Source: Photobacterium sanguinicancri
Lineage (GTDB): Bacteria > Pseudomonadota > Gammaproteobacteria > Enterobacterales > Vibrionaceae
Direction: 5' to 3'
DNA: 64,000 bases
NCBI RefSeq assembly: GCF_024346675.1
Contig: NZ_AP024851.1
Span: 1,054,001 to 1,118,000, forward strand
Part shown: positions 1 through 64,000 of the stretch, piece by piece
How positions within the stretch are numbered: position 1 is the stretch's first letter
How the letters are laid out: each line of letters opens with the position of its first letter
Program-made: the position numbers and the translations under genes
Notes under the pieces: model-generated
What the model was told of the DNA's origin: nothing
What the model saw: only the letters and a program-made list of their open reading frames with translations
Database searches by the model: none

Positions 1-888
1 TAATTGCTCATCAAATAGCGACAAATATGAAAACCGCCCAGAGCCGCTAGTTTGAAAATCAGTGATCACTGCAGCTTGGGTTTGCTTGTTGTTCATGACA
101 TTACCATAAGCGGCAAGATTCCCAGCAAACGTGAGTGAAACCTTGTAATAACCCTCGGTGCCATTAGATGTACTTGTACTCTGCCAATTTTCGCCCCACA
201 GCCCACGCCATAGGCGTTTTGGCTCATTGTCTTCACCTATGCCTAATATTTCTGCCTGCTGTAGACGCGTGACACCAAGTGCAGAAATCATAGGGCTAGG
301 CTTTTCAGCAACCAAATTACAGCTCAAAGAATCTCGCCCGACTTGTACACTTGCAGTTTGTTTATGTGACCAAAAGCTAGCAGTATCACTCGTGTATTTA
401 GCACCACTCGCACTCACTGCCGCATCTAATAACTCACTGTCTGTGCCATATTGAAGTATGGCTTTAGATTGATCGTTAAATTGATAGAAGCGCACCGCAA
501 CCGCAGGATGCACTCCTCCACTGCATCGGTAATAGGTCGATTTATCATTAACGAAAAGTCGCCCTATCTGCGCCAAACTTTCAGTCTGTAATGCATAGCT
601 ATTTTTAGTGCACTGATAAACATCAACCGATTTCCAACAATCATTGCGTCCTTTGATCCAGCCTCGCTGAGAAGCTTTAAAATTCGCCAGAGCCGATTCA
701 GGCATAGTTGATAATACTTTTTTGTATAGGCCTTCCATTTGAAGGTCGAGCTTTACTAGCGTCTGATCGTGGCAAATTAAGTTCTCAACTTCTCCAGAAG
801 CTTTCGTACATTCAAAGCTCGGCTTCACTTCGCTAGCAAAAGCAATATTCGCCACCAGTACTAATGGTACACAAGTCAAAAACTTCAT
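1..888 (-). CDS. LprI-like / MliC-domain secreted lysozyme-inhibitor-like protein (partial, runs off left edge)
   Basis: Reading leftward from 888, the frame is open for all 296 codons to the window edge, so the C-terminus is missing. Residues 1-18 form a signal peptide (hydrophobic core, cut near AFA-SE). The next ~100 residues hold regularly placed Cys residues (FEC, LIC, NDCW, YQC) and a QRGWIKGR segment typical of the LprI/DUF1311 family. From about residue 125 a second domain carries AVRFYQF, AILQYG, SASGAKY and FWSHK, the pattern of MliC/PliC periplasmic inhibitors of C-type lysozyme. Start 888 is preferred over the in-frame ATG at 894 because an AGGA lies 6 bases before it. The role is inferred from domains: protection of peptidoglycan against host or competitor lysozyme. 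Confidence 0.75.
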   Translation of the reverse strand, partial: MKFLTCVPLVLVANIAFASEVKPSFECTKASGEVENLICHDQTLVKLDLQMEGLYKKVLSTMPESALANFKASQRGWIKGRNDCWKSVDVYQCTKNSYALQTESLAQIGRLFVNDKSTYYRCSGGVHPAVAVRFYQFNDQSKAILQYGTDSELLDAAVSASGAKYTSDTASFWSHKQTASVQVGRDSLSCNLVAEKPSPMISALGVTRLQQAEILGIGEDNEPKRLWRGLWGENWQSTSTSNGTEGYYKVSLTFAGNLAAYGNVMNNKQTQAAVITDFQTSGSGRFSYLSLFDEQL

Positions 889-1174
889 GCTCATTCCTAA
901 AACAAGATAAATTATCGTAAATTTTTTATTCAAATATCATTCATATGAGATATGTGAAAACAGCGTAATAAACCAATATTTACAACCCTGAAAGTCAATT
1001 GACACATAAGGGCTCTTCTCGTTAAAACTTTATACCAGAATATCCTTTTAAGCATTACTACAGAGACAAAATTAAGATTAAATATTCTAAAAGTGAATAA
1101 TTATGACCTGCCATAAGAGGATTTCCCTGCCACAATTACTATGATTCCGTGTACAACGAGAAGACGAGGTAACT

Positions 1175-1486
1175 ATGAAAATAATTAAGACGAGTCTACT
1201 TATGGCAGGGTTAGCCATGTCGTTTACCGCAGCTGCTGAGTACCGCATGAACGTTTCATCTGTCAATGATGGCGCGTGGATATCAGTAAGTGAAAACGGT
1301 AAAGGAGTCGAAGGAGCGACAGTTACCACTAATATTCATGGCATAAGGAGTGAAAAAACCGATGAGTATGGGCGCGTATTTGTCTCGCTTCCACAAATTC
1401 GTTCCCAAACAGTCAAGTTCACCGCTACTGATGACAGTACTGGACAGTCACTCACAAAAGTAACCTATATTCAGCGTGACAAATAA
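1175..1486 (+). CDS. Small secreted protein of unknown function
   Basis: 103 residues. The first ~20 residues form a signal peptide ending at AAA-EY. The mature ~82 residues look all-beta: EYRMNVSSVNDGAWISV, then GVEGATVTT and KTDEYGRVFVSLP, a pattern seen in small Ig-like/transthyretin-like secreted domains (inference from sequence character). There is no cysteine in the mature part. GAGAAGACGAGG lies just upstream of the ATG. It stands alone, with a hairpin 13 bases after its stop. I do not recognise a named family. Confidence 0.6.
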   Translation: MKIIKTSLLMAGLAMSFTAAAEYRMNVSSVNDGAWISVSENGKGVEGATVTTNIHGIRSEKTDEYGRVFVSLPQIRSQTVKFTATDDSTGQSLTKVTYIQRDK

Positions 1487-1498
1487 TATATAGGTATA

Positions 1499-1530
1499 TA
1501 ACCGTACCCTGCCACAAAAGGGTACGGTTA
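1499..1530 (+). terminator. Hairpin after the 1175 gene
   Basis: Perfect 11-bp inverted repeat (1499-1509 with 1520-1530, 10-base loop) directly after the stop codon. No run of T follows on either strand, so it may be a weak or Rho-assisted terminator or an mRNA-stabilising hairpin. Confidence 0.45.
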
Positions 1531-2109
1531 CTTAAAAAAGTACTTTTCCTCATCGTTTTCTCACCACCCACAGACACCTACACTACTGAACAATAAAAAA
1601 AATAAGCCTTCCCCTCATTAAAGGCCACATCATGGATTGACATCAAACGCAGATAGTTTCCCACTGAAGAATAAAAATCCCTTATAGCCATTCATCAAAA
1701 GTGAATGCTATCAATAGATAGCTCCTCGATGGTGAGTCGCAATATGAAATAGAAAATAAATTTAAATCATTATTTTACTTGGAGATTAATCACCCTACTG
1801 AATAAAAAACGTGAGATGCATAGTGACGCATTTTCACTTTTGAAAGAGGATAGGGATAACAAAATGCAGGGATCAGTAACGCTAAGAAATACCAAGGGAA
1901 ATAAATTCACATTAAACATGTTTGATATCAACCGACCTTAACTTCTGGTCTTGTCATTCGTATCGAGAAAAACCTGACACTTCGTTGACATTAACATTTC
2001 AGTTAATAATTAATCTTAGCTGGTGCTATGTGAGTCTTTTTAGTTTATCTATCCCATTTGTATAAATCGTATGCTCCATTCAGCATACATTCATGGATAA
2101 GAGTTAATT
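1531..2109. other. Gene-poor stretch with small hairpins and a doubtful 41-codon ORF
   Basis: Two adjacent short hairpins lie at 1689-1707 (CATTCA/TGAATG) and 1707-1722 (GCTATC/GATAGC). An ORF at 1816-1941 (+) could encode a 41-residue peptide starting MHSDAFSLLKEDRD and ending FDINRP. The internal ATG at 1864 has a better Shine-Dalgarno (AGGG, 8 bases). The frame is also open upstream to 1753, so this could be the tail of a decayed gene. Nothing else was recognised. Confidence 0.3.
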
Positions 2110-2325
2110 ATGACCCGTAATGGCAAGTATCAATCATCATCAATAACAAACAGGTATCATCAAATGAACAGAAGACAATTAAAAGCGCAACAACAAGAAG
2201 CAACGATAGCCGCATTAGGTGAATGTTATCGCCGATTAAAAGAAGCGGGAATTAGTGCAAAAGATCTTACACAAGAAGGCTTCCAACTTATGTTTAAATC
2301 GGCATATAAAAATGTATCACACTAA
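2110..2325 (+). CDS. Small hypothetical protein
   Basis: 71 residues, polar and basic, with no membrane segment. The N-terminus MTRNGKYQSSSITNRYHQ looks unstructured. From the internal Met at residue 19 (MNRRQLKAQQQEATIAALGECY) it is predicted helical, followed by AGISAKDLTQEGF, so translation could also begin at 2164. AAGAG precedes the first ATG by about 7 bases. A strong hairpin follows the stop. Function unknown. Confidence 0.45.
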   Translation: MTRNGKYQSSSITNRYHQMNRRQLKAQQQEATIAALGECYRRLKEAGISAKDLTQEGFQLMFKSAYKNVSH

Positions 2326-2353
2326 ACAATGGCGATTTCGTGCTTTCTGTAAT

Positions 2354-2389
2354 AAGTGAATACAGTACTTTCCAGTATTGTATTCACTT
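2354..2389 (+). terminator. Long hairpin after the 2110 gene
   Basis: 16-bp stem (2354-2369 with 2374-2389, one G-T pair, loop TTCC) starting AAGTGAATAC. The downstream bases CTGTTTATA are only mildly T-rich. It lies between convergent genes and may stop transcription from the left. Confidence 0.55.
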
Positions 2390-2451
2390 CTGTTTATACA
2401 ATTCACACTTTTACGATAATTTAAAAGAAATAACATAGAGAATAAGCAAAT

Positions 2452-2477
2452 AAAAAAGAGGCGAAAAACGCCCCTCC
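2452..2477 (-). terminator. Rho-independent terminator of gcvT
   Basis: On the minus strand, a GC-rich stem (GAGGGGCG, loop TTTTT, CGCCTC) is followed by six T. It lies 37 bases past the gcvT stop. Confidence 0.8.
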
Positions 2478-2513
2478 TTCATTTAATCAATCATGGTTAA
2501 CCACAGATGTGTT

Positions 2514-3632
2514 TTACCCACGGTAATAACGCTGTGGCACAAATGGCATTTTCTCAACTGTCATTGGAAGCTTCTTACCACGCACTTCAGCAAAAATTTC
2601 TGTACCAATCACTGCACTATCAGTTTTCACGTAAGCCATTGCCACAGGCGCACCCTTAGATGGGCCGAATGTACCGCTGGTAACAATACCAATTTCGTTA
2701 TCAGCCCCATCAAATAGCTTACTACCTTCACGAACAGGTGCTTTAGATTGGCCTAACAAACCAACACGCTTACGAGCAACATCTTTGGTTTTGATTTGCT
2801 CAAGTACAAGCTCTGCACCAGGGAAACCACCCGCACGCTCACCGTCAGCACGACGCGCTTTGCTAATACCCCATAATAGGCTTGCTTCTACAGGCGTTGT
2901 TGTTGTGTCAATATCGTGGCCATACAAGCACAGACCACACTCAAGACGCAATGAATCACGCGCACCTAAGCCAATCCATTCCACTTCAGTAAATGCTAAC
3001 AACTCTCGCGCAAATGCATCTGCGTTATCATTCGGCACTGAAATTTCATAACCATCTTCACCAGTATAACCAGAGCGGCTTACGTAGCACTCCACGCCAA
3101 GTAGTTCGATTTTAGCGGCATCCATGAACACCATGTCGCTCACTGCTGGATTTAAGCGTGCTAACACATCGGCTGCTTTTGGCCCTTGTAGTGCAAGCAA
3201 GGCACGATCGTCAATAATCTCTAATTCAACATCTGCTGGAAGATGCGCTTGGATGTGTGCGATATCTTGTTCCTTGCAAGCTGCATTCACTACAACAAAG
3301 AGATGATCACCAAAGTTAGTCACCATCAAATCATCTAAGATACCGCCTTGCTCATTGGTGAAGAAGGCATAGCGTTGTTTACCCGCTGGCAGATCAATAA
3401 TGTCTACCGGCACTAACGCTTCAATTGCTTTTGCCGCATCTTTACCATGAAGGCGTACTTGCCCCATGTGTGATACATCAAATAGCCCCGCATGCTCACG
3501 GCAATGTAAATGCTCTTTGCGTACACCGAGGGCGTACTGTACAGGCATATCATAGCCTGCAAACGGTACCATTTTTGCGCCCATTTCAATATGAAGAGCG
3601 TGTAGCGGTGTAACCAGAAGATCTTGAGACAT
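2514..3632 (-). CDS. gcvT: Aminomethyltransferase, glycine cleavage T protein
   Basis: 372 residues, the usual GcvT length. The enzyme transfers the aminomethyl carbon from lipoylated H protein to tetrahydrofolate, releasing ammonia and leaving 5,10-methylene-THF. Family features visible: the N-terminal TPLHALHIEMGAKMVPFAGYDMPVQY block, LFDVSHMGQ, the YTGEDGYEI folate-site block, GLGARDSLRLE and the C-terminal GCV_T_C domain ending FVPQRYYRG. CGGAGA lies about 9 bases before the ATG. It is transcribed away from gcvH-gcvP, with the XRE-cupin gene between them, so it is a separate unit here. It has its own terminator at 2452-2477. Confidence 0.97.
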   Translation of the reverse strand: MSQDLLVTPLHALHIEMGAKMVPFAGYDMPVQYALGVRKEHLHCREHAGLFDVSHMGQVRLHGKDAAKAIEALVPVDIIDLPAGKQRYAFFTNEQGGILDDLMVTNFGDHLFVVVNAACKEQDIAHIQAHLPADVELEIIDDRALLALQGPKAADVLARLNPAVSDMVFMDAAKIELLGVECYVSRSGYTGEDGYEISVPNDNADAFARELLAFTEVEWIGLGARDSLRLECGLCLYGHDIDTTTTPVEASLLWGISKARRADGERAGGFPGAELVLEQIKTKDVARKRVGLLGQSKAPVREGSKLFDGADNEIGIVTSGTFGPSKGAPVAMAYVKTDSAVIGTEIFAEVRGKKLPMTVEKMPFVPQRYYRG

Positions 3633-4191
3633 TTTTCTTTCTCCGTAGGCCGTGCGGCCGTGTTATCCATTACATTATGTGAAGTAGTTTCGCCACTTAT
3701 CACACTAACCGCCTTACGTTATAGCCGTAAGGTCACGTATTACTGAGGCTTCAATCAAAAGCCCCCCCTAAATTCTTGTTGATGTTCTACCCAACACATT
3801 ACACCCAAACCACATTTAGCAGGCTTTGTCTTTTATAAGCCGCAAATTTTGAGAAACCGTGTTGTGATCTAGAGTCCATAACTCAGCAGTAACACCAAAA
3901 CAAATACTACAGATACAGCAAATCATTAACATTTGTCATTACAGGATTGTTAATGACAATAATCTCATTTACGTAAGTCACTTTACTATAACGAAGGCTA
4001 TGAAGAAGGCTTAAACGAGGTAATCAGCAACATTCAGTCCAACAGATTATCGAATAAAAAGCGATCATGACCATAGTGATTAGCTAGATTGCTCACTAAG
4101 GAAACACCCTATTTTTCTTATCAGGATTTTAGCCTGACCGACTTGTCAAAAATCACCTTCCATTCAATGCTAATGGCTGCCTGCGCCATCA
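3633..4191. other. gcvT upstream region
   Basis: This 559-base stretch must carry the gcvT promoter (minus strand). A hairpin CCTTACG/CGTAAGG lies at 3712-3732 in the leader. A GC-rich palindrome (GGCCG...CGGCC) sits just before the ribosome-binding site at about 3647-3661. I looked for a glycine riboswitch and saw none of its conserved blocks. No coding sequence was recognised. Confidence 0.4.
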
Positions 4192-4818
4192 TTATGAAGC
4201 TGTCACCCATAAGATATTCGCATCGTTTTCACTCACTGAAATCAGCATGTGGCCCATATTGGCATCGTAATAAACTGAATCACCTTCGTTTAAATTGACG
4301 GGTTCATAAAATTCAGAGAAAAACGTAATTTCACCATTCAGTACCAGTAAGAACTCTTCACCATCGTGACGGATCCAGTCTGGGTAATCACTGAAATGCC
4401 GCGCACGTATTTGTGACTTAAATGGCATCATTTTTTTATTGGTTAGCTGAGTCGCTAACAATTCGTGCTCATACGTCGACGTCGGATGAGGCTTACCCTG
4501 TTCGACAAGCGTAATATCACGTCGACCAGTCGTTCTGGTTTGACGAGGAGGCGCAAAAAGCTGAGGCATATCAACATTTAAACCTCCAGCCAACTTTTGC
4601 ATCGCTTGAAAAGTCGGTGAAATTTGTTCGTTTTCAATTTTAGAAAGTGTTGAACGCGCTAATCCCGTTCTTTTACTGGCTTCTTCTAATGTCAGGCCAT
4701 GCGACATTCGAATTTCTTTTAAACGCTTACCCAGTTGTAAAGGCTCAATTTTGGCCGATTCGCGCTCGCGGGCAACTGTCATTGATGGGTAAATGTCTTG
4801 CTGAGTATCCTCACTCAT
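4192..4818 (-). CDS. XRE-family regulator with C-terminal cupin domain
   Basis: 208 residues from the chosen start. A helix-turn-helix of XRE/HTH_3 type (LGKRLKEIRMSHGLTLEEAS ... RTGLARSTLSKIENEQISPTF) covers about residues 30-80. A cupin_2 barrel covers about 135-205 (GEEFLLVLNGEITFF, LNEGDSVYYDANMGHML). Such proteins sense a small ligand in the cupin and regulate nearby metabolic genes. Lying between gcvT and gcvH-gcvP, it is a good candidate regulator of glycine cleavage (inference). Start 4818 is chosen because GGAGG is 7 bases upstream; the ATG at 4851 is in frame but lies before that site. Confidence 0.88.
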   Translation of the reverse strand: MSEDTQQDIYPSMTVARERESAKIEPLQLGKRLKEIRMSHGLTLEEASKRTGLARSTLSKIENEQISPTFQAMQKLAGGLNVDMPQLFAPPRQTRTTGRRDITLVEQGKPHPTSTYEHELLATQLTNKKMMPFKSQIRARHFSDYPDWIRHDGEEFLLVLNGEITFFSEFYEPVNLNEGDSVYYDANMGHMLISVSENDANILWVTAS

Positions 4819-5140
4819 TACGCCCCCTCCTTGGCGGTAAACTGGCTTCATTCTGTCATAGTGAGCATAAAACTAAACCACTTTAGGTGATAAAAACCAT
4901 GACTTCACTAACAGAATTACAACAAAGTTTCCTATTGGAAACTCATCAGCCTCATTTATCTTTACACCACATTCATTTTTGAGCTGCCTACTTTGCCTGC
5001 CACCCATTTTCAATGTAATTTTCACCCGTAAAGCCTTGTAATTCAGCCTAGCACATCAATTTGAACTCAAAACATTTCTGGTATCTAGTGTAGATTTTTC
5101 GCGTATTAATTAGCCAAAGCATAACCAAACGCCAATATTG

Positions 5141-5156
5141 ACGCAAACGTTTGCTA
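5141..5156. promoter_or_regulatory. PurR-type operator upstream of gcvH-gcvP
   Basis: ACGCAAACGTTTGCTA matches the enterobacterial PurR consensus ACGCAAACGTTTGCGT at 14 of 16 positions and contains a perfect 12-bp palindrome (5143-5154). PurR is known to repress gcvTHP in E. coli, so the site fits the downstream genes. A TTGACG hexamer (5138-5143) overlaps its left edge and could be a -35 element. Confidence 0.75.
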
Positions 5157-5206
5157 ATTATTTCCAAGATTAAAGTGGGCAATAATACACTATTGGAAAT
5201 TTTCGT

Positions 5207-5235
5207 TTGATAAGCTCTCTATAGCGTTGTATGTT
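5207..5235 (+). promoter_or_regulatory. Candidate sigma-70 promoter for gcvH
   Basis: TTGATA, 17 bases, TATGTT. The first hexamer matches TTGACA at 5 of 6 positions and the second matches TATAAT at 4 of 6. It would give a leader of about 110 bases. Confidence 0.45.
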
Positions 5236-5353
5236 ACGCACTTGTTAGGTGCTATTAAGCTGTTCTCAACACCCTAAAAAATAGTATGTCAGCATGAATA
5301 TCATCAAGCTGATACAAACATTGAAAGCGGATAGATTGCGCAAGGAGTTATAA

Positions 5354-5731
5354 ATGGAAAATACACTGAAGTTCACAGAAAGCCATGAGTGGGTACGCGA
5401 CAACGGCGACGGTACTATCACTATGGGTATTTCTAACCACGCTCAAGGCCTATTAGGCGATGTGGTATTCGTGGATCTTCCTGATGTTGGCGACTCAACA
5501 ACTGCAGGCGAGACTTTCTCTCTTGTTGAATCTGTAAAAGCGGCCTCTGACATTTACTCACCAGTGACTGGCGAAATCGTTGAAATCAACGAAGAATTAG
5601 AAGACAGCCCAGAGCTTGTCAACGAAGAACCGTACGAAGGCGGTTGGATTGCAAAAATCAAAATTGAAGACGTTGAAGAGCTTGCTAAGCTTATCGACGG
5701 TGAGAAATACCTAGAGACTATCGAAGATTAA
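5354..5731 (+). CDS. gcvH: Glycine cleavage system H protein
   Basis: 125 residues, close to the family's usual length. It carries the lipoyl-lysine swinging arm that shuttles the aminomethyl group between P, T and L proteins. The lipoylation motif [12 protein letters not shown] places the modified lysine at residue 62. The usual [19 protein letters not shown] block and the acidic C-terminus are present. AAGGAG lies 8 bases before the ATG. It is followed by a hairpin and then gcvP, so part of the transcript probably ends early, giving more H than P protein (inference). Confidence 0.97.
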
Positions 5732-5738
5732 TGCGTAT

Positions 5739-5763
5739 CGGCTTTCTTCGGAAAGCCGGTTTT
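5739..5763 (+). terminator. Intergenic terminator/attenuator between gcvH and gcvP
   Basis: Perfect 8-bp stem CGGCTTTC/GAAAGCCG closed by a TTCG tetraloop and followed by GTTTT. It probably ends a fraction of gcvH transcripts. Confidence 0.75.
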
Positions 5764-5900
5764 GTACCTACAACACTGTAAATGCATGCTCGTAAATAAC
5801 GAAATAAGTAGCATTTAGAAGGTGTAACCAAGGTGTTAATTTAAGATTATCCGGCCAGTATCAGCTCACGGTACTGGTAGCAACTGTTCAGGAAAGAACC

Positions 5901-8780
5901 ATGACCGATATGACTCTGCTACATGCCCTCAGTGATGACAACGATTTTGCTGGTCGTCACAATGGCCCAGATTCAGCACAACAAAAAATCATGCTTGAAA
6001 CCATTGGCGTCGAAAGTGTTGAAAAGCTGATCGAACAAACTGTCCCTGCTGACATTCGTTTACCAGAGCCAATGCAGCTTGACTTGCCACAAAGCGAAGC
6101 AGACATGCTTGCTTCACTGAAAAAAATCGCAAGTAAAAACATCATCAACAGGAGTTTTATCGGTCAGGGTTATTACAATACACTTACGCCAAACGTTATT
6201 CTGCGTAATGTGCTTGAAAACCCAGGTTGGTATACTGCTTACACACCTTACCAACCAGAGATCTCTCAAGGTCGTCTTGAATCACTGTTGAACTATCAAC
6301 AAATGATCATGGACTTAACAGGCATGGAACTCGCCAATGCTTCGTTACTTGATGAAGCAACCGCAGCCGCTGAAGCCATGACCCTTTGTCAGCGTGCAGG
6401 TAAAAACAAAAGCCAAGCCTTCTTTGTCTCAAATGACATTCACCCACAAACCGTCGACGTTGTTCGTACCCGTGCTGAATTCATTGGCTTTGAAATTATC
6501 ACAGGCAACCCAGAAGAACTTGATAACCACGATGTATTTGGTGCCCTACTGCAATACCCAGGCACAACAGGTGAAATCACAGATCTTACCGACATCATTG
6601 AAAAAGCACACGCGAAGAAAACACTCGTCACTGTAGCTGCTGATTTACTGTCCCTTACCATTTTGAAAGCGCCTGGTGAAATGGGCGCAGATGTAGTCGT
6701 AGGTAGTGCGCAACGTTTTGGTGTACCTATGGGCTTTGGCGGCCCACACGCTGGCTTTATGTCGACTAAAGATAAGCACAAGCGTACTATGCCTGGCCGT
6801 GTTATTGGCGTATCAAAAGATGCTAAAGGTAACCAATCACTGCGTATGGCGATGCAAACCCGTGAGCAGCATATCCGCCGTGAAAAAGCGACATCAAACA
6901 TTTGTACTGCGCAGGCACTACTGGCTAACATGGCGGCTTTCTATGCCCTTTACCATGGACCAGAAGGCCTACGTAAAATCGGCCGTCGAGTACACCACTT
7001 AACGGCAATTCTTGCTGCTGGTTTACGTAATTCAGGCATCGAACTCGCACACGAAAGCTTCTTCGATACCCTAACGCTAAACACAGGTAAGAAAACCGCA
7101 GAGCTTTACCAAAAAGCACTCGATGCAGGCATTAACCTTCGTAAAGCCGATGCTCAGCTAGGTATTAGCCTTGATGAAACCACCAAGGTGGCAGATGTTG
7201 AAGAACTGCTTCACATTTTGACGGGCAATGCATTAAAAGCATCTATGTTCACGGCTGATATTGCAGCTGACGAATATGCTGCTATTCCTGAAAGCTGTCG
7301 TCGTACCAGCGAATACTTAACGCACCCTGTTTTTAATAGCTACCACAGTGAAACGCAAATGATGCGTTACATGAAAAAGCTAGAAAACAAAGACTACTCG
7401 CTAACACACGGTATGATCCCGCTAGGCAGCTGTACCATGAAGCTAAACGCTGCCGCTGAAATGATCCCTGTGACTTGGCCTGAGTTTGGTGCACTACACC
7501 CATTCGCACCAGCCGACCAAACCAAAGGTTACGATGAACTAGCGACTAACCTGTCTAAAATGCTATGTGAAGTAACAGGCTACGATGCATTCTCGCTACA
7601 GCCTAACTCTGGCGCACAAGGTGAGTACGCAGGTCTTATCGCGATTCAGCGTTACCACCAAGCCAATGGTGATAGCCACCGTAATATCTGTTTAATCCCA
7701 AGCTCAGCACACGGTACTAACCCAGCGTCTGCGGCGATGGTTTCAATGAAAATTGTTGTTGTAGGCTGTGATGAGCAAGGCAACATCGATGTTGAAGACT
7801 TAAAAGCGAAGATCGAAAAACACCGCGAAAACCTATCTTGTATCATGATCACCTACCCTTCTACGCACGGCGTGTACGAAGAAGCAGTACGTGAAGTGTG
7901 TGAACTAGTGCACGAAGCGGGTGGTCAGGTTTACCTTGATGGCGCGAACATGAATGCACAGGTTGGTCTAACGAATCCTGGCTTTATCGGTTCAGATGTA
8001 TCGCACCTTAACCTACACAAAACCTTCTGTATTCCTCACGGGGGCGGCGGCCCTGGTATGGGTCCTATTGGTGTGAAATCTCACCTAGCACCTTTCATTC
8101 CGGGTCACATTGAGCATGCAGAAAATGATCAGCAGCAATATGCAGTTTCTGCGGCAAACATGGGCTCTGCATCCATCCTGCCAATTTCTTACGCATACAT
8201 TGCAATGATGGGTGAACAAGGACTAACAGAAGCCACTAAGCTGGCTATCCTTAACGCAAACTACGTGATGGAGCGTCTACGCCCACACTACCCTGTTCTG
8301 TACCGTGGTACTGAAGGCCGTATTGCGCACGAATGTATTATCGATATTCGCCCAATCAAAGAAGCGTCTGGTATTTCTGAAGAAGATGTGGCGAAACGCC
8401 TGATGGACTTTGGCTTCCACGCGCCAACCATGTCGTTCCCTGTCGCGGGTACATTGATGATTGAGCCAACTGAATCAGAAGATTTAGCGGAACTTGATCG
8501 CTTCTGTGATGCGATGATAGCCATCCGTCAAGAAATTGCCCGTGTACAAGAAGGCGAATGGCCACTAGAAGATAACCCACTGGTGAATGCACCGCATACC
8601 CAAGTGGATCTGCTAGAGCAAGAATGGGCACACCCATACAGCCGTGAAGTGGCTTGTTACCCATCAGCACAAACCAAAGATGCGAAATACTGGCCGACAG
8701 TAAACCGTGTTGATAACGTATTTGGTGACCGTAACCTAATTTGCTCTTGCCCAAGTATCGAGAGTTATATTGAGGATTAA
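5901..8780 (+). CDS. gcvP: Glycine dehydrogenase (decarboxylating), P protein
   Basis: 959 residues, the single-chain bacterial P protein. It is a PLP enzyme that decarboxylates glycine and loads the aminomethyl group onto GcvH. The pyridoxal lysine lies in [19 protein letters not shown] at residue 707. The N-terminal half shows [12 protein letters not shown] and [19 protein letters not shown], the C-terminal half [13 protein letters not shown] and [19 protein letters not shown] lies 5 bases before the ATG. It is downstream of gcvH with 169 bases between, and a strong terminator follows. Confidence 0.98.
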
Positions 8781-8827
8781 TAGTCAATATTAAGGTTAAA
8801 CCTTAGACATTAACTAAACTCAACAAT

Positions 8828-8860
8828 AAAAGGCGAATCGTATGATTCGCCTTTTTCTTT
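8828..8860 (+). terminator. Rho-independent terminator of gcvP
   Basis: 12-bp stem (8828-8839 with 8844-8855, loop GTAT) containing AGGCGAATC/GATTCGCCT and ending in TTTTTCTTTTT. Confidence 0.9.
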
Positions 8861-9098
8861 TTGATATCACCATCATCAATATTACCTTCAATCTTTATCA
8901 GTCACCCCCCCAATAAACCCACTTAATAGAATTATCAATTACATCGTTACAACTATTTTATTGTTGTCTGCCCTGTTGTCTAAGAAAACGGATGAAAACA
9001 ACCACAGCACACACTAGCATAGTAGAAATTTATTTAATTATACCAAACAGTAAATTAAAGCGATGATTCGCAAATAAACCCATAAAGCACGATATCAA
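8861..9098. other. AT-rich spacer
   Basis: From the gcvP terminator to the next gene I see no recognisable promoter, repeat or coding sequence. Confidence 0.3.
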
Positions 9099-10004
9099 AT
9101 GAAGCCAAATTTTTTAAGCTATCAACTCACTGATGAATTTATAGAAACAGTAAAAACTAACCCTACAGTTGATGCAATTGATGAATTATTCGATTCACAA
9201 TTTAACGAGGTTGCATCCTCAAATAACAACCTCAATTGGGATGCTACCTATCTTGGCCCTTCTAGCTATGTTCGCGAGTATCTAGCAATAGGCATGTTTA
9301 TAATGATGTACTTCCTTTTTGGATTTTTTAAAGAAGGAGGGGGTAATATGATACCGTCACTTGATTGGATGTACTTCACCTCAATCGTATGTTCGTCGAT
9401 TATGGCATACGCTACATGGTCTACATTCAGCGGATTTATATTTCACTATCGTTTTAATGATAATTGCATCGCAGTTAAAAGGTATAAGAACGAACCAGAA
9501 ATTCATTATAAAATTGCACGTATTACAGGCTGGGTAGGCTCTATCACTTGTATTATTTTGGCAATCGCCTTTAGTCCATTAATTTTTATTGGTGCAGGTG
9601 GGTTCGCATTAGCTAGCTTTTCATTAATAAATATGAAGCGAGAACCATACTATCAAATAGCTCCATATGACTCAATTTTATACATTCAAAAAATAAATAA
9701 GGAGAATGAACTTGAATTAGTAATAAAAGAACAAGTATCAAGGTGTAATAACGAATACATATATGTGTATGAAATGACATCAAGTGTTAACTTATATCTC
9801 TATGACCATGAAAAGATGGATGAAGTAATTAACTTAATTAATGAAAAGGTGGGTTATGACGTTGAATACTATGAATCAGAAGATGATGAGTCTAGCGTAA
9901 ACCTATACCAAAAATCCAGAAAATTAGGCACCCCGCTTAACCGCGTTACCATTAACAAAGAAACCCTAGAAATGACGCATGATGTATTCACCGAAGATGA
10001 ATAA
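9099..10004 (+). CDS. Unknown multi-pass membrane protein
   Basis: 301 residues. Hydrophobic segments lie at about 62-78 (LAIGMFIMMYFLFGFF), 88-112, 142-162 (ITGWVGSITCIILAIAFSP) and 163-180. A cytosolic-looking acidic C-terminal domain of about 115 residues follows (EYYESEDDES near residue 255). Base composition is more AT-rich than the neighbouring housekeeping genes. No good Shine-Dalgarno precedes the ATG, so the start is uncertain. No family recognised; it may be an accessory gene acquired by transfer (inference). Confidence 0.5.
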   Translation: MKPNFLSYQLTDEFIETVKTNPTVDAIDELFDSQFNEVASSNNNLNWDATYLGPSSYVREYLAIGMFIMMYFLFGFFKEGGGNMIPSLDWMYFTSIVCSSIMAYATWSTFSGFIFHYRFNDNCIAVKRYKNEPEIHYKIARITGWVGSITCIILAIAFSPLIFIGAGGFALASFSLINMKREPYYQIAPYDSILYIQKINKENELELVIKEQVSRCNNEYIYVYEMTSSVNLYLYDHEKMDEVINLINEKVGYDVEYYESEDDESSVNLYQKSRKLGTPLNRVTINKETLEMTHDVFTEDE

Positions 10005-10153
10005 CACACTCTTTCTCATCATCTTCATTACCAACATACCATCTAGCATTCTGTTTAATTGTGTAGGAAACGTCAAAATCCTGACTAAAACATTGTTCAT
10101 TTTGAGGTATTTCAGTAAAATTATGTCACGACGTCGGTGACCATATAATTCCA

Positions 10154-12445
10154 ATGAAATTAAATACCTCAAGTGAAGAATCAGTAGAGCAGGCATACGC
10201 GCAGTTACCTTCGCAGGATCAGCCTATTCTTATGCAGACAGACTGCCCTGAACAGCTGATGCAGAATAACACGCAGTTTATTCGAGCGATGCGCAATGCT
10301 AACCCTGAGGTATGGGATTGGAATATAGATACTGATGAGGTTTACTTTTCACCGCAATGGAAGGCGATGCTGGGCTATCAAGAAGAAGAGCTTGAAAACC
10401 ATCTGAGTACATTGGAATCGCTAACCTCGCCTGAAGAGTGGGCTGCATTAGTAGAAAAAGCCGAGCAATACATTACAAATCGGTCTGGTTGTTTTGAAGT
10501 TGAGCTTCGTTTACGTCATAGACAAGGGCATTTTGTATGGGTACGAGGCAGTGCCTTCACTTTGTCTAATTCTGCCCATAGCCCCCCCAGCCATCTTATG
10601 GGGTTTCTGGTTGATATAACCGCACAGAAAAAAGCAGAGAGCTTGAACACTTGGACAGCTAAGATCCTTGAAATGATCGCAAAAGGTGCAAGTACAGTGA
10701 GCGTTTATACCGAGATTGCCTTAATGTATGAAAGCCGCCACCAAGGTTTACGCTGCTCTATGCTAGAACTTGATGGCGATACATTACTGCATGGTGGCGC
10801 ACCTAGCCTACCAAAGGCGTATTGCGATGCTGTTCACGGTCTTAAGAATGGTCCTAATATCGGCTCTTGCGGCACCTCAACTTATACTGGGCTTCGCGTA
10901 CTGGTTGAAGATATTAATACAGACCCTAAATGGGCTGACATCAAGCATGTTGCGCTCCCCTTTGGTATGCGCAGTTGCTGGTCTGAACCAATCAAAAGCT
11001 CAACTGGTAAGGTGTTGGGCGCATTTGGTATGTACTACAACCACCCCGCTTTGCCAACTCAAGAAGAGTCTGACGACCTAACGTCTGCCGCCATGCTGGC
11101 TGGTATTCTGATGGATCGAGATCACAACCAAAAACGCATCCAAGAACTTGCTTTCAAAGATCCGCTTACTGGCTTCGCTAGTCGAGCAAGCTTATATATC
11201 GATCTCGACGCCTTTATCTCGCACTCTGCAGCAAATAATCAGCGCTTTAGCCTGCTTTATCTTGATCTTGATAACTTCAAAGACATTAATGATAGTCTTG
11301 GCCATGATATTGGCGATCTTCACCTTCAAACCATTGCTACGCAACTGGAGTCGGTGTGCTTATCAAGTCACTTTATTGCCCGTTTAGGTGGCGATGAATT
11401 CTGTATTGTCGCAAAAGAAGCGAGTGACACCGTATTGGCTTCAGAAATAGCAACCCGCTATCTCAATGCAGTCTCAACGCCCTGCTATTTATCAGGACGC
11501 AAACATACACAAACAAGCAGTATTGGTATCGCATTTTACCCGCAAGATGGTACCGATTCGCAAAGCTTACTCAAAGCCGCAGATACCGCCCTTTACACTG
11601 CTAAAGATCACGGTAAAAACCAATATGCCTTTTACAGTAAAGCATTAACAAAACAGGCCGAATATAGACTAAAAGTAGAGCAATACCTTCGTGAGGCTAT
11701 TGAGAACCAAAGCCTCTCACTCGCGTATCAGCCACAGATTGAGTTACGTACAGGTCTTTGTGTTGGCGTAGAGGCCTTATCACGCTGGTATCATCCAGAG
11801 CTGGGGCAAGTATCACCAATTGACTTTATTTCAACAGCTGAACGTATAGGTATGATTCAACCCTTAACGGAGTTAGTACTTAAAACGGCATGCACCCAAG
11901 CAGTGAATTGGCAATTACAAGGGCTTGGCTCAATGCGAGTCGCCATAAATATTTCTCCTAATCACTTTTTAGATCCTGACTTTATTCCTTTAATTAAGCG
12001 AGCAATTACAGATACAGGTATTCAAGCGTCGAATCTAGAATTAGAAGTTATCGAAACTGTCGCACAAACTGAGCATAAGAATCTCCCAGTCTTTGCTGAA
12101 CTCAAAGAACTTGGCGTTCTATTAGCTATTGATGATTTTGGTACTGGCTATTCATCATTCGCATCGCTAAAGCACCTTAAACTTGATTGTATTAAGATCG
12201 ATAAATATTTCATAGATGACTTATTAACTGACAATAAAACACAACTATTAGTGGGTTCTATAATTGAAATGGCACACAACCTTGGGTGCTCTGTTATCGC
12301 TGAAGGCATTGAGGCTCTAGGCCAAGTTGAAATATTAAAAAGATTAGGGTGCGATATAGTACAAGGCTATCTATTCTGTGAGCCAACAAGCCCTGATGGT
12401 ATTGCAGCATTATTAAGAAATGAATGCGAACATAGTCTGATATAA
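10154..12445 (+). CDS. PAS-GAF-GGDEF-EAL cyclic-di-GMP signalling protein
   Basis: 763 residues, no membrane segment, so cytosolic. A PAS domain covers about 40-155 (VWDWNIDTDEVYFSPQWK, WVRGSAF, GFLVDITAQKKAE). A GAF domain covers about 165-325 (LRCSMLELDG, SCGTSTYTGL, SCWSEPIKSSTGKVLGAFGMY). GGDEF motif lies at 412-416 (RLGGDEF) with no RxxD inhibitory site. EAL starts at 540 (VEALSRW) with DDFGTGYSS and AEGIE intact. Both catalytic domains could be active; the intact EAL set suggests phosphodiesterase output. The start is uncertain: no clear Shine-Dalgarno. Confidence 0.9.
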   Translation: MKLNTSSEESVEQAYAQLPSQDQPILMQTDCPEQLMQNNTQFIRAMRNANPEVWDWNIDTDEVYFSPQWKAMLGYQEEELENHLSTLESLTSPEEWAALVEKAEQYITNRSGCFEVELRLRHRQGHFVWVRGSAFTLSNSAHSPPSHLMGFLVDITAQKKAESLNTWTAKILEMIAKGASTVSVYTEIALMYESRHQGLRCSMLELDGDTLLHGGAPSLPKAYCDAVHGLKNGPNIGSCGTSTYTGLRVLVEDINTDPKWADIKHVALPFGMRSCWSEPIKSSTGKVLGAFGMYYNHPALPTQEESDDLTSAAMLAGILMDRDHNQKRIQELAFKDPLTGFASRASLYIDLDAFISHSAANNQRFSLLYLDLDNFKDINDSLGHDIGDLHLQTIATQLESVCLSSHFIARLGGDEFCIVAKEASDTVLASEIATRYLNAVSTPCYLSGRKHTQTSSIGIAFYPQDGTDSQSLLKAADTALYTAKDHGKNQYAFYSKALTKQAEYRLKVEQYLREAIENQSLSLAYQPQIELRTGLCVGVEALSRWYHPELGQVSPIDFISTAERIGMIQPLTELVLKTACTQAVNWQLQGLGSMRVAINISPNHFLDPDFIPLIKRAITDTGIQASNLELEVIETVAQTEHKNLPVFAELKELGVLLAIDDFGTGYSSFASLKHLKLDCIKIDKYFIDDLLTDNKTQLLVGSIIEMAHNLGCSVIAEGIEALGQVEILKRLGCDIVQGYLFCEPTSPDGIAALLRNECEHSLI

Positions 12446-12881
12446 ATACGCCTAATGCATTTCCACGCTATGTCTTAATGTAACACTCGTGCACCGACCA
12501 CCAAATTGCACATAAAATCAACAAGTTAAAGGCCGCCCACTAATATTTATGCATTTTGTGCATCTAATTGATGAAAACCATTCATTTTAATCATGACCTT
12601 ATTTGTCATACGATTATCTCAACCAAAAAGGTGGCGAATATATTGGAAGTTATTATAAATATTTCTTCCTGAAAATATTAATTCGTTCTTATCGTAATAA
12701 GTCAGCTTTATTTTAAATAATATGTTTAATCATTTTCGCTATTAAGTTTGCATATAAACACATAGCTAATATTAATTAAAATAAGATATCACTGTACGTA
12801 TTAACTTCAGCTTTGACGAGCAACTTGAAGCTGTTCAAATATTATCAATATATTTAAATAACTCTATCTGGAGTATTAGCA
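12446..12881. other. Long AT-rich leader of the pyruvate formate-lyase gene
   Basis: 436 bases without a gene. A 14-bp palindrome TTGAAGCTGTTCAA at 12825-12838 resembles an FNR box (TTGAT-N4-ATCAA) at 8 of 10 conserved positions. However, it lies only 43 bases before the ATG, an unusual place for an activator site. A TGCATTTTGTGCA near-palindrome lies near 12550. No other signal recognised. Confidence 0.35.
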
Positions 12882-15179
12882 ATGACAATTCCAACTACCA
12901 AAATGCTTCAAGCATGGCAAGGTTTTACAGCGGGTAATTGGCAAACAGAAGTCAATACACGAGACTTCATCCAAACAAACTATACCCCCTATGAAGGTGA
13001 TGAATCTTTCCTTGCAGATGCTACACTAGCGACAACAACCCTTTGGAATAGTGTCTTAGAAGGTATTCAAGAAGAAAGCCGCACGCATGCACCTATCGAC
13101 TTTGATACTGATCTACCATCAACGATTATTTCTCACGATGCAGGCTACATAAATAAAGCCTTAGAAACGATTGTAGGTTTACAAACAGACAAGCCCTTGA
13201 AACGTGCCATTATTGCTAATGGTGGTATTCGCATGGTGAAAAACTCTTGTGAAGTTTATGGCCGCGAACTTGATCCAAATATTGAAAAGACTTTCACGCA
13301 ATACCGTAAAACCCATAACACCGCCTGTTTTGATCTTTACACTAAAGACATTATTGCTTGCCGAAAATCAGGCATCATTACTGGCCTTCCCGATGCGTAC
13401 GGTCGCGGTCGTATCATCGGTGACTACCGTCGCTTAGCACTTTATGGCATAGACTTCTTAAAAGCAGACAAGATTGAACAATTTAAATCGACTCAAGCTT
13501 TCTTAGAGCAAGGCCAAGATCTCGAGAAAACACTTCGTTTACGTGAAGAAATCGCAGACCAAATTCATGCGCTTGAAGACATCCGTACCATGGGTATGAT
13601 GTATGGTATCGATATGTCAGCACCTGCAAGTTCAGCACAAGAAGCGATCCAATTTACGTACTTTGGCTATCTTGCTGCGGTTAAATCGCAAAACGGCGCG
13701 GCAATGTCACTTGGTCGTACATCGACTTTCCTTGATGTCTACATTGAGCGCGATCTTGCAAGCGGTGCACTCAACGAGTCAAAAGCACAAGAACTAGTAG
13801 ATCACTTCATCATGAAGTTACGTATGGTGCGCTTCTTGCGTACGCCTGACTACGATTCATTGTTCTCTGGCGATCCTATTTGGGCAACCGAGGCGATGGC
13901 TGGCATGGGTGTTGATGGCAGAACACTAGTAACTAAAACAACCTTCCGTTACTTGCATACACTAGACAATATGGGGGCAGCTCCAGAGCCTAATATGACC
14001 ATCCTTTGGTCTGAGCAACTCCCTGAAGACTTCAAAAAATATGCGGCAAAAGTGTCTATCGAAACATCATCAGTTCAATATGAAAACGATGATCTAATGC
14101 GCCCTGATTTTAACAACGATGACTACGCTATTGCTTGTTGTGTTAGCCCTCAAATCGTTGGTAAAGACATGCAATTCTTTGGTGCACGTGCCAACTTAGC
14201 AAAAGCGCTGTTATACACCATCAATGGTGGTATTGATGAAAAATCAAAAACACAAGTAGGTCCAAAACACGCAGCTATCACTGACGATATACTAGATTTT
14301 GATCGTCTGATGCCTCAATTTGATCAAATGCTTAATTGGCTTGCAACGCAATATGTGACGGCATTGAACATTATTCACTACTCACATGACCGCTATAGCT
14401 ACGAAGCATCATTAATGGCACTGATGGATCGCGATGTCCGACGTACTATGGCGTGCGGTATTGCTGGCTTATCGGTTGTGGCGGATTCATTATCCGCTAT
14501 AAAATTTGCCAAAGTAACACCCATTCGTGATGAAAACGGTATCGCTGTTGACTTTACTATTGAAGGTGATTACCCACAATTTGGTAACAATGATGCACGT
14601 GTTGATGACATTGCTTGTGATCTCGTTGAACGCTTCATGAAGAAGATTCAGAGCATGGTAACTTACCGTGAGTCGCTACCCACACAGTCGATTCTTACTA
14701 TTACCTCTAATGTGGTTTACGGTAAGAAAACAGGTAACACGCCTGATGGTCGTCGTGCTGGAATGCCTTTTGGACCAGGCGCAAATCCAATGCATGGTCG
14801 CGATCAAAACGGTGCTGTCGCATCACTAACATCCGTATCTAAACTGCCATTCGCGTTTGCAAAAGATGGGATTTCATACACTTTCTCTATTGTGCCAAAT
14901 GCACTAGGCAAAGATATGGATACTCAGAAGCAAAACCTTGCAGCCTTGATGGACGGATACTTCCATCATGAAGCGGGCGTAAATGGCGTACAAGTGGAAG
15001 GCGGTCAACACCTTAACGTGAACGTACTAAACCGTGAGATGCTATTGGATGCTGTCGATCATCCAGAGAAATATCCTCAACTCACTATCCGAGTGTCTGG
15101 TTACGCAGTGCGTTTTAACTCGTTGACTAAAGAGCAACAACAAGATGTGATTACTCGAACATTTACTGAAAAAATGTAA
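12882..15179 (+). CDS. pflB: Pyruvate formate-lyase (PflB/TdcE type)
   Basis: 765 residues. It is a glycyl-radical enzyme converting pyruvate and CoA to acetyl-CoA and formate during anaerobic growth. The catalytic pair Cys419-Cys420 lies in [10 protein letters not shown]. The radical glycine is residue 740 in RVSGYAVRF, 26 residues from the C-terminus as in E. coli. The order matches PflB/TdcE throughout. Compared with the remembered E. coli sequences there is a ~5-residue insertion after YFHHEA (GVNGVQ before VEGGQHLN). CTGGAG precedes the ATG. No pflA activase or formate channel gene lies beside it, so activation must come from elsewhere. It could equally be named tdcE. Confidence 0.93.
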
Positions 15180-15239
15180 GTGATAGGGTAACTAAGCAAG
15201 ACATAACAATTAGAGCTAATAACTACACCTATCTATTTT

Positions 15240-15264
15240 GGCCTGCACCTCGCAGGCCTTTTTT
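15240..15264 (+). terminator. Rho-independent terminator of pflB
   Basis: GGCCTGC/GCAGGCC 7-bp stem, loop ACCTC, followed by TTTTTT. Confidence 0.9.
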
Positions 15265-15399
15265 ACTACTAAACAAAGTTCAAGAATAAAATATGAGTTC
15301 CCATCGCCAAGCATTTTTCCTTCTGCTAAAACATTTTTTTTATGAAAAAGAGTCAAACCTCACGATGGGTACCAAATTAAAAAATAAGATAAGTAACGA

Positions 15400-16110
15400 T
15401 TAATGCATTTTACTGTTTATGGTTATAAGAGAACCGCTCAAATTTGTTTTACTCGGCTGGGTTAACTCAATCATTAATTCAGCCATTTCTGTCGGATTCA
15501 CCCAAGTAGTCGGATCCACGTCTGGCATTGCTTGTCGGTTAACCTCGGTATCGACTATGGTTGGAAGCACCGCGTTGACACGAATATTATGTTCTGCACC
15601 TTCAGCCGCAAGGCTTTCGACTAAACCATTTAGCGCCATTTTCGATGCCATATAAGGACCAAAACCAGCAGGAATATTCCGGATAGTGTCGCGTGCAGAT
15701 ACAAACATCATTGCCCCTCCCCCCTGCTTTTCCATCGCTTTATAGATTTCACGGCCAAAGACTAAGGCTGTCATAAAATTAGCATCAAAAATTTGCTTCA
15801 CTGTTTCTATCTCAACATCTTGCCAATAACGCCATGTGAAAATGCCAGAACAGTGATAATGCGCCTCAATCTGACCCAGTATTTGTGATGCTTGCGCTAC
15901 CAACGCCTGACTTTCCTGCTCGTTAGTTAAATCACCGAGCAGAACAGTTAGCATACCTGGATATTGCAGCTCTAGTTGCTTCGCACGAACTTCATCACCT
16001 TTTCGTCCAAAGGCGACAACCTGTGTCCCTGAGCTAATCAGTTTATCGATAATTTTCTTAGCGGTTACGGAAAAACAAGCGGCAACAGTTGCGGTTTTAA
16101 GTGTATTCAT
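15400..16110 (-). CDS. Short-chain dehydrogenase/reductase family protein with atypical nucleotide motif
   Basis: 236 residues with the classical SDR ending: Ser in FVSARD, Tyr-x-x-x-Lys in YMASK, and NIRVNAVLPTIVDT. The N-terminus ATVAACFSVTAKKIIDKLISSG lacks the usual TGxxxGxG loop, although VVAFGRKGDE and LLGDLTN (adenine-side residues) remain. NAD(P) binding may therefore be altered; the substrate is unknown. It overlaps the small membrane protein gene upstream by 14 bases, so the two are probably translated together. It is divergent from the efflux operon at 16330. Confidence 0.8.
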   Translation of the reverse strand: MNTLKTATVAACFSVTAKKIIDKLISSGTQVVAFGRKGDEVRAKQLELQYPGMLTVLLGDLTNEQESQALVAQASQILGQIEAHYHCSGIFTWRYWQDVEIETVKQIFDANFMTALVFGREIYKAMEKQGGGAMMFVSARDTIRNIPAGFGPYMASKMALNGLVESLAAEGAEHNIRVNAVLPTIVDTEVNRQAMPDVDPTTWVNPTEMAELMIELTQPSKTNLSGSLITINSKMH

Positions 16111-16258
16111 CTTGGTCTTTTATCCAATGCTGTTTTGTTGCGTTAAATACTATCGCTAGCCAAAAAGCAATAAAACCCGCCAATAAACAATACAGCTTTG
16201 CCTTATAGGCAAAAATGATCCAATAACGGTCCCTCTCATCTCTCTCTGCTTTGAACAT
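16097..16258 (-). CDS. Small single-pass membrane protein
   Basis: 53 residues from the ATG at 16258: a charged start (MFKAERDERDRYWIIF), one membrane helix (LYCLLAGFIAFWLAIVF) and a short polar tail. The frame is open upstream to 16357, but that part is Cys-rich low-quality sequence lying over a palindromic operator, so the shorter start is chosen. The 14-base overlap with the SDR gene suggests translational coupling. It could assist the neighbouring envelope or efflux functions (inference). No family recognised. Confidence 0.5.
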   Translation of the reverse strand: MFKAERDERDRYWIIFAYKAKLYCLLAGFIAFWLAIVFNATKQHWIKDQDEYT

Positions 16259-16270
16259 GAGTCTACTTTT

Positions 16271-16302
16271 GTTTATTTTGTTGCTACAACAACAAAATAA
16301 AC
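16271..16302. promoter_or_regulatory. Long palindrome, candidate MarR operator
   Basis: Perfect 13-bp arms (GTTTATTTTGTTG and its complement) separated by CTACAA, exactly between the divergent units at 16258 and 16330. Further TTTTGTTG copies lie at about 16131 and 16321. The MarR-family gene at 18472 in the rightward operon is the likely binder (inference). Confidence 0.65.
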
Positions 16303-16329
16303 TTACACTCCACACTTGAGTTTTGTTGT

Positions 16330-17460
16330 ATGGGTAACAAAAAAATGAAAGACACAATTTACAAATACGCTATCTACACAGTACTAACCTGTACAGTCAG
16401 CTTTTCAGCTTTCTTGATCAGTTCAGATAATTTTTCACCTTTTACAACACAGGCTACAGTGCACAAAAATGTTGCCAATATTGCCCCACAAGTATCAGGG
16501 GTGATCACCCATGTAAACGTACAGAATGGACAAAATGTTAAAGCTGGTGATGTCCTCTTTAGTATAGATACACACAGCTATACTCTCGCAGTACACCAAG
16601 CTGAGGCTGAACTGCATCAAGCTCTGGAAGCTAACTTAGCCAAATGGCAAGAGCTTCAATCCGCTGAGCAAGTGCTATCACAGCGCGACGTCGAATGGCA
16701 TAACACCAACAACAAACTTGTTCGTTATCAAAAGCTTCTAAATAAAGGGCTGATCACTCAACAAGACTTTGATGACGCCCATGCCAGTGCCAATGTTGCA
16801 AAAAGTGCGATTGCAGTGGCTCACGCTGACATTCTCCGTATCAAAGCCGAACTCTTTGGTAATGCAACCGCAGAGCCTCAAACTAATAAAACGGGTACGG
16901 TTGAAAAGAATACTATTAAGTATCGAGTAAAAAGCGCTGCAATCGCAGTCGCTGAATCAAAACTGGCATCAGCAAAACTCGACTTGGCACGTACCGATGT
17001 CATCGCGCAAACAGCAGGTACAGTGAGTAATTTACAGTTACAAACGGGGAGTTATATTAGTGCTGGCGCTATCTCACTCTTTCTTGTCGATGAGGCCACC
17101 AGCTGGTTGAGTGCCGATTTCAATGAAAAAGGCATTGTCCATCTTCAAACTGGTAATCCGGTGTGGATATCATTTGACGCTTTTCCCGGCCAAGTATTTG
17201 CTGGAACCATTATCAATCAAGATCGCGCCATTTTTGATGCATCAAACCCAACCAATCAACTGTCCACCGTAGTAAATGACAGCCGCTGGATCCGTGAACA
17301 GCAGAAAATTCGCACTCGTATTCATGTTGACGACGCAAACACCGCGCTTATTGCAGGCTCTCGTGCCAGCGTAATGGTAGAAAATGGTCAAAGTGGCGTG
17401 ATGGATAGTATTGGCTATAGCTGGATCAAATTAGTTTCTTTGTTTCGCTACATCTATTAG
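16330..17460 (+). CDS. HlyD-family membrane fusion protein (AaeA/EmrA-like)
   Basis: 376 residues. An N-terminal membrane anchor (about 10-31) is followed by a lipoyl half-motif (VANIAPQVSGVITHVNVQNGQNVKAGDVLF), an alpha-helical hairpin with coiled-coil character (about 75-225), the second lipoyl half (DVIAQTAGTVSNLQLQTGSYI) and a beta-barrel. It would bridge the inner-membrane partner encoded next (17 bases downstream) to the outer membrane for efflux. Starts at 16330 or 16345 are both possible and neither has a strong ribosome-binding site. It is first in a three-gene operon with DUF2955 and MarR genes. Confidence 0.88.
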   Translation: MGNKKMKDTIYKYAIYTVLTCTVSFSAFLISSDNFSPFTTQATVHKNVANIAPQVSGVITHVNVQNGQNVKAGDVLFSIDTHSYTLAVHQAEAELHQALEANLAKWQELQSAEQVLSQRDVEWHNTNNKLVRYQKLLNKGLITQQDFDDAHASANVAKSAIAVAHADILRIKAELFGNATAEPQTNKTGTVEKNTIKYRVKSAAIAVAESKLASAKLDLARTDVIAQTAGTVSNLQLQTGSYISAGAISLFLVDEATSWLSADFNEKGIVHLQTGNPVWISFDAFPGQVFAGTIINQDRAIFDASNPTNQLSTVVNDSRWIREQQKIRTRIHVDDANTALIAGSRASVMVENGQSGVMDSIGYSWIKLVSLFRYIY

Positions 17461-17477
17461 CGCAGCTAGGGGGCAAT

Positions 17478-18500
17478 ATGATAAAAAATATAGATAAAAA
17501 TGAAGCTCTCAGAGTTACCTTGACCATCACTGTATGCATGTTGGCAGGAAAATTACTCGACTTTAATTCCCCTGTTTACTTGGCCTTGTACCCTACAATT
17601 GTGATGACAAAAGGCAAAGACTATTCATGGCAGGGTTTGGTCAAAATGTTATTTCCAACATTCATCGCAGCTTCTTGTGCGCTTGTCATTGCTGAACTAT
17701 TTCATGATCATCCTTTTATTATTTGGACGATCAGCCTGATCTTCTTTGATCAAATGCGTCGTCGTGCCGATACCCCAGCAAAACTCGGTGGCATGCTGAT
17801 GCCCACCTTTAACTGGATTTTGATCATTGTGTTTTCACAGCACACCACTGCCGATATGCCAATGCGGATTCATGAGATTCTAATTTCGATGGCCATCACC
17901 ATCTTGATTACAAAACTCATGATCGCCCTATTGCCAAAGACTGACCGTCCTTTTGTGCCAAATGGAAAACCCCCGGCTTTGAGTCCGCAAACCGTGACCT
18001 ATCAAAATCGATTTGTTTCTTTAAGCTTAATAGGTTGTGGATTAGCATTTTTGATGATTGTCGATTTAATCTCGGCCACGTTCTGCATGGTGCCCGTTAT
18101 AGCCGCAGCAACTCAGTTTACCCGAGAACATTTTCGCCAAGTCGTTGGACGAAGATTACTCACCCAAGTTGGAGGCTGTGCAATTGCAGTAATCTTTTCG
18201 CTGCTAATGGCTGGTCATCAAAACACCATTGGTTATTATGCATTGGGTTTAGGGGGATTAGTGTTTATGATTGCCAGTGCTATGGCTCAAGCACAAGGCG
18301 CCTCGCGAGACCTTCATGCTGACTCTTTATTGGCGACTATGCTGCCGATACAGCTCTATATGACAAGTACTTCACTAGGATTAGAAAGTACTTACCTACG
18401 TGCATGGGAACTCACCGTCACTTTAGGTATATTATTCATTCTTCATCAATTAACATCTTCACGAGATAGCGATGACCAAAGACATTACAGCCATTCCTGA
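17478..18500 (+). CDS. DUF2955 / FUSC-type inner-membrane efflux protein
   Basis: 340 residues with about ten hydrophobic segments in two clusters (residues ~10-150 and ~180-325) separated by a hydrophilic loop (PKTDRPFVPNGKPPALSP). This is the arrangement of DUF2955 proteins, relatives of the aromatic-acid exporter AaeB. The partner is the HlyD-like protein upstream. AGGGGG lies 5 bases before the ATG. The last 29 bases overlap the MarR gene, indicating one operon. The exported substrate cannot be read from sequence. Confidence 0.82.
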   Translation: MIKNIDKNEALRVTLTITVCMLAGKLLDFNSPVYLALYPTIVMTKGKDYSWQGLVKMLFPTFIAASCALVIAELFHDHPFIIWTISLIFFDQMRRRADTPAKLGGMLMPTFNWILIIVFSQHTTADMPMRIHEILISMAITILITKLMIALLPKTDRPFVPNGKPPALSPQTVTYQNRFVSLSLIGCGLAFLMIVDLISATFCMVPVIAAATQFTREHFRQVVGRRLLTQVGGCAIAVIFSLLMAGHQNTIGYYALGLGGLVFMIASAMAQAQGASRDLHADSLLATMLPIQLYMTSTSLGLESTYLRAWELTVTLGILFILHQLTSSRDSDDQRHYSHS

Positions 18501-18933
18501 TCTGGATAACAATACCTCGTTTATTATGGGGCTCGCGTACAAACAATTTCGCACATTGGCTAATCAAAGGCTCGCTGCAGATTTCGATATCACACTAGAG
18601 ATGCAAGGTGTGCTTCGTGTATTGGCGCATCTAGGTGAAGTACCGCAACAAACCTTAGCAGAGACGTTACACCGAGAACGCTCTGTTACTAAACGTCTGG
18701 TCGATAATTGTATTAAACGTGGCCTAGTCGAAGCTCGAAAAAGTGAAACCAACAAAAAAGCACGTTATTTAGCTTTAACAGAAAAAGGGACGAAGACAAA
18801 AGAACAGGCGAGTGTATGCATTCAAAAGGTCAATACTGATTACTACACCCCCTTGTCAGCCGACGAACAACAATTACTTCAAACCTTATGCAAAAAGCTA
18901 ATTCAAGACAATATTATTTTGGGGAGCGATTAG
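18472..18933 (+). CDS. MarR-family transcriptional regulator of the efflux operon
   Basis: 153 residues with a MarR winged helix: EMQGVLRVLAHLGEVPQQTLAETLH, RERSVTKRLVDNCIKRGLVEARK (recognition helix), then KKARYLALTEKGTK (wing). It overlaps the DUF2955 gene by 29 bases, so it is the operon's own regulator. The 13-bp-arm palindrome at 16271-16302 is the likely operator. Its stop codon lies inside a hairpin (18927-18951). Confidence 0.88.
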   Translation: MTKDITAIPDLDNNTSFIMGLAYKQFRTLANQRLAADFDITLEMQGVLRVLAHLGEVPQQTLAETLHRERSVTKRLVDNCIKRGLVEARKSETNKKARYLALTEKGTKTKEQASVCIQKVNTDYYTPLSADEQQLLQTLCKKLIQDNIILGSD

Positions 18934-18951
18934 CACCATCATTGCTAATCG
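18927..18951 (+). terminator. Hairpin overlapping the MarR stop codon
   Basis: CGATTAGCA/TGCTAATCG 9-bp perfect stem with a 7-base loop, followed by ATTAATAATC. The TAG stop lies in the left arm. The T-run is poor, so it is a weak terminator candidate. Confidence 0.45.
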
Positions 18952-19042
18952 ATTAATAATCATAGGATTTTTCAAAGTGAGATGCACGGATAGAAAAATG
19001 CAGACAGTGGATAATCACGTTTATCTCTTTAATCTAGCCATT

Positions 19043-19072
19043 TAAAAAACAAGGAAGGTAGAACACCTTCCT
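19043..19072 (-). terminator. Terminator of the DUF2798-DUF3861 unit
   Basis: On the minus strand AGGAAGGT, loop GTTCT, ACCTTCCT is followed by TGTTTTTT. Confidence 0.75.
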
Positions 19073-19122
19073 GATTGATTTATCCTCAACCATGCTAACG
19101 TTTTCTCGCACCACAGGTCTGT

Positions 19123-19434
19123 TTACTGCTTGACCGTCGCTTTAACGGTACTTTTGAGATGATGCATAAATGGCTTAAAGTGAGGCATAAAATCACTAAA
19201 CAATGGATGTTTACGGTTTTGCATCATTACTGGGCCTAATAAACGTAATGCCACGCCAACTTTCGTCGCTACGTTTTCATCTAGCCCACTACCGTGTTTT
19301 AACTTTTCGACAACGTTAAACACGTCTTCCCTATCCTGATAGGTAAATTGCAATGTTTTAGCGGCTGCTTGATCAGCGCTGATTTCTTCAATCGTAATGC
19401 GGTATACGTTATCTTTTCTCATTTTAGAAAGCAT
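19123..19434 (-). CDS. DUF3861 domain protein
   Basis: 103 residues, cytosolic. It matches the DUF3861 pattern: NVYRITIEEI near the start, a DREDVFNVVEKLK block, then GLDENVATKVGVALRLLGPVMMQNRKHPLFSDFMPHF. Function unknown. AAGG lies 8 bases before the ATG. It lies 38 bases after the DUF2798 gene on the same strand and shares its terminator, so the two form an operon probably controlled by the divergent MarR protein. Confidence 0.8.
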   Translation of the reverse strand: MLSKMRKDNVYRITIEEISADQAAAKTLQFTYQDREDVFNVVEKLKHGSGLDENVATKVGVALRLLGPVMMQNRKHPLFSDFMPHFKPFMHHLKSTVKATVKQ

Positions 19435-19472
19435 ATTCAGTACCTTTTATATTAAAAATAGTTTTCAGTTAA

Positions 19473-19967
19473 TTAACTTCTAAGAAAGCGTTCAATTTTC
19501 GGCTTTATTGTCATCGAGACAGTGACCATCAATGTGAGTGCGATAGGTAAAGCCGCCAACACCCCATTCAACCATGCCGTAAATAGCTCACTACTATTAG
19601 TAGCCATACCTACATTATTCAGTGCTGTTGATAGCGCCATTGCAGACTCCATGATCAAAGCCATCGCAACACCTACCACTAGGTTACGTTTGTTCTCTTC
19701 CAGCATTGGCAATAGCTTCTCAGCAGCTTTCGTTAGCAGTGTCATCACGAGAACACCAGCAGGCATGACAGTCACAGCAGTCACCAGAAAGGCACTTAAC
19801 CAATCACTCAAAAAACTACTGGTATAGCCAAGGTTGATATAAGTCATCACGCCTGTGAGTGAACCGCCCATCAAAGTCATCATTGCGAATACGACAAGCA
19901 CTTTATAAACAACAGGGGGTTTAGTTTGATCTGTCAACGTAGTGGTTAGAACAGCTTCAGCATTCAT
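19473..19967 (-). CDS. DUF2798 inner-membrane protein
   Basis: 164 residues with four membrane helices (about 20-42, 54-78, 93-113, 128-150) in two similar halves (FAMMTLMGGSLTGVMTYINLG...FLSDWLSAFLVT and VGVAMALIMESAMALSTALNN...FTAWLNGVLAALP), as in DUF2798 proteins. Start 19967 is chosen over 19973 because GGAG is 6 bases before it and touches the earlier ATG. The gene diverges from a MarR gene with two operator palindromes between them. Transport substrate unknown. Confidence 0.82.
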   Translation of the reverse strand: MNAEAVLTTTLTDQTKPPVVYKVLVVFAMMTLMGGSLTGVMTYINLGYTSSFLSDWLSAFLVTAVTVMPAGVLVMTLLTKAAEKLLPMLEENKRNLVVGVAMALIMESAMALSTALNNVGMATNSSELFTAWLNGVLAALPIALTLMVTVSMTIKPKIERFLRS

Positions 19968-20001
19968 AGGCATCTCCAGACTTGAAACAGAGAATAATTA
20001 A

Positions 20002-20016
20002 GTTGATAATATCAAC
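20002..20016. promoter_or_regulatory. MarR operator 1
   Basis: GTTGATAATATCAAC, a perfect 15-base palindrome between the divergent DUF2798 and MarR genes. Confidence 0.75.
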
Positions 20017-20030
20017 TATAAATAAATATA

Positions 20031-20045
20031 GTTGATAATGTCAAC
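20031..20045. promoter_or_regulatory. MarR operator 2
   Basis: GTTGATAATGTCAAC, the same palindrome with one change, 29 bases centre to centre from operator 1 (close to three DNA turns). Confidence 0.75.
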
Positions 20046-20067
20046 CAGATTATTGCAGAGGTTTACT

Positions 20068-20493
20068 GTGTCTGACCGAAAATCATTAGAAAGCTTGTTC
20101 CATTTAGCGCATTCACTAAAACGTCAAATGCATGATCATATTGAAGAAATGGAATTAGATATCGCACCAATGCATGTGCGCGTTTTGAAGATAATTAATA
20201 TCAAAAATCGATGTACTGCTATCGACATCGCCCATTTATTAAATAGAGATAAAGCACAGGTCACTCGCCTGCTTAATACATTGATAAAGCAGGGCTATAT
20301 AGTCAAAGAGCCAAATCCCGATGACAAAAGAAGCCAATGTTTACGCATCACCGCAGACGGCCTCAAGATCACCAACCAGATAACCAATATTGATAAGAAG
20401 ATGTTTGAGCTACTGAGCAAAGATATATCGCAGGAGGAACTTGAAACGTTCGATCGCATTGCGTCAAAGATGGCTAGGAATCTAGCAAAGTAA
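20068..20493 (+). CDS. MarR-family transcriptional regulator
   Basis: 141 residues. The winged-helix core includes APMHVRVLKIIN, CTAIDIAHLLNRDKAQVTRLLNTLIKQGYI (helix-turn-helix) and the wing DDKRSQCLRITADG. The GTG at 20068 is preferred because AGAGG lies 6 bases before it. Upstream in-frame TTG (20032) and ATG (20038) codons fall inside operator 2. It is predicted to repress itself and the divergent DUF2798-DUF3861 unit. Confidence 0.88.
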   Translation: MSDRKSLESLFHLAHSLKRQMHDHIEEMELDIAPMHVRVLKIINIKNRCTAIDIAHLLNRDKAQVTRLLNTLIKQGYIVKEPNPDDKRSQCLRITADGLKITNQITNIDKKMFELLSKDISQEELETFDRIASKMARNLAK

Positions 20494-20606
20494 AGCGGAA
20501 CCGCAGACATTAGGCAGATAAAAGGGATTGATTATCAAATTATTTTTGTAAGTACCCAATTCTACGGCTACTTATTGCAGCATGCTCAGCTCCATGGTTG
20601 GTCAAC

Positions 20607-21710
20607 TTAGCCCTCATTGAAGTGAACAAATGCACTATTGTGGTTTTGTTTCGCTTCTTTTGCACTGTACATAGCGGTATCGGCGGCAGACACAAGTGAA
20701 TCTGTATCCGAGATAGTGCAACTACTAAAAGCGATACCAATAGACAGACCTACTTCTACGATATCACCATCAATTTCAATCGGCTTATGTACCTCATCAA
20801 TAATTCTTTGGGCAACCTTGGACGCTGTGTCTTTAGTAATATTGTCGATCACAACAAGAAACTCATCACCACCGATGCGGGAACAGATGTCTGTTTTTTT
20901 GATATTTTTAGCTATACGCTTTGATACTATTTTCAATAAATGATCGCCAGCATTATGTCCAAACGTATCATTTACGTTTTTAAAGCCATTCATGTCCATA
21001 AAGAAGCAACACAATGTCTTATTAGACTTCATGCCCTTTTCTATCAATTCCTCACAATACTTCCTATTCACTAAGCCAGTAAGTGCATCTGTTCTCGAAA
21101 TATGACGTGTTTTTCTCAAATTAAAGAGTGTTAATGCAAGCACAATAAAAAGGAAGAAAGATACCATCGCGACAATATAGTTAAACAGTATTGTTTTTTC
21201 GTCGCCATCTCTGCGTTCATTCAAAAACTCATCAAATTGGCTCCCCTTTAGCTGATAATGAACAACTCGCTCATACCCTCGCTGAATACGAGCTAGTGCA
21301 TCGAATATCGCGGCAATATCCTCAGGATTACCGGATTCTTGCGCAACTAAATACACGTCATCTAGGTAATTAATCTCATCATCCAGCTCCGCTTTGGCTT
21401 TTTCTCTTAATGCCTTAAATACATGCGGACTCGTGGTCAAAAAGTCATACGTAACATAGATGAAATCTGTACCTCCGACTAAGTTCGTTGGATTTTTTTT
21501 ATGACTAACCAACGCACTTTTTAGCCCAGATTCAACCTTGTAAATTTCTTTAATAAATTGCCACGATGCCCAGTAAGATGCTCTTGTTTCATCAACATAG
21601 CCAATAAATTGCGTTTCTTTTACTTGCTCTGCTGTTTGTATGGCTTTGAATACAGAAAATGAAACATACAGAAATGAAATAGTAAGAACCGCAAGTAACA
21701 GATTTCGCAT
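20607..21710 (-). CDS. Membrane-anchored GGDEF diguanylate cyclase
   Basis: 367 residues. Membrane helices at about 3-22 and 176-197 flank a ~150-residue periplasmic sensor domain of no recognised type (acidic, helical). A GGDEF domain covers 205-365 with RIGGDEF intact. The usual inhibitory RxxD is KKTD, a conservative change. The ribosome-binding AGG overlaps the stop of the upstream periplasmic-protein gene (7 bases between genes), so the pair is translated from one message. It is likely a c-di-GMP synthase controlled by the partner's ligand state (inference). Confidence 0.88.
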   Translation of the reverse strand: MRNLLLAVLTISFLYVSFSVFKAIQTAEQVKETQFIGYVDETRASYWASWQFIKEIYKVESGLKSALVSHKKNPTNLVGGTDFIYVTYDFLTTSPHVFKALREKAKAELDDEINYLDDVYLVAQESGNPEDIAAIFDALARIQRGYERVVHYQLKGSQFDEFLNERRDGDEKTILFNYIVAMVSFFLFIVLALTLFNLRKTRHISRTDALTGLVNRKYCEELIEKGMKSNKTLCCFFMDMNGFKNVNDTFGHNAGDHLLKIVSKRIAKNIKKTDICSRIGGDEFLVVIDNITKDTASKVAQRIIDEVHKPIEIDGDIVEVGLSIGIAFSSCTISDTDSLVSAADTAMYSAKEAKQNHNSAFVHFNEG

Positions 21711-21717
21711 ACTTTAC

Positions 21718-22203
21718 CTATTTGATGATTTCTATTTTATTGACAAACCAGACAAGATCATAAGTAATATCAAGCAGGTTATTACCTTTCTCTTCATCTG
21801 AAAAATCAAGGATAATCGTCAATGGGCCTTTTTGGCGAAGTGGCATTTTTCGCCCATTTTTATAGAATGCAAGGAAGTACGCTTTACTGATTAGCGTTTG
21901 CTGTGGGATCTCGATTTCATAATCATTAAGGGCATAAACCCTAATGCTTTGGATATCTCCAACCTGATAGCCAGCCTCGGCGATCAGTTGGTTCAAATAA
22001 ATACCGTCGTATAAGTCTTTTTGCTTGGTCCAAGGCGTCATGGTCTCGATTTGATCATCGGCCAAACGATCTAAATCTTCGATCGAATACACGGATACAT
22101 TATCCGATGTATTCGTCACAACACTTAGCACACTGGCAAAAACTGACAGAGGAAAAGACAATATAGCGAAAAGGATGAGAGTTATAGCTTTATTCTTGGA
22201 CAA
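21718..22203 (-). CDS. Periplasmic molybdopterin-domain-like protein paired with the GGDEF gene
   Basis: 161 residues from a TTG at 22203 that has AGAGA 7 bases upstream and gives a clean signal peptide (SKNKAITLILFAILSF...SVFA). An ATG at 22233 in the same frame lacks a ribosome-binding site. The mature protein (SIEDLDRLADDQIETMTPWTK, DGIYLNQLIAEAGY, IRVYALNDYEIEIP, GPLTIILDF) resembles the oxidoreductase molybdopterin-binding (SUOX) fold. The conserved Cys ligand is absent, so it is probably a non-enzymatic sensor. Same strand and tight spacing link it to the GGDEF gene. Confidence 0.65.
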   Translation of the reverse strand: MSKNKAITLILFAILSFPLSVFASVLSVVTNTSDNVSVYSIEDLDRLADDQIETMTPWTKQKDLYDGIYLNQLIAEAGYQVGDIQSIRVYALNDYEIEIPQQTLISKAYFLAFYKNGRKMPLRQKGPLTIILDFSDEEKGNNLLDITYDLVWFVNKIEIIK

Positions 22204-22297
22204 AATGCATTCTCTGGCGATAGCTTTTACCATTCTAACAATGATGCATCTAATGTTTCAAAAAAACAGAGATAAAAAACCAGTCCTCTCATAATCG

Positions 22298-22642
22298 CTA
22301 TGCGTCCCACATAACATGACACTCAGCATCTTGCGCCGCTTTCAGCATCTCGATAAGAGGTATCGCCCGAATGGCAAGGCTGATTGGCGGTGACTGATCT
22401 AGGTCATCATCTTGATCATATTTCAATTTATCATCAGCATCTTGAATCGCTTGTTGTTGCAATTCCTGTTGCTTTAATTTCGCTATGTTTTGCTCTAAAT
22501 GACGAAGTGCAGTAGGGATATCTTTCGCTTCAATCACACCTGGTACATTTTCACACAGCCCCATATAGTGTAGTAATTTCTGCGCAACATCGCCAAACAT
22601 GGTGATATCACCGCTTATTTTGCTGTGAAATGTTATCAACAT
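22298..22642 (-). CDS. DUF1840 family protein
   Basis: 114 residues, cytosolic. It matches DUF1840: MLITFHSKISGDITMFGDVA at the start, LLHYMG, IEAKDIPTALRHLEQNI, then a Gln-rich linker and a C-terminal RAIPLIEMLKAA block. Start 22642 is chosen because GGGG lies about 7 bases upstream; the frame is open to 22702, but that part overlaps the rhomboid gene. Function unknown. It begins 1 base after the rhomboid stop. Confidence 0.82.
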   Translation of the reverse strand: MLITFHSKISGDITMFGDVAQKLLHYMGLCENVPGVIEAKDIPTALRHLEQNIAKLKQQELQQQAIQDADDKLKYDQDDDLDQSPPISLAIRAIPLIEMLKAAQDAECHVMWDA

Positions 22643-22643
22643 A

Positions 22644-23219
22644 CTATTTCCCCATTTCAAGTTCTTTAGCTTTATCACGCTTAGCAAAACAATAGCCTGC
22701 AAGTACGCCAGCTAACGCTCCGAATAAGTGACTTTCAAAACTTATCCATTGATGAACAGGTAAGAATCCCCACACCATGGAACCGTAGAAAAACATGACA
22801 ATCACACCAATCACTATCGACTTAATACTACGGTACATAAATGCATACATGAGCAAATACGCCCACAGACCATACACAATGCCACTTAAGCCAATATGGT
22901 AACTAGTACGACCAAACAACCATACACCTATACTGCTGATAGCCCAACTGATAACAAATACTGCAATTAATCGAGCACTTCCCGAACGACCAACAAGATA
23001 AGCTAATACTGCAAATGACAGTAAATTACTAATGAGGTGAGACCATGAACCATGCAGAAAAGGATACGCCACCAGCCCTGTGATATGGGTGATATGCCGC
23101 GGTAAAAGCCCATAATCATTCAAAGCACCACCGAGCAAAATATTTACAAGATGAACAACAATACACAATGCGGATACAAAGCCAATAAGCTTAATGGCAT
23201 CTTTATCTTTCTGATTCAA
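22644..23219 (-). CDS. Rhomboid-family intramembrane serine protease
   Basis: 191 residues with six membrane helices. The catalytic serine lies in GLSGIVYG and the histidine in ESHLFGALAG, with the conserved HLISN oxyanion segment, so the active site looks complete. Such enzymes cut single-pass membrane proteins. The TTG at 23219 is favoured because GAGGAA is 6-7 bases upstream; a GTG at 23237 in frame has no such site. In PEP-CTERM-like systems rhombosortases are a rhomboid branch, but this gene is far from the exosortase locus and nothing links them. Confidence 0.85.
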   Translation of the reverse strand: MNQKDKDAIKLIGFVSALCIVVHLVNILLGGALNDYGLLPRHITHITGLVAYPFLHGSWSHLISNLLSFAVLAYLVGRSGSARLIAVFVISWAISSIGVWLFGRTSYHIGLSGIVYGLWAYLLMYAFMYRSIKSIVIGVIVMFFYGSMVWGFLPVHQWISFESHLFGALAGVLAGYCFAKRDKAKELEMGK

Positions 23220-23275
23220 AGAAGGTTCCTCTACCACTGATAGTACAAAGGCATTTACCTTTCTTTTTTTGCATC

Positions 23276-23311
23276 AAAAAGTGATAAGAAAGATAAACCG
23301 TTCTTATCACT
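23276..23311 (-). terminator. Terminator of the crotonase gene
   Basis: On the minus strand an 11-bp stem (AGTGATAAGAA/TTCTTATCACT, 10-base loop) is followed by TTTTG. Confidence 0.75.
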
Positions 23312-23327
23312 ATAGCGCGTTGATTCT

Positions 23328-24152
23328 TTACCAGAAAGATTGGCGTTCTTGATAATCGTATTGTTTGGAGGCATCACTCTCTAATGACTGACGCTGTCGC
23401 TTACCTGCAATAAAGAAATTTTTACCTAATAGTAAGCGGATTTGACTAAGGGTTTCACGTGCTAGCAACATCCGTTCACTGCTTAACCAACTACGGTTAG
23501 TCGAATGTTTAATTGCAGCAATCGCATCTGGAGAGGCTTGAGATATTTGTTGGCAAAATGCATGTGCCGCAGCAAGGGGATTATCATGAACAGCGGTGAT
23601 CAATCCTAATTCTTTCGCAGCCTTTCCCGACACTATGTCGCCAGTCATGGTTAATTGCATGGCAACATCACGACCGACGATCTCACGTAAACTCAGTAAG
23701 CCGCCCATATCAGGCACCAATCCCCATCGAACTTCCATTATAGATAGCTCTGTCGTTTCAGTAGCAAAACGCAGATCTGCACCAAGGGCAATTTGTAAGC
23801 CACCACCATAGCAACGCCCTTCAAGCACTGCGATAACAGGCACTGGCATCGCTCGCCAATTTCGAGAAACACGCTGCGCTAAGTTGGCATTTCCTGGCAA
23901 CCACTTCGCAAGCAACTTCAGCGCTTTAGCTTTAGAGGTAGCAACACTCTTAATGTCTAACCCACTGCTGAAATTCCCATTTGCCCCTTTCACAATTACG
24001 GCGCGAATATCGCGACGTTTAATCAAGGAGCGGCTCACCGCATCAAGCTCTTGAAACATCTCCATATCTAGCGCATTGAGTTTATCGGGGCGATTTAGCG
24101 TCACTGTGACAATGCCATTTACCTCTTCGACGGCTAACTTATTCCATGTCAT
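23328..24152 (-). CDS. Crotonase / enoyl-CoA hydratase-isomerase family protein
   Basis: 274 residues. Crotonase core: NRPDKLNALDMEMFQELD, the oxyanion-hole pair in FSSGLDIKS and CYGGGLQIALGADLRFA, then GLVPDMGGLLSL. The position that is Glu in classical hydratases (PGMGG type) is Asp within VPDMGG, as in dienoyl-CoA isomerase-like members, so isomerase or related chemistry is as likely as hydration. AAGGGA lies 6 bases before the ATG. It is a single gene with its own terminator. Confidence 0.85.
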   Translation of the reverse strand: MTWNKLAVEEVNGIVTVTLNRPDKLNALDMEMFQELDAVSRSLIKRRDIRAVIVKGANGNFSSGLDIKSVATSKAKALKLLAKWLPGNANLAQRVSRNWRAMPVPVIAVLEGRCYGGGLQIALGADLRFATETTELSIMEVRWGLVPDMGGLLSLREIVGRDVAMQLTMTGDIVSGKAAKELGLITAVHDNPLAAAHAFCQQISQASPDAIAAIKHSTNRSWLSSERMLLARETLSQIRLLLGKNFFIAGKRQRQSLESDASKQYDYQERQSFW

Positions 24153-24413
24153 GTCTATTCCCTTTATCTGGTCTGTCCAGATTAGAGACTAGCACCAATT
24201 CTTTAAGCAGGATATGGAGGTTGACCACTGTTTGATATTTAAACAGTTGTAGGCTGGCTCTTCCGCAATCAACAAAAGGCATAAATGCGACAAACGCGCT
24301 ACGTTTACGTTGATTATTTGCACAGTTAGAATTATTGCCATAGAAAACGTTTGCTTAATGCAACTAACTGCGTAAACTCAGCGCTGAATTCTAATGTAAC
24401 TAATGTAATAGTC

Positions 24414-25847
24414 ATGCTCAAAACATGTTTACGGCCATTAGGGATTTTAGCGACGGTACTTAGCCTCGTCGCATGTCAGGGAGACAACAAGCTCGATTTA
24501 GAGTCACTTAATGTGGCTAATATTAACCAATTCAACGCTTCCTCGCGCGGCTATGTCATTACCGAACATAATGATTTGTTGGCAATACCCGAGTTTATCC
24601 AAGAGATCCATCGCTTAAGCGCATCACTTGCTGATCAACATTGGTTAAAAAACCCAAAGTTTATTGCACAAGCGAATAGCCTTAGAGTACATTTTCAAGC
24701 CAGTGAATTGCATGAAGCAAAAATTTTTATCGCTGCACTTGATGAAGCTATCTCTCAATACTCATCTAACATTGCCAAAGTCAACGCTCTCGCTAACGTC
24801 AAGCAGCGGGAAATTGATGCTGATCTCATTGCCTACCAGGCAACACTCAATGACCTTGAGCATACCTTAGCTATCCTAAAAACACCGATCCATGAATACG
24901 AAACACGGTTAGATAAACTCTCTGGCGCTATCGCTGATGAGTCTCGTCATTTCGCTAGGTTGAGAAACGATTTTCAGGCTTCATTCCGAGAACTAGATTC
25001 TGATGATCATCCAATGGCCTATGACATACGCTTTAGCTATGTTCAACAACCTCGATCTATGTGCAGTCGTTTTGATGAAATGCGTGAATTAATCACTACC
25101 ATCGACGAGGGCTGTACCTACGTAAATAGAGAGGAGTTACTCGATGAAATATCAACGACGTCTCACCCTCAAGCTGAGCAACTCATCGACTATTACGCCC
25201 CTCTGCTGTGGCTGTCTATGACAAAACTCAGTGGCTTCTTTGATACAAATTACAACACACAGTTCTTTCCACATAATCTTCGCCACCTGCATGCAAAAAC
25301 TAAAATTGCGCTGAACGAGAAGCGTATATTAATGCAGGGTAATACCCATGAGTTGCTGGAAGACTACGAGTATCGCCTTGCTCAGTTAAAAAACGAACAT
25401 GCTCGGAATATCCCATATGATTTTGTTGATGAGCAATTTACAGTTGATACTAACAGTGATGCTTTCGTTCATTACTTCGAGCAATATGCCGCTGAGAACA
25501 ACTACTCGTTATATCAACCCATTGACCGATTTAAAGAGTTGATTAATGATCAGGCAGCCATCAAACAATTCACGTCAGCGTATGCTAAAAAAACACTAAG
25601 TAACTACCCAGCCACCTTAACATTTCAAGTAACAGGCCGTGGTTACTACAATGTTCCTTCAAGAGAAAAAGCAATCGGCATTATTTTCGACTTCTACCAT
25701 AGCGAGCAGCACATGATTTTATGTAATCGCGCACGCGAAGACCTTCCCGTGATTGTGACAGAACACACCGCAGATTTTCATCACATTGAAGGGGTTTCCT
25801 TGGTAACAGAATTAGATCGACGTTTACAAGCCTTCATTCTCAGTTAA
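24414..25847 (+). CDS. Unknown coiled-coil lipoprotein
   Basis: 477 residues from the ATG at 24414, chosen because it gives a lipoprotein signal (LATVLSLVAC, Cys21). An earlier TTG frame start at 24351 would bury it. The body is helical with probable coiled coil at about 125-225 (DADLIAYQATLNDLEHTLAIL). Cys residues in PRSMCSRF and EGCTYV could form a disulfide. No strong ribosome-binding site. It should sit in the periplasmic face of an envelope membrane. I do not recognise the family. Confidence 0.6.
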   Translation: MLKTCLRPLGILATVLSLVACQGDNKLDLESLNVANINQFNASSRGYVITEHNDLLAIPEFIQEIHRLSASLADQHWLKNPKFIAQANSLRVHFQASELHEAKIFIAALDEAISQYSSNIAKVNALANVKQREIDADLIAYQATLNDLEHTLAILKTPIHEYETRLDKLSGAIADESRHFARLRNDFQASFRELDSDDHPMAYDIRFSYVQQPRSMCSRFDEMRELITTIDEGCTYVNREELLDEISTTSHPQAEQLIDYYAPLLWLSMTKLSGFFDTNYNTQFFPHNLRHLHAKTKIALNEKRILMQGNTHELLEDYEYRLAQLKNEHARNIPYDFVDEQFTVDTNSDAFVHYFEQYAAENNYSLYQPIDRFKELINDQAAIKQFTSAYAKKTLSNYPATLTFQVTGRGYYNVPSREKAIGIIFDFYHSEQHMILCNRAREDLPVIVTEHTADFHHIEGVSLVTELDRRLQAFILS

Positions 25848-25950
25848 CGACTACACGACTTAAAAGTCTTACGATTGAGACAACAGCCAAGGATTGGCTA
25901 ATCAATACTTTCTTAGTATCAATTTTATGGATTAATAATGGGAAAGTTTC

Positions 25951-26148
25951 ATGGAACAAAAAGTCTTAATCGCTGACACCCAAGCCATCTTGGATGCCTT
26001 TTTAGATAACGGCTTACATCGTGATCATACTATCTACTGTCAATTTCCACATTGTACAAAGAACAACGATGAACAACGTTTATTCGAAGCGCAATACATC
26101 GAATTTAATGACGGTTATAGCTGCAGTAAAAATTGGAAAATGCTCTAG
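25951..26148 (+). CDS. Small hypothetical protein with three cysteines
   Basis: 65 residues, no signal or membrane segment. IYCQFPHCTKNN and a late YSCSKNW give three Cys and nearby His residues, so metal binding is possible. GGGAAAG lies 5 bases before the ATG. It follows the lipoprotein gene by 103 bases on the same strand. Family not recognised. Confidence 0.5.
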   Translation: MEQKVLIADTQAILDAFLDNGLHRDHTIYCQFPHCTKNNDEQRLFEAQYIEFNDGYSCSKNWKML

Positions 26149-26231
26149 CATCTCTTTATTTAAGCCATTGCTATACTCATAACGTATCTACATGACATCC
26201 CTTGTCTCTAGTTTCAAAGCGAGGTGCCAGC

Positions 26232-26762
26232 ATGAATAACGTTCTTTCTTGCGTATTTTGTTGTGCGTTACTGGGTAGCCTTATTGCCTGTACTGCTGAT
26301 GTATCAACAGATTACGATAAGCAAACTAACTACGCACAATTCAAAACATATCAGTTTGCTGTACAGCCTGATGATGACTCAACATCACTAGATGCTGTTC
26401 GTGTGGAAAGTGCTATCACTCGTGAATTACAAACCCATGGATTAACATTAAGCAAAGATAAAGCTGCCGATGTCACTATTCGTCATGCGATTCAAAGCCA
26501 ATCCGACTATCAATCTAGCGGAACATCGTTTGGTTTTGGGTATGGGTTTAATAACGTAGGGATTGGTGTCAGCACGCCAACACAATATAAAGAATACAAA
26601 TACGGTAAGCTGATTGTGGAGATGGTGGCAACCAATAGTAACCAAGTAGTTTGGCGATCGGTTTCACAACGTAAGTTGAAAGAAACCATGTCGCCAGATG
26701 ACAGAGAAGCTTTCATTGACGAACAAATTGGTGAAATGTTTAAGAACTACCCGCCACAATAA
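26232..26762 (+). CDS. DUF4136 lipoprotein
   Basis: 176 residues. Start 26232 is supported by GAGG 8 bases upstream; the frame is open to a TTG at 26202. The lipobox is LIAC (Cys20). The domain matches DUF4136: VSTDYDKQTNYAQFKTYQF, a variable DVTIRH strand, a Gly-rich loop (GTSFGFGYGFNNVGIG), KLIVEMVATNSNQVVWRSVSQ. Likely anchored in the outer membrane; function unknown. It faces aroG across a bidirectional terminator. Confidence 0.85.
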   Translation: MNNVLSCVFCCALLGSLIACTADVSTDYDKQTNYAQFKTYQFAVQPDDDSTSLDAVRVESAITRELQTHGLTLSKDKAADVTIRHAIQSQSDYQSSGTSFGFGYGFNNVGIGVSTPTQYKEYKYGKLIVEMVATNSNQVVWRSVSQRKLKETMSPDDREAFIDEQIGEMFKNYPPQ

Positions 26763-26813
26763 TACTGGCGCTATTGTGTGTTTTTGTATTCACTTTCACC
26801 TTACATATACCAT

Positions 26814-26845
26814 ATAAAAAACCCAGCAAAATATGCTGGGTTTAT
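26814..26845. terminator. Bidirectional terminator between the DUF4136 gene and aroG
   Basis: AAACCCAGCA/TGCTGGGTTT 10-bp stem, loop AAATA. TTTTTT follows on the minus strand and TTTATAATTT on the plus strand. Confidence 0.85.
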
Positions 26846-26871
26846 AATTTACGGTATACCACTTTAAAGCA

Positions 26872-27924
26872 TTATGCGTTACGACGCTTTTCTACATCGG
26901 CAGCTAACTGACGTAACACCGTTTCAGTGTCTTCCCAACCAATGCATGCATCAGTAATACTTTGACCATAAGTGCCCTTCTCGCCTTCAGCCAAATCTTG
27001 ACGACCTTCAACTAGGTGGCTTTCAATCATCACACCAAAGATAGCTTTGTTACCTTGAGCAACTTGCCCACCAACATCTTCCGAAACAACAAGTTGACGC
27101 TTGAATTGTTTCAGACTATTCGCATGACTGAAATCAACCATGACTTTTTGACGGTGACCTGCTTTATCAAGCTGCTCAGTAACAGCATTCACATCCGCTT
27201 CACTGTAGTTAGGCTCTTTACCACCACGAAGGATGATATGGCAATCTTCATTACCAGCCGTTGAAACAATTGCAGAATGACCATATTTGGTTACTGATAA
27301 AAAGTGGTGTGGCGCACTGGCTGAACCAATCGCGTCTGTAGCAATTTTGATATTACCATCAGTACCATTTTTAAAGCCGACTGGACATGAAAGGCCAGAT
27401 GACAATTCACGGTGCACTTGCGATTCTGTAGTACGTGCACCAATGGCGCCCCAACTGATCAAATCACCCATGTATTGCGGTGTAATCATATCAAGGAACT
27501 CACCCGCCGTTGGCATACCCATGTCAGTCAGATCAAGCAGTAGCTTACGACCAATGCGCAAACCATCATTAAGCTTAAAGCTACCATCCATGTATGGGTC
27601 GTTAATAAGGCCTTTCCAACCTACAGTGGTACGTGGTTTTTCGAAGTAAACACGCATCACAATTTCAAGGTTACCCTTCAATTCATCACGCAGCGTTTTG
27701 AGTTTCTTGCCATATTCGATAGCCGCTTCGGTATCGTGAATAGAACAGGGACCAACAATAACCAGTAAACGGTCATCGTTGTCATTCAGAATATTGTGGA
27801 TGGCTTTACGGGCTTCAAACACCGTTTCTGACGCCGTTTCGGTAGCCGGAAACTTCTCTAAGACGGCAACTGGTGGTAATAGTTCTTTTACTTCGCGGAT
27901 GCGAACATCATCTGTTTTATGCAT
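26872..27924 (-). CDS. aroG: 3-deoxy-7-phosphoheptulonate synthase (AroG class)
   Basis: 350 residues, the same length as E. coli AroG. It condenses phosphoenolpyruvate and erythrose-4-phosphate at the entry to aromatic biosynthesis. Visible: IVGPCSIHD, MRVYFEKPRTTVGWKGL, GARTTESQVHREL, PVGFKNGTDG, HIILRGGKEPNYS and DFSHANS. Start 27924 is set by GGGAAG 8 bases upstream. The frame stays open another 32 codons to 28020, but that part has no family similarity. AroG, AroF and AroH classes share these motifs; feedback specificity (phenylalanine in AroG) is inferred from overall resemblance. Confidence 0.93.
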   Translation of the reverse strand: MHKTDDVRIREVKELLPPVAVLEKFPATETASETVFEARKAIHNILNDNDDRLLVIVGPCSIHDTEAAIEYGKKLKTLRDELKGNLEIVMRVYFEKPRTTVGWKGLINDPYMDGSFKLNDGLRIGRKLLLDLTDMGMPTAGEFLDMITPQYMGDLISWGAIGARTTESQVHRELSSGLSCPVGFKNGTDGNIKIATDAIGSASAPHHFLSVTKYGHSAIVSTAGNEDCHIILRGGKEPNYSEADVNAVTEQLDKAGHRQKVMVDFSHANSLKQFKRQLVVSEDVGGQVAQGNKAIFGVMIESHLVEGRQDLAEGEKGTYGQSITDACIGWEDTETVLRQLAADVEKRRNA

Positions 27925-28211
27925 TATTTTAACTTCCCGTGTAACATCTTCAACAAGTGCTCTCTTGCTGCTTTTTTCATCCAGTCGTTTTAACTTATCG
28001 CCTTCATCCGCATTGTGCAATTGCTTATTGAAAGAAAATTACAGTTTATTTCTAACAAAAAGCAGATTATTGCATTACATACTTACGATGTTTTTTATCA
28101 ATTGGCCCTAAGTTGTATTTTTATCGTCCAAATGTGCCGTCTATCTTTGAAATATCACCATCAAAGCAATAACATGACATAAACAAACTCTAAAAAAATT
28201 AGGAACATCGC

Positions 28212-28949
28212 TTGGCTAAAGAGGCATTAATTGCTTTCGAGCAAGTAGATAAATGGTACGGCAACTTTCATGCTCTCAAGTCGATAGATTTGACTATCAA
28301 TCATGGTGAGCGCTTAGTTATTTGCGGACCATCCGGCTCAGGTAAATCAACGTTAATCAGGTGTATTAATGGCCTTGAAAAGTATGATTCAGGCCTTATT
28401 ACCGTTGCTGGGAAAAAACTCGATTCAAAGCACTTGCAAACTATTCGCGGCAAAGTTGGGATGGTTTTCCAACATTTTAACCTTTTCCCTCATCTCACTG
28501 TGCTCGAAAATCTGACTCTCGCACCTAAGCGAGTATTAAAGCTTTCCACCCGAGATGCCAACGCACTCGCCAGAGAGTATTTAGAGCGTGTTCATATAGG
28601 TCATCAAGCCGATAAATACCCAGCCCAGCTTTCAGGCGGCCAACAACAACGTGTCGCTATTGCTCGCTCACTTTGTATGAAACCTGATATTTTGCTTTTC
28701 GATGAACCAACCTCAGCTTTAGACCCTGAAATGATCCGCGAAGTGCTGGACGTTATGAAAGAACTCGCCAATGAAGGGATCACCATGGTGTGTGTCACAC
28801 ATGAAATGGGGTTTGCACGCCAAGTTGCCGATCGCGTTGTTTTTATGGACGAAGGCGAAATTGTTGAAGTCGCACCACCAGCACAACTTTTTGATGCGCC
28901 ACAGCATGCCCGTACCCAACAATTTCTTGAACAAATTCTGAGTTATTAA
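28212..28949 (+). CDS. Polar amino acid ABC transporter, ATP-binding protein
   Basis: 245 residues. Walker [11 protein letters not shown]-loop [14 protein letters not shown], signature LSGGQQQR, Walker [14 protein letters not shown] and the H-loop THEMGFA are all intact, in the GlnQ/HisP class. The TTG start has AGGA 7 bases upstream. It leads a four-gene operon (ATPase, permease, binding protein, permease). Confidence 0.93.
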
Positions 28950-28956
28950 CGCGCCA

Positions 28957-29766
28957 ATGAAGACTTATTTCGCAACAACTGTGCGTATTCTCAAGCCTGT
29001 GGCCTCAGGCGTATTACAGATCGCGGTCATTGGCCTTGCCATCTATTGGCTACTACAAAGCGGTGCTGATGCGATGAATTATCGCTGGCAATGGTATCGT
29101 ATTCCACAATACTTATGGTTTGTTGAAGATGGCGAATGGTTTCCGGCTGAATTACTGGAAGGTTTACTTGTCACTCTAAAGATTTCAGCCGTTAGCCTTA
29201 TCTTTACCTTAGTTATAGGTTTAACCACAGCACTACTTAGGCTCTCAGACTCAGTTGTCGGACGCGGCATTGCACGTACCTATATCGAACTGATTCGAAA
29301 TACCCCACTACTAGTACAAATATACTTACTCTACTTTGTATTTGGACCCGTACTAGGATTAGAGCGATTTACAACAGCAGTATTAGCGCTTTCGCTTTTT
29401 CAGGGCGCTTATACCGCAGAGATATTTCGTGCTGGCTTAACAAGCCTTTCTCGTGGTCAATTCGAAGCAAGCCAAAGCCTAGGGCTATCAAACACAGACA
29501 GTTATCGCTTTGTCATTTTGCCGCAGGTTATTCGTCGAATTTTGCCCCCACTCACAAATGAAACTGTTTCCTTGGTAAAAAATTCTTCTATTGTCAGCGT
29601 TATGGCTATTTTTGATTTAACCACAGAAGGACGGAATATTGTGGCCGATACTGCGATGCCCTTTGAAGTTTGGTTTACCGTCGCAGCCGTTTACCTGTGT
29701 ATCACCTTAGTGCTGTCTGGTTTTGCAGCATGGCTAGGACATAAGCTTAACGTGCCTAGCCACTAA
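28957..29766 (+). CDS. Polar amino acid ABC transporter permease
   Basis: 269 residues, HisM/GlnP type. Membrane helices are spread from residue 20 to 265. The EAA-loop is FEASQSLGLSNTDSYRFVILPQVIRRILPP, split here as the ATPase contact. The entry motif IELIRNTPLLVQIYLLYF is typical. It starts 7 bases after the ATPase stop with no strong ribosome-binding site, so translational coupling is likely. It forms a heterodimer with the permease at 30693 (inference). Confidence 0.92.
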   Translation: MKTYFATTVRILKPVASGVLQIAVIGLAIYWLLQSGADAMNYRWQWYRIPQYLWFVEDGEWFPAELLEGLLVTLKISAVSLIFTLVIGLTTALLRLSDSVVGRGIARTYIELIRNTPLLVQIYLLYFVFGPVLGLERFTTAVLALSLFQGAYTAEIFRAGLTSLSRGQFEASQSLGLSNTDSYRFVILPQVIRRILPPLTNETVSLVKNSSIVSVMAIFDLTTEGRNIVADTAMPFEVWFTVAAVYLCITLVLSGFAAWLGHKLNVPSH

Positions 29767-29880
29767 ACTTTTGAACCATTAAATTTTCACTTAGAAACAT
29801 CTAGTAAAAACAGATAAACCCCTGATAAAAAATTAAAAGCGACACACTATGAAAGTAATTTACTTACGGAGAAAGGATGC

Positions 29881-30690
29881 ATGAAACGATTATTTGCTGC
29901 TTTTTTAGCAATGTTTGCGCTCATGATGAGCACTCAATCTCTAGCGGCTGATAAAAGCACGTTAGTGGATATTAAAGAACGCGGTACGTTACGTGTTGGG
30001 TTGTCAACTTTTGTCCCCTGGGCAATGCGAGATAAACAAGGCGAACTGATCGGCTTTGAAGTTGATGTTGCGCGTCGCTTAGCGAAAGATGCTGGTTTGA
30101 AAGTGGAATTTATTCCTACAGCATGGGATGGCATCATTCCTGCTCTGCTCGCTGGCAAATTTGATGTCATTATTGGCGGCTTATCGATTACGCCTCAACG
30201 TAATATGAGTGTGTTGTTTACAGCACCTTATGCACACTCTGGTGTACAGCTTGCTGCAAACAAAACCATGGCTGATGGTAAATCCGCTATTGCAGATTTC
30301 AACAAGCGCAGTGTGACATTAGCAGTACGTCGTGGTGCATTCACGGTACAAACCGCGAAAAAATACTTCCCTAAAGCCAAGCTTCGCCAGTTTGATGATG
30401 ACGCTCAAGCATTCCAAGAAGTCTTAAACGGTAATGCCCATGCCGTACTCGCGTCTTCACCAAAACCCGAGCAAATGTCCATTCAATACAACGAGAAGCT
30501 TTATATCCCATTAACCGATCGTCTTGATCGTGGTTCAGAAGCATTTGCGATTCGTCACGGTGAATTCGATCTGCTGAACTTCTTTAATAACTGGATCCTA
30601 CTTCGTACTGAAGATGGCTGGCTCAAAGAACGTCACGACTACTGGTTCACTACTCTGGACTGGCAAAACGCGGTTGCTGAAGGACAATAA
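29881..30690 (+). CDS. Periplasmic polar amino acid-binding protein
   Basis: 269 residues. Signal peptide 1-22 (cut at SLA-AD). SBP_bac_3 family features: RGTLRVGLSTFVPWAMRDKQGELIGFEVDVARRLAK, AWDGIIPALLAGKFDVIIGGLSITPQR, here recognised across about residues 35-105. The Arg after ITPQ is the usual carboxylate-binding region. Substrate is some polar or acidic amino acid; which one cannot be told. GGAGAAAGGATGC precedes the ATG. It lies 114 bases after the first permease and 2 bases before the second. Confidence 0.92.
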   Translation: MKRLFAAFLAMFALMMSTQSLAADKSTLVDIKERGTLRVGLSTFVPWAMRDKQGELIGFEVDVARRLAKDAGLKVEFIPTAWDGIIPALLAGKFDVIIGGLSITPQRNMSVLFTAPYAHSGVQLAANKTMADGKSAIADFNKRSVTLAVRRGAFTVQTAKKYFPKAKLRQFDDDAQAFQEVLNGNAHAVLASSPKPEQMSIQYNEKLYIPLTDRLDRGSEAFAIRHGEFDLLNFFNNWILLRTEDGWLKERHDYWFTTLDWQNAVAEGQ

Positions 30691-30692
30691 CA

Positions 30693-31607
30693 TTGGCAAT
30701 AATGCAATCCAATAACATACAGGCACCACGTGTGCCTGTATGGAAAAAACTCAACAAGCTCGACTTTGCACTGCTAACAATGCTAGCGGTGTTCGCGACT
30801 TGGCTTGCTTACCGTTCGGCTATTGGCGTCCATTACCAATGGAATTGGTCACGCGCTTTTGACCTCATTTTTACCTCAGGAAAAAGTGGTGAGCTGCCGT
30901 ATTTTTTTCAAGGCTTTATAGCAACGTTGCGCTTAAGCTTATGGGGGATCTTGTTTGCTGGTATCTTGGGGCTATTACTCGGCTTAGCCAGACGTTCTTC
31001 ATTCACGTTATTGCGTTTACCTGCTCAAGCTTATATTCAATTAGTGAGAAACATTCCACCCTTGGTTTTTGTTTTCATCTTCTACTTTTTTATCTCCAGC
31101 CAGCTCGTACCTGCCATTGGCCTTGCCGATGTATTACGTCATCACGATGGTGATATTAATGCCTTCCAAGCTTTTCTTTTTGGCCCTACCGCCCTATGGG
31201 AAAATGTCTTTTCAGGGGTGCTGTGTGTGGGCTTAATTTCAGCGGCCTACATTGCGGAAATTGTACGTTCAGGCATTGATAATATAGCCAAAGGGCAATG
31301 GGAAGCGGCAAATTCACTGGGATTAACTGGGTGGGATCGCTTTCGTTATGTGATTTTCCCACAAGCACTAACAGGAATAGTACCGCCTCTTGCTGGCCAA
31401 TTTATTTCTCTTGTTAAAGACTCATCGATTATTTCATTAATCTCAATTCAAGAGCTCACTTTTGTGGGTAGTGAAATAGCAAATTCCTCTGGGCTTATCT
31501 TTGAAATTTGGCTACTCGTTGGCGCAGGGTATCTCATTTTGTGTCTTGGCTTATCTCTCATGTTTTCTCACCTAGAAACACGTAGCCAACGCCACCTTCA
31601 ACGATAA
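30693..31607 (+). CDS. Polar amino acid ABC transporter permease
   Basis: 304 residues, same family as the permease at 28957 but with a longer N-terminus and a ~30-residue insertion (VLRHHDGDINAFQAF region). The EAA-loop is WEAANSLGLTGWDRFRYVIFP. The TTG at 30693 has AAGGA 10 bases upstream; an ATG three codons on is the alternative. It is last in the operon. Confidence 0.9.
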   Translation: MAIMQSNNIQAPRVPVWKKLNKLDFALLTMLAVFATWLAYRSAIGVHYQWNWSRAFDLIFTSGKSGELPYFFQGFIATLRLSLWGILFAGILGLLLGLARRSSFTLLRLPAQAYIQLVRNIPPLVFVFIFYFFISSQLVPAIGLADVLRHHDGDINAFQAFLFGPTALWENVFSGVLCVGLISAAYIAEIVRSGIDNIAKGQWEAANSLGLTGWDRFRYVIFPQALTGIVPPLAGQFISLVKDSSIISLISIQELTFVGSEIANSSGLIFEIWLLVGAGYLILCLGLSLMFSHLETRSQRHLQR

Positions 31608-31698
31608 GAAAGCCATAACATTCGGCGTTAATTTCCTTCTAGCAGCGTAAGCTCAAATATCTTGCGCTGCTTACCCACTCTCCCCCTTCATCTCCTAT

Positions 31699-31722
31699 CC
31701 TTGCCTTGCCTTGCCTTGCCTT
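31699..31722. repeat. Pentanucleotide tandem repeat CCTTG
   Basis: Four complete CCTTG units plus a partial fifth, about 100 bases before the patatin-like gene. The reading frame of that gene is open through the repeat to a TTG at 31662. Copy-number change would shift that extended frame or alter promoter spacing. Confidence 0.7.
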
Positions 31723-31820
31723 TGATAACTTTTATCTATCAAAACCATAAATTAATACGAATATCTTTATTAACGCATCCCTTCTATTCTAAAACCATAG
31801 ATTTTCAATGGAACAAAGCA

Positions 31821-32693
31821 ATGAGCAAGAGTGCGTTAATAGTGGAAGGTGGTGCTATGCGAGGTATCTTCGCCAGTGGTGTGTTAGACGCCTTCATGGA
31901 AGAAGATTTTTTACCTTACGATTTTGCTATCGGTGTATCCGCAGGTGCTTCAAACCTCGTTGGCTACTTATCTCACGCACCGCTGCGCAGTTTTAATGTC
32001 ATTACTACCATGGCCACGGACAGAGCCTTTTTTAATCCTGCTCGATTTGCCAAAGGTGGCAACCTAGTTGATGTGAAGTGGCTTTGGGAAGAATCTAACA
32101 ATCGATACCCTTTTGATAGCGACAAGCTTTTCTCAACAATCCCACTTTATGCAGCCGTTACCAATATCGACACAGGCAATGCTGATTATTATCAGGTAAA
32201 GCCAAATACACTATCGAAAATAATTGAAGCAACAACCGCACTACCAATCGCCTACCGTGAAACTCCTTGCTTTTCAGGTGGCTGTTATACCGATGGCGGT
32301 GTCGCTGATTCTATTCCAGTGAAAGAAGCATACCGACAAGGTGCTAGAGATATTACGGTGATCTTGTCACACCCTCTGAGCTATGAAATGAAGCCAGCAA
32401 AATACCCTTGGTTACTGAAAAAATTACTCTCTCGCTACCCTAACATTGCTGAATCTATGGCAGTGAGAGCGAGTAACTATAATCAATCACTGAACTTCAT
32501 TCGCAACCCTCCCAGTGATGCGCAAATCCGAGTGATCGCACCGCCTGAAGATTTTGCCATTAAGCGGCTGACAATGGATAAGGCATTACTTAACACAGGA
32601 TATGAGATGGGTAAAAAGGCAGGCGAAGAACACCTTGCGATTCAAAGGGGCAGCTATGGCTTACATGATGAAAATTGCCATTTCTGTTTCTAA
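31821..32693 (+). CDS. Patatin-like phospholipase family protein
   Basis: 290 residues. Catalytic dyad: Ser40 in GVSAGAS and Asp in TDGGVADSIP. The glycine-rich anion hole is EGGAMRGIFASGV. The patatin fold covers about 5-200; a C-terminal ~85 residues holds MDKALLNTGYEMGKKAG and ends with HFCF. It resembles YjjU-type bacterial patatins. Start 31821 is supported by GGAA 7 bases upstream, although the frame is open to 31662. Acts on acyl lipids; substrate unknown. Confidence 0.88.
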   Translation: MSKSALIVEGGAMRGIFASGVLDAFMEEDFLPYDFAIGVSAGASNLVGYLSHAPLRSFNVITTMATDRAFFNPARFAKGGNLVDVKWLWEESNNRYPFDSDKLFSTIPLYAAVTNIDTGNADYYQVKPNTLSKIIEATTALPIAYRETPCFSGGCYTDGGVADSIPVKEAYRQGARDITVILSHPLSYEMKPAKYPWLLKKLLSRYPNIAESMAVRASNYNQSLNFIRNPPSDAQIRVIAPPEDFAIKRLTMDKALLNTGYEMGKKAGEEHLAIQRGSYGLHDENCHFCF

Positions 32694-32837
32694 CGAAACA
32701 TTGTTTATACGCTGAAAAGATTACGTGTCATTTTTCATAAGAAATAACAATTACATTCATTACCAAAATGTACAGTCGTTAGCATCATCAATCCGATATA
32801 ACGTCAAAGTACACCCTACAAGTAGAAGGAATTAGCC

Positions 32838-34292
32838 ATGAGTAAGAAATTAACAACAGCGGCGGGTTGCCCTGTCGCCCACAACCAAAACGTGCAAACA
32901 GCAGGAAAGAGAGGCCCTCAACTGTTACAAGATGTGTGGTTTCTAGAAAAGCTCGCTCACTTTGATCGTGAAGTGATCCCAGAGCGCCGCATGCACGCAA
33001 AAGGCTCAGGTGCCTATGGTACGTTTACGGTAACTCACGATATTACTCAATATACCAAAGCCAAAATTTTCTCTGACATTGGGAAAAAAACTGACCTTTT
33101 CGCTCGCTTTACCACAGTAGCTGGTGAACGCGGCGCAGCAGATGCTGAGCGTGATATCCGCGGGTTTGCCCTCAAGTTTTACACCGAGGAAGGTAACTGG
33201 GATCTAGTGGGCAATAATACGCCTGTGTTCTTTTTACGTGATCCACTGAAGTTTCCAGATCTAAACCACGCTGTTAAACGCGACCCACGCACCAATATGC
33301 GCAGTGCAAAAAACAACTGGGATTTTTGGACATCGTTGCCTGAAGCGTTACACCAAATCACCATTGTAATGAGTGACCGTGGTATTCCAGCCACTTACCG
33401 CCATATGCATGGTTTTGGTAGTCATACCTTTAGCTTCATCAATAGTGACAACGAACGTTTCTGGGTTAAATTCCACTTTAAGTCTCAGCAAGGTATTAAA
33501 AACTTGTCTGACGCTGAAGCCGAGAAAATCATTGGGCAAGATCGTGAAAGCCATCACCGTGATCTGCTTGAAAGCATCGATAATCAAGATTTCCCTAAAT
33601 GGACATTGCACATTCAGATCATGCCAGAAGATGATGCCTCTAAGGTGTCATATAACCCATTTGATCTTACAAAAATATGGCCACATAAAGACTACCCATT
33701 AATTGAAGTGGGTGAACTAGAGCTAAACCGTAATCCAGAAAACTTCTTTGCTGAAGTCGAACAATCCGCGTTCAACCCAGCAAGTGTGGTTCCAGGAATC
33801 AGCTTCTCACCAGACAAAATGCTACAAGGGCGTTTGTTCTCATACGGTGATGCACAACGTTATCGTTTAGGTGTTAACCACCACAGTATCCCAGTGAATG
33901 CTCCTCGCTGCCCTGTTCATAGCTACCACCGTGACGGTGCGATGCGTGTCGATGGCAACCATGGCGGGACATTAGGCTACGAGCCAAATGATCAAGGTGA
34001 ATGGGCAGAACAACCAGACTTCTCTGAGCCGCCGCTAAGTTTAGACGGCGCAGCTGCACACTGGGATCACCGAGAAGATGATGATTACTTTAGCCAACCG
34101 GGTGATTTGTTCCGCTTAATGACGCCAGAGAAACAAGCGATTCTGTTCGATAACACGGCGCGTAATCTGCAAGGTGTACCCGAAGAGATTCAAATCCGCC
34201 ACTTAACACACTGTTATAAAGCCGATCCAGCTTATGGCGATGGCATCGCGAAATTACTAGGAATTGGTGCAAGTAAATACCAAGATAAGTAA
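32838..34292 (+). CDS. katA: Monofunctional haem catalase
   Basis: 484 residues, a small-subunit (clade III-size) catalase. The distal haem His53 lies in [12 protein letters not shown] and the proximal Tyr336 in [25 protein letters not shown] (distal Asn) and the NADPH-binding region are recognisable. It breaks down hydrogen peroxide in the cytoplasm. AGAAGGA lies 8 bases before the ATG. It stands alone with a 13-bp terminator stem. OxyR control is likely from the family, but I could not identify a site. Confidence 0.96.
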
Positions 34293-34327
34293 CAGGCATT
34301 ATTCTTCATAACGTCTCGGTATAACGC

Positions 34328-34360
34328 AATATTGGCAACCAAAGTGGTTGCCAATATTAT
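34328..34360 (+). terminator. Terminator of katA
   Basis: Perfect 13-bp stem AATATTGGCAACC/GGTTGCCAATATT, loop AAAGT, followed by ATTTC. The T-run is short. Confidence 0.7.
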
Positions 34361-34621
34361 TTCGACCACGGATTCTTTCCCTGTTATTTCACTCTTGAAC
34401 CGCGTTATCTTTCTTGCCGTCAACCATTCCAAAGCAGCATAATTATCCGTACCAGGACTCATAAAAATGAGACCCTCCCCTCAGAATAAGAACCGTCGTA
34501 TAAAAACCATACTGCATTGTCATACAAACTTAGCTAGCCATCACAATTTTCGCCCTGCAAATTATCTATATTGCATTTCGCATTAGACCTAAATAAAAAC
34601 CAAACCAGATTGGTGCTTAAA
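34361..34621. other. Spacer between katA and the YdcF-like gene
   Basis: No gene, repeat or clear promoter recognised beyond the katA hairpin. Confidence 0.3.
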
Positions 34622-35713
34622 ATGAATAAAACACTTCTTGCCTTAGCCTTGGGTGGCTTACTTAGCTTTTCCTCTACGACTGTTATTGCATCTTCTCAAG
34701 AAAGTATTCAATCAAATGTTGAATACAGCCAATTCACTTCTAAACGTCAAGTTGTTGATCAACTCTTAAGTGACGCTGTCACGGCCTTTAAATCACCAGC
34801 ACGTATTTCTCATGCTGGCTTTACTGCAAAAATGCCAAGTAATATGGAGGTGGTAACAAACCGCCTACTCGAGGCCTATCAGCTTGAACCTTATCGCACT
34901 GATCTCTTGATCTCTGCTGCTAATGCTCAGATCTATAACAAAAATGCTGATCGTGCTATTGCCCTATTTGAACAAGTGTTAGATGTGGCACCGCAAGATG
35001 TCGATGCGCACAGTTACCTTGCGGTATGGCAACACTTTAATGGTAACGAAGCTGAATCACAAAAACACATGAACACATTAAAAGACCTGAATGAAGGCCG
35101 AGCGGCTGATATTCAACGTATTTTTGATACAGTGAATCGTATTGTTGCTACACCGCTAAAAGAGACCTTAGGCAAAGAGCATAAGGGCAATACCGCCATC
35201 ATCACATTAGGTTATGCGCTTAATCCTGATGGCAGCATGCATGAGATTTTGATTCAGCGTTTAGAAAAGACGTTAGAGTTTGCAAAAAAACAGCCTAATT
35301 CAATGATAGTGCTTACCGGTGGCGTACCGAAAAACCACAAGACCGAAGGCAAGTTAATGGCTGACTGGTTGGTTAAGCACGGCATTGCGCGAGACCGTAT
35401 TATTGAAGATAACTATGCTCGCAGCACAGTAGAAAATGCACTGTATAGTAGCTATGCACTGGCTCGCCATGACATAGACCACGCCACAATCATCAGTTCA
35501 GCGAGCCATGTCCGTCGTGGTCAAACATTGTTTGAAATTGCAAGCTGGCAGACAGGCCCGAAAGACATTACGTTCGATACAGTGTCCGCTGCAGATAAGC
35601 CATTAGATGATTTGAAAGTGCCAAGCAAAGGTGAATTGCTAGGTATTTATCGCGACGCATTACGCACATATGGTATGTGGAGTTACCGCTCGTACCCATT
35701 AGAGCAACGATAA
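34622..35713 (+). CDS. YdcF/SanA-family (DUF218) exported protein with TPR-like N-terminal half
   Basis: 363 residues. Start 34622 gives a signal peptide (MNKTLLALALGGLLSF...VIA). Residues ~60-160 form TPR-like helices (PYRTDLLISAANAQIYNK, ADRAIALFEQVLDVAPQDVDAH). The DUF218 domain spans ~185-330: AIITLGYALNPDGS, MIVLTGGVPKN, EGKLMADWLVKHGI, IIEDNYARSTVENALYS, ATIISSASHVRRG. DUF218 proteins act in envelope biogenesis; the reaction is unknown. A terminator follows. Confidence 0.82.
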   Translation: MNKTLLALALGGLLSFSSTTVIASSQESIQSNVEYSQFTSKRQVVDQLLSDAVTAFKSPARISHAGFTAKMPSNMEVVTNRLLEAYQLEPYRTDLLISAANAQIYNKNADRAIALFEQVLDVAPQDVDAHSYLAVWQHFNGNEAESQKHMNTLKDLNEGRAADIQRIFDTVNRIVATPLKETLGKEHKGNTAIITLGYALNPDGSMHEILIQRLEKTLEFAKKQPNSMIVLTGGVPKNHKTEGKLMADWLVKHGIARDRIIEDNYARSTVENALYSSYALARHDIDHATIISSASHVRRGQTLFEIASWQTGPKDITFDTVSAADKPLDDLKVPSKGELLGIYRDALRTYGMWSYRSYPLEQR

Positions 35714-35734
35714 GTATCGGATTATACCAATAAA

Positions 35735-35771
35735 CAAAAAAGCCTCGCATCAATCACTTGAGCGAGGCTTT
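35735..35771. terminator. Bidirectional terminator between the YdcF-like gene and cobQ
   Basis: AAAGCCTCGC/GCGAGGCTTT 10-bp stem with a 13-base loop. T-rich on the minus strand (TTTTTTGTTT), TTTCT on the plus strand. It lies between convergent genes. Confidence 0.8.
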
Positions 35772-35814
35772 CTGCTATTTAGATAGCGCTATCATTAATT
35801 CATAATTGATGCGG

Positions 35815-37311
35815 TTAGTAATTTTTGCTTAATGTAGCATCAAATTTATCCGCCCATTCGGGCCATAATTTCCCAAGATCCATGTACTGCTCTAGCGTGT
35901 CAGCCACACGATCAATGCCTTGTTCGCGCATTACATCAAAATCAGGCGTTTGCGTCGCTTCTAACCCCGCCCACGACAAAATAGCGTCACAAGCTTCTTG
36001 CTGTTCAAAAATACCGTGAAGGTAAGTACCAAACACTTGGTTCTCAACACCAAACTGCCCATCTGGACCATCAATTAACTGTACAGGCGCATCGTCAGTG
36101 ATCCCCGAGGTAACACCCGCATGGATCTCATAGCCACGCACGGGTACTGTTAACTGATTCGGCATGGTTAACGTACCTGTCGTTTGCTTCAACTGTTTGT
36201 TTTTGGCCAATACCGTCTGTGTGGCTAAGTAACCCAGTCCATTACTCTCTCCCGCAGGACCTTCAATGCCTTCAGGATCGGCAACCTGCTGACCAAGCAT
36301 CTGGTAGCCGCCACAAATTCCCATTACTTTGCCGCCTAAGCGCAAGTGACGCTCAATATTTTTATCCCAACCTTGCTCACATAAAAACGCCAGATCGCTA
36401 CGCACACTTTTAGTACCGGGGATAATAATTAAATCAGCAGCAGGAAACGGTTGGCCTTTACCGACAAACTGTAAATTGACTTGTGGGTGCATGCGAAGCG
36501 GATCAAAGTCAGTATGGTTACTCACGCGGGTTAACACAGGCACAACCACATTAAGCTGTTGCTCTGCGGCTTCAACTTGTTGGCTGTTAATCGCATCTTC
36601 TGCTTCAAGCATTAAGCCATGAAGATAAGGCAATACGCCCAAGACAGGCTTGCCCGTTTTCTCTTCTAACCAGTCTAAACCCGACTCTAATAGTTTTACA
36701 TCACCGCGAAAACGGTTGATCACGAAGCCTTTTACTCTTGCCTGCTCCGATTCCGACAGTAGCGCTAATGTGCCATATAAATGGGCAAATACACCACCGC
36801 GATCGATATCTGCAATGATAATCACAGGGATATCCGCTTCTTCTGCAAATCCCATATTTGCGATATCATTTTCACGCAGATTAATTTCTGCTGGGCTACC
36901 CGCCCCTTCAATCACAACGGTTTCATGTTCTTTTTGCAAAATAGCAAAAGATTCCATCACAGAGCCCATTACCACTTTTTTATAACCGTGGTAGCTCACA
37001 GCGTCCATATCGGTGATAGCTTTTCCCTGAACGATAATTTGCGCACCAATATCAGTATTAGGTTTGAGTAATACAGGGTTCATGTGAACCGTTGGCTCAA
37101 TGCGGCATGCCTGCGCTTGTACCGCTTGCGCACGTCCAATTTCGCCACCATCTTTGGTTACAGCACTGTTTAAGGCCATGTTCTGCGATTTGAATGGCGC
37201 GACATTGATTCCTTTCCGTGCCAATACACGGCAGAGGCCAGCGGTTAAGACACTTTTACCTGCATCAGACGTTGTGCCTTGCACCATTACCGCTTTGATT
37301 GTGGGTTGCAT
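35815..37311 (-). CDS. cobQ: Cobyric acid synthase
   Basis: 498 residues. It amidates four carboxyl groups of adenosylcobyrinate a,c-diamide using glutamine. The N-terminal dethiobiotin-synthetase-like domain has [19 protein letters not shown] (P-loop) and [16 protein letters not shown]. The C-terminal class I glutaminase-like domain has the Cys in [10 protein letters not shown] and His in YLHGIFE. Start 37311 has AAGGA 6 bases upstream; the frame runs open to 37347. It is first downstream of the cobU-cobC pair on the same strand, after a 116-base gap. Confidence 0.95.
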
Positions 37312-37427
37312 TGTTAATCCTTGTTTTGCGCCTGATTTATCACTCAAGCACAGGAGCTACTGTTTATGTGCAGCAATTAATCATTTCAGTCTAGAGACTG
37401 AGGCGTACATTCTTTTCGTTCACGCAT

Positions 37428-38072
37428 TCACGATGAGGCAAACTGCTGACTAACGGGCCAGTGTAATTGCGGCCAATCTTCATTGTGTTCATCGTGAAAA
37501 ATAGTAATTCGATAACGCGCGGCATAAGGCAATTGCAAACGTTGTAAATACCGAGCCGTTTGCGGCATTTCTAAAATATGGCGTAACAGTTGTCTCATGA
37601 CCCCAGCATGGGTAATCAGCAACACTTTCTTCCCTTTATGATCAGTCAATAAGCGCTGCCATGCTTGAATAATCCTCAAATCAAATTCAGGCAACGTTTC
37701 TCCTTGATGGGGCGTATTATGCCAAGGATCTCGCCAAAACATATCCAGTTCTTGCTGATATGTTTGCCACAGTGTTTTATGCAGCTGACCATCCCAAACC
37801 CCGAAATCCAGCTCTTGCCACTGTTTATCAAGGTCCAATGGCGCAGATGTTAATGATGAAAATATATGGGCAAAATCGCTACAACGTTGCAATGGCGAAC
37901 TTACAATTTGATCAACCTTTGTGATATCCGTAATAGCTTGGTGCATCTGATTCAAACCTGTTGGCGTAATCGCAAAATCGGTATGACCTCGCAGACAACC
38001 ATCACCTTCAGGTAGGCCATGACGTAATACATCCACTTGTGTCATCATGGTTTTGGCTTTAGTCGCTGACAT
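37428..38072 (-). CDS. cobC: Histidine phosphatase, alpha-ribazole phosphatase-like
   Basis: 214 residues. The RHG catalytic motif is VLRHGLPEGDGCLRGHTDF, SSPLQRC is the second arginine block, and ITHAGVMRQLL holds the second histidine. This is the histidine phosphatase superfamily. Context between cobU and cobQ makes alpha-ribazole-5-phosphate phosphatase the best reading. AAAGAGAT precedes the ATG at 38072; two further Mets lie at residues 9-10. It begins 22 bases after cobU. Confidence 0.85.
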   Translation of the reverse strand: MSATKAKTMMTQVDVLRHGLPEGDGCLRGHTDFAITPTGLNQMHQAITDITKVDQIVSSPLQRCSDFAHIFSSLTSAPLDLDKQWQELDFGVWDGQLHKTLWQTYQQELDMFWRDPWHNTPHQGETLPEFDLRIIQAWQRLLTDHKGKKVLLITHAGVMRQLLRHILEMPQTARYLQRLQLPYAARYRITIFHDEHNEDWPQLHWPVSQQFASS

Positions 38073-38094
38073 TATTATCTCTTTATCTTATGGC

Positions 38095-38643
38095 TTAAAC
38101 TGTACTGTCTTTTAGCACTTGCGGTAAGCCTGCAATCACAAATACCACTTTACCTGCCACTGCCGCTATTTCTTGATGTAGCCATCCACTTTCATCAACA
38201 AACTGACGAGAGACTTCCCCCATAGGAACAATACCTTGTCCGACTTCGTTGCTGACCATAATAATACGCCCCGGCGCTTCAGCTATAGCCATCATTAAGT
38301 CTGACTTTCGATTTTTCCAAGGCACCTGATTCTTGGGATCAAATAAACAATTTGTTAACCAAAGCGTTAAACAATCCACCAGCAAACAATTGTCTGGCTG
38401 GCTATATTGGCGAATAACAGCGGCAAGATCTAATGGCTCTTCAACTGTCATCCATTCAGAAGGTCGCTCTTGTTGATGACGTGCAATGCGCTCAGACATT
38501 TCATTATCGCCCGCCCCTGCTGTCGCGATATAGATAACGTCTTTACCTGTCGCCAGCGATTGGGCTTCCGCATATCGGCTCTTGCCAGAACGCGCACCAC
38601 CCAATACAAGCTCTATTCCATGAAGGATCTTTACCTTACTCAC
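38095..38643 (-). CDS. cobU: Adenosylcobinamide kinase / guanylyltransferase
   Basis: 182 residues. P-loop LGGARSGKSRYAE, ATAGAGDNEMSERIARHQQERP (GMP-accepting His region), LLVDCLTLWLTN and VSNEVGQGIVPMGEVSRQFVDESG are all in family order. It phosphorylates adenosylcobinamide and then loads GMP. cobS, commonly next to cobU, is not in this cluster. It is first of the leftward cobalamin genes and divergent from the YgiW-like gene. Confidence 0.95.
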   Translation of the reverse strand: MSKVKILHGIELVLGGARSGKSRYAEAQSLATGKDVIYIATAGAGDNEMSERIARHQQERPSEWMTVEEPLDLAAVIRQYSQPDNCLLVDCLTLWLTNCLFDPKNQVPWKNRKSDLMMAIAEAPGRIIMVSNEVGQGIVPMGEVSRQFVDESGWLHQEIAAVAGKVVFVIAGLPQVLKDSTV

Positions 38644-38730
38644 TGTTCGCCAACACTACTTATTTCAAATCATGTGATTATTGTATTGATTTAACGACGA
38701 ATGAGAAGCTAGCCGCTATTAATGCCGTTA

Positions 38731-38766
38731 AAAAAAGTGAAAAAAGTGAAAAAAGTGAAAAAAGTC
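38731..38766. repeat. 9-bp tandem repeat (A6GTG)
   Basis: Three exact AAAAAAGTG units and a fourth ending in GTC, in the divergent region between cobU and the YgiW-like gene. It is a likely variable-number repeat and would form curved DNA. Confidence 0.8.
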
Positions 38767-38853
38767 TTATATGAACGAAATCTGAATACCTATCTCATCA
38801 TTAATTCAGTTTGAGTGTTGTTTAATAGACACATCAACCAAGGAGAATAAATA

Positions 38854-39243
38854 ATGAAAATAACAAAACGTACCCTACAAAAAACAGTTATCGCTATCAG
38901 CGCTGCACTTATCCTAGCGCCAACAGCCGCTCTAGCGGATAGCCATGACAAAAATGCCACAATCAATTACACCGGCCCTGTCGATACAGTGACAGTTTCA
39001 GAGCTACTCAACGACACCAGCATGTTTGCCGAGCGTAAAGCAGTAGTTGAAGGCGTATTGCTTCGCCAAGTCAATGCAGATACTTACATTTTTAGTGACG
39101 GCACTAAAGAAATCCAAGTTGAACTTGATGATGACATCCATATGCCACAAGCGATAAATGCAGAAACAAAGCTACGTTTATACGGTGAGTACGAAGGGGG
39201 AAATACACCTGAAATCGAAGTTGACCGCATTCAAGTTATTTAA
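38854..39243 (+). CDS. YgiW/YdeI-family OB-fold periplasmic protein
   Basis: 129 residues. Signal peptide to about residue 28 (AALA-DS). The BOF/OB-fold domain includes TVSELLNDTSMFAERKAVVEGVLLRQV, TYIFSDGTKEIQVELDDDI and LRLYGEYEGGNTPEIEVDRIQVI, as in the YgiW/YdeI stress-tolerance family. AAGGAG lies 8 bases before the ATG. Function in tolerance of cations, peroxide or other stress is known only for relatives. Confidence 0.88.
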   Translation: MKITKRTLQKTVIAISAALILAPTAALADSHDKNATINYTGPVDTVTVSELLNDTSMFAERKAVVEGVLLRQVNADTYIFSDGTKEIQVELDDDIHMPQAINAETKLRLYGEYEGGNTPEIEVDRIQVI

Positions 39244-39294
39244 CTTCATAGTTCTAAATATTGCGAATAGCGACAGCCTCTGAGATAGATCTTA

Positions 39295-39325
39295 ATTTTG
39301 CCACCTTGCTGTAAGGTGGCAAAAT
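39295..39325. terminator. Inverted repeat after the YgiW-like gene
   Basis: Perfect 13-bp stem ATTTTGCCACCTT/AAGGTGGCAAAAT with loop GCTGT, 52 bases after the stop. No T-run follows, so termination is uncertain. Confidence 0.5.
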
Positions 39326-39451
39326 CATGAGGTTAAAATATGGTCTGAAAGTAAGACATTTACTGTCAGTTTTCTTTACAACAAAGCCTACAATATCATC
39401 CCCCCGAATCCCTCTACGGTTTAACCCTTTGATTTTATATTACTATTTTTA

Positions 39452-39467
39452 TGGCACTGAGCTTGCA
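39452..39467 (+). promoter_or_regulatory. Sigma-54 (-24/-12) promoter
   Basis: TGGCACTGAGCTTGCA matches the RpoN consensus TGGCAC-N5-TTGCW exactly. It reads toward the small ORF at 39687 and prsK. PrsR, encoded at 42194, is a GAFTGA-bearing sigma-54 activator and the natural regulator (inference). Confidence 0.8.
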
Positions 39468-39478
39468 GTAACTATTTG
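39466..39478 (+). repeat. 13-base shared element, copy 1
   Basis: CAGTAACTATTTG overlaps the -12 half of the sigma-54 promoter and runs to the predicted transcription start. An identical copy lies at 43579-43591. Confidence 0.5.
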
Positions 39479-39686
39479 TACTTCAGAGGAAGTGACTCAA
39501 TAACGAAACGGTATCGCGCCCAAAAGGTGCATTGATGCTTTTATCACCATTCTTAACTATAAGTCAGCGGGGATAGGATTAAAGGTTACACTTAAATCAG
39601 AATAACAAAGCATACAGCGGCAGGAGCTCTACTTTCATGGAATTACAGCTGTAAACTAGGTAACAAACTGTTTTATCGGGGGATTA

Positions 39687-39893
39687 ATGCTCAAACTATT
39701 GTTCATATTAGCGCTTAATAGCCTCCCTATCTTATTGTTTATAACTAGTTTACTGCCGATTGAATGCAGTTCATCTATAAACAGCTTACTTAATACTTTT
39801 TCTGATCAAGAAGTCAGTTGGTTTTGCGAAAATAGCGCCCACCAAAGCACGCAACAACGTACATTTGATAATCCATTCAAAAACACCCAATAG
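39687..39893 (+). CDS. Small hydrophobic-leader protein downstream of the sigma-54 promoter
   Basis: 68 residues: a hydrophobic N-terminus (LLFILALNSLPILLFITSLL) and a short polar tail with two Cys (IECSSS, WFCENS). GGGGGA lies a few bases before the ATG, a strong ribosome-binding site. It could be a secreted or anchored peptide of the exosortase regulon. No family recognised and no PEP-CTERM motif. Whether it is translated is uncertain. Confidence 0.4.
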   Translation: MLKLLFILALNSLPILLFITSLLPIECSSSINSLLNTFSDQEVSWFCENSAHQSTQQRTFDNPFKNTQ

Positions 39894-40058
39894 TCCCAAC
39901 CATAGTTATTCCGCATCGACAGAATCAAATAAATAGTTTGGTTATGTTCTACGTGCATAAGTCTTTATTTGTCTATGATGAATAAAGAGTGCCATCCATC
40001 ACGCTCAGCTCAAACTGCCTAGTTTCACTCTAGTATCACCAATGCAAGGACGCGTATT

Positions 40059-42131
40059 GTGAATATTCTCGTTAGCAATTTAGGCTTTGCCTTTTCAGGT
40101 ATTGGTTTTGTTTTCCTTTTCCTTTTGTTGCTCACAACCAAAAAGCAGAGTTTGCAAAAAAAACTTCTCTACCTGATCTGCTTTTTCGGCGTTGTTTGGA
40201 GCCTCACCTCTTATAGCCAATTTACTGCGCAATGGGGGATAGCCCCTGTCTTACTCGCCGAATCTTGTCTGAACATCGCATTGTTTTTACTACTAACTTC
40301 AAGTCTATCGAACCATCAAACACTGAACAAAGCCATTACTTCCTCCATACAGAGAGGTCTCTTAGCTGCGTTACTCATCATGGCTTCATTAGCAGCAATA
40401 CGTATGTTTTCACCGATTTTAAACCTAAAGCTGTTTCTGTTATTTCATCTTGGTCAGGCAATTATTGGATTATGGGCAACTGAACAGCTCTACCGCCGAA
40501 CACACCGCAGTGAAACATGGGCGATCAAACCTCTCTGTTTAGGATTGGGCGTTTTCTTCGCCTATCATTTTGCCCTTTACTCAGATGCGCTACTAACAAG
40601 TTCAATTGAACGAGGCTTTTGGGTAGGTCGTGGTTGGATCGCGGTATTAGCAATTCCTCTCATTTTATTAACGGCTAGACGTGTATCAAATTGGGGGAGC
40701 CGCGTTTATGTATCGCGTGAGGTCATTTATCACAGCACCTTACTTTTGGTTGCTGGTGGGTATTTGTTAATCATGGCAATCGCAGGGTACTACCTGAAAA
40801 TACAAGGGCAAGCATGGGGGTCCCTAGCCCAGAGCTTATTTTTCGCGTTAAGCGGAATTGTCTTTGCGAGCCTTTTCTTATCAGAATCTTTTCGCAATAA
40901 CCTTAAGGTATTCATCACTAAACACTTCTTTGCTAATAAATATGAATACCGTGTTGAATGGATGAAAGTGGCTGAATTACTCGATAATCAAGACAACTCC
41001 CCCTATGACAGCGCACTTCAAGCTATGGTTAGGCCATTCGGTTGTGAGCAAGCGTTATTAGCCATTCAGGAAAATAATAAATTTAAAATAAAAGCGGATT
41101 ATCAAACAGCAGATAACCACAGTGAAGCACAACAGTTACTCTCACACTTAGCGAACCCTGCCGTTGAGCATCAGTGGATTATTGATATACCGCAGCTAAA
41201 AAGTGGTGGTGAGAAAACGCCTTTTGAAATTAATACGCTAGAGCTTCCTACCCATCACCCTTTTTATTATGTTGTCCCACTAACCTGCTCTACTGGTGTG
41301 AAAGGCGTTTACCTACTGTCTAGGCCAACCTCCACTGACAGATTGAATTGGGAAGACCGTGATTTAATGCGAGCAATCAGCATGCAGCTTTCGGTGTATC
41401 TCAATGTTTACCATACCAACCAAAAACTGGCAGAAAGTCGTCAATTCGATACGTTCAACCGCATGTCTGCTTTTTTAGTGCATGATTTGAAAAATGTTGT
41501 TGCCCAGCTTCAACTCATTAACAAAAATGCCATTAAGCATAGACACAACCCCGAGTTTGTTGATGATGCCTTCGAGACAGTAGAGTCTGCTGTTGGTCGT
41601 TTAAACAAAGTGCTTCATCAACTCAATAATAAACGGCTAGAGAAACAACAAACCCAGTCAGTCAATATCATTGACACATTACAGACCGTTTGTGAGCACC
41701 GCGCGGTTTCCTTGCCCAAGCCAACACTGCAGTTCAATTCAACATCCAATGAGTCAGTGACCTATTATCATTTGTCTGCTGATGCTGATCGATTAAGAAA
41801 TATCTTCGGCCATTTGATCCAAAATGCACAAGATGCAACGCCCCAAGAGGGCGTAGTCACCGTGAAAGCGGAGTTAAAACCAGATTATTTTGTCATCGCC
41901 ATTGAAGATAATGGCACTGGAATGTCACAAGATTTTATTGAATCACGGCTATTTAAGCCCTTTGATACCACTAAAGGTAACGCTGGAATGGGCATTGGTG
42001 CCTATGATGCTAAGCAGTTTATTGAAGACCTTGGCGGCTATATCGAAGTTGATTCTACGCTAGGTAAAGGCACGCGTTTCCAAGTTTATTTACCCGTAAT
42101 AAACGAAAATCAAACCGTCATTGAAAAATAA
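40059..42131 (+). CDS. prsK: PEP-CTERM system histidine kinase PrsK
   Basis: 690 residues. About eight membrane helices fill residues 1-285, followed by a GAF-like linker (~300-450) and a histidine-kinase core. The phospho-acceptor is His475 in FLVHDLKNVVAQL. The ATPase part shows FGHLIQNAQDAT, DNGTGM and GMGIGAYDAK. This membrane-GAF-kinase layout and motif set are those of PrsK. The GTG start has AAGGA 8 bases upstream. It lies 62 bases before prsR; together they control exosortase-linked genes in known systems. Confidence 0.93.
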   Translation: MNILVSNLGFAFSGIGFVFLFLLLLTTKKQSLQKKLLYLICFFGVVWSLTSYSQFTAQWGIAPVLLAESCLNIALFLLLTSSLSNHQTLNKAITSSIQRGLLAALLIMASLAAIRMFSPILNLKLFLLFHLGQAIIGLWATEQLYRRTHRSETWAIKPLCLGLGVFFAYHFALYSDALLTSSIERGFWVGRGWIAVLAIPLILLTARRVSNWGSRVYVSREVIYHSTLLLVAGGYLLIMAIAGYYLKIQGQAWGSLAQSLFFALSGIVFASLFLSESFRNNLKVFITKHFFANKYEYRVEWMKVAELLDNQDNSPYDSALQAMVRPFGCEQALLAIQENNKFKIKADYQTADNHSEAQQLLSHLANPAVEHQWIIDIPQLKSGGEKTPFEINTLELPTHHPFYYVVPLTCSTGVKGVYLLSRPTSTDRLNWEDRDLMRAISMQLSVYLNVYHTNQKLAESRQFDTFNRMSAFLVHDLKNVVAQLQLINKNAIKHRHNPEFVDDAFETVESAVGRLNKVLHQLNNKRLEKQQTQSVNIIDTLQTVCEHRAVSLPKPTLQFNSTSNESVTYYHLSADADRLRNIFGHLIQNAQDATPQEGVVTVKAELKPDYFVIAIEDNGTGMSQDFIESRLFKPFDTTKGNAGMGIGAYDAKQFIEDLGGYIEVDSTLGKGTRFQVYLPVINENQTVIEK

Positions 42132-42193
42132 GTCACTATACTTTTAATAAATCATCATACTTTTACAACACCACTTTTTAATGGAGTGTCGGA

Positions 42194-43531
42194 ATGGAAT
42201 CACTACTTGTCATTGAAGACGACCTTGGTATTCAAAAGCAATTAAAATGGTGTTTCACTGACTATGAGGTTGTTACCGCTGGGGATAGAAAAAGTGCAAT
42301 TACTGCGCTTCGTCGCCATGAACCTAAAGTAATAACGCTAGATTTAGGCTTACCGCCTGATGAAACTAATGCATCAGAAGGCTTGGCAACCTTACAAGAA
42401 ATACTTTCTCTTTGCCCTCAGGCTAAGGTTATCGTTATTACAGGGAATGATGATAAAACAAATGCATTAAAGGCCATTGAACTAGGCGCACATGATTTTT
42501 ATCAAAAGCCCATTGATGACGATATTCTTAATATTATTGTGCAACGAGCCTTTATCATCGCCAAGCTTGAAGCTGAAAATACCGCATTAAAAAGTACTTC
42601 TCTTGATGATAATGGTTTTATTGGTACTAGCCCACAAATTCAGCAAGTGTGTCGTATGGTTGAACGTATTGCACCTACCGAAATCACCACGTTGATCCTT
42701 GGGGAAAGTGGTACGGGCAAAGAGGTTATTGCCAGAGCATTACACCAACAAGGCGCAAGAAATGATAAACCTTTCATTGCGATAAACTGTGCATCTATTC
42801 CTGAAACATTACTTGAAAGCGAACTTTTTGGATTCGAGAAAGGTGCATTTACTGGTGCGCATAAAACCACAAAAGGTAAGATCGAATGCGCTGATGGCGG
42901 GACACTTTTCCTCGATGAAATTGGCGATATGCCCTATTCACTTCAAGCGAAAATATTACGTTTCTTACAGGAAAAAGTCATTGAACGAGTGGGGGGGCGT
43001 CAAGAAATCCCAGTCGATGTGAAAATTGTTTGTGCTACTCACCAAAATTTACAAGGAATGGTGGCGGATAAGACTTTTCGTGAAGACTTATTCTACCGTA
43101 TCAGCGAAATTACGATAAATATCCCGCCATTACGCGAGCGCGGCGAAGATGTACTATTACTAGCCCGCTATTTCCTAAATACGGCTAATCAACAAACTCA
43201 CCGCAACCTTTCTGGTTATACCGATGAAGCCATTGATGCATTAATCGCTCACCACTGGCCAGGCAATATTCGGGAACTACAAAACAAAGTGAAATCAGCC
43301 GTTATTATGGCAGATGGAAAACTGGTAACCGCAGATGATCTTGCATTATTTAATTTAAATGAAGAGAAAATCGCGCTTAACCTTCGCCAAATAAGAGAAG
43401 AAGCGGAACGCACAGCCGTACACCGTGCACTTTCTATGAGTGATGGTAATATGTCTAATACCGCTAACCTCCTCGGCATCACTCGGCCAACCCTGTATTC
43501 ATTAATGGATAAATACACCATTCAAAAATGA
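42194..43531 (+). CDS. prsR: PEP-CTERM-box sigma-54 response regulator PrsR
   Basis: 445 residues. Receiver domain 1-120 with phospho-acceptor Asp50 (TLDLGLPP) and Lys in YQKPID. The AAA+ domain (~140-370) has GESGTGKE, ELFGFEKGAFTGA (sigma-54 contact loop) and GGTLFLDEIGDMP. A Fis-type helix-turn-helix lies at the C-terminus (NMSNTANLLGITRPTLYSLMDKY, residues ~418-440). GGAG precedes the ATG. It is the cognate regulator of PrsK and probably acts at the sigma-54 promoter at 39452. Confidence 0.95.
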   Translation: MESLLVIEDDLGIQKQLKWCFTDYEVVTAGDRKSAITALRRHEPKVITLDLGLPPDETNASEGLATLQEILSLCPQAKVIVITGNDDKTNALKAIELGAHDFYQKPIDDDILNIIVQRAFIIAKLEAENTALKSTSLDDNGFIGTSPQIQQVCRMVERIAPTEITTLILGESGTGKEVIARALHQQGARNDKPFIAINCASIPETLLESELFGFEKGAFTGAHKTTKGKIECADGGTLFLDEIGDMPYSLQAKILRFLQEKVIERVGGRQEIPVDVKIVCATHQNLQGMVADKTFREDLFYRISEITINIPPLRERGEDVLLLARYFLNTANQQTHRNLSGYTDEAIDALIAHHWPGNIRELQNKVKSAVIMADGKLVTADDLALFNLNEEKIALNLRQIREEAERTAVHRALSMSDGNMSNTANLLGITRPTLYSLMDKYTIQK

Positions 43532-43578
43532 AATCGATTGCTTTGACTTGTAGAACGACTTGTTGTCGTCTTTACTTA

Positions 43579-43591
43579 CAGTAACTATTTG
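43579..43591 (+). repeat. 13-base shared element, copy 2
   Basis: CAGTAACTATTTG, preceded by TTA where copy 1 has TTG, about 95 bases upstream of the Tat-protein gene. No GG at the -24 position here, so it is not a full sigma-54 promoter. Confidence 0.45.
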
Positions 43592-43684
43592 CGTTGTTAA
43601 TAACAAAAAATATCAATTACAACTATTGTTATTTTGAGTTCAACACTTAACTCAGACCGCTCAAGCGGACGATTGGGGGATGTT

Positions 43685-44497
43685 ATGGATAATGAGCATC
43701 AAACTAACAGTAACACCGATGCTAACCACAAAGAGTCAGCGACAAACCTTCATGCAGTCTCTTCAGAAGAAGAAGCCTCACGATTCTCACGCCGTCGGTT
43801 TCTCCGAACATCTGCGGCTGTATCACCTGTGCTGTTATCACTTAAAAGTCCAACAGCTTGGGCGAGTGGGATGGGAGAACAAAACTGCAGTATCATGATG
43901 TCAGGTAATGCGTCTAACCCCCAAAACTGTGTAACAGAACCACTTGCGCCTCGTGAATGGGAAGACATTCTCAATTCTCGCCGAGATTCCCCGCAATACC
44001 CGCTTCGTCAGTCACTAAAAAGTGGTGGGATCAATGGTAACTCCCCCTTCAATGGCAAGTTTTTGCGCCCTTTAAATCAATGGCGTTATTCTCCAACCAA
44101 AGGTTGGATGTTTAAAGTTTCTTTTCGTAAATGCAGCAATCCAAAGTTTAAACAGACACTACGAAACGCACAAAACTCTAAATATAAAATCGCACTCTCA
44201 TTCAAACCGACGTCACGAGAGAAAGGCAAGCAAAAAGAAGATTTTATCATCATCCTTGAACCGCCTCGTTTTCATAACACGGTCGTGACTGCGTATTTAA
44301 ATAGCTACTTTTCACCCAGTTTAATCAGCTATGGCTATTACCCAGAGCAAGTGGAGACATCGGTAATACAAACCATAATGACGAGCGCTAACCTGATAAT
44401 GGACGAATTAAATAAAGGTAATGAACCGAAGAAAAATCTCGCCAGCATCTATCACCCTTTTACTCAGTTAGTGCGGGATTTGAAACGCTGGACATAA
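43685..44497 (+). CDS. Tat-exported protein of unknown function in the HPr-rel-A cassette
   Basis: 270 residues from the ATG at 43685, which has GGGGGA 5 bases upstream (frame open to 43634). A long polar N-terminus is followed by a twin-arginine signal: SRRRFLRTSAAVSP at residues 35-48, a hydrophobic stretch and a cleavage site at AWA-SG near 60. The mature part begins with CSIMMSGNASNPQNC and then EPLAPREWEDIL. The rest is basic, with no recognised domain. It lies 29 bases before the PqqD-like gene, so it is a good candidate client of that cassette (inference). Confidence 0.8.
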   Translation: MDNEHQTNSNTDANHKESATNLHAVSSEEEASRFSRRRFLRTSAAVSPVLLSLKSPTAWASGMGEQNCSIMMSGNASNPQNCVTEPLAPREWEDILNSRRDSPQYPLRQSLKSGGINGNSPFNGKFLRPLNQWRYSPTKGWMFKVSFRKCSNPKFKQTLRNAQNSKYKIALSFKPTSREKGKQKEDFIIILEPPRFHNTVVTAYLNSYFSPSLISYGYYPEQVETSVIQTIMTSANLIMDELNKGNEPKKNLASIYHPFTQLVRDLKRWT

Positions 44498-44526
44498 CAA
44501 TCAACTGAACAATAGCAAGGAATGCT

Positions 44527-44862
44527 ATGACAGAAGCAAGGCAGCTTACAAACAAGGTGAGGTTTCACCCCAAGTTTACTACCAATGAATGTACATTCAC
44601 TGATGGTAAGAATGGGGTGATTTTCAGCCCTGCGACATCCGAAACCCTGCTATGTGAATGCTCAATACTTGACTACATCAAAGCGATAGAAGCTGATTTA
44701 ACAAATCATGCCACCTTATCTACGGCGAACTTAGCGTTAAGCGATGATCAGCGCATTATTATTGAAAAGCTGCTTCACATACGGGTTTTGCTGCCACTAA
44801 ATAGCGTATCACCTGAATTAACACGCCCATGCTCCAGCTTTTCCGCATTAAGCGAGGAGTAG
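44527..44862 (+). CDS. HPr-rel-A system PqqD-family peptide chaperone
   Basis: 111 residues. PqqD-like winged-helix layout: VRFHPKFTTNECTFTDGKNGVIFSP strand pair, ATSETLLCECSI, then a helical part and RIIIEKLLHIRVLLPL. PqqD proteins present precursor peptides to modifying enzymes. This branch is defined by its association with HprK-related kinase A. AAGGA lies about 7 bases before the ATG. The next gene starts 2 bases after its stop. Confidence 0.82.
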   Translation: MTEARQLTNKVRFHPKFTTNECTFTDGKNGVIFSPATSETLLCECSILDYIKAIEADLTNHATLSTANLALSDDQRIIIEKLLHIRVLLPLNSVSPELTRPCSSFSALSEE

Positions 44863-44864
44863 CT

Positions 44865-45833
44865 ATGCCGATTCTAGATCGTTTAAAAAAAATCATACCC
44901 GCAATAAACAAACATTATACTGTTGTGACAGGCCCTTTTATCATGTCGATTTCTAGCCCAGTACCGAGTGTACAACGCTATATCGAAAGCCATTATGCTC
45001 ATAATTTAATTGATTGTAATGACAACACTTTCATTGATTTTGAAATTCAGATTGGTTTTGGGAAAGGCATAAGGCGCTGGTTTCGACAGCAGGCTACATT
45101 CACCTTTAATCACCATCAACCTTTCAAGCCCCTTCCTCTTAATCAAGCCAATGCCATGTTGGAATGGGGAATGAACTGGGTTATTTCCAGTTACGCACAT
45201 CAGTATTTAATTATCCATGCAGCAACCTTAGAAAAAGACGGTAACGGTATTATCATTTCCGCCCCTTCAGGCTCAGGTAAAAGTACACTCTGCGCGTACC
45301 TCGCCGCAAAAGGGTGGCGATTACTCTCTGACGAACTCGCTCTCATCGATCCTGAAACACTACAATTACATGGGCTAGGTAGGCCCATGAACTTAAAAAA
45401 TCAATCTGTTGATTTAATGCGTAATTATTATCCAAAATCTGCTTTTAGCCCTATTATTCAAGATACGCATAAGGGCAAAATCAGCTTAGTAAAAGCACGG
45501 TCTACTTATACTGAGCAATTACCACTCGTTGCAGACCCGAAACTGCTAGTGTTTGTCAATTATGACCCTTCTGAATCTTGTTACGCCGAGCGAGTGACAC
45601 AAAGCCACGCGCTTACTGAGATAATTCAGAACAGTTTCAATTTTGGTTTACTCAACCAGCAAGGCTTTCAAACAGCAAAAGCACTAGTGAACAAAACTAA
45701 AGCCCTCTTTATTGAATATCATAACTTTCAAGAGTGTGAGTCTGTTATCAAGGAGTACCTGGATGAAAGAAGCAGTATCCCAAGGCAACAAAGTGGAAAC
45801 ACTGCCTCTAGTGAATGTGCTCACATCACCTGA
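44865..45833 (+). CDS. HprK-related kinase A
   Basis: 322 residues. The C-terminal half resembles HPr kinase: HAATLEKDGNGIIISAPSG leading to P-loop APSGSGKST (residues 133-141), then LLSDELALIDPET and GRPMNLKNQS. The N-terminal ~110 residues are of unrecognised type. Start 44865 is set by GAGGAG 5 bases upstream. In true HprK the P-loop is the phosphotransfer site; the substrate of this branch is unknown. The 3' end overlaps the nucleotidyltransferase gene by 71 bases, implying tight coupling. Confidence 0.88.
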   Translation: MPILDRLKKIIPAINKHYTVVTGPFIMSISSPVPSVQRYIESHYAHNLIDCNDNTFIDFEIQIGFGKGIRRWFRQQATFTFNHHQPFKPLPLNQANAMLEWGMNWVISSYAHQYLIIHAATLEKDGNGIIISAPSGSGKSTLCAYLAAKGWRLLSDELALIDPETLQLHGLGRPMNLKNQSVDLMRNYYPKSAFSPIIQDTHKGKISLVKARSTYTEQLPLVADPKLLVFVNYDPSESCYAERVTQSHALTEIIQNSFNFGLLNQQGFQTAKALVNKTKALFIEYHNFQECESVIKEYLDERSSIPRQQSGNTASSECAHIT

Positions 45834-46890
45834 AAAGTTGATTCACGCCTCACCTCGTATACAAGCACAAGTGATTGCAGAAGCTCGCTACTTTAATATG
45901 CTCGCTCAGTTAAAGTATGTATGTGAAGACGCCAATATTTGGTACCAATTACCACTTCGCGTCAAACAACACATCCAATCCGCAGAATATTCCTTTAAGA
46001 ACCAAAAACGCCAGTTAGACATCGAGCACGCTGCTATAAAAGAGGCTCTATCTGAACTATCTTGTTCTTGGGTATATTTAAAAGGAGCGGCCTATCAAAT
46101 GCTTGAGCTGCCCGTTTTCTACGGCCGTTTAATGAACGACATTGATATATTAGTACCAGAAGACCAACTAAAGAAAATCGAAACCGCGCTTGGTGATCAC
46201 GGCTGGACACATAAAACGCTCACCGACTACGATGAAAAATTCTACCGTGAATGGTCACAAGAAATCCCACCGCTTAGACACTTTTCTCGTCAGACAGAAC
46301 TAGATGTCCATTTCAATATTTTGCCTAAGCGGCTCAGCCAGTCACCAGCCTCTGCTTTTTTGCTAAAGCAAACCCAGCGGTTAGACAGTGACGAAAATGC
46401 TTATACCCTCACCCCTGCAGCACTGTTGCTACATAGTGCAATCCACTTATTTCACGAGAGCGAATACCACAAAGGGATCCGTGACCTATTCGATATTCAC
46501 CTTCTCATTAAACACTTTGGAACAGACGATGCCTTTTGGTCACAGTTAGTTACCTTGCAAGCGCAACTCGGCAATACTGATAGCACCTTTTACGCTCTGC
46601 ATTTTAGTGAGGCTATTTACCAGACAAAAATCCCTGCTCATATCAAAGCACATTACCAACAATACAAACCGAACATGTTGACACTTATGCTAACTGAGCC
46701 CTCTTTTCATTATGTATTCACATCTATGTATCCACTTCATCACCACTCGGGTCACCATAGGGCTATATCAACGCTCTATCTTCGCGGTCACTTTAAACGC
46801 CTGCCAATTTATAAATTAATCCCTCACCTTATAAAAAAATCGCTTTTAAAACTGTTACCCGAGAAAAAAGAAGAGACAATGTTTGACTAG
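45763..46890 (+). CDS. Nucleotidyltransferase-family protein (HPr-rel-A cassette)
   Basis: 375 residues. The NTP_transf_5 pattern: WVYLKGAAYQMLELPVFYGRLMNDIDILVP, with the Asp pair in NDIDILV as metal ligands, then a second Asp in RQTELDVHFNI. A helical C-terminal domain follows (LLHSAIHLFHESEYHKGIRDLFDIHLLI). Start 45763 has AGGAG about 8 bases upstream and overlaps the kinase gene. It is last in the four-gene cassette. The substrate is unknown. Confidence 0.85.
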   Translation: MKEAVSQGNKVETLPLVNVLTSPEKLIHASPRIQAQVIAEARYFNMLAQLKYVCEDANIWYQLPLRVKQHIQSAEYSFKNQKRQLDIEHAAIKEALSELSCSWVYLKGAAYQMLELPVFYGRLMNDIDILVPEDQLKKIETALGDHGWTHKTLTDYDEKFYREWSQEIPPLRHFSRQTELDVHFNILPKRLSQSPASAFLLKQTQRLDSDENAYTLTPAALLLHSAIHLFHESEYHKGIRDLFDIHLLIKHFGTDDAFWSQLVTLQAQLGNTDSTFYALHFSEAIYQTKIPAHIKAHYQQYKPNMLTLMLTEPSFHYVFTSMYPLHHHSGHHRAISTLYLRGHFKRLPIYKLIPHLIKKSLLKLLPEKKEETMFD

Positions 46891-47071
46891 GAACCACATT
46901 CCTAGTCTTTATATTTACTTTTTTAATCCCCAAAAAGCATATCCGCTCATTATCTTCGCAACCTCTCCACAGAAGAAAATAAAGATAAACAACTGAAGTA
47001 AAACACAAAAAAAGCAAACACATCTCAAGCAAGAATACTAATCACGTTACTTATCCAAGGTTATGTGACAT

Positions 47072-47096
47072 AAAATCACAATCAAACAGTGATTTT
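47072..47096. promoter_or_regulatory. Inverted repeats upstream of the outer-membrane barrel gene
   Basis: AAAATCAC/GTGATTTT with a 9-base loop, overlapping TGTGA-N7-TCACA (47064-47080). The second resembles a CRP site but has 7 spacer bases instead of 6. It lies about 60 bases upstream of the predicted transcription start. Confidence 0.35.
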
Positions 47097-47100
47097 TATT

Positions 47101-47128
47101 TTGACATTCGACGTCAAGCCAGTATGAT
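47101..47128 (+). promoter_or_regulatory. Sigma-70 promoter of the outer-membrane barrel gene
   Basis: TTGACA (full consensus), 16 bases, TATGAT (5 of 6). The predicted start is near 47135, about 35 bases before the ATG. Confidence 0.75.
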
Positions 47129-47169
47129 TCAACGCAAAACCAAACACCTAAACACATAAAGGTCAGATA

Positions 47170-47784
47170 ATGAAAAAGGTTCTTTCTGTAGCAGCAATCG
47201 CTCTAGCACTTTCAGCAACAGCAGTTCAAGCAAACGAAGGCGTTTACGTTGGCGCTAACTTCCAAATGGCTGATTTCAACCTAAAGCCAGAAGTTAAAGA
47301 GGCTGACGCTCTATTCGGCGGTAAATACAACGCATCAACTGTAAACCTAATTGCTGGTTATGACTTCAATGAATACGTTGCAGTTGAAGGCCGCATTGGT
47401 ATTCCTGCTTCTTCTGAGTCTAGCTCAAGAATGATTGCTTCATTAGAAGGCAAACCAACTACGTCTTACGCTGTATTTGGTAAAGGTAAACTACCGCTTA
47501 ACGACATGTTTAGCCTATACGCACTTGTTGGTTTCGGTTCTTCACCATACAAACTAGAAGCAAAACTAGCTGACCAATCAATTGGTGACATCAAATTTGA
47601 TAAAGTAAGCCTTCAGTACGCAGCAGGTGTTGAAGTGAACTTCACACAAAACATTGCAATGACAGCAGAATACGGCATGTTTGGTTCTGGTAAACAAGAT
47701 ATCGTTCTAGTGAAAGGCGATCTTGAAAGTAAAGCTAAGTACGACACAACTGGCTTCAACGTTGGCATCAAGTACAAGTTCTAA
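47170..47784 (+). CDS. Outer-membrane beta-barrel protein
   Basis: 204 residues. Signal peptide 1-21 (AVQA-NE). The mature chain alternates as in small 8-strand barrels: EGVYVGANFQMADFNL, STVNLIAGYDFNEYVAVEGRIG, LYALVGFGSSPYKLEA, ending GFNVGIKYKF with a terminal Phe for BAM recognition. OmpA/OmpW-like porin-family fold. Strong promoter and codon bias toward common codons suggest high expression. Not an obvious part of the exosortase system. Confidence 0.88.
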   Translation: MKKVLSVAAIALALSATAVQANEGVYVGANFQMADFNLKPEVKEADALFGGKYNASTVNLIAGYDFNEYVAVEGRIGIPASSESSSRMIASLEGKPTTSYAVFGKGKLPLNDMFSLYALVGFGSSPYKLEAKLADQSIGDIKFDKVSLQYAAGVEVNFTQNIAMTAEYGMFGSGKQDIVLVKGDLESKAKYDTTGFNVGIKYKF

Positions 47785-47824
47785 TTTCAGTTAACACGCT
47801 TTACTTGTAGTTATCCATATACTC

Positions 47825-47862
47825 AAAAGCGGCTTCGTATTAACGAAGCCGCTTTTATTTTT
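47825..47862. terminator. Bidirectional terminator between the barrel and ComEA-like genes
   Basis: 13-bp stem AAAAGCGGCTTCG/CGAAGCCGCTTTT, loop TATTAA, followed by ATTTTT on the plus strand. Confidence 0.92.
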
Positions 47863-47882
47863 CTGCCATATAAATCATCAGA

Positions 47883-48389
47883 CTAAAACTTCAAATACTT
47901 CTTCATACCTGCAACACTTTTCTGACCAAGTCCTGGCACCTTCTCAAGATCTGCGGCTGATTTGAACTTACCATTTTTCTTACGATAATCGACGATTGCC
48001 TGCGCTTTTTTATCCCCTACACCTGGTAATGACTCCGCTAGCTGCTTAGCCGATGCACTATTAACATTCACGGCTTTAAGCGCTTTTTTGGTTGTTACAG
48101 ACGATGCAGTGGCCGCTTTGACTTTATCTGATTTCGATTTATCTGCTTTGCTCAGGTCAGATTTCGCACTCTCTGATTTTTTATCTATCTTCGCTTTATT
48201 AGCTGAAGCTTTATCGGTATTTTTTGCCGATTTTTTAACTTTTTTAATGCAGTCTGTTTTCTTTGTTTTATCCGATTTATATTTACTTTCACATTTTTCA
48301 ATTTGCGCTTTCAGTTCTTTATCTGCAGTGGCTGCATAAACAGATAATGGTAATACTGCCAATGCAAAAATTAAAAATAACTGCTTCAT
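47883..48389 (-). CDS. ComEA-like helix-hairpin-helix exported protein
   Basis: 168 residues. Signal peptide 1-19 (VYA-AT). A Lys/Ser/Asp-rich low-complexity linker (about 35-100) carries two Cys (EKCESK, TDCIKK). The C-terminal domain (about 103-168) is a double helix-hairpin-helix: AVNVNSASAKQLAESLPGVG, KAQAIVDYRKKNG, SAADLEKVPGLGQKS. ComEA proteins bind DNA in the periplasm during uptake. Most vibrio ComEA proteins lack such a long charged linker. Confidence 0.85.
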   Translation of the reverse strand: MKQLFLIFALAVLPLSVYAATADKELKAQIEKCESKYKSDKTKKTDCIKKVKKSAKNTDKASANKAKIDKKSESAKSDLSKADKSKSDKVKAATASSVTTKKALKAVNVNSASAKQLAESLPGVGDKKAQAIVDYRKKNGKFKSAADLEKVPGLGQKSVAGMKKYLKF

Positions 48390-48529
48390 CTCCAGTCTCC
48401 TTTGTAAATAAGCAAATAACGCTTCTAATACATGCCCCTATATCTAGTTAAGCCCAATATATGAAAAGGGGGAGACCATTTTCTTTTTGTCTCATGTTTG
48501 AATCACAGCCTAAGCAAAAGTTACAGGTA

Positions 48530-48566
48530 AAGAAAAGGCCTGAATAACACTGTTATTCAGGCCTTT
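48530..48566 (-). terminator. Terminator of the alpha/beta hydrolase gene
   Basis: 14-bp stem AAAGGCCTGAATAA/TTATTCAGGCCTTT, 5-base loop, with TTTTC following on the minus strand. Confidence 0.85.
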
Positions 48567-48595
48567 AAATACATCAAATGGCAGACTGGGTGCTA

Positions 48596-49411
48596 CTAAT
48601 CATAAACTGTTGCTAAAAACTGCTCTAGCTTCTCTGTTACAAGCTCGGGTTGTTCTAAATTACTAATATGTCCGGCTTTCGGGATCACAAAGTAACTACT
48701 GCCCTTAACTGTGTCATGCATGAGCTGTGATTCTAATGGCGTACGCGGTTTATCTTCTGCACCGACCATGATCATAGTCGGTACTGTAAATGTCTCAAGA
48801 TCATCGAAGGCATCACGGCGACCAAAGACTTTTCGCCCGATCGTCGCAACATCGACAGCGCGCTGCCCTGTTAGACTTGAAAGGTGTTCACGGAAATGAG
48901 CAACTAGCTCTGGAGAGTCCGTTTCTGCGTTATTTGCAAAAAACATAGGAACAACAACATCAAGAATTGGTTCAGGCACAGCCTGAGCAGCCGTGATGGC
49001 ATCAAGCATACCAAAGTACTTCGCATGCGTAACTTCAGGTTCAAAGCCAACAAAAGTATCCATTAATACCAAGGATGTCACACGCTGTGGTGCTAATGCA
49101 GTTAAGTCCGTCCCCCACATACCACCAACAGACAGCCCAATTATCGAAAATGTATCGATTTCAAGGTGATCCATTAAGGCTAGAAGATCTTGCGCATAGT
49201 CTTGCAGCGTGACCGTTTGTACTGGCGCCGCATCAGACCCACCGTGCGCCCATAAGTCTGGCACAATGCAACGGTACTTTTGGCTTAAAGCTTCAATTTG
49301 TGGCGCCCACATAGCGTGATCCCACAAATAGCTATGCCCCATCAAAAGGACGGGCCCTTCTCCCTGATCAACATACTGCATTGTGCTGCCGTTGATAGTA
49401 AATGTTTTCAT
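48596..49411 (-). CDS. Alpha/beta hydrolase
   Basis: 271 residues. Nucleophile Ser94 in IGLSVGGMWG, acid in VGAEDKPRTP and His248 in KAGHISNLEQP form a complete triad. LLMGHSYLWDHAMWAPQIEAL is the oxyanion region. No signal peptide, so cytosolic. The family spans esterases, lactonases and haloperoxidase-like enzymes; the substrate is unknown. It lies 40 bases downstream of the MazG-like gene on the same strand. Confidence 0.87.
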   Translation of the reverse strand: MKTFTINGSTMQYVDQGEGPVLLMGHSYLWDHAMWAPQIEALSQKYRCIVPDLWAHGGSDAAPVQTVTLQDYAQDLLALMDHLEIDTFSIIGLSVGGMWGTDLTALAPQRVTSLVLMDTFVGFEPEVTHAKYFGMLDAITAAQAVPEPILDVVVPMFFANNAETDSPELVAHFREHLSSLTGQRAVDVATIGRKVFGRRDAFDDLETFTVPTMIMVGAEDKPRTPLESQLMHDTVKGSSYFVIPKAGHISNLEQPELVTEKLEQFLATVYD

Positions 49412-49451
49412 TCCATGCTCTCTATTCTTAGGGGAAGATAAACCGATAACG

Positions 49452-50024
49452 CTAAACTAATTTCGCTAAATCAGCAGGACGATAATAAACTGATTTTAAT
49501 ACTTTACCTTGACGAATAAGCTTACCTTCAAGCTCGACGTCTTTGGCACATTTAGCAATAATAAAGTTACCTTTCTCGCTCGCCGCAATTTCTACGCCAG
49601 ATTTAGCATAAAACTGTTTAGTGTCTTCAAACTCAGCCATATCTCGACAAACTTTGCTCATGTTGCTTGAATGCACTTCATCCCAGCAAATAACAAAATT
49701 GATATTACGACGGCTGGCAATGTTAAGCAGCAAGTCAATAAGATAGCTAATACCAATATTGTCTTCTACTTTCGCATGGCCCAAATGTACTAGTCGTCCC
49801 ATAAGCACATAAACAGTATCAACAATGGCGTCAGCTTGCTCATCCAATGATGTCGCTTCTGCAAGCTCGGTCATTTCTTCAATTGCTAGCGATGTATGCA
49901 ATTGGTCAGCTTTATCATCCAATGTCGCTGGCGAATCAATATCCAGATCAAACGTTGCACGAAATTCAGTGATATCACGGTATAAGTGGTCAAAAAGAGT
50001 TTGATCTAGCAGTGAAAGGTTCAT
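49452..50024 (-). CDS. MazG-like nucleotide pyrophosphohydrolase
   Basis: 190 residues. The metal-binding signature is EEMTELAEATSLDEQADAI followed by VDTVYVLMG (E-x-x-E ... D-x-x-D type) at about residues 48-75, typical of all-alpha NTP pyrophosphohydrolases. DEVHSSNMSK near residue 115 also fits HisE/MazG relatives. The last ~55 residues are an unrecognised extension. AGGA lies 7 bases before the ATG. It is upstream of the hydrolase gene in a probable pair. Confidence 0.8.
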   Translation of the reverse strand: MNLSLLDQTLFDHLYRDITEFRATFDLDIDSPATLDDKADQLHTSLAIEEMTELAEATSLDEQADAIVDTVYVLMGRLVHLGHAKVEDNIGISYLIDLLLNIASRRNINFVICWDEVHSSNMSKVCRDMAEFEDTKQFYAKSGVEIAASEKGNFIIAKCAKDVELEGKLIRQGKVLKSVYYRPADLAKLV

Positions 50025-50125
50025 GTTTTGTTCCTATAAGACGTCTTTCTAAAAAGCTTCATACGTGTGAAGTAATGAATAGTAAAGCAAACGAAGACGA
50101 GATACAAAAACAAAGAAGGAAGATA

Positions 50126-50151
50126 TAAAACCTCATTTTATTCATGAGGTT
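50126..50151 (-). terminator. Terminator of the leftward exosortase arm
   Basis: On the minus strand AACCTCAT, loop GAATAAA, ATGAGGTT is followed by TTATATC. It lies ~37 bases past the stop of the ATPase gene. Confidence 0.75.
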
Positions 50152-50187
50152 AATATCAACAAAGGAGGATGGTTAACAAGCCGAATA

Positions 50188-51366
50188 CTATGAATGTGTT
50201 TTCATTAATGCCTTAAACCAATGTTTTTGCTTCAATGGCGAGTTGACCTCTTCATCAATTTCAGCAAGCACACGTTCGCTTGTATTCACATTACCGTCCT
50301 GAGTGTGGCTACCATCGCCAGCATCTTCTGATAACAGTTTTCTTTTTTGGCGGATCATTTTATCTAATTGACGGATCGTGCTAATTTTCCGTTGAATAAC
50401 GTTATCGAGTACAGTGGAAACTTCATCTAACGTTTTAAATACTGCTGCCTGCTTACTATCCTGGCCACTATTCTCAACCGTATTTTGATCATGGTGACTC
50501 TCTGCGGAATTACAATCAGATGCTGTAGCTAATACTGTCGAGGTGGATAACGAGCCTGATAACTCTCCCCCCATCTCTTCTATCACTTGCGCGATATCAT
50601 CGAGCGTAATCACGGTTAGATCTGCCATGAAAGCATAAAGAAACAGGCGGTCAGCAAAGATGTTTATCTTCCGTGGTATTCCTGCTGTATACGTAGCAAT
50701 TTTTTCAAAGATGTCATCATTAAGCTGAGGGTGACCATCCCACCCCACTTGTACCAATCGATGTTTAATATAATCACGAGTTTGTTCTTCGTTAAACGGT
50801 TGCAAATGACACGAGGCAATAATGCGTTGCCTGAATTGTTCCATTTCTGGCAGTTCGATAATCCCTTTAAGTTCTTCTTGCCCCAGCAGAAAACTTTGAA
50901 TCAAAGGCTGATCATCAAGCTGAAAGTTCGACAACATTCGTAACTCTTCTACTGTTTCAGCTGGCAAATTTTGAGCTTCATCGACAATCAATAAGGCTCT
51001 TTTCCCCTGACTATGAAGCTGTAACAGATACATTTCTAACTTTTTCAATATATCCGCTTTGTTCAAACCTTCGACGTCTAAGTTAAACTTGGCGGCAACT
51101 AAACGTACCAATTCATCAGGGGTTAAACGCGTCGTCGCAATTTGGACTGCCACGATAGAGTCATCAATCAGCGATAATAAATTCCGAGCAAGCGTTGTTT
51201 TTCCGGTTCCAATAGGACCTGTAATAACAATAAAACCTTCCCCCTGAGATAAACCGTACTGTAAATACGACACGGCTTTATCATGGTGAGGGCTCGCAAA
51301 GAAGAAACGAGGATCCGGGCTCAACTTAAAGGGCTTATCAGTTAAGCCAAAATGCGATTCATACAT
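50188..51366 (-). CDS. XrtA/PEP-CTERM system-associated ATPase
   Basis: 392 residues. ExeA/GspA-type AAA ATPase: MYESHFGLTDKPFKLSPDPRFFF start, Walker A TGPIGTGKTT, Walker B LLIVDEAQNL, then LSNFQLDD and RQRI (sensor/arginine). The C-terminal ~130 residues are low-complexity and coiled. This is the ATPase always found with exosortase A loci. It follows the outer-membrane protein gene by 2 bases and ends the five-gene leftward operon. Confidence 0.93.
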   Translation of the reverse strand: MYESHFGLTDKPFKLSPDPRFFFASPHHDKAVSYLQYGLSQGEGFIVITGPIGTGKTTLARNLLSLIDDSIVAVQIATTRLTPDELVRLVAAKFNLDVEGLNKADILKKLEMYLLQLHSQGKRALLIVDEAQNLPAETVEELRMLSNFQLDDQPLIQSFLLGQEELKGIIELPEMEQFRQRIIASCHLQPFNEEQTRDYIKHRLVQVGWDGHPQLNDDIFEKIATYTAGIPRKINIFADRLFLYAFMADLTVITLDDIAQVIEEMGGELSGSLSTSTVLATASDCNSAESHHDQNTVENSGQDSKQAAVFKTLDEVSTVLDNVIQRKISTIRQLDKMIRQKRKLLSEDAGDGSHTQDGNVNTSERVLAEIDEEVNSPLKQKHWFKALMKTHS

Positions 51367-51368
51367 AA

Positions 51369-52835
51369 TTAAAAGCTCATTTTTAAGTCATAATAGAATC
51401 GGTTTTCATCATATTCATAAATAGAGGATGAAGACTGTCGGGTGCTATATCTATAGCCAAATGAGGAAGTTAGCTTCTTAAGGTGCTGATAAACAGCGCC
51501 GATATCAAAGGTATGGTAATCATCATTCTGATTAGAGCCATCTAAGCGATCAAAATCGTAGGTGGCGTATTCATAAGCACCGTTAATTTTAAATCGGCGG
51601 GTTAAATTATGATTTCCACTGATTCTTGTACCATATGAACGCTCGTCCTGATTTTCAGAAAAAACAGTTAACGCTTCTTCTTGGCGACCAAAAAGAGAGA
51701 AGCTGTATTGTGAACGTCGTAAATCTAGCGTAGATGTCCAGTCTAATAACCGAACCAGAGTAATATCTTCAGGCCTATCCCCGACAGTAAAATTTGTCCG
51801 ATCAAAACTCACTGGCTCTTCTGTATAACTAACAGTATTGGTGACACGGCGATTACGGTGGCTGAATAAAAACTCGTAAGCATCACCAAAAAATCGCTTA
51901 CCGTATTCTAGGTACAATCGTGTTCTCGGTGTAGGGTTAAAGTTAAGTGAGCCCGCCCAAAAATCGGGATTAACATCATCTTCAGAGAAGTTATAACTTA
52001 GCTCGGCATAAGAACGTTTATGCCAAAAATAACGCACGCCCGGCCCCCAACTGACCGTTTTTCGGCTATTCAAATCACTCGAGCCTTCGAGGTTCTCATA
52101 ATTCAAACGCATCAATGGCGAGAAACCATAAATAGTTTGCAAACCAAGGGTCTCGCTCAATGCGGTATAGCGCGTATCGCCTATTTCATCTTCACGGCCT
52201 TTTTTATAATCATACGACGCATCAATTTGCCAAAAAACGTCTTTGATACTTTGGCCGTTCGCAAAACTTACCGACGCACCATAGCCATTGTAGTCACCGA
52301 TTCTATCGCCACTGCGACTTACCCGAGTGAAGACTCGGCTTTCTAGATCTATTTGGCTTAGAGGATTACTTCTGAATCCAAAACCAATTTCACCACGTTG
52401 ATTTTCTACTGTATTTCCTGAGAAAATATCTGCAGCAGCGTCGTCATCGAGCGATTTAGCCACATTCTGAATACTGGCATTGGCATCAACAAAAAAGCCA
52501 CTATGCGCTATGCCCTTTTCAGCCACAAAGTCTAAATCGTTGTACAGATCATCACGGTCGCTACTGTCGCTGTATAAAAGCTGCCTAATTTGATAATCAA
52601 AATTTAAGTAACCTTCTGTAGCAAGAATGTCGGCTTTTAAACCTGCACCTATCGTCGTGATAAAGCTTGCTGTTTTATCAGGTTCACGGTCAACGTTATC
52701 TGTAAAAACCAGACCAACATCAACACTTGGCGTGAAAGTAACATCAGCGCTGTAACCACTCATCGAAACAAATGACGCAACACCAATAACATATATACTA
52801 GGATTTCTTCGCTTTCGAGTCATAGCCATATCCAT
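51369..52835 (-). CDS. PEP-CTERM system-associated outer-membrane protein
   Basis: 488 residues. Short signal peptide (about 10-29, YSA-DV). The rest is strongly beta with alternating aromatics and ends in YYDLKMSF, a barrel signature. It matches the exosortase-linked outer-membrane family (TIGR03016 type), the likely polysaccharide exit or anchor. In-frame ATGs at 52835, 52829 and 52823 all lie inside the end of the kinase gene, giving a 38-base overlap that implies coupling. Confidence 0.9.
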   Translation of the reverse strand: MDMAMTRKRRNPSIYVIGVASFVSMSGYSADVTFTPSVDVGLVFTDNVDREPDKTASFITTIGAGLKADILATEGYLNFDYQIRQLLYSDSSDRDDLYNDLDFVAEKGIAHSGFFVDANASIQNVAKSLDDDAAADIFSGNTVENQRGEIGFGFRSNPLSQIDLESRVFTRVSRSGDRIGDYNGYGASVSFANGQSIKDVFWQIDASYDYKKGREDEIGDTRYTALSETLGLQTIYGFSPLMRLNYENLEGSSDLNSRKTVSWGPGVRYFWHKRSYAELSYNFSEDDVNPDFWAGSLNFNPTPRTRLYLEYGKRFFGDAYEFLFSHRNRRVTNTVSYTEEPVSFDRTNFTVGDRPEDITLVRLLDWTSTLDLRRSQYSFSLFGRQEEALTVFSENQDERSYGTRISGNHNLTRRFKINGAYEYATYDFDRLDGSNQNDDYHTFDIGAVYQHLKKLTSSFGYRYSTRQSSSSIYEYDENRFYYDLKMSF

Positions 52836-53739
52836 ATCCGTATTGACTATACGCTCCGCGTACGGCTTTATTCATAATAAAACCAATTGCCATGTCCTTG
52901 TTCAACTGCGATACCGCCGCTTTTACATCAGCAATTTTGGTTTTGTCCTGTTCTACAACAATCACGGCCTGCCCCAATAACTTAGATAGGGTGACTGTTT
53001 CAACGACCCCAAGTAATGGTGGGCAATCAAACACAACTACACGATCGCTATATCTTGATGCTAATTCTTTGGCCAAGATTTCCATTTTACTACTTGCGAG
53101 TAGTTCGTTATTTAAATGGTGAAACGCCCCAGCAGGCATCAACTTTAGATTCGGAATTGAGGTGGGATATATAATGTCTGATAACTGAGAAACATTACCG
53201 ACCAGAAAATCAATTAAACCCGGCTTATCTTCAATATCTAAGGTGTGGTTAACACTTGGCTTAATAACATCAGCATCAACCAGTAATACTGTCTTATCTT
53301 TTTCAGATGCTAAGCTAAGCGCTAAGTTAACAGCAGAGAACGTTTTACCCTCATCCGGTAAAGCACTTGAAACCATCACTAGGTTGCCGTTTTTGTGAAA
53401 AGCCGCGCCGCTACCAAATGCATTATCTAACAGCTTTTGTTTGATAGAACGAAACTCATTGTTAATTTTAACGTTAACAGCCTCATCGGTATGCATAACC
53501 ATACCCATGTTTTTTAACCTTTCCGTATCAATAGCAATGGGTTGATGAACTACTGACTCTTTTGCCGTTAGCAACTTCTCCGCAGCATACGAGTCAGCAG
53601 AAGCAGAAACATTGTCCGTCTCTGACGGTATGGCAACTTTAGTCTGAGCCCCTTTTTTTGCATTCATTGCCGCGGTAATGGAATTCGGCTTTGCTGTTGA
53701 CTGGCGATGCTTCCCCATCGCTTTTTCAATGGTACTCAT
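52798..53739 (-). CDS. XrtA-associated tyrosine autokinase
   Basis: 313 residues. BY-kinase: Walker A variant SALPDEGKTFSAVNLAL, A' motif VLLVDADVIKPS, Walker B VVFDCPPLLG. The Tyr cluster YSQYGYGYGYDSK at the C-terminus is the autophosphorylation tail. It lacks its own membrane segment and works with the chain-length protein encoded just upstream, with a 4-base ATGA overlap. It controls polymer length and export by cycles of phosphorylation in known systems. Confidence 0.93.
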   Translation of the reverse strand: MSTIEKAMGKHRQSTAKPNSITAAMNAKKGAQTKVAIPSETDNVSASADSYAAEKLLTAKESVVHQPIAIDTERLKNMGMVMHTDEAVNVKINNEFRSIKQKLLDNAFGSGAAFHKNGNLVMVSSALPDEGKTFSAVNLALSLASEKDKTVLLVDADVIKPSVNHTLDIEDKPGLIDFLVGNVSQLSDIIYPTSIPNLKLMPAGAFHHLNNELLASSKMEILAKELASRYSDRVVVFDCPPLLGVVETVTLSKLLGQAVIVVEQDKTKIADVKAAVSQLNKDMAIGFIMNKAVRGAYSQYGYGYGYDSKAKKS

Positions 53740-55283
53740 AACAACTCCATTAACGACAGAATACGTCCATGAACTGATGGAATCAGGTTCATTAACATAA
53801 AGCCGATGAATATAGTGATTAACCCAACAAGAACGGCACCAAAGATAAAGACTTTACGCTTATTGGTTTTCGTTAACCCTGATTGCTCAGTAGCTGATAC
53901 CGCGCCAAATACAGGTAAATTGGTGACTTGATACAATTGATTAGCTGAAGTAACAACCGGAGAAACTTGGCTACTAAGGAAAGACATCCCTGTTCCAGCT
54001 CCCAGCCCAACAATCAGCACCATGCTCAACAATAATGGTCTTACTGGCCCTGATGGTTCTGTTGGTACACGTGGTGGGTCAATCACCCGAAACTTAATAT
54101 CATCCGATGCGGCCCCTACACTTTGCGAAATAAGCGCAGACTCTCGACGAGACAAAAGTTCTTCATACTTATTCTTCGTAATGTCATAGCTTCGCATTAA
54201 GTTCGTCAACTTAGCTTCTACTTGCGGTAATTTAGCCAGTCTTTCACGTAAAAAAACGACTTTTTCACTAAAACTGGATGCCCGTACTTTTAACGATGCT
54301 TCCTCATTTTCCAGCTGACGAATAATCAACTTCAGGTCATTGAAGAGATTATCACCTCGGCCCCCCGCTACAGACGCTGTTTGTTGTGAGGCTGACTTAA
54401 GGTCTTTCAGGTCCGCGATTTGACGGCGTGTCTCTTTTACATCTGGGTGCTTTTCCGTGAATCGGAACAGCAGTGCATCTAACCTTGTTTCTAGGGCTTC
54501 TAATCGTTCGTCATATTCAGTTCGAATACCCGTATAGTTTTTTGACGCTAAAGAACGTTCGCTGCTGAGCTGAGAACGCGCTGTGACTAACTGCGTTTTC
54601 ACTTCGCGCAATTTGAGCTGAGTTGCTTCTAATTCAGACTCTAACTGCTCTAAACGGTTGTAGTAATTTTGTTCTGAACCCGGCATATAACCAGCATTTT
54701 GCTGTTTAAACAAAGCTAAGCCTGTTTCCGCTTTTAATAAGCGTGTTTCGTAATCCTCTATCTGCTTTGCGATAAACTGGCTCGCCTGATCAGTATCTTG
54801 ACGTTTCTCACCTAATGCATTTTCAACAAACACGTTAAGGGCAGATTGAACAACATCGCGTACATAACGAGGATCATCGCCGGAGTAACTGATGGTAAAT
54901 AAGTTTTCACGCCCTGCAGAACGGATCTTGATATTTGATTTAAGATCTTCCAAGATCTCTTCGTATTCTTCGTTATTTGTCGCTCGAATATCAGCGTCAG
55001 TGTCTCGTGCGATGGTCTCTAAATTTGAGCGACTTAAAAGGGTTTTAACCATTAACGCCACTTCTTGAGAAGGATCCGTTTCGATGGTTAAACCACGTAA
55101 TAAGGGTTGTAAAATAGATCGAGTGTCAGCATACACACGTGCATTGGCGGTGTACTGATTAGGCATCATGGTGACAAATAACCAACCAAGAGGACATATC
55201 ACCCAGGCCGCAATAATTGCATAACGGCGTTTTAACCACACACCGCGAGCATACTGAATCAGAATATCAAGCTGTTCTTGCAT
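53736..55283 (-). CDS. XrtA/PEP-CTERM polysaccharide chain-length determinant
   Basis: 515 residues. Wzz-type membrane helices at about 20-40 and 475-497 flank a long periplasmic coiled coil (~170-380), with the GNVR-like region PRVPTEPSGPVRPL just before the second helix. Start 55283 is set by GGAAGGGAAG close upstream; the frame is open to 55310. It is second in the leftward operon, 17 bases after the export lipoprotein, and overlaps the kinase by 4 bases. Confidence 0.93.
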   Translation of the reverse strand: MQEQLDILIQYARGVWLKRRYAIIAAWVICPLGWLFVTMMPNQYTANARVYADTRSILQPLLRGLTIETDPSQEVALMVKTLLSRSNLETIARDTDADIRATNNEEYEEILEDLKSNIKIRSAGRENLFTISYSGDDPRYVRDVVQSALNVFVENALGEKRQDTDQASQFIAKQIEDYETRLLKAETGLALFKQQNAGYMPGSEQNYYNRLEQLESELEATQLKLREVKTQLVTARSQLSSERSLASKNYTGIRTEYDERLEALETRLDALLFRFTEKHPDVKETRRQIADLKDLKSASQQTASVAGGRGDNLFNDLKLIIRQLENEEASLKVRASSFSEKVVFLRERLAKLPQVEAKLTNLMRSYDITKNKYEELLSRRESALISQSVGAASDDIKFRVIDPPRVPTEPSGPVRPLLLSMVLIVGLGAGTGMSFLSSQVSPVVTSANQLYQVTNLPVFGAVSATEQSGLTKTNKRKVFIFGAVLVGLITIFIGFMLMNLIPSVHGRILSLMELL

Positions 55284-55300
55284 CTGCTTCCCTTCCCTGA

Positions 55301-55960
55301 TTAGAACCAAGCTTCCGGAATAATAATGATATCGCCAGGAAGAATGTCTACATTGGCACGGATTTGACCATCACGAAGTAAATCACCCATGTTCAAACCG
55401 TACTGGCGCTGCTGTCCGTCAACAACACGGATCAAACGCGCATCATTTCCGTCGGCATATTCCGTTAAGCCGCCCACTTCCACCATGACATCTAGCAATG
55501 TCATATTTTCACGATAATTAATCGCTTTCGGCTTTGAAGCCTCACCGATGACACGCACTTGTTCGCTATAAGGGCCAACAAAACCTTGCACGATAACGGT
55601 AACAATAGGATCTCGCACATATTCAGCTAAGCGCATTTCTAGGCTACGAGCTAAGTCAGTTGGGGTTCGACCTGACGCAGGAACATCATCAACTAAGGAT
55701 GTAGATAACATGCCATCAGGGCGTACAGAAAACGTACCCGAGATTTCAGGGTTACCCCATACAAAAATATTCAAAGAGTCACCAGGACCAATCAAATATT
55801 TGTACTGGTTAATATTTTGAGTAAGCGACGCTTGAGGTGTTGTTGAGGGTAACGTGGGTAAGTCGTTAGATGAGCAACCTCCAAGGAACAATACTGTTGC
55901 GCATGCAATCGTACTGGGAACAGTAAGCGAACAACCTTTTTTCTTCATAACAGCATCCAT
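55301..55960 (-). CDS. XrtA/PEP-CTERM polysaccharide export lipoprotein
   Basis: 219 residues. Lipobox FLGGC (Cys29 from the first Met). Poly_export domain: YLIGPGDSLNIFVWGNPEISGTFSVRPDGML (about 55-85), YVRDPIVTVIV, then a SLBB domain (QVRVIGEASKPKAINYRENMTLLDVMVEVGG). It is shorter than full Wza and typical of the exosortase-linked form. ATG 55960 or 55948 could start it. First gene of the leftward arm, divergent from the sugar transferase. Confidence 0.93.
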   Translation of the reverse strand: MDAVMKKKGCSLTVPSTIACATVLFLGGCSSNDLPTLPSTTPQASLTQNINQYKYLIGPGDSLNIFVWGNPEISGTFSVRPDGMLSTSLVDDVPASGRTPTDLARSLEMRLAEYVRDPIVTVIVQGFVGPYSEQVRVIGEASKPKAINYRENMTLLDVMVEVGGLTEYADGNDARLIRVVDGQQRQYGLNMGDLLRDGQIRANVDILPGDIIIIPEAWF

Positions 55961-56190
55961 CCTGCTCTGTTTCGTCCAAAAACCCTAATAAACAAATAAC
56001 TAGGGTGCACTTATTACTATGGTTTAGAAGATGTCATTTTTCCATTGAACTTATTTAACTATATATGATTTTTTTATTTTGCAGATTTTTTATAGTCGTC
56101 AATAATCAATTAGGTAGGTGATGATAAGAAAATATTACGCGCTGCTTATTAGTTGAATTTTAAAGTTACGTTTTATAGGTAAGGATATCT

Positions 56191-57591
56191 ATGTCGCACT
56201 CTCGATTTCACGACTTAAATTTAAGCAATGCCACTCTTATATTTGCTGATATTTTGGTGTTATTCTCTATTTTTACTTTAAGTTTGGTCGGAATTGGCTA
56301 CTTTTCGGCAATATCACTTCCTAATTATGGCGATGCTACTTTTTTTATTCACTTGATCTTATATACCCTTCCTCTCCAGGTTGCATTACTTGCCGTTGGT
56401 TTATATAACGAAAAATTACGAGAAAACTTCAATGGGATCGCTGTCCGATTAATTGTTGCTCTTATTCTCGCTTATGTTCTTGCTAGTGGTTTTTATTTCA
56501 TCCTTCCCATTCCTTACTTGCCAGGACTTAGCCGAGAGTTAATTTTCTTTCTTACTTTCATTGGGTTAATGGCATCTCGCTTTGTCGCCATCTCAAATAA
56601 TTACGAAAAAATAGGGCAAGTGAGAGTGTTGGTGATCGGTGCAGGTGAACGTGCAAGTTTGATTGAAAAATGTATGCGCCGTAAAGCAGACCGTGTTCAT
56701 GTTGATCTTTACGGCTATGTAAAAATTGAAGGTGACAGTAGCCAACATACACCCAAAGGCACGAAATTCGAGCTAGATTGCCCGTTAAACGAGTTTGTCA
56801 GTAAACATAAAATTGAAGAAATTGTCATTGCCGCTGATGAGCGACGAGGAAACCTTCCTGTCGATAGTTTATTCAACTGTAAAATTGAAGGTGTATTAAT
56901 CACAGATATCATTGATTTTATTGAAAGAGAAACCGGACAAATTGCCGTTACACACATTTATCCATCTTGGGTTATATATAACGACAAAAAACCGGCCTCA
57001 TTTATTGCTAAAACATTGAATTGGTTATTTAATAGTTCAGTCGCTGTTTTAATTTTACTCTTTTGTTGGCCGCTTATTTTATTCGCTATTTTATTTATAA
57101 AGTTAGAAGACGGTATTTCATCGCCCATTTTATATTCCCAGCAACGTATTGGTTTGAAAGGGAAACCATTCAAAATCTATAAATTTAGAAGCATGTCCTT
57201 AGACGCGGAAAAAGATGGCATAAAATGGGCAGAAAAAGCAGACCCTCGCATAACCAGAGTTGGCCACTACCTTCGTAAATATCGCATAGACGAGCTACCC
57301 CAACTTTTTAATGTTTTTCGAGGTGATATGTGTTTTGTTGGCCCTCGCCCTGAACGCCCTCATTTTTCAGAACAATTCGAAGAGTCTATTCCATATTACA
57401 ACCATCGCCATAATGTTAAGCCCGGCTTAACAGGCTGGGCTCAACTAAAGTATCCCTATGGCTGTGGCAAGGAAGATGCCATTGAAAAACTAAAGTTTGA
57501 CCTTTATTACATAAAACATCGTAGCTTTATCCTTGATTTACTGATACTCGTGCGCACTTCTGAAATAGTGCTGTTTGGTAAAGGACGTTAG
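56191..57591 (+). CDS. XrtA/PEP-CTERM sugar transferase (undecaprenyl-phosphate type)
   Basis: 466 residues. Four N-terminal membrane helices (about 15-130), a cytosolic Rossmann-like domain (VRVLVIGAGERASLIEKCMRR), a fifth helix (~280-300) and the catalytic bacterial sugar transferase domain: QRIGLKGKPFKIYKFRSM, RKYRIDELPQLFNVFRGDM, FVGPRPERP. It starts repeat-unit synthesis by loading a sugar-phosphate onto undecaprenyl phosphate. First gene of the rightward arm, with a leader of unknown function between the divergent arms. Confidence 0.94.
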   Translation: MSHSRFHDLNLSNATLIFADILVLFSIFTLSLVGIGYFSAISLPNYGDATFFIHLILYTLPLQVALLAVGLYNEKLRENFNGIAVRLIVALILAYVLASGFYFILPIPYLPGLSRELIFFLTFIGLMASRFVAISNNYEKIGQVRVLVIGAGERASLIEKCMRRKADRVHVDLYGYVKIEGDSSQHTPKGTKFELDCPLNEFVSKHKIEEIVIAADERRGNLPVDSLFNCKIEGVLITDIIDFIERETGQIAVTHIYPSWVIYNDKKPASFIAKTLNWLFNSSVAVLILLFCWPLILFAILFIKLEDGISSPILYSQQRIGLKGKPFKIYKFRSMSLDAEKDGIKWAEKADPRITRVGHYLRKYRIDELPQLFNVFRGDMCFVGPRPERPHFSEQFEESIPYYNHRHNVKPGLTGWAQLKYPYGCGKEDAIEKLKFDLYYIKHRSFILDLLILVRTSEIVLFGKGR

Positions 57592-57628
57592 TTCTTGATA
57601 TTCCATCGCTTATTCTAGAGGGCTTGCC

Positions 57629-58561
57629 ATGAATGGATTCACAAATAACATTCTCCCAACAACCAATGCTTTAACCATTGATGTAGAAGATTACTTTCAT
57701 GTTGAAGCATTTTCATCTGTTGTAAAACGGGAGGATTGGGGCAATAAATACCCGTTACGTGTTGAAAAGAATACTCATCGCATTCTTAACATCCTTGATC
57801 AGCATGATGTAAAAGCCACGTTTTTTGTCTTAGGTTGGGTCGCAGAAGCCTGCCCCAATTTAGCACGAGCAATTGTTGCAGGTGGGCATGAGTTAGCGAG
57901 CCATGGTTTTGCCCACCAGCATGCGAACAAACAAACGCGAGAAACATTCAAACAAGATATATGTCGCAGTAAGCAGCTACTCGAAGATCAATCTGGTATG
58001 CGCGTTCATGGCTACCGTGCACCCAGCTTTTCAATTGGGCTAGATAACACTTGGGCTTTTGAAGAATTACAACAAGCGGGCTTTAGCTACACTAGCAGCA
58101 CTTATCCTGTTAAACACGATATTTACGGCACACCAGAGTGGCCTCGATTTAAGCATCAACGCCAAGAAGGGATTATCGAAATTCCAATTCCAACACTCAA
58201 TGTACTAAATCGAAATGTACCCATTGGTGGTGGTGGATATTTTCGACTGTACCCATATGCTTTAAGTCGCTATTTCATAGAGCGTTTCAGGCAACAAACT
58301 CAACAGCCTTTCAGTTTTTATTTCCATCCGTGGGAAATTGACCCTATGCAACCACAAATGCACGGTATTTCAATAAAATCTCGCGTACGGCACTACTTGA
58401 ACTTGAATCGTATGGAAGCCCGTCTTCATCGGCTCCTCCGCGATTTCCAGTGGGACACAATGTACAACACCTATCAATTACATGGATTAGTAAGCGATGA
58501 AAAATCTAGCAATCAGGAAGATAGCAGACAACGACTTTCCAGCTTGGGACAATTACGTTGA
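57629..58561 (+). CDS. XrtA/PEP-CTERM polysaccharide deacetylase
   Basis: 310 residues. The NodB-like start is ALTIDVEDYFHVEAFSSV. Metal-binding His lie in ELASHGFAHQH, the catalytic region in VHGYRAPSFSIG, and FSFYFHPWEIDP near the C-terminus. It removes acetyl groups from N-acetyl sugars of the polymer. GAGGG lies 7 bases before the ATG. It overlaps the FemAB-like gene by 65 bases. Confidence 0.93.
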   Translation: MNGFTNNILPTTNALTIDVEDYFHVEAFSSVVKREDWGNKYPLRVEKNTHRILNILDQHDVKATFFVLGWVAEACPNLARAIVAGGHELASHGFAHQHANKQTRETFKQDICRSKQLLEDQSGMRVHGYRAPSFSIGLDNTWAFEELQQAGFSYTSSTYPVKHDIYGTPEWPRFKHQRQEGIIEIPIPTLNVLNRNVPIGGGGYFRLYPYALSRYFIERFRQQTQQPFSFYFHPWEIDPMQPQMHGISIKSRVRHYLNLNRMEARLHRLLRDFQWDTMYNTYQLHGLVSDEKSSNQEDSRQRLSSLGQLR

Positions 58562-59537
58562 TAACCATGACGACGGTAGCTTTTTTCATCTAACGGGGTG
58601 GCAACATGTTATCAGTAAAGTTTTTGGTCATCGTCATCACTATTTATTAGCGGAAAATGATGATCAGCTTGTCGGCATATTGCCGCTTTTTGAGCAAAAA
58701 AGTCGATTGTTTGGTCATGCGCTAGTCTCGACCCCTTTTTGCGTTTACGGCGGTGTTATTGCCGATGATGATGATGTTAGAAAAGCATTAGAAAAAGCAG
58801 CTTATGAACTAGGATGTTCACTCAATGTTGATTACATTGAGCTAAGGGACAAAGAGAATAAAGAAAGTGAAGAACCTTGGCAGCCACATTGTCATCACGC
58901 AACGTTCTCATGTGCGCTCGAAGCTAACCCTGATGCCATCCTCTCGACGGTTAAACGTAAACAACGCGCTGTTATTCGCCAATCTAATAAAAACAGCTTA
59001 CACGCAGATCTAACAAATAACCCTGAACTTTGTTATCAAGTATATGCTGAATCAGTCCGAAATTTGGGTACACCTGTTTTTAACAAAGCGCTTTTTAGTG
59101 AATTAAAACAAACTTTTGGCGAACGTTGTGAAACGCTCGTTATTAGGGATAGCAACAATGTCCCTGTTTCGAGCGTTTTAAGTTTTTACTACAAAAAACA
59201 AGTCCTTCCCTATTATGGCGGCGGTACAACACAAGCCAGACAGCTAAAAAGTAATGACTTTATGTACTACCAGCTCATGTGTGAAGCCCAGAAAAAAGGG
59301 GCTGACGCTTTTGATTTTGGTCGTAGCAAAATTGACTCTGGCGCTTATCAATATAAACGTCACTGGGGAATGGACGAAAAACCATTGCACTATCGCATTG
59401 CCCTTGTTAACGCAAAATCTCTCCCTAACTTATCGCCAAACAATCCAAAGTATCGTTTTTTCATCCAAGCATGGCAAAAACTGCCACTCGGCATTAGTCG
59501 CCAATTAGGGCCAATGTTATCGAAGTATTTAGGGTGA
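58497..59537 (+). CDS. FemAB-family XrtA/PEP-CTERM system protein
   Basis: 346 residues. GNAT/FemAB fold in two halves: DDGSFFHLTGWQHVISKVFGH, LLAENDDQLVGILPLF, and then SVLSFYYKKQVLPYYGGGT, YQLMCEAQKKGADAFDFGRS. The family transfers aminoacyl or acyl groups; its exosortase-linked branch is of unknown reaction. The start lies within the deacetylase gene (65-base overlap), which implies coupling. Confidence 0.92.
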   Translation: MKNLAIRKIADNDFPAWDNYVDNHDDGSFFHLTGWQHVISKVFGHRHHYLLAENDDQLVGILPLFEQKSRLFGHALVSTPFCVYGGVIADDDDVRKALEKAAYELGCSLNVDYIELRDKENKESEEPWQPHCHHATFSCALEANPDAILSTVKRKQRAVIRQSNKNSLHADLTNNPELCYQVYAESVRNLGTPVFNKALFSELKQTFGERCETLVIRDSNNVPVSSVLSFYYKKQVLPYYGGGTTQARQLKSNDFMYYQLMCEAQKKGADAFDFGRSKIDSGAYQYKRHWGMDEKPLHYRIALVNAKSLPNLSPNNPKYRFFIQAWQKLPLGISRQLGPMLSKYLG

Positions 59538-59542
59538 ACACT

Positions 59543-60757
59543 ATGAAAGAGCCATTGTTATACCTATGCCACCGCATTCCTTTCCCGCCCAATAAAGGCG
59601 ATAAGATAACAACGTGCAACGTACTTAAATTTTTAAGTCGCCATTTCGATGTTTATCTTGGTTGTTTTATTGATGATCAGTTTGATCAGCGCTATGTCGA
59701 TGATGTAAAAAAACTGTGTAAAGAGACCCTATTCATTCCACTGAATCCTTCCATAGCAAAGGTTAAAGGCTTACGCGCTTTTTTAACGGGTGATCCAATC
59801 ACAGTGCCTTACTACTCGCATCAAAAAATGCAAAACTGGGTTAATCAGGTTATAACCACCCATGGTATCGAAAAGGCCTTCGTCTATTCAGGCTGTATGG
59901 CGCAGTACCTACTTAATCCGCCCACTTCGATCCATAAAGTGATTCATTTTGCAGATATTGATTCCGATAAATGGCGCCAGTATGCACATCAAGCAACGGG
60001 CATCATGCGCTATGTTTATCAACGTGAACATACGACGCTAGAGCATTTTGAGATAAACGTTGCTAATAACTTTGATATCAGCTGTTTTATTTCAGAAACT
60101 GAAGCTGACCAATTTAAAACCATGGTCGATAAACAGACCAAACCAAAAATTCAAATTCTTGAAAATGGTCTCGATTGCGCTTACTTTTCGCCCGAGCAAC
60201 CCTCTGTGCTATCAGAGCCCTACGCATTAGATTCACAAAACTACATCGTTTTCACTGGCGCTATGGACTACCGCCCCAATATTGATGCTGTTTTGTGGTT
60301 TGTCGAAAATGTATGGCCAAGTGTGCTTGCCGCGCAACCAGAGAGTTATTTTTATATCGTCGGTTCAGCCCCGCCTAAATCGGTACTCAATTTAGCGCAG
60401 GAAAAAGGGGTTGTGGTAACGGGCAGAGTTGAAGATATTCGCCCATATATGCAACACGCAAAAGGCGCCATCGCACCAATGAGGATGGCACGTGGAATTC
60501 AAAATAAGATATTAGAAGCAATGGCGATGGCGAAGCCTGTTCTCTCATCCACCATTGGCATGGAAGGGCTTGAAAACTACCCTACGCAATACCTTTCTGT
60601 CGAGGATTCCCCTGAAGAAATCACAGCTTGGATTATTGAAAAATTAGAGAATCCAGCTCTTACCGCAACGGAATCCCGTCAATGGCTTGAAGCCAATTTT
60701 AGCTGGGAGGCCAAACTCACGCCCTTATTAAGCTATTTAGGAGAGAGCCATGAATAA
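59543..60757 (+). CDS. XrtA/PEP-CTERM system glycosyltransferase
   Basis: 404 residues. GT-B type, group 1: N-terminal LCHRIPFPPNKGDKITTCNVLKFL, acceptor half, then the donor half: YIVFTGAMDYRPNIDAVLWF, FYIVGSAPP, VVVTGRVEDIRPYM, IAPMRMARGIQNKILEAMAMAKPVL. The ATG at 59543 has AGGG 8 bases upstream; a GTG at 59534 overlaps the previous stop. It overlaps the exosortase gene by 8 bases. Confidence 0.93.
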   Translation: MKEPLLYLCHRIPFPPNKGDKITTCNVLKFLSRHFDVYLGCFIDDQFDQRYVDDVKKLCKETLFIPLNPSIAKVKGLRAFLTGDPITVPYYSHQKMQNWVNQVITTHGIEKAFVYSGCMAQYLLNPPTSIHKVIHFADIDSDKWRQYAHQATGIMRYVYQREHTTLEHFEINVANNFDISCFISETEADQFKTMVDKQTKPKIQILENGLDCAYFSPEQPSVLSEPYALDSQNYIVFTGAMDYRPNIDAVLWFVENVWPSVLAAQPESYFYIVGSAPPKSVLNLAQEKGVVVTGRVEDIRPYMQHAKGAIAPMRMARGIQNKILEAMAMAKPVLSSTIGMEGLENYPTQYLSVEDSPEEITAWIIEKLENPALTATESRQWLEANFSWEAKLTPLLSYLGESHE

Positions 60758-62159
60758 CTCTATCATATTACGCTTAATGCTTCCTTTGGCCGCATGGGGG
60801 CTTGTTTTTTCAGGCTCTCTACAAACAATGGGCGGGGTATGGATGCAATCAAAAACCTATGAACACTGCTTTTTGATTGTTCCTATTTCATTATGGCTCG
60901 TATGGCAAAAACGACAAGATATTCGGAAAGTACCTTACACCTCTAGTTGGATCCCTCTTTTCTTACTCATTTTTCCTGCAATGTTGTGGCTTCTTGGGCG
61001 CGCAGCCGATATATCTTTATTTCAGCACGTAGCCAGTGTAGTAAGTTTGCAACTCATCATATGGGCAGTCATTGGCACCCCAATGGCAAAGCTACTTTGG
61101 TTCCCTATCCTATTTTTGATTTTTGCGGCGCCTTTTGGCGAAGAGCTGGTACCGGCACTTCAGATTATCACAGCTGATCTTTCCGTTTTCTTCTTAAATA
61201 TTGTTAATATTCCGGTATACCGTGAAGGCCTTTACCTCACGATTCCTAATGGCCAATTTCACGTTGCTGAAGCATGTTCTGGTATACGCTTTCTTATTTC
61301 GAGCATTGCCTTGGGAACGCTTTTTGCCTACTTGCAATTCAACCATTGGTGGAAACGAATCCTTTTCACAGGCTTTTCTTTTATCTTCCCTATTGTTGCC
61401 AATGGACTCAGGGCTTTTGGCATTATCACTATTGGTTACCTCAGCGATATGGAGCACGCAACAGGCGCTGATCACCTCGTATATGGTTGGGTATTTTTCA
61501 GTATTGTTATTTTGGTTATCTTTTTCACTGCCAATATCTTTGCCGATCCTCCTGCGAAAAACGCGGACTTTGCCTTTTATAATGTCTCTGCCGAGAAAAC
61601 AGATAAAAGTCTGAAAGTTATCGGTTGTTTAACCATGGTTTTACTAAGCTTAGGGTTATGGGAACAATCCTTTAAAACTAACGATATCGTCGCGAAACCC
61701 GCAAAACTGATGCCAAACAATGTCGCGCCTATCAGTCAATCACAATGGGGAATTCAGTTTCAACACGCTCAACAACACGTCTTAGGTCAGAGTCAAGATG
61801 GCAGTGTTGAGTACTTCAATGCGATATTCAGTCTTCGCCAAGATGAAGGCGAAATTATCAATCAAAACAATCAATTATTTAATAAGAAACACTGGAGGGA
61901 AGTGGCTTCACAGGTTATTCAGTTAACTCCAGATCTCGATGCCACCGAAGTCCTTGTTTTAAATGATACTGGTACACAGATGAAAATCATCTACTGGTAC
62001 TGTGTCGATGACTTTTGCTCAAGCAAGCCCATTGATATCAAGTGGGCACAAGCGACACACTTAATTACAGGACAAAATGCAACCGCAGAAGTACTCGCGG
62101 TTGCCAGTACAACCCTTAGCGAGAAAACAATACGAGAATTAGCAAAACAATGGCAGTAG
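60750..62159 (+). CDS. xrtA: Exosortase A fused to EpsI-type domain
   Basis: 469 residues. About eight membrane helices span 8-265, with the exosortase catalytic set: Cys176 in AEACSGIRF, Arg221 in NGLRAFGI and His242 in ADHLVYGW. It is a membrane transpeptidase-like enzyme that recognises PEP-CTERM tails. After a ninth helix (~290-305) the last ~160 residues form an EpsI-like periplasmic domain (QWGIQFQHAQQHV, VEYFNAIFSLRQ, MKIIYWYCVDD). The fusion is common for exosortase A. No PEP-CTERM protein is encoded in this window. Confidence 0.96.
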   Translation: MNNSIILRLMLPLAAWGLVFSGSLQTMGGVWMQSKTYEHCFLIVPISLWLVWQKRQDIRKVPYTSSWIPLFLLIFPAMLWLLGRAADISLFQHVASVVSLQLIIWAVIGTPMAKLLWFPILFLIFAAPFGEELVPALQIITADLSVFFLNIVNIPVYREGLYLTIPNGQFHVAEACSGIRFLISSIALGTLFAYLQFNHWWKRILFTGFSFIFPIVANGLRAFGIITIGYLSDMEHATGADHLVYGWVFFSIVILVIFFTANIFADPPAKNADFAFYNVSAEKTDKSLKVIGCLTMVLLSLGLWEQSFKTNDIVAKPAKLMPNNVAPISQSQWGIQFQHAQQHVLGQSQDGSVEYFNAIFSLRQDEGEIINQNNQLFNKKHWREVASQVIQLTPDLDATEVLVLNDTGTQMKIIYWYCVDDFCSSKPIDIKWAQATHLITGQNATAEVLAVASTTLSEKTIRELAKQWQ

Positions 62160-62195
62160 TCATGATGACGGACGCTCACCATAAAAGGATTATCT

Positions 62196-64000
62196 ATGTG
62201 TGGAATTGCGGGGATTTTCAATCTTTATCGAACCGCCCCATTACAGCCAGAGCTACTTAAAACCATTAATCGTCGCCAAAGCCATCGCGGTCCAGATGAT
62301 GAGGGTTACTATTTTGACAGTTACATTGGCTTGGCGCACCGTCGTTTGTCTATCATCGATTTATCAGGCGGTCATCAGCCGCTATTCAATGAAGATGGTA
62401 GTATCGCAGTCGTTTTCAATGGGGAGATTTATAACTTTCAATCCTTAGTTGCTGAGCTAACACAAGCGGGTCATGTCTTTAGTACATACAGTGACACCGA
62501 GGTCATTGTGCACGCATGGGAAGAATGGGGAGAAAAAGCGGTAACGCGTTTTCGCGGTATGTTTACCTTTGCCATTTGGGATACTAACCGTCGTCAATTA
62601 TTTATTGCTCGTGATCGTTTGGGCAAGAAGCCTCTGTTTTACAGCCAAACAGCCCAAGGGCAACTTGTTTTTGCATCTGAATTAAAAGTACTGCTTGAAC
62701 ACCCAGAAGTGAGCCATGCGTTACGACCTGAAATGGCAGAAGATTTCTTCATGTATGGTTATATCCCAGATCCCTACACGGCTTACCAGCATATCTATAA
62801 ACTTGAAGCTGGCCATACCATGCTGCTAACACCCGGAGAGCAATTAAGAACATCCCCCTATTGGGATCTTTCAGCGCCTGAAAATTATTTAAGTTGGGAG
62901 CAAACCCAAGGGGCATTGATTGAACGGTTAGAAGACGCAGTAAAAATACGTTTAATGGCAGATGTACCATTAGGGGCATTTCTTTCTGGTGGTGTCGACT
63001 CTAGCGCCATTGTCTCTATGATGGCTCGCTTACAAAATAACCCTGTAAACACCTGTGCTATTGGCTTCAATGAAGCTGATTTTGATGAAAGTGAATATGC
63101 CCTTCAAATCGCGAACCAATACAGTACCAATCATATCGCTCACATTGTGGATGCTGATGATGTCAGCTTAATTAAGCAACTCAATGATATTTACGATGAA
63201 CCGTTTGCCGACAGTTCTGCATTGCCTACATACAGAGTGTGTCAGCTCGCCAGAAAGTCGGTTAAAGTTGCACTATCAGGTGACGGTGGTGATGAGATAT
63301 TCGGTGGATATCGCCGCCATCGCATGCATTTAGCAGAGCAAAGAGTCCGCCAAGCAATCCCTTCCCGTTTCCGTAAAACCATATTTGGCTCACTCGGCAG
63401 GCTTTATCCCAAGGCTGATTGGGCACCACGCCCATTACGCGCCAAAACAACGTTTCAATCGTTGGCATTAAACCAAGTAGAAGCATATGCCAGCTCTATC
63501 TCTAAGCTGCGTGTGGACGAACGCGAACAATTATTTAGTGCCCAATATCGCCAGCAGTTGAATGGCTATAACGGTATCGATCAATTAACACAACATGCCA
63601 ATAATGCCCCAACTGATGATCCCCTCAAGCTCATTCAATACTTAGATATAAAAACGTGGTTAGTCGGCGATATTCTGACTAAAGTTGACCGCGCCAGTAT
63701 GGCTAACTCGCTAGAAGTCCGTGCACCTTTATTGGACCATGAGTTTATCGAGTGGGCTTATAGCGTTCGTAGTCAAGACAATATCCAGAGCGTGCAAGGC
63801 AAAGGAGTGCAAGGAAAGTATGCGTTCAAAAAAGCCTTAGAACCCTATATTAACCAAGACATTTTGTATCGACCTAAAATGGGATTCTCCATGCCGATTA
63901 GCCAATGGTTTAGGACATCCCTTAAGCAAACGCTACACGATTCTGTTTTGTCTACCAATATGCTGGACAGTGGCTACTTCAATGTCGACCACCTTAAAAA
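62196..64000 (+). CDS. XrtA/PEP-CTERM system amidotransferase, asparagine synthase-like (partial, runs off right edge)
   Basis: The frame is open for 601 codons from the ATG at 62196 to the window end. Class II glutaminase with Cys2 (MCGIAGIF), RRQSHRGPDDEG, RLSIIDLSGGHQPL and FNGEIYNF. The synthase domain has the ATP pyrophosphatase loop LSGGVDSSAIVSM at about residue 262 and LSGDGGDEIFGGYRRH. AGGA lies about 7 bases before the ATG. As the last gene seen in the rightward arm it probably amidates or aminates a sugar or linker of the polymer. Confidence 0.94.
   Translation, partial: MCGIAGIFNLYRTAPLQPELLKTINRRQSHRGPDDEGYYFDSYIGLAHRRLSIIDLSGGHQPLFNEDGSIAVVFNGEIYNFQSLVAELTQAGHVFSTYSDTEVIVHAWEEWGEKAVTRFRGMFTFAIWDTNRRQLFIARDRLGKKPLFYSQTAQGQLVFASELKVLLEHPEVSHALRPEMAEDFFMYGYIPDPYTAYQHIYKLEAGHTMLLTPGEQLRTSPYWDLSAPENYLSWEQTQGALIERLEDAVKIRLMADVPLGAFLSGGVDSSAIVSMMARLQNNPVNTCAIGFNEADFDESEYALQIANQYSTNHIAHIVDADDVSLIKQLNDIYDEPFADSSALPTYRVCQLARKSVKVALSGDGGDEIFGGYRRHRMHLAEQRVRQAIPSRFRKTIFGSLGRLYPKADWAPRPLRAKTTFQSLALNQVEAYASSISKLRVDEREQLFSAQYRQQLNGYNGIDQLTQHANNAPTDDPLKLIQYLDIKTWLVGDILTKVDRASMANSLEVRAPLLDHEFIEWAYSVRSQDNIQSVQGKGVQGKYAFKKALEPYINQDILYRPKMGFSMPISQWFRTSLKQTLHDSVLSTNMLDSGYFNVDHLK

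Follow-up and report, generated by a model that had tools for sequence, protein, structure and literature searches.

In many bacteria, a set of four genes probably tags conserved serines of an exported protein shortly before its Tat export to the cell surface. The set was analyzed in a window of 64,000 nucleotides from a Photobacterium genome, where it is encoded on the forward strand by a client gene (43685..44497), whose Tat-signal product is 270 aa long from its ATG and has a body folded at about residues 85-270, a gene for a PqqD-like protein of 111 aa that is a probable RiPP recognition element (RRE; 44527..44862), an HprK-related kinase A gene (TIGR04352; 44865..45833) and a PF14907 nucleotidyltransferase gene (45763..46890). 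The first three genes are separated by 29 and 2 bases and the last two overlap by 71 bases, in exact agreement with the tandem arrangement described in an earlier, sequence-only reading of this DNA. The identities given there to the two enzymes are likewise borne out: the kinase scores 298.8 bits against TIGR04352 HprK_rel_A (curated cut-off 200), and the nucleotidyltransferase 138.7 bits against PF14907 NTP_transf_5 (Pfam gathering score 31.2). Active-site residues are near-invariant in both enzymes. The window kinase retains H118, K139, S140, D156 and E157, which are kept in 79-80 of 81 kinases, and the nucleotidyltransferase retains D126-x-D128 and D181.

Conservation of the Cassette across Genomes

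The arrangement of the cassette is not due to chance. A PF14907-like gene follows the kinase immediately in 75 of 80 kinase loci; three of the remaining five (L036, L041, L064) are truncated by the end of their contig, leaving L078 and L080 as the odd ones. PqqD-like genes are found in 73 of the 80 loci (E up to 0.023). The Tat protein, which had been singled out as the only obvious client, is a conserved partner of the other genes, as client-family profile matches occur in 74 of the 80 loci and in all 30 loci of a second sample, chosen by kinase score and repeating two first-sample loci (L106, L111). Because of these counts, the outcome that had been named as speaking against the idea, a Tat gene missing from most HprK-rel-A loci, is not the one observed. 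In a class sample of 369 genomes, the client is present in 39 of the 41 that are kinase-positive.

In L037 and L047 the client lies downstream of the nucleotidyltransferase, so its position varies while its membership is kept. Among loci not truncated by a contig end, only that of Vibrio hannami (L007) combines a PqqD-like and a PF14907 gene with the lack of a nearby client, and a client is found elsewhere in the genome of this species. The PqqD-like protein and the kinase are joined in one frame in L041, L063 and L129. For the comparisons below, a set of 70 clients was taken from the 80 loci, there being no upstream pick in four of them (L005, L025, L079, L080) and a wrong-gene pick, which was removed, in six (L007, L037, L041, L047, L063, L078); in alignment A1 the window sequence stands in for the near-identical L002.

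The Client Family: Signal Region and Serine Motif

The clients form a large exported family that is unnamed in the databases searched: no Pfam or NCBIfam model names it, and NCBIfam returned general Tat-signal models only. The window's client frame also has an alternative in-frame TTG start at 43634. Sequence conservation is poor in the 70 clients (mean column identity 14%), the exceptions being the twin arginine, an S-x3-S-x3-S motif just past the signal peptide and one Asn. The twin arginine R36-R37 and the signal region that follows it (...SPVLLSLKSPTAWA; 43790..43870, forward strand) constitute the proposed leader. R37 is invariant and R36 is conserved in at least 90% of the clients, 69 of 70 having RR at this site and one KRK (L052). 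The twin arginine, hydrophobic region and small-residue cleavage site expected of a Tat substrate are all present; on these features, Tat export of the clients is predicted, and they would be cleaved at the small-residue site.

The second conserved element, S69-x3-S73-x3-S77 (SIMMSGNAS; 43889..43915, forward strand), is proposed from its conservation and low pLDDT to be the modification site, at the mature N-terminus. S73 is invariant, and S69 and S77 are each conserved in at least 90% of the 70 clients. Of the 70 clients, 60 have the motif close to the mature N-terminus, versus 1.3-1.7 expected after shuffling, and 1 of 70 has it farther along the protein. Clients of the second sample have it exactly in 22 of 30 cases and nearly so in 5, and none was found in the other 3 (L092, L094, L107), which means that some systems at least use another site. 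In the predicted structure of the window's client, residues 53-77 have a pLDDT below 50 and the body is confidently modeled, suggesting that the serine stretch ahead of the folded body is probably flexible. The C-x4-SGNAS segment highlighted by the sequence-only reading does fall on this conserved feature of the family (CSIMMSGNAS), but it is too narrow as a signature, since the Cys just ahead of the serines is missing in 24 of 70 clients; the general signature is S-x3-S-x3-S.

Conservation of the clients' signal region extends past the twin arginine, and small peptides encoded beside related kinases have a similar one; for these two reasons the region is likely to be the leader. The signal pattern used was derived from these same clients and does not detect the one in the window; it was compared with control Tat signals (n = 27), with one (L152) dropped from the comparison. 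The small peptides, of 56-90 aa, belong to related cassettes, and a small Tat peptide, a related kinase, a PqqD-like gene and a PF14907 gene are all present in L114, L119, L129, L131 and L138, the gene order of L129 and L131 being that of the window. Among 20 loci drawn from sub-cut-off kinase matches, 4 contain a small Tat peptide, to which a KR-type small peptide in L127 can be added, ruling out a Tat client for every HprK-like kinase.

These observations bear on a different role for the PqqD-like protein. NapD and DmsD are Tat proofreading chaperones, and the PqqD-like protein could similarly hold the signal until folding, with the kinase and transferase regulating its release by modifying the chaperone or the signal, and no lasting tag on the exported protein. 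Conservation of the signal past the twin arginine and the large folded body of the client would suit such a function. Nevertheless, conservation peaks at the serines of the mature part and not in the signal alone, and the related cassettes serve short peptides that have no body to proofread, which makes proofreading an improbable explanation.

The PqqD-like Protein

The least secure identification in the cassette is the PqqD label. The window protein has no match in Pfam or NCBIfam, including TIGR04353 at E 0.1, and scores 2.7 bits against an independent profile built from 31 same-position proteins, none of them from Photobacterium, Vibrio or Neiella. A better match to an earlier profile was discarded as not independent, given that this profile can hold the near-identical L002 copy. 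Two Photobacterium copies that are 22% (L006) and 27% (L004) identical to the window protein match the independent profile with E values of 9e-5 and 5e-4, respectively (for 1000 sequences). TIGR04353, the NCBIfam 'HPr-rel-A system PqqD family peptide chaperone' (PqqD_rel_X), matches 22 of 37 same-position proteins, and the HvfC RRE model weakly matches 2 of the 37. The predicted structure of the window protein has the winged-helix fold of an RRE, with structural matches of middling Z, 8.0 and below, among which MINA53, no RiPP protein, appears at 7.5. The PqqD-type assignment made from the letters alone is thus upheld by the RRE-like predicted fold and by the relatives that match TIGR04353, but not by any model match of the window copy; on the modeled fold, the protein is a probable RiPP recognition element.

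Proposed Mechanism and Relation to Known Systems

The model favored here, to which we would give about an even chance, is RRE-guided tailoring of an exported protein in which the Tat signal serves as leader, a serine is phosphorylated and the phosphate is extended, perhaps with a sugar. While the client is nascent, the PqqD-like protein would bind its Tat signal region at the N-terminus, and this region would double as export signal and RiPP-like leader. The flexible serines behind it, S69, S73 and S77, with S73 as first choice, would then be shown to the HprK-related kinase, which, in the cytoplasm, would phosphorylate the stretch at the expense of ATP. Next, the phosphate would be extended by the PF14907 nucleotidyltransferase, with a hexose if the pseudomycoidin precedent holds. 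Finally, the folded and tailored client would leave via Tat and its signal would be cut, placing the tag at the mature N-terminus, outside the cell. The sequence-only reading, which had suggested phosphorylation or nucleotidylation of a folded protein before Tat export, is in part supported by the findings above.

The precedent comes from lasso peptides. According to two reviews, HprK-type lasso kinases phosphorylate Ser, and the PsmK kinase together with the PsmN nucleotidyltransferase yields phospho-Ser carrying one or two hexoses (PMC9266682, PMC8498205). These phosphoglycosylated lasso peptides, pseudomycoidin (PsmK/PsmN) and paeninodin (PadeK), come from RRE-using clusters in which an HprK-type kinase acts on a serine of a ribosomally made precursor; pseudomycoidin has in addition the nucleotidyltransferase PsmN, which may or may not belong to PF14907. 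PMC9266682 allows for transfer of either sugar or nucleotide by PsmN, stating that the enzyme could be a genuine nucleotidyltransferase while the sugar is added by a host enzyme. This possibility, along with the family's being one of nucleotidyltransferases and the retained D-x-D and third Asp, favors an alternative with the same substrate and kinase and another end product, namely an NMP or phospho-alcohol placed on phosphoserine or directly on serine. The tag would then be a pyrophosphate or phosphodiester instead of a hexose. We regard this outcome as unlikely, although worth serious consideration, given that pseudomycoidin, the only tested system found, has hexose on phosphoserine.

The tailoring proposed here differs from lasso systems in acting on a Tat-type protein that has a folded body and whose serines lie near the mature N-terminus, whereas lasso serines lie at the C-terminus. 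No lasso cyclase or B2 protease was found among the neighbors tested, which comprised PrsK, PrsR and the XrtA-locus genes (47170-50024 being read as ORFs). Signal-peptide RiPPs with DUF2063-type RREs use other enzymes. They resemble the cassette in that a precursor with an export signal, of the DUF2282 type, adjoins an RRE protein (PMC12710340). Their signal is of the Sec type, and no RRE motif is reported there in PMC12710340, whereas conservation in the present clients includes the signal region. The HPr-rel-A system of NCBIfam (TIGR04352, TIGR04353), compared by model names, is represented by the over-cut-off kinase and by the TIGR04353-positive PqqD-like proteins, and differs in having no NCBIfam client model and no TIGR04353 match in the window. 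The biochemistry had been called undescribed. In open-licence papers no description was indeed found; nevertheless, the 'HPr-rel-A system' already has its name in NCBIfam, and tailoring by kinase plus nucleotidyltransferase is known for lasso peptides.

If the favored model is true, RRE-guided peptide tailoring can act on complete exported proteins, the leader being a Tat signal region. Tests could then focus on three defined serines, which show exactly where to seek the tag in a large exported family that has no name in the databases. The cassette would also offer a natural means of attaching N-terminal phospho- or phosphoglycosyl tags to exported proteins, and the XrtA/PEP-CTERM polysaccharide program would have a second output class beside PEP-CTERM proteins.

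Linkage to the XrtA/PEP-CTERM Locus

The cassette is flanked by genes of this program. Upstream on the forward strand are PrsK, the XrtA/PEP-CTERM system histidine kinase (40059..42131; TIGR02916, 629.1 bits), and, directly before the client, PrsR, the PEP-CTERM-box response regulator (42194..43531; TIGR02915, 720.5 bits). On the other side, the cassette adjoins the XrtA/PEP-CTERM exopolysaccharide locus (50188..62159), which includes ATPase, outer membrane protein, tyrosine autokinase, chain length and export genes, as well as glycosyltransferases, a deacetylase, FemAB and exosortase A. Exosortase A is over the cut-off in 35 of the 41 kinase-positive genomes, a weaker match exists in 3 (G008, G186, G249), and no XrtA match at E 1e-25 was found in the other 3 (G052, G057, G286), all of which contain client-profile matches. 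A neighboring PqqD-like gene is present in L088, L105 and L094, the loci of these three genomes. Strict XrtA specificity is ruled out by the 6 of 41 genomes without an over-cut-off XrtA. The exosortase of G091, 39.7 kb away and below the cut-off (192 bits), was left out of the linkage count.

The many sugar-handling enzymes of this region raise the possibility that the kinase and transferase target other molecules, such as HPr-like proteins or polysaccharide-pathway sugars, the client being merely co-expressed. This is highly improbable, since G052, G057 and G286 keep both the client and a neighboring PqqD-like gene without an XrtA match, and the RRE points to a peptide substrate. A bolder version of the leader model, which we consider distinctly unlikely, would have the Tat signal act as RiPP leader and the kinase and nucleotidyltransferase build a phosphosugar on the mature N-terminus, through which the client would be bound covalently to the XrtA exopolysaccharide or to a precursor of it. 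This would be a Tat-routed way of attaching protein to polysaccharide, parallel to exosortase. As clients, short peptides would then be interchangeable with large folded proteins, because the enzymes would read only signal and serine. As for the PEP-CTERM/XrtA system itself, it shares genomes, and often the neighborhood, with the cassette, but the clients carry Tat-type signals and no PEP-CTERM tail; neither PEP in the last 40 residues nor a C-terminal hydrophobic run was found in any of the 70.

Promoters of the Client Genes

Upstream of the window's client, a -24/-12 element was searched for as a sigma-54 promoter and not found. A weak match to the clients' upstream motif (TGTAA-N8-GACA) lies on the reverse strand at 43560..43583, with a score of 15.5 bits when the window is excluded from the motif; 4 of 10 shuffled windows score that high too. 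A higher score of 19.3 bits was rejected, as that matrix contained the window's own site. Neither the -24/-12 element nor the upstream motif was found in Photobacterium loci L003, L004, L006 and L009.

Across the family, a sigma-54 element lies upstream of 52 of 70 clients, versus 79 of 923 other ORFs (frames of at least 100 aa picked by length, not annotated genes) and 7 of 79 kinase genes; both the window and L002 are included in the promoter sets, and L072, close to a contig end, is omitted. A second PEP-CTERM promoter motif accompanies the element in 37 of the 52. Promoters of this type are those described for PEP-CTERM genes in PMC1569441. Judging from these motifs, many clients would be co-expressed with the PEP-CTERM/XrtA exopolysaccharide program, and because of this presumed shared expression in many genomes the exopolysaccharide matrix, or its surface, is the probable place of action of the product.

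Distribution of the Cassette and Its Tat-Signal Client

The coordinates and spacing that the sequence-only reading assigned to the four cassette genes, encoding in order a Tat-signal protein (the client; 43685-44497, forward strand, 270 aa), a PqqD-like protein, a kinase and a nucleotidyltransferase, were both reproduced in the window sequence. With 298.8 bits the kinase passes the 200-bit cut-off of TIGR04352 (HprK-related kinase A), and it shares 99% identity with that of a Photobacterium sanguinicancri locus (L002); the last gene matches PF14907. The existence of the system is already known, since NCBIfam names the kinase and its PqqD partner the 'HPr-rel-A system'; the client family, its serine motif, its small-peptide relatives and its regulon link did not surface in the searches of protein families and of open-licence papers.

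A first sample of 80 loci, in which Gamma- and Betaproteobacteria predominate, was obtained from one scan with the window kinase. In 75 of them the kinase is directly followed, on the same strand, by a PF14907-type gene, which is missing in L036, L041 and L064 (contig ends), L078 and L080. A PqqD-like gene was detected in 73 loci (profile search, E up to 0.023), and in L041 and L063 a single reading frame holds both the PqqD domain and the kinase. The profile built from clients matched in 74 loci. The six without a match comprise L025, located at a contig end; L041 and L063, whose contigs are cut and which share their type with L037 and L047, where the client is placed downstream; L078 and L080, from which the remaining cassette partners are missing too; and the Vibrio hannami locus (L007), whose client is encoded at another genome site (L174:1372-2148). 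Two client genes per locus are present in L076, L028 and L081, the second copy lying on the opposite strand in the latter two.

Since relatives of the window kinase had supplied both the client profile and this set of loci, a second sample was examined, formed by the 30 best kinase scores (L082-L111) among the 41 genomes above the TIGR04352 cut-off in a class sample of 369. Drawn in this way, it represents the family core, and its L106 and L111 clients are identical to those of L049 and L020 in the first sample. Client-profile, PqqD-like and PF14907-like matches were each obtained in 30/30 loci, the PF14907-like gene lying on the kinase strand in 28 and on the opposite strand in L105 and L107. 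Across the class sample, a client match was present in 39 of the 41 kinase-positive genomes versus 12 of the remaining 328; the two kinase-positive genomes without one are G259, whose kinase is close to the contig start, and G303. The Tat protein is very probably the substrate or partner of the cassette.

Conserved Residues in the Enzymes and the Client

The P-loop Lys and Ser, a His, an Asp-Glu pair and one Arg are conserved in 79-81 of 81 kinases, and D126 and D128 in 75, and D181 in all, of 76 transferases; from these sequences, both enzymes look active. Passages in PMC9266682 describe a His-Lys-Asp-Asp residue set in the kinases of lasso clusters, the last Asp of which would correspond to Glu in the cassette kinases. 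HprK-like kinases below the TIGR04352 cut-off also occur within much longer frames in L125 (802 aa) and L134 (642 aa), where they are possibly fused to further domains.

The clients have lengths of 169-299 aa and a mean column identity of 14% among 70 members. In their alignment, R37 and S73 (window numbering) are invariant, and R36, S69, S77, N206 and M1 are at least 90% conserved; the twin arginine is present in 69/70, with KRK in L052. Shortly behind the signal region, S-x3-S-x3-S occurs exactly in 60/70 clients. Shuffling of the individual mature sequences gives an expectation of 1.3-1.7, and a segment more distant from the signal contains the motif in 1/70. Two cysteines flank the motif in 44/70 (last spacing allowed to vary somewhat). 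In the second sample the motif was exact in 22/30 clients and in near form in five (L084, L086, L087, L091, L096), and was not found in L092, L094 and L107. AlphaFold models the client body mostly with confidence from about residue 85, and residues 53-77, serines included, with pLDDT below 50. The position of the family's most conserved residues in a probably disordered stretch is best explained by recognition or modification.

Searches of the 70 clients returned a single weak match of one member to one family in Pfam, and only general Tat-signal or TAT-target models (5 and 3 members) in NCBIfam. A module that other proteins, some of them with signal peptides, carry close to their C-terminus recurs in divergent form as the client body. 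This module, '[ST]PGYWK ... RH..AA.LNA', is seen near the C-terminus of larger proteins in L175, L176, L177 and L178, and no NCBIfam name was obtained for those of L176 and L178.

The Signal Region and Small Tat-Signal Peptides

Many clients carry a conserved stretch such as TLASRPVWA between the twin arginine and the likely cleavage site. A signal pattern derived from clients fits 40/70 clients, 11/16 small peptides and 0/26 other Tat signals taken from genomes of the class sample. As the pattern came from clients and most small peptides were found via the client profile, this is no more than suggestive of a leader-like region. The window client, with SLKSPTAWA, falls outside the strict pattern.

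Short frames near kinases below the TIGR04352 cut-off also match the client profile, their rough consensus being SRRxFLKKxAYVAPAxLTLxAxPAxA with GS close behind, and the common ground with clients is the signal region and the residues directly behind it. L114, L119, L129, L131 and L138 carry the complete set of small-peptide, kinase, PqqD-like and PF14907 genes, the fewer partners at the remaining small-peptide loci being due in part to contig ends. In L129 and L131 the small peptide precedes a one-frame PqqD-kinase and a PF14907 gene, which is the window order with a 90- or 71-aa peptide in place of the large client. The Tat-signal peptides of L112-L119, L129, L131, L136 and L138 measure 56-90 aa (one 149 aa), conserve the signal region, in most cases with GS directly behind, and mostly adjoin HprK-like, PqqD-like or PF14907 genes; L116 holds three consecutively. 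They look like unnamed RiPP-type precursors. A 74-aa client in L105 (G057; L105:778-1008) adjoins a 366.9-bit TIGR04352 kinase. Removal of its signal would leave roughly a dozen residues, SACISCNAS among them, so that this single case may represent either a client reduced to the minimum or a gene in decay.

A Proposed Route of Client Tailoring

The Tat pathway transports folded proteins, and ATP is available on the cytoplasmic side only. The PqqD-like protein, a probable RiPP recognition element, would bind the client signal region, the kinase would phosphorylate S73 or neighbouring serines, and the phosphate would then be extended, all steps preceding Tat export. This route is proposed by analogy with lasso peptide tailoring. 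The reviews PMC9266682 and PMC8498205 describe how, in lasso clusters, a kinase of the HprK type adds phosphate to the precursor at its C-terminal serine; for pseudomycoidin, joint action of PsmK (kinase) and PsmN (nucleotidyltransferase) yields phosphoserine with one or two hexoses. The window cassette offers equal functions, arranged around a Tat client. Taken as a whole, the proposal might prove right or wrong with equal chance. Among its parts, the signal region is somewhat favoured as a leader, and the serines are, to a similar degree, the likelier site of modification; a sugar as end product is less probable than either.

Promoter Motifs and the PEP-CTERM Regulon

A -24/-12 (sigma-54) element (at least 9/12 consensus positions, at most 300 bases 5' of the gene) was found upstream of 52/70 client genes, compared with 3.7 in shuffled sequences, 79/923 other ORFs in the same loci and 7/79 kinase genes (Fisher p 3e-35 for the enrichment, kinship among loci ignored). 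An open word-pair search revealed a second motif 5' of this element, TGTC-N8-TTAC in the sense direction (consensus near TGTCGAAAATTTTTTACA), exact in 40/70 clients; both elements are present in 37/70 and neither in 15/70. According to Haft and colleagues (PMC1569441), PEP-CTERM genes are preceded by a motif of 17 bases with TTTACA at its end and, after about 63 bases of spacer, a -24/-12 element, with the regulator PrsR predicted to bind there; RpoN dependence of one PEP-CTERM gene has been demonstrated by experiment (PMC9850573). Since the client promoter pair apparently matches this one, as judged from the text description, many client genes appear to be part of the PEP-CTERM regulon.

The window copy is a poor example of the pair: no -24/-12 element lies upstream of its client, and its upstream-motif match (43560-43583, 15.5 bits) was equalled in 4/10 shuffled windows. 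Neither element was found upstream of the client in L003, L004, L006 and L009. In these four loci and the window, transcription of the client from prsK-prsR is a possible alternative. In the window this pair, which encodes the two-component system of the PEP-CTERM machinery, forms the two genes 5' of the cassette and ends 153 bases before the client gene. Within 39360-39467, the best match in the window to the PEP-CTERM-type upstream motif (21.4 bits, with the window client site excluded from the motif) is followed, about 70 bases on, by the near-perfect sigma-54 element TGGCACTGAGCTTGCA (39452-39467). Behind this promoter pair there is no PEP-CTERM gene, just a 68-aa ORF (39687-39893) and then PrsK; possible targets of the pair are a small RNA, a small protein and prsK itself.

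Association with Exosortase A

From 50188 onward, family matches in the window outline an XrtA exopolysaccharide locus, inside which the exosortase A (XrtA) frame starts at 60750. Among the 369 genomes, exosortase A scored above cut-off in 35/41 kinase-positive genomes versus 38/328 others, a difference whose significance is inflated by shared ancestry. Of the ten small-peptide genomes, only G167 and G205 carry XrtA above cut-off, as opposed to G022, G036, G101, G184, G194, G285, G318 and G360, so that the link belongs mainly to the large clients. A role in client attachment to XrtA polysaccharide is a guess. Kinase and exosortase A share a contig in 14 kinase-positive genomes, within 110 kb in 12 and more than 2 Mb apart in two, and lie on different contigs in 21.
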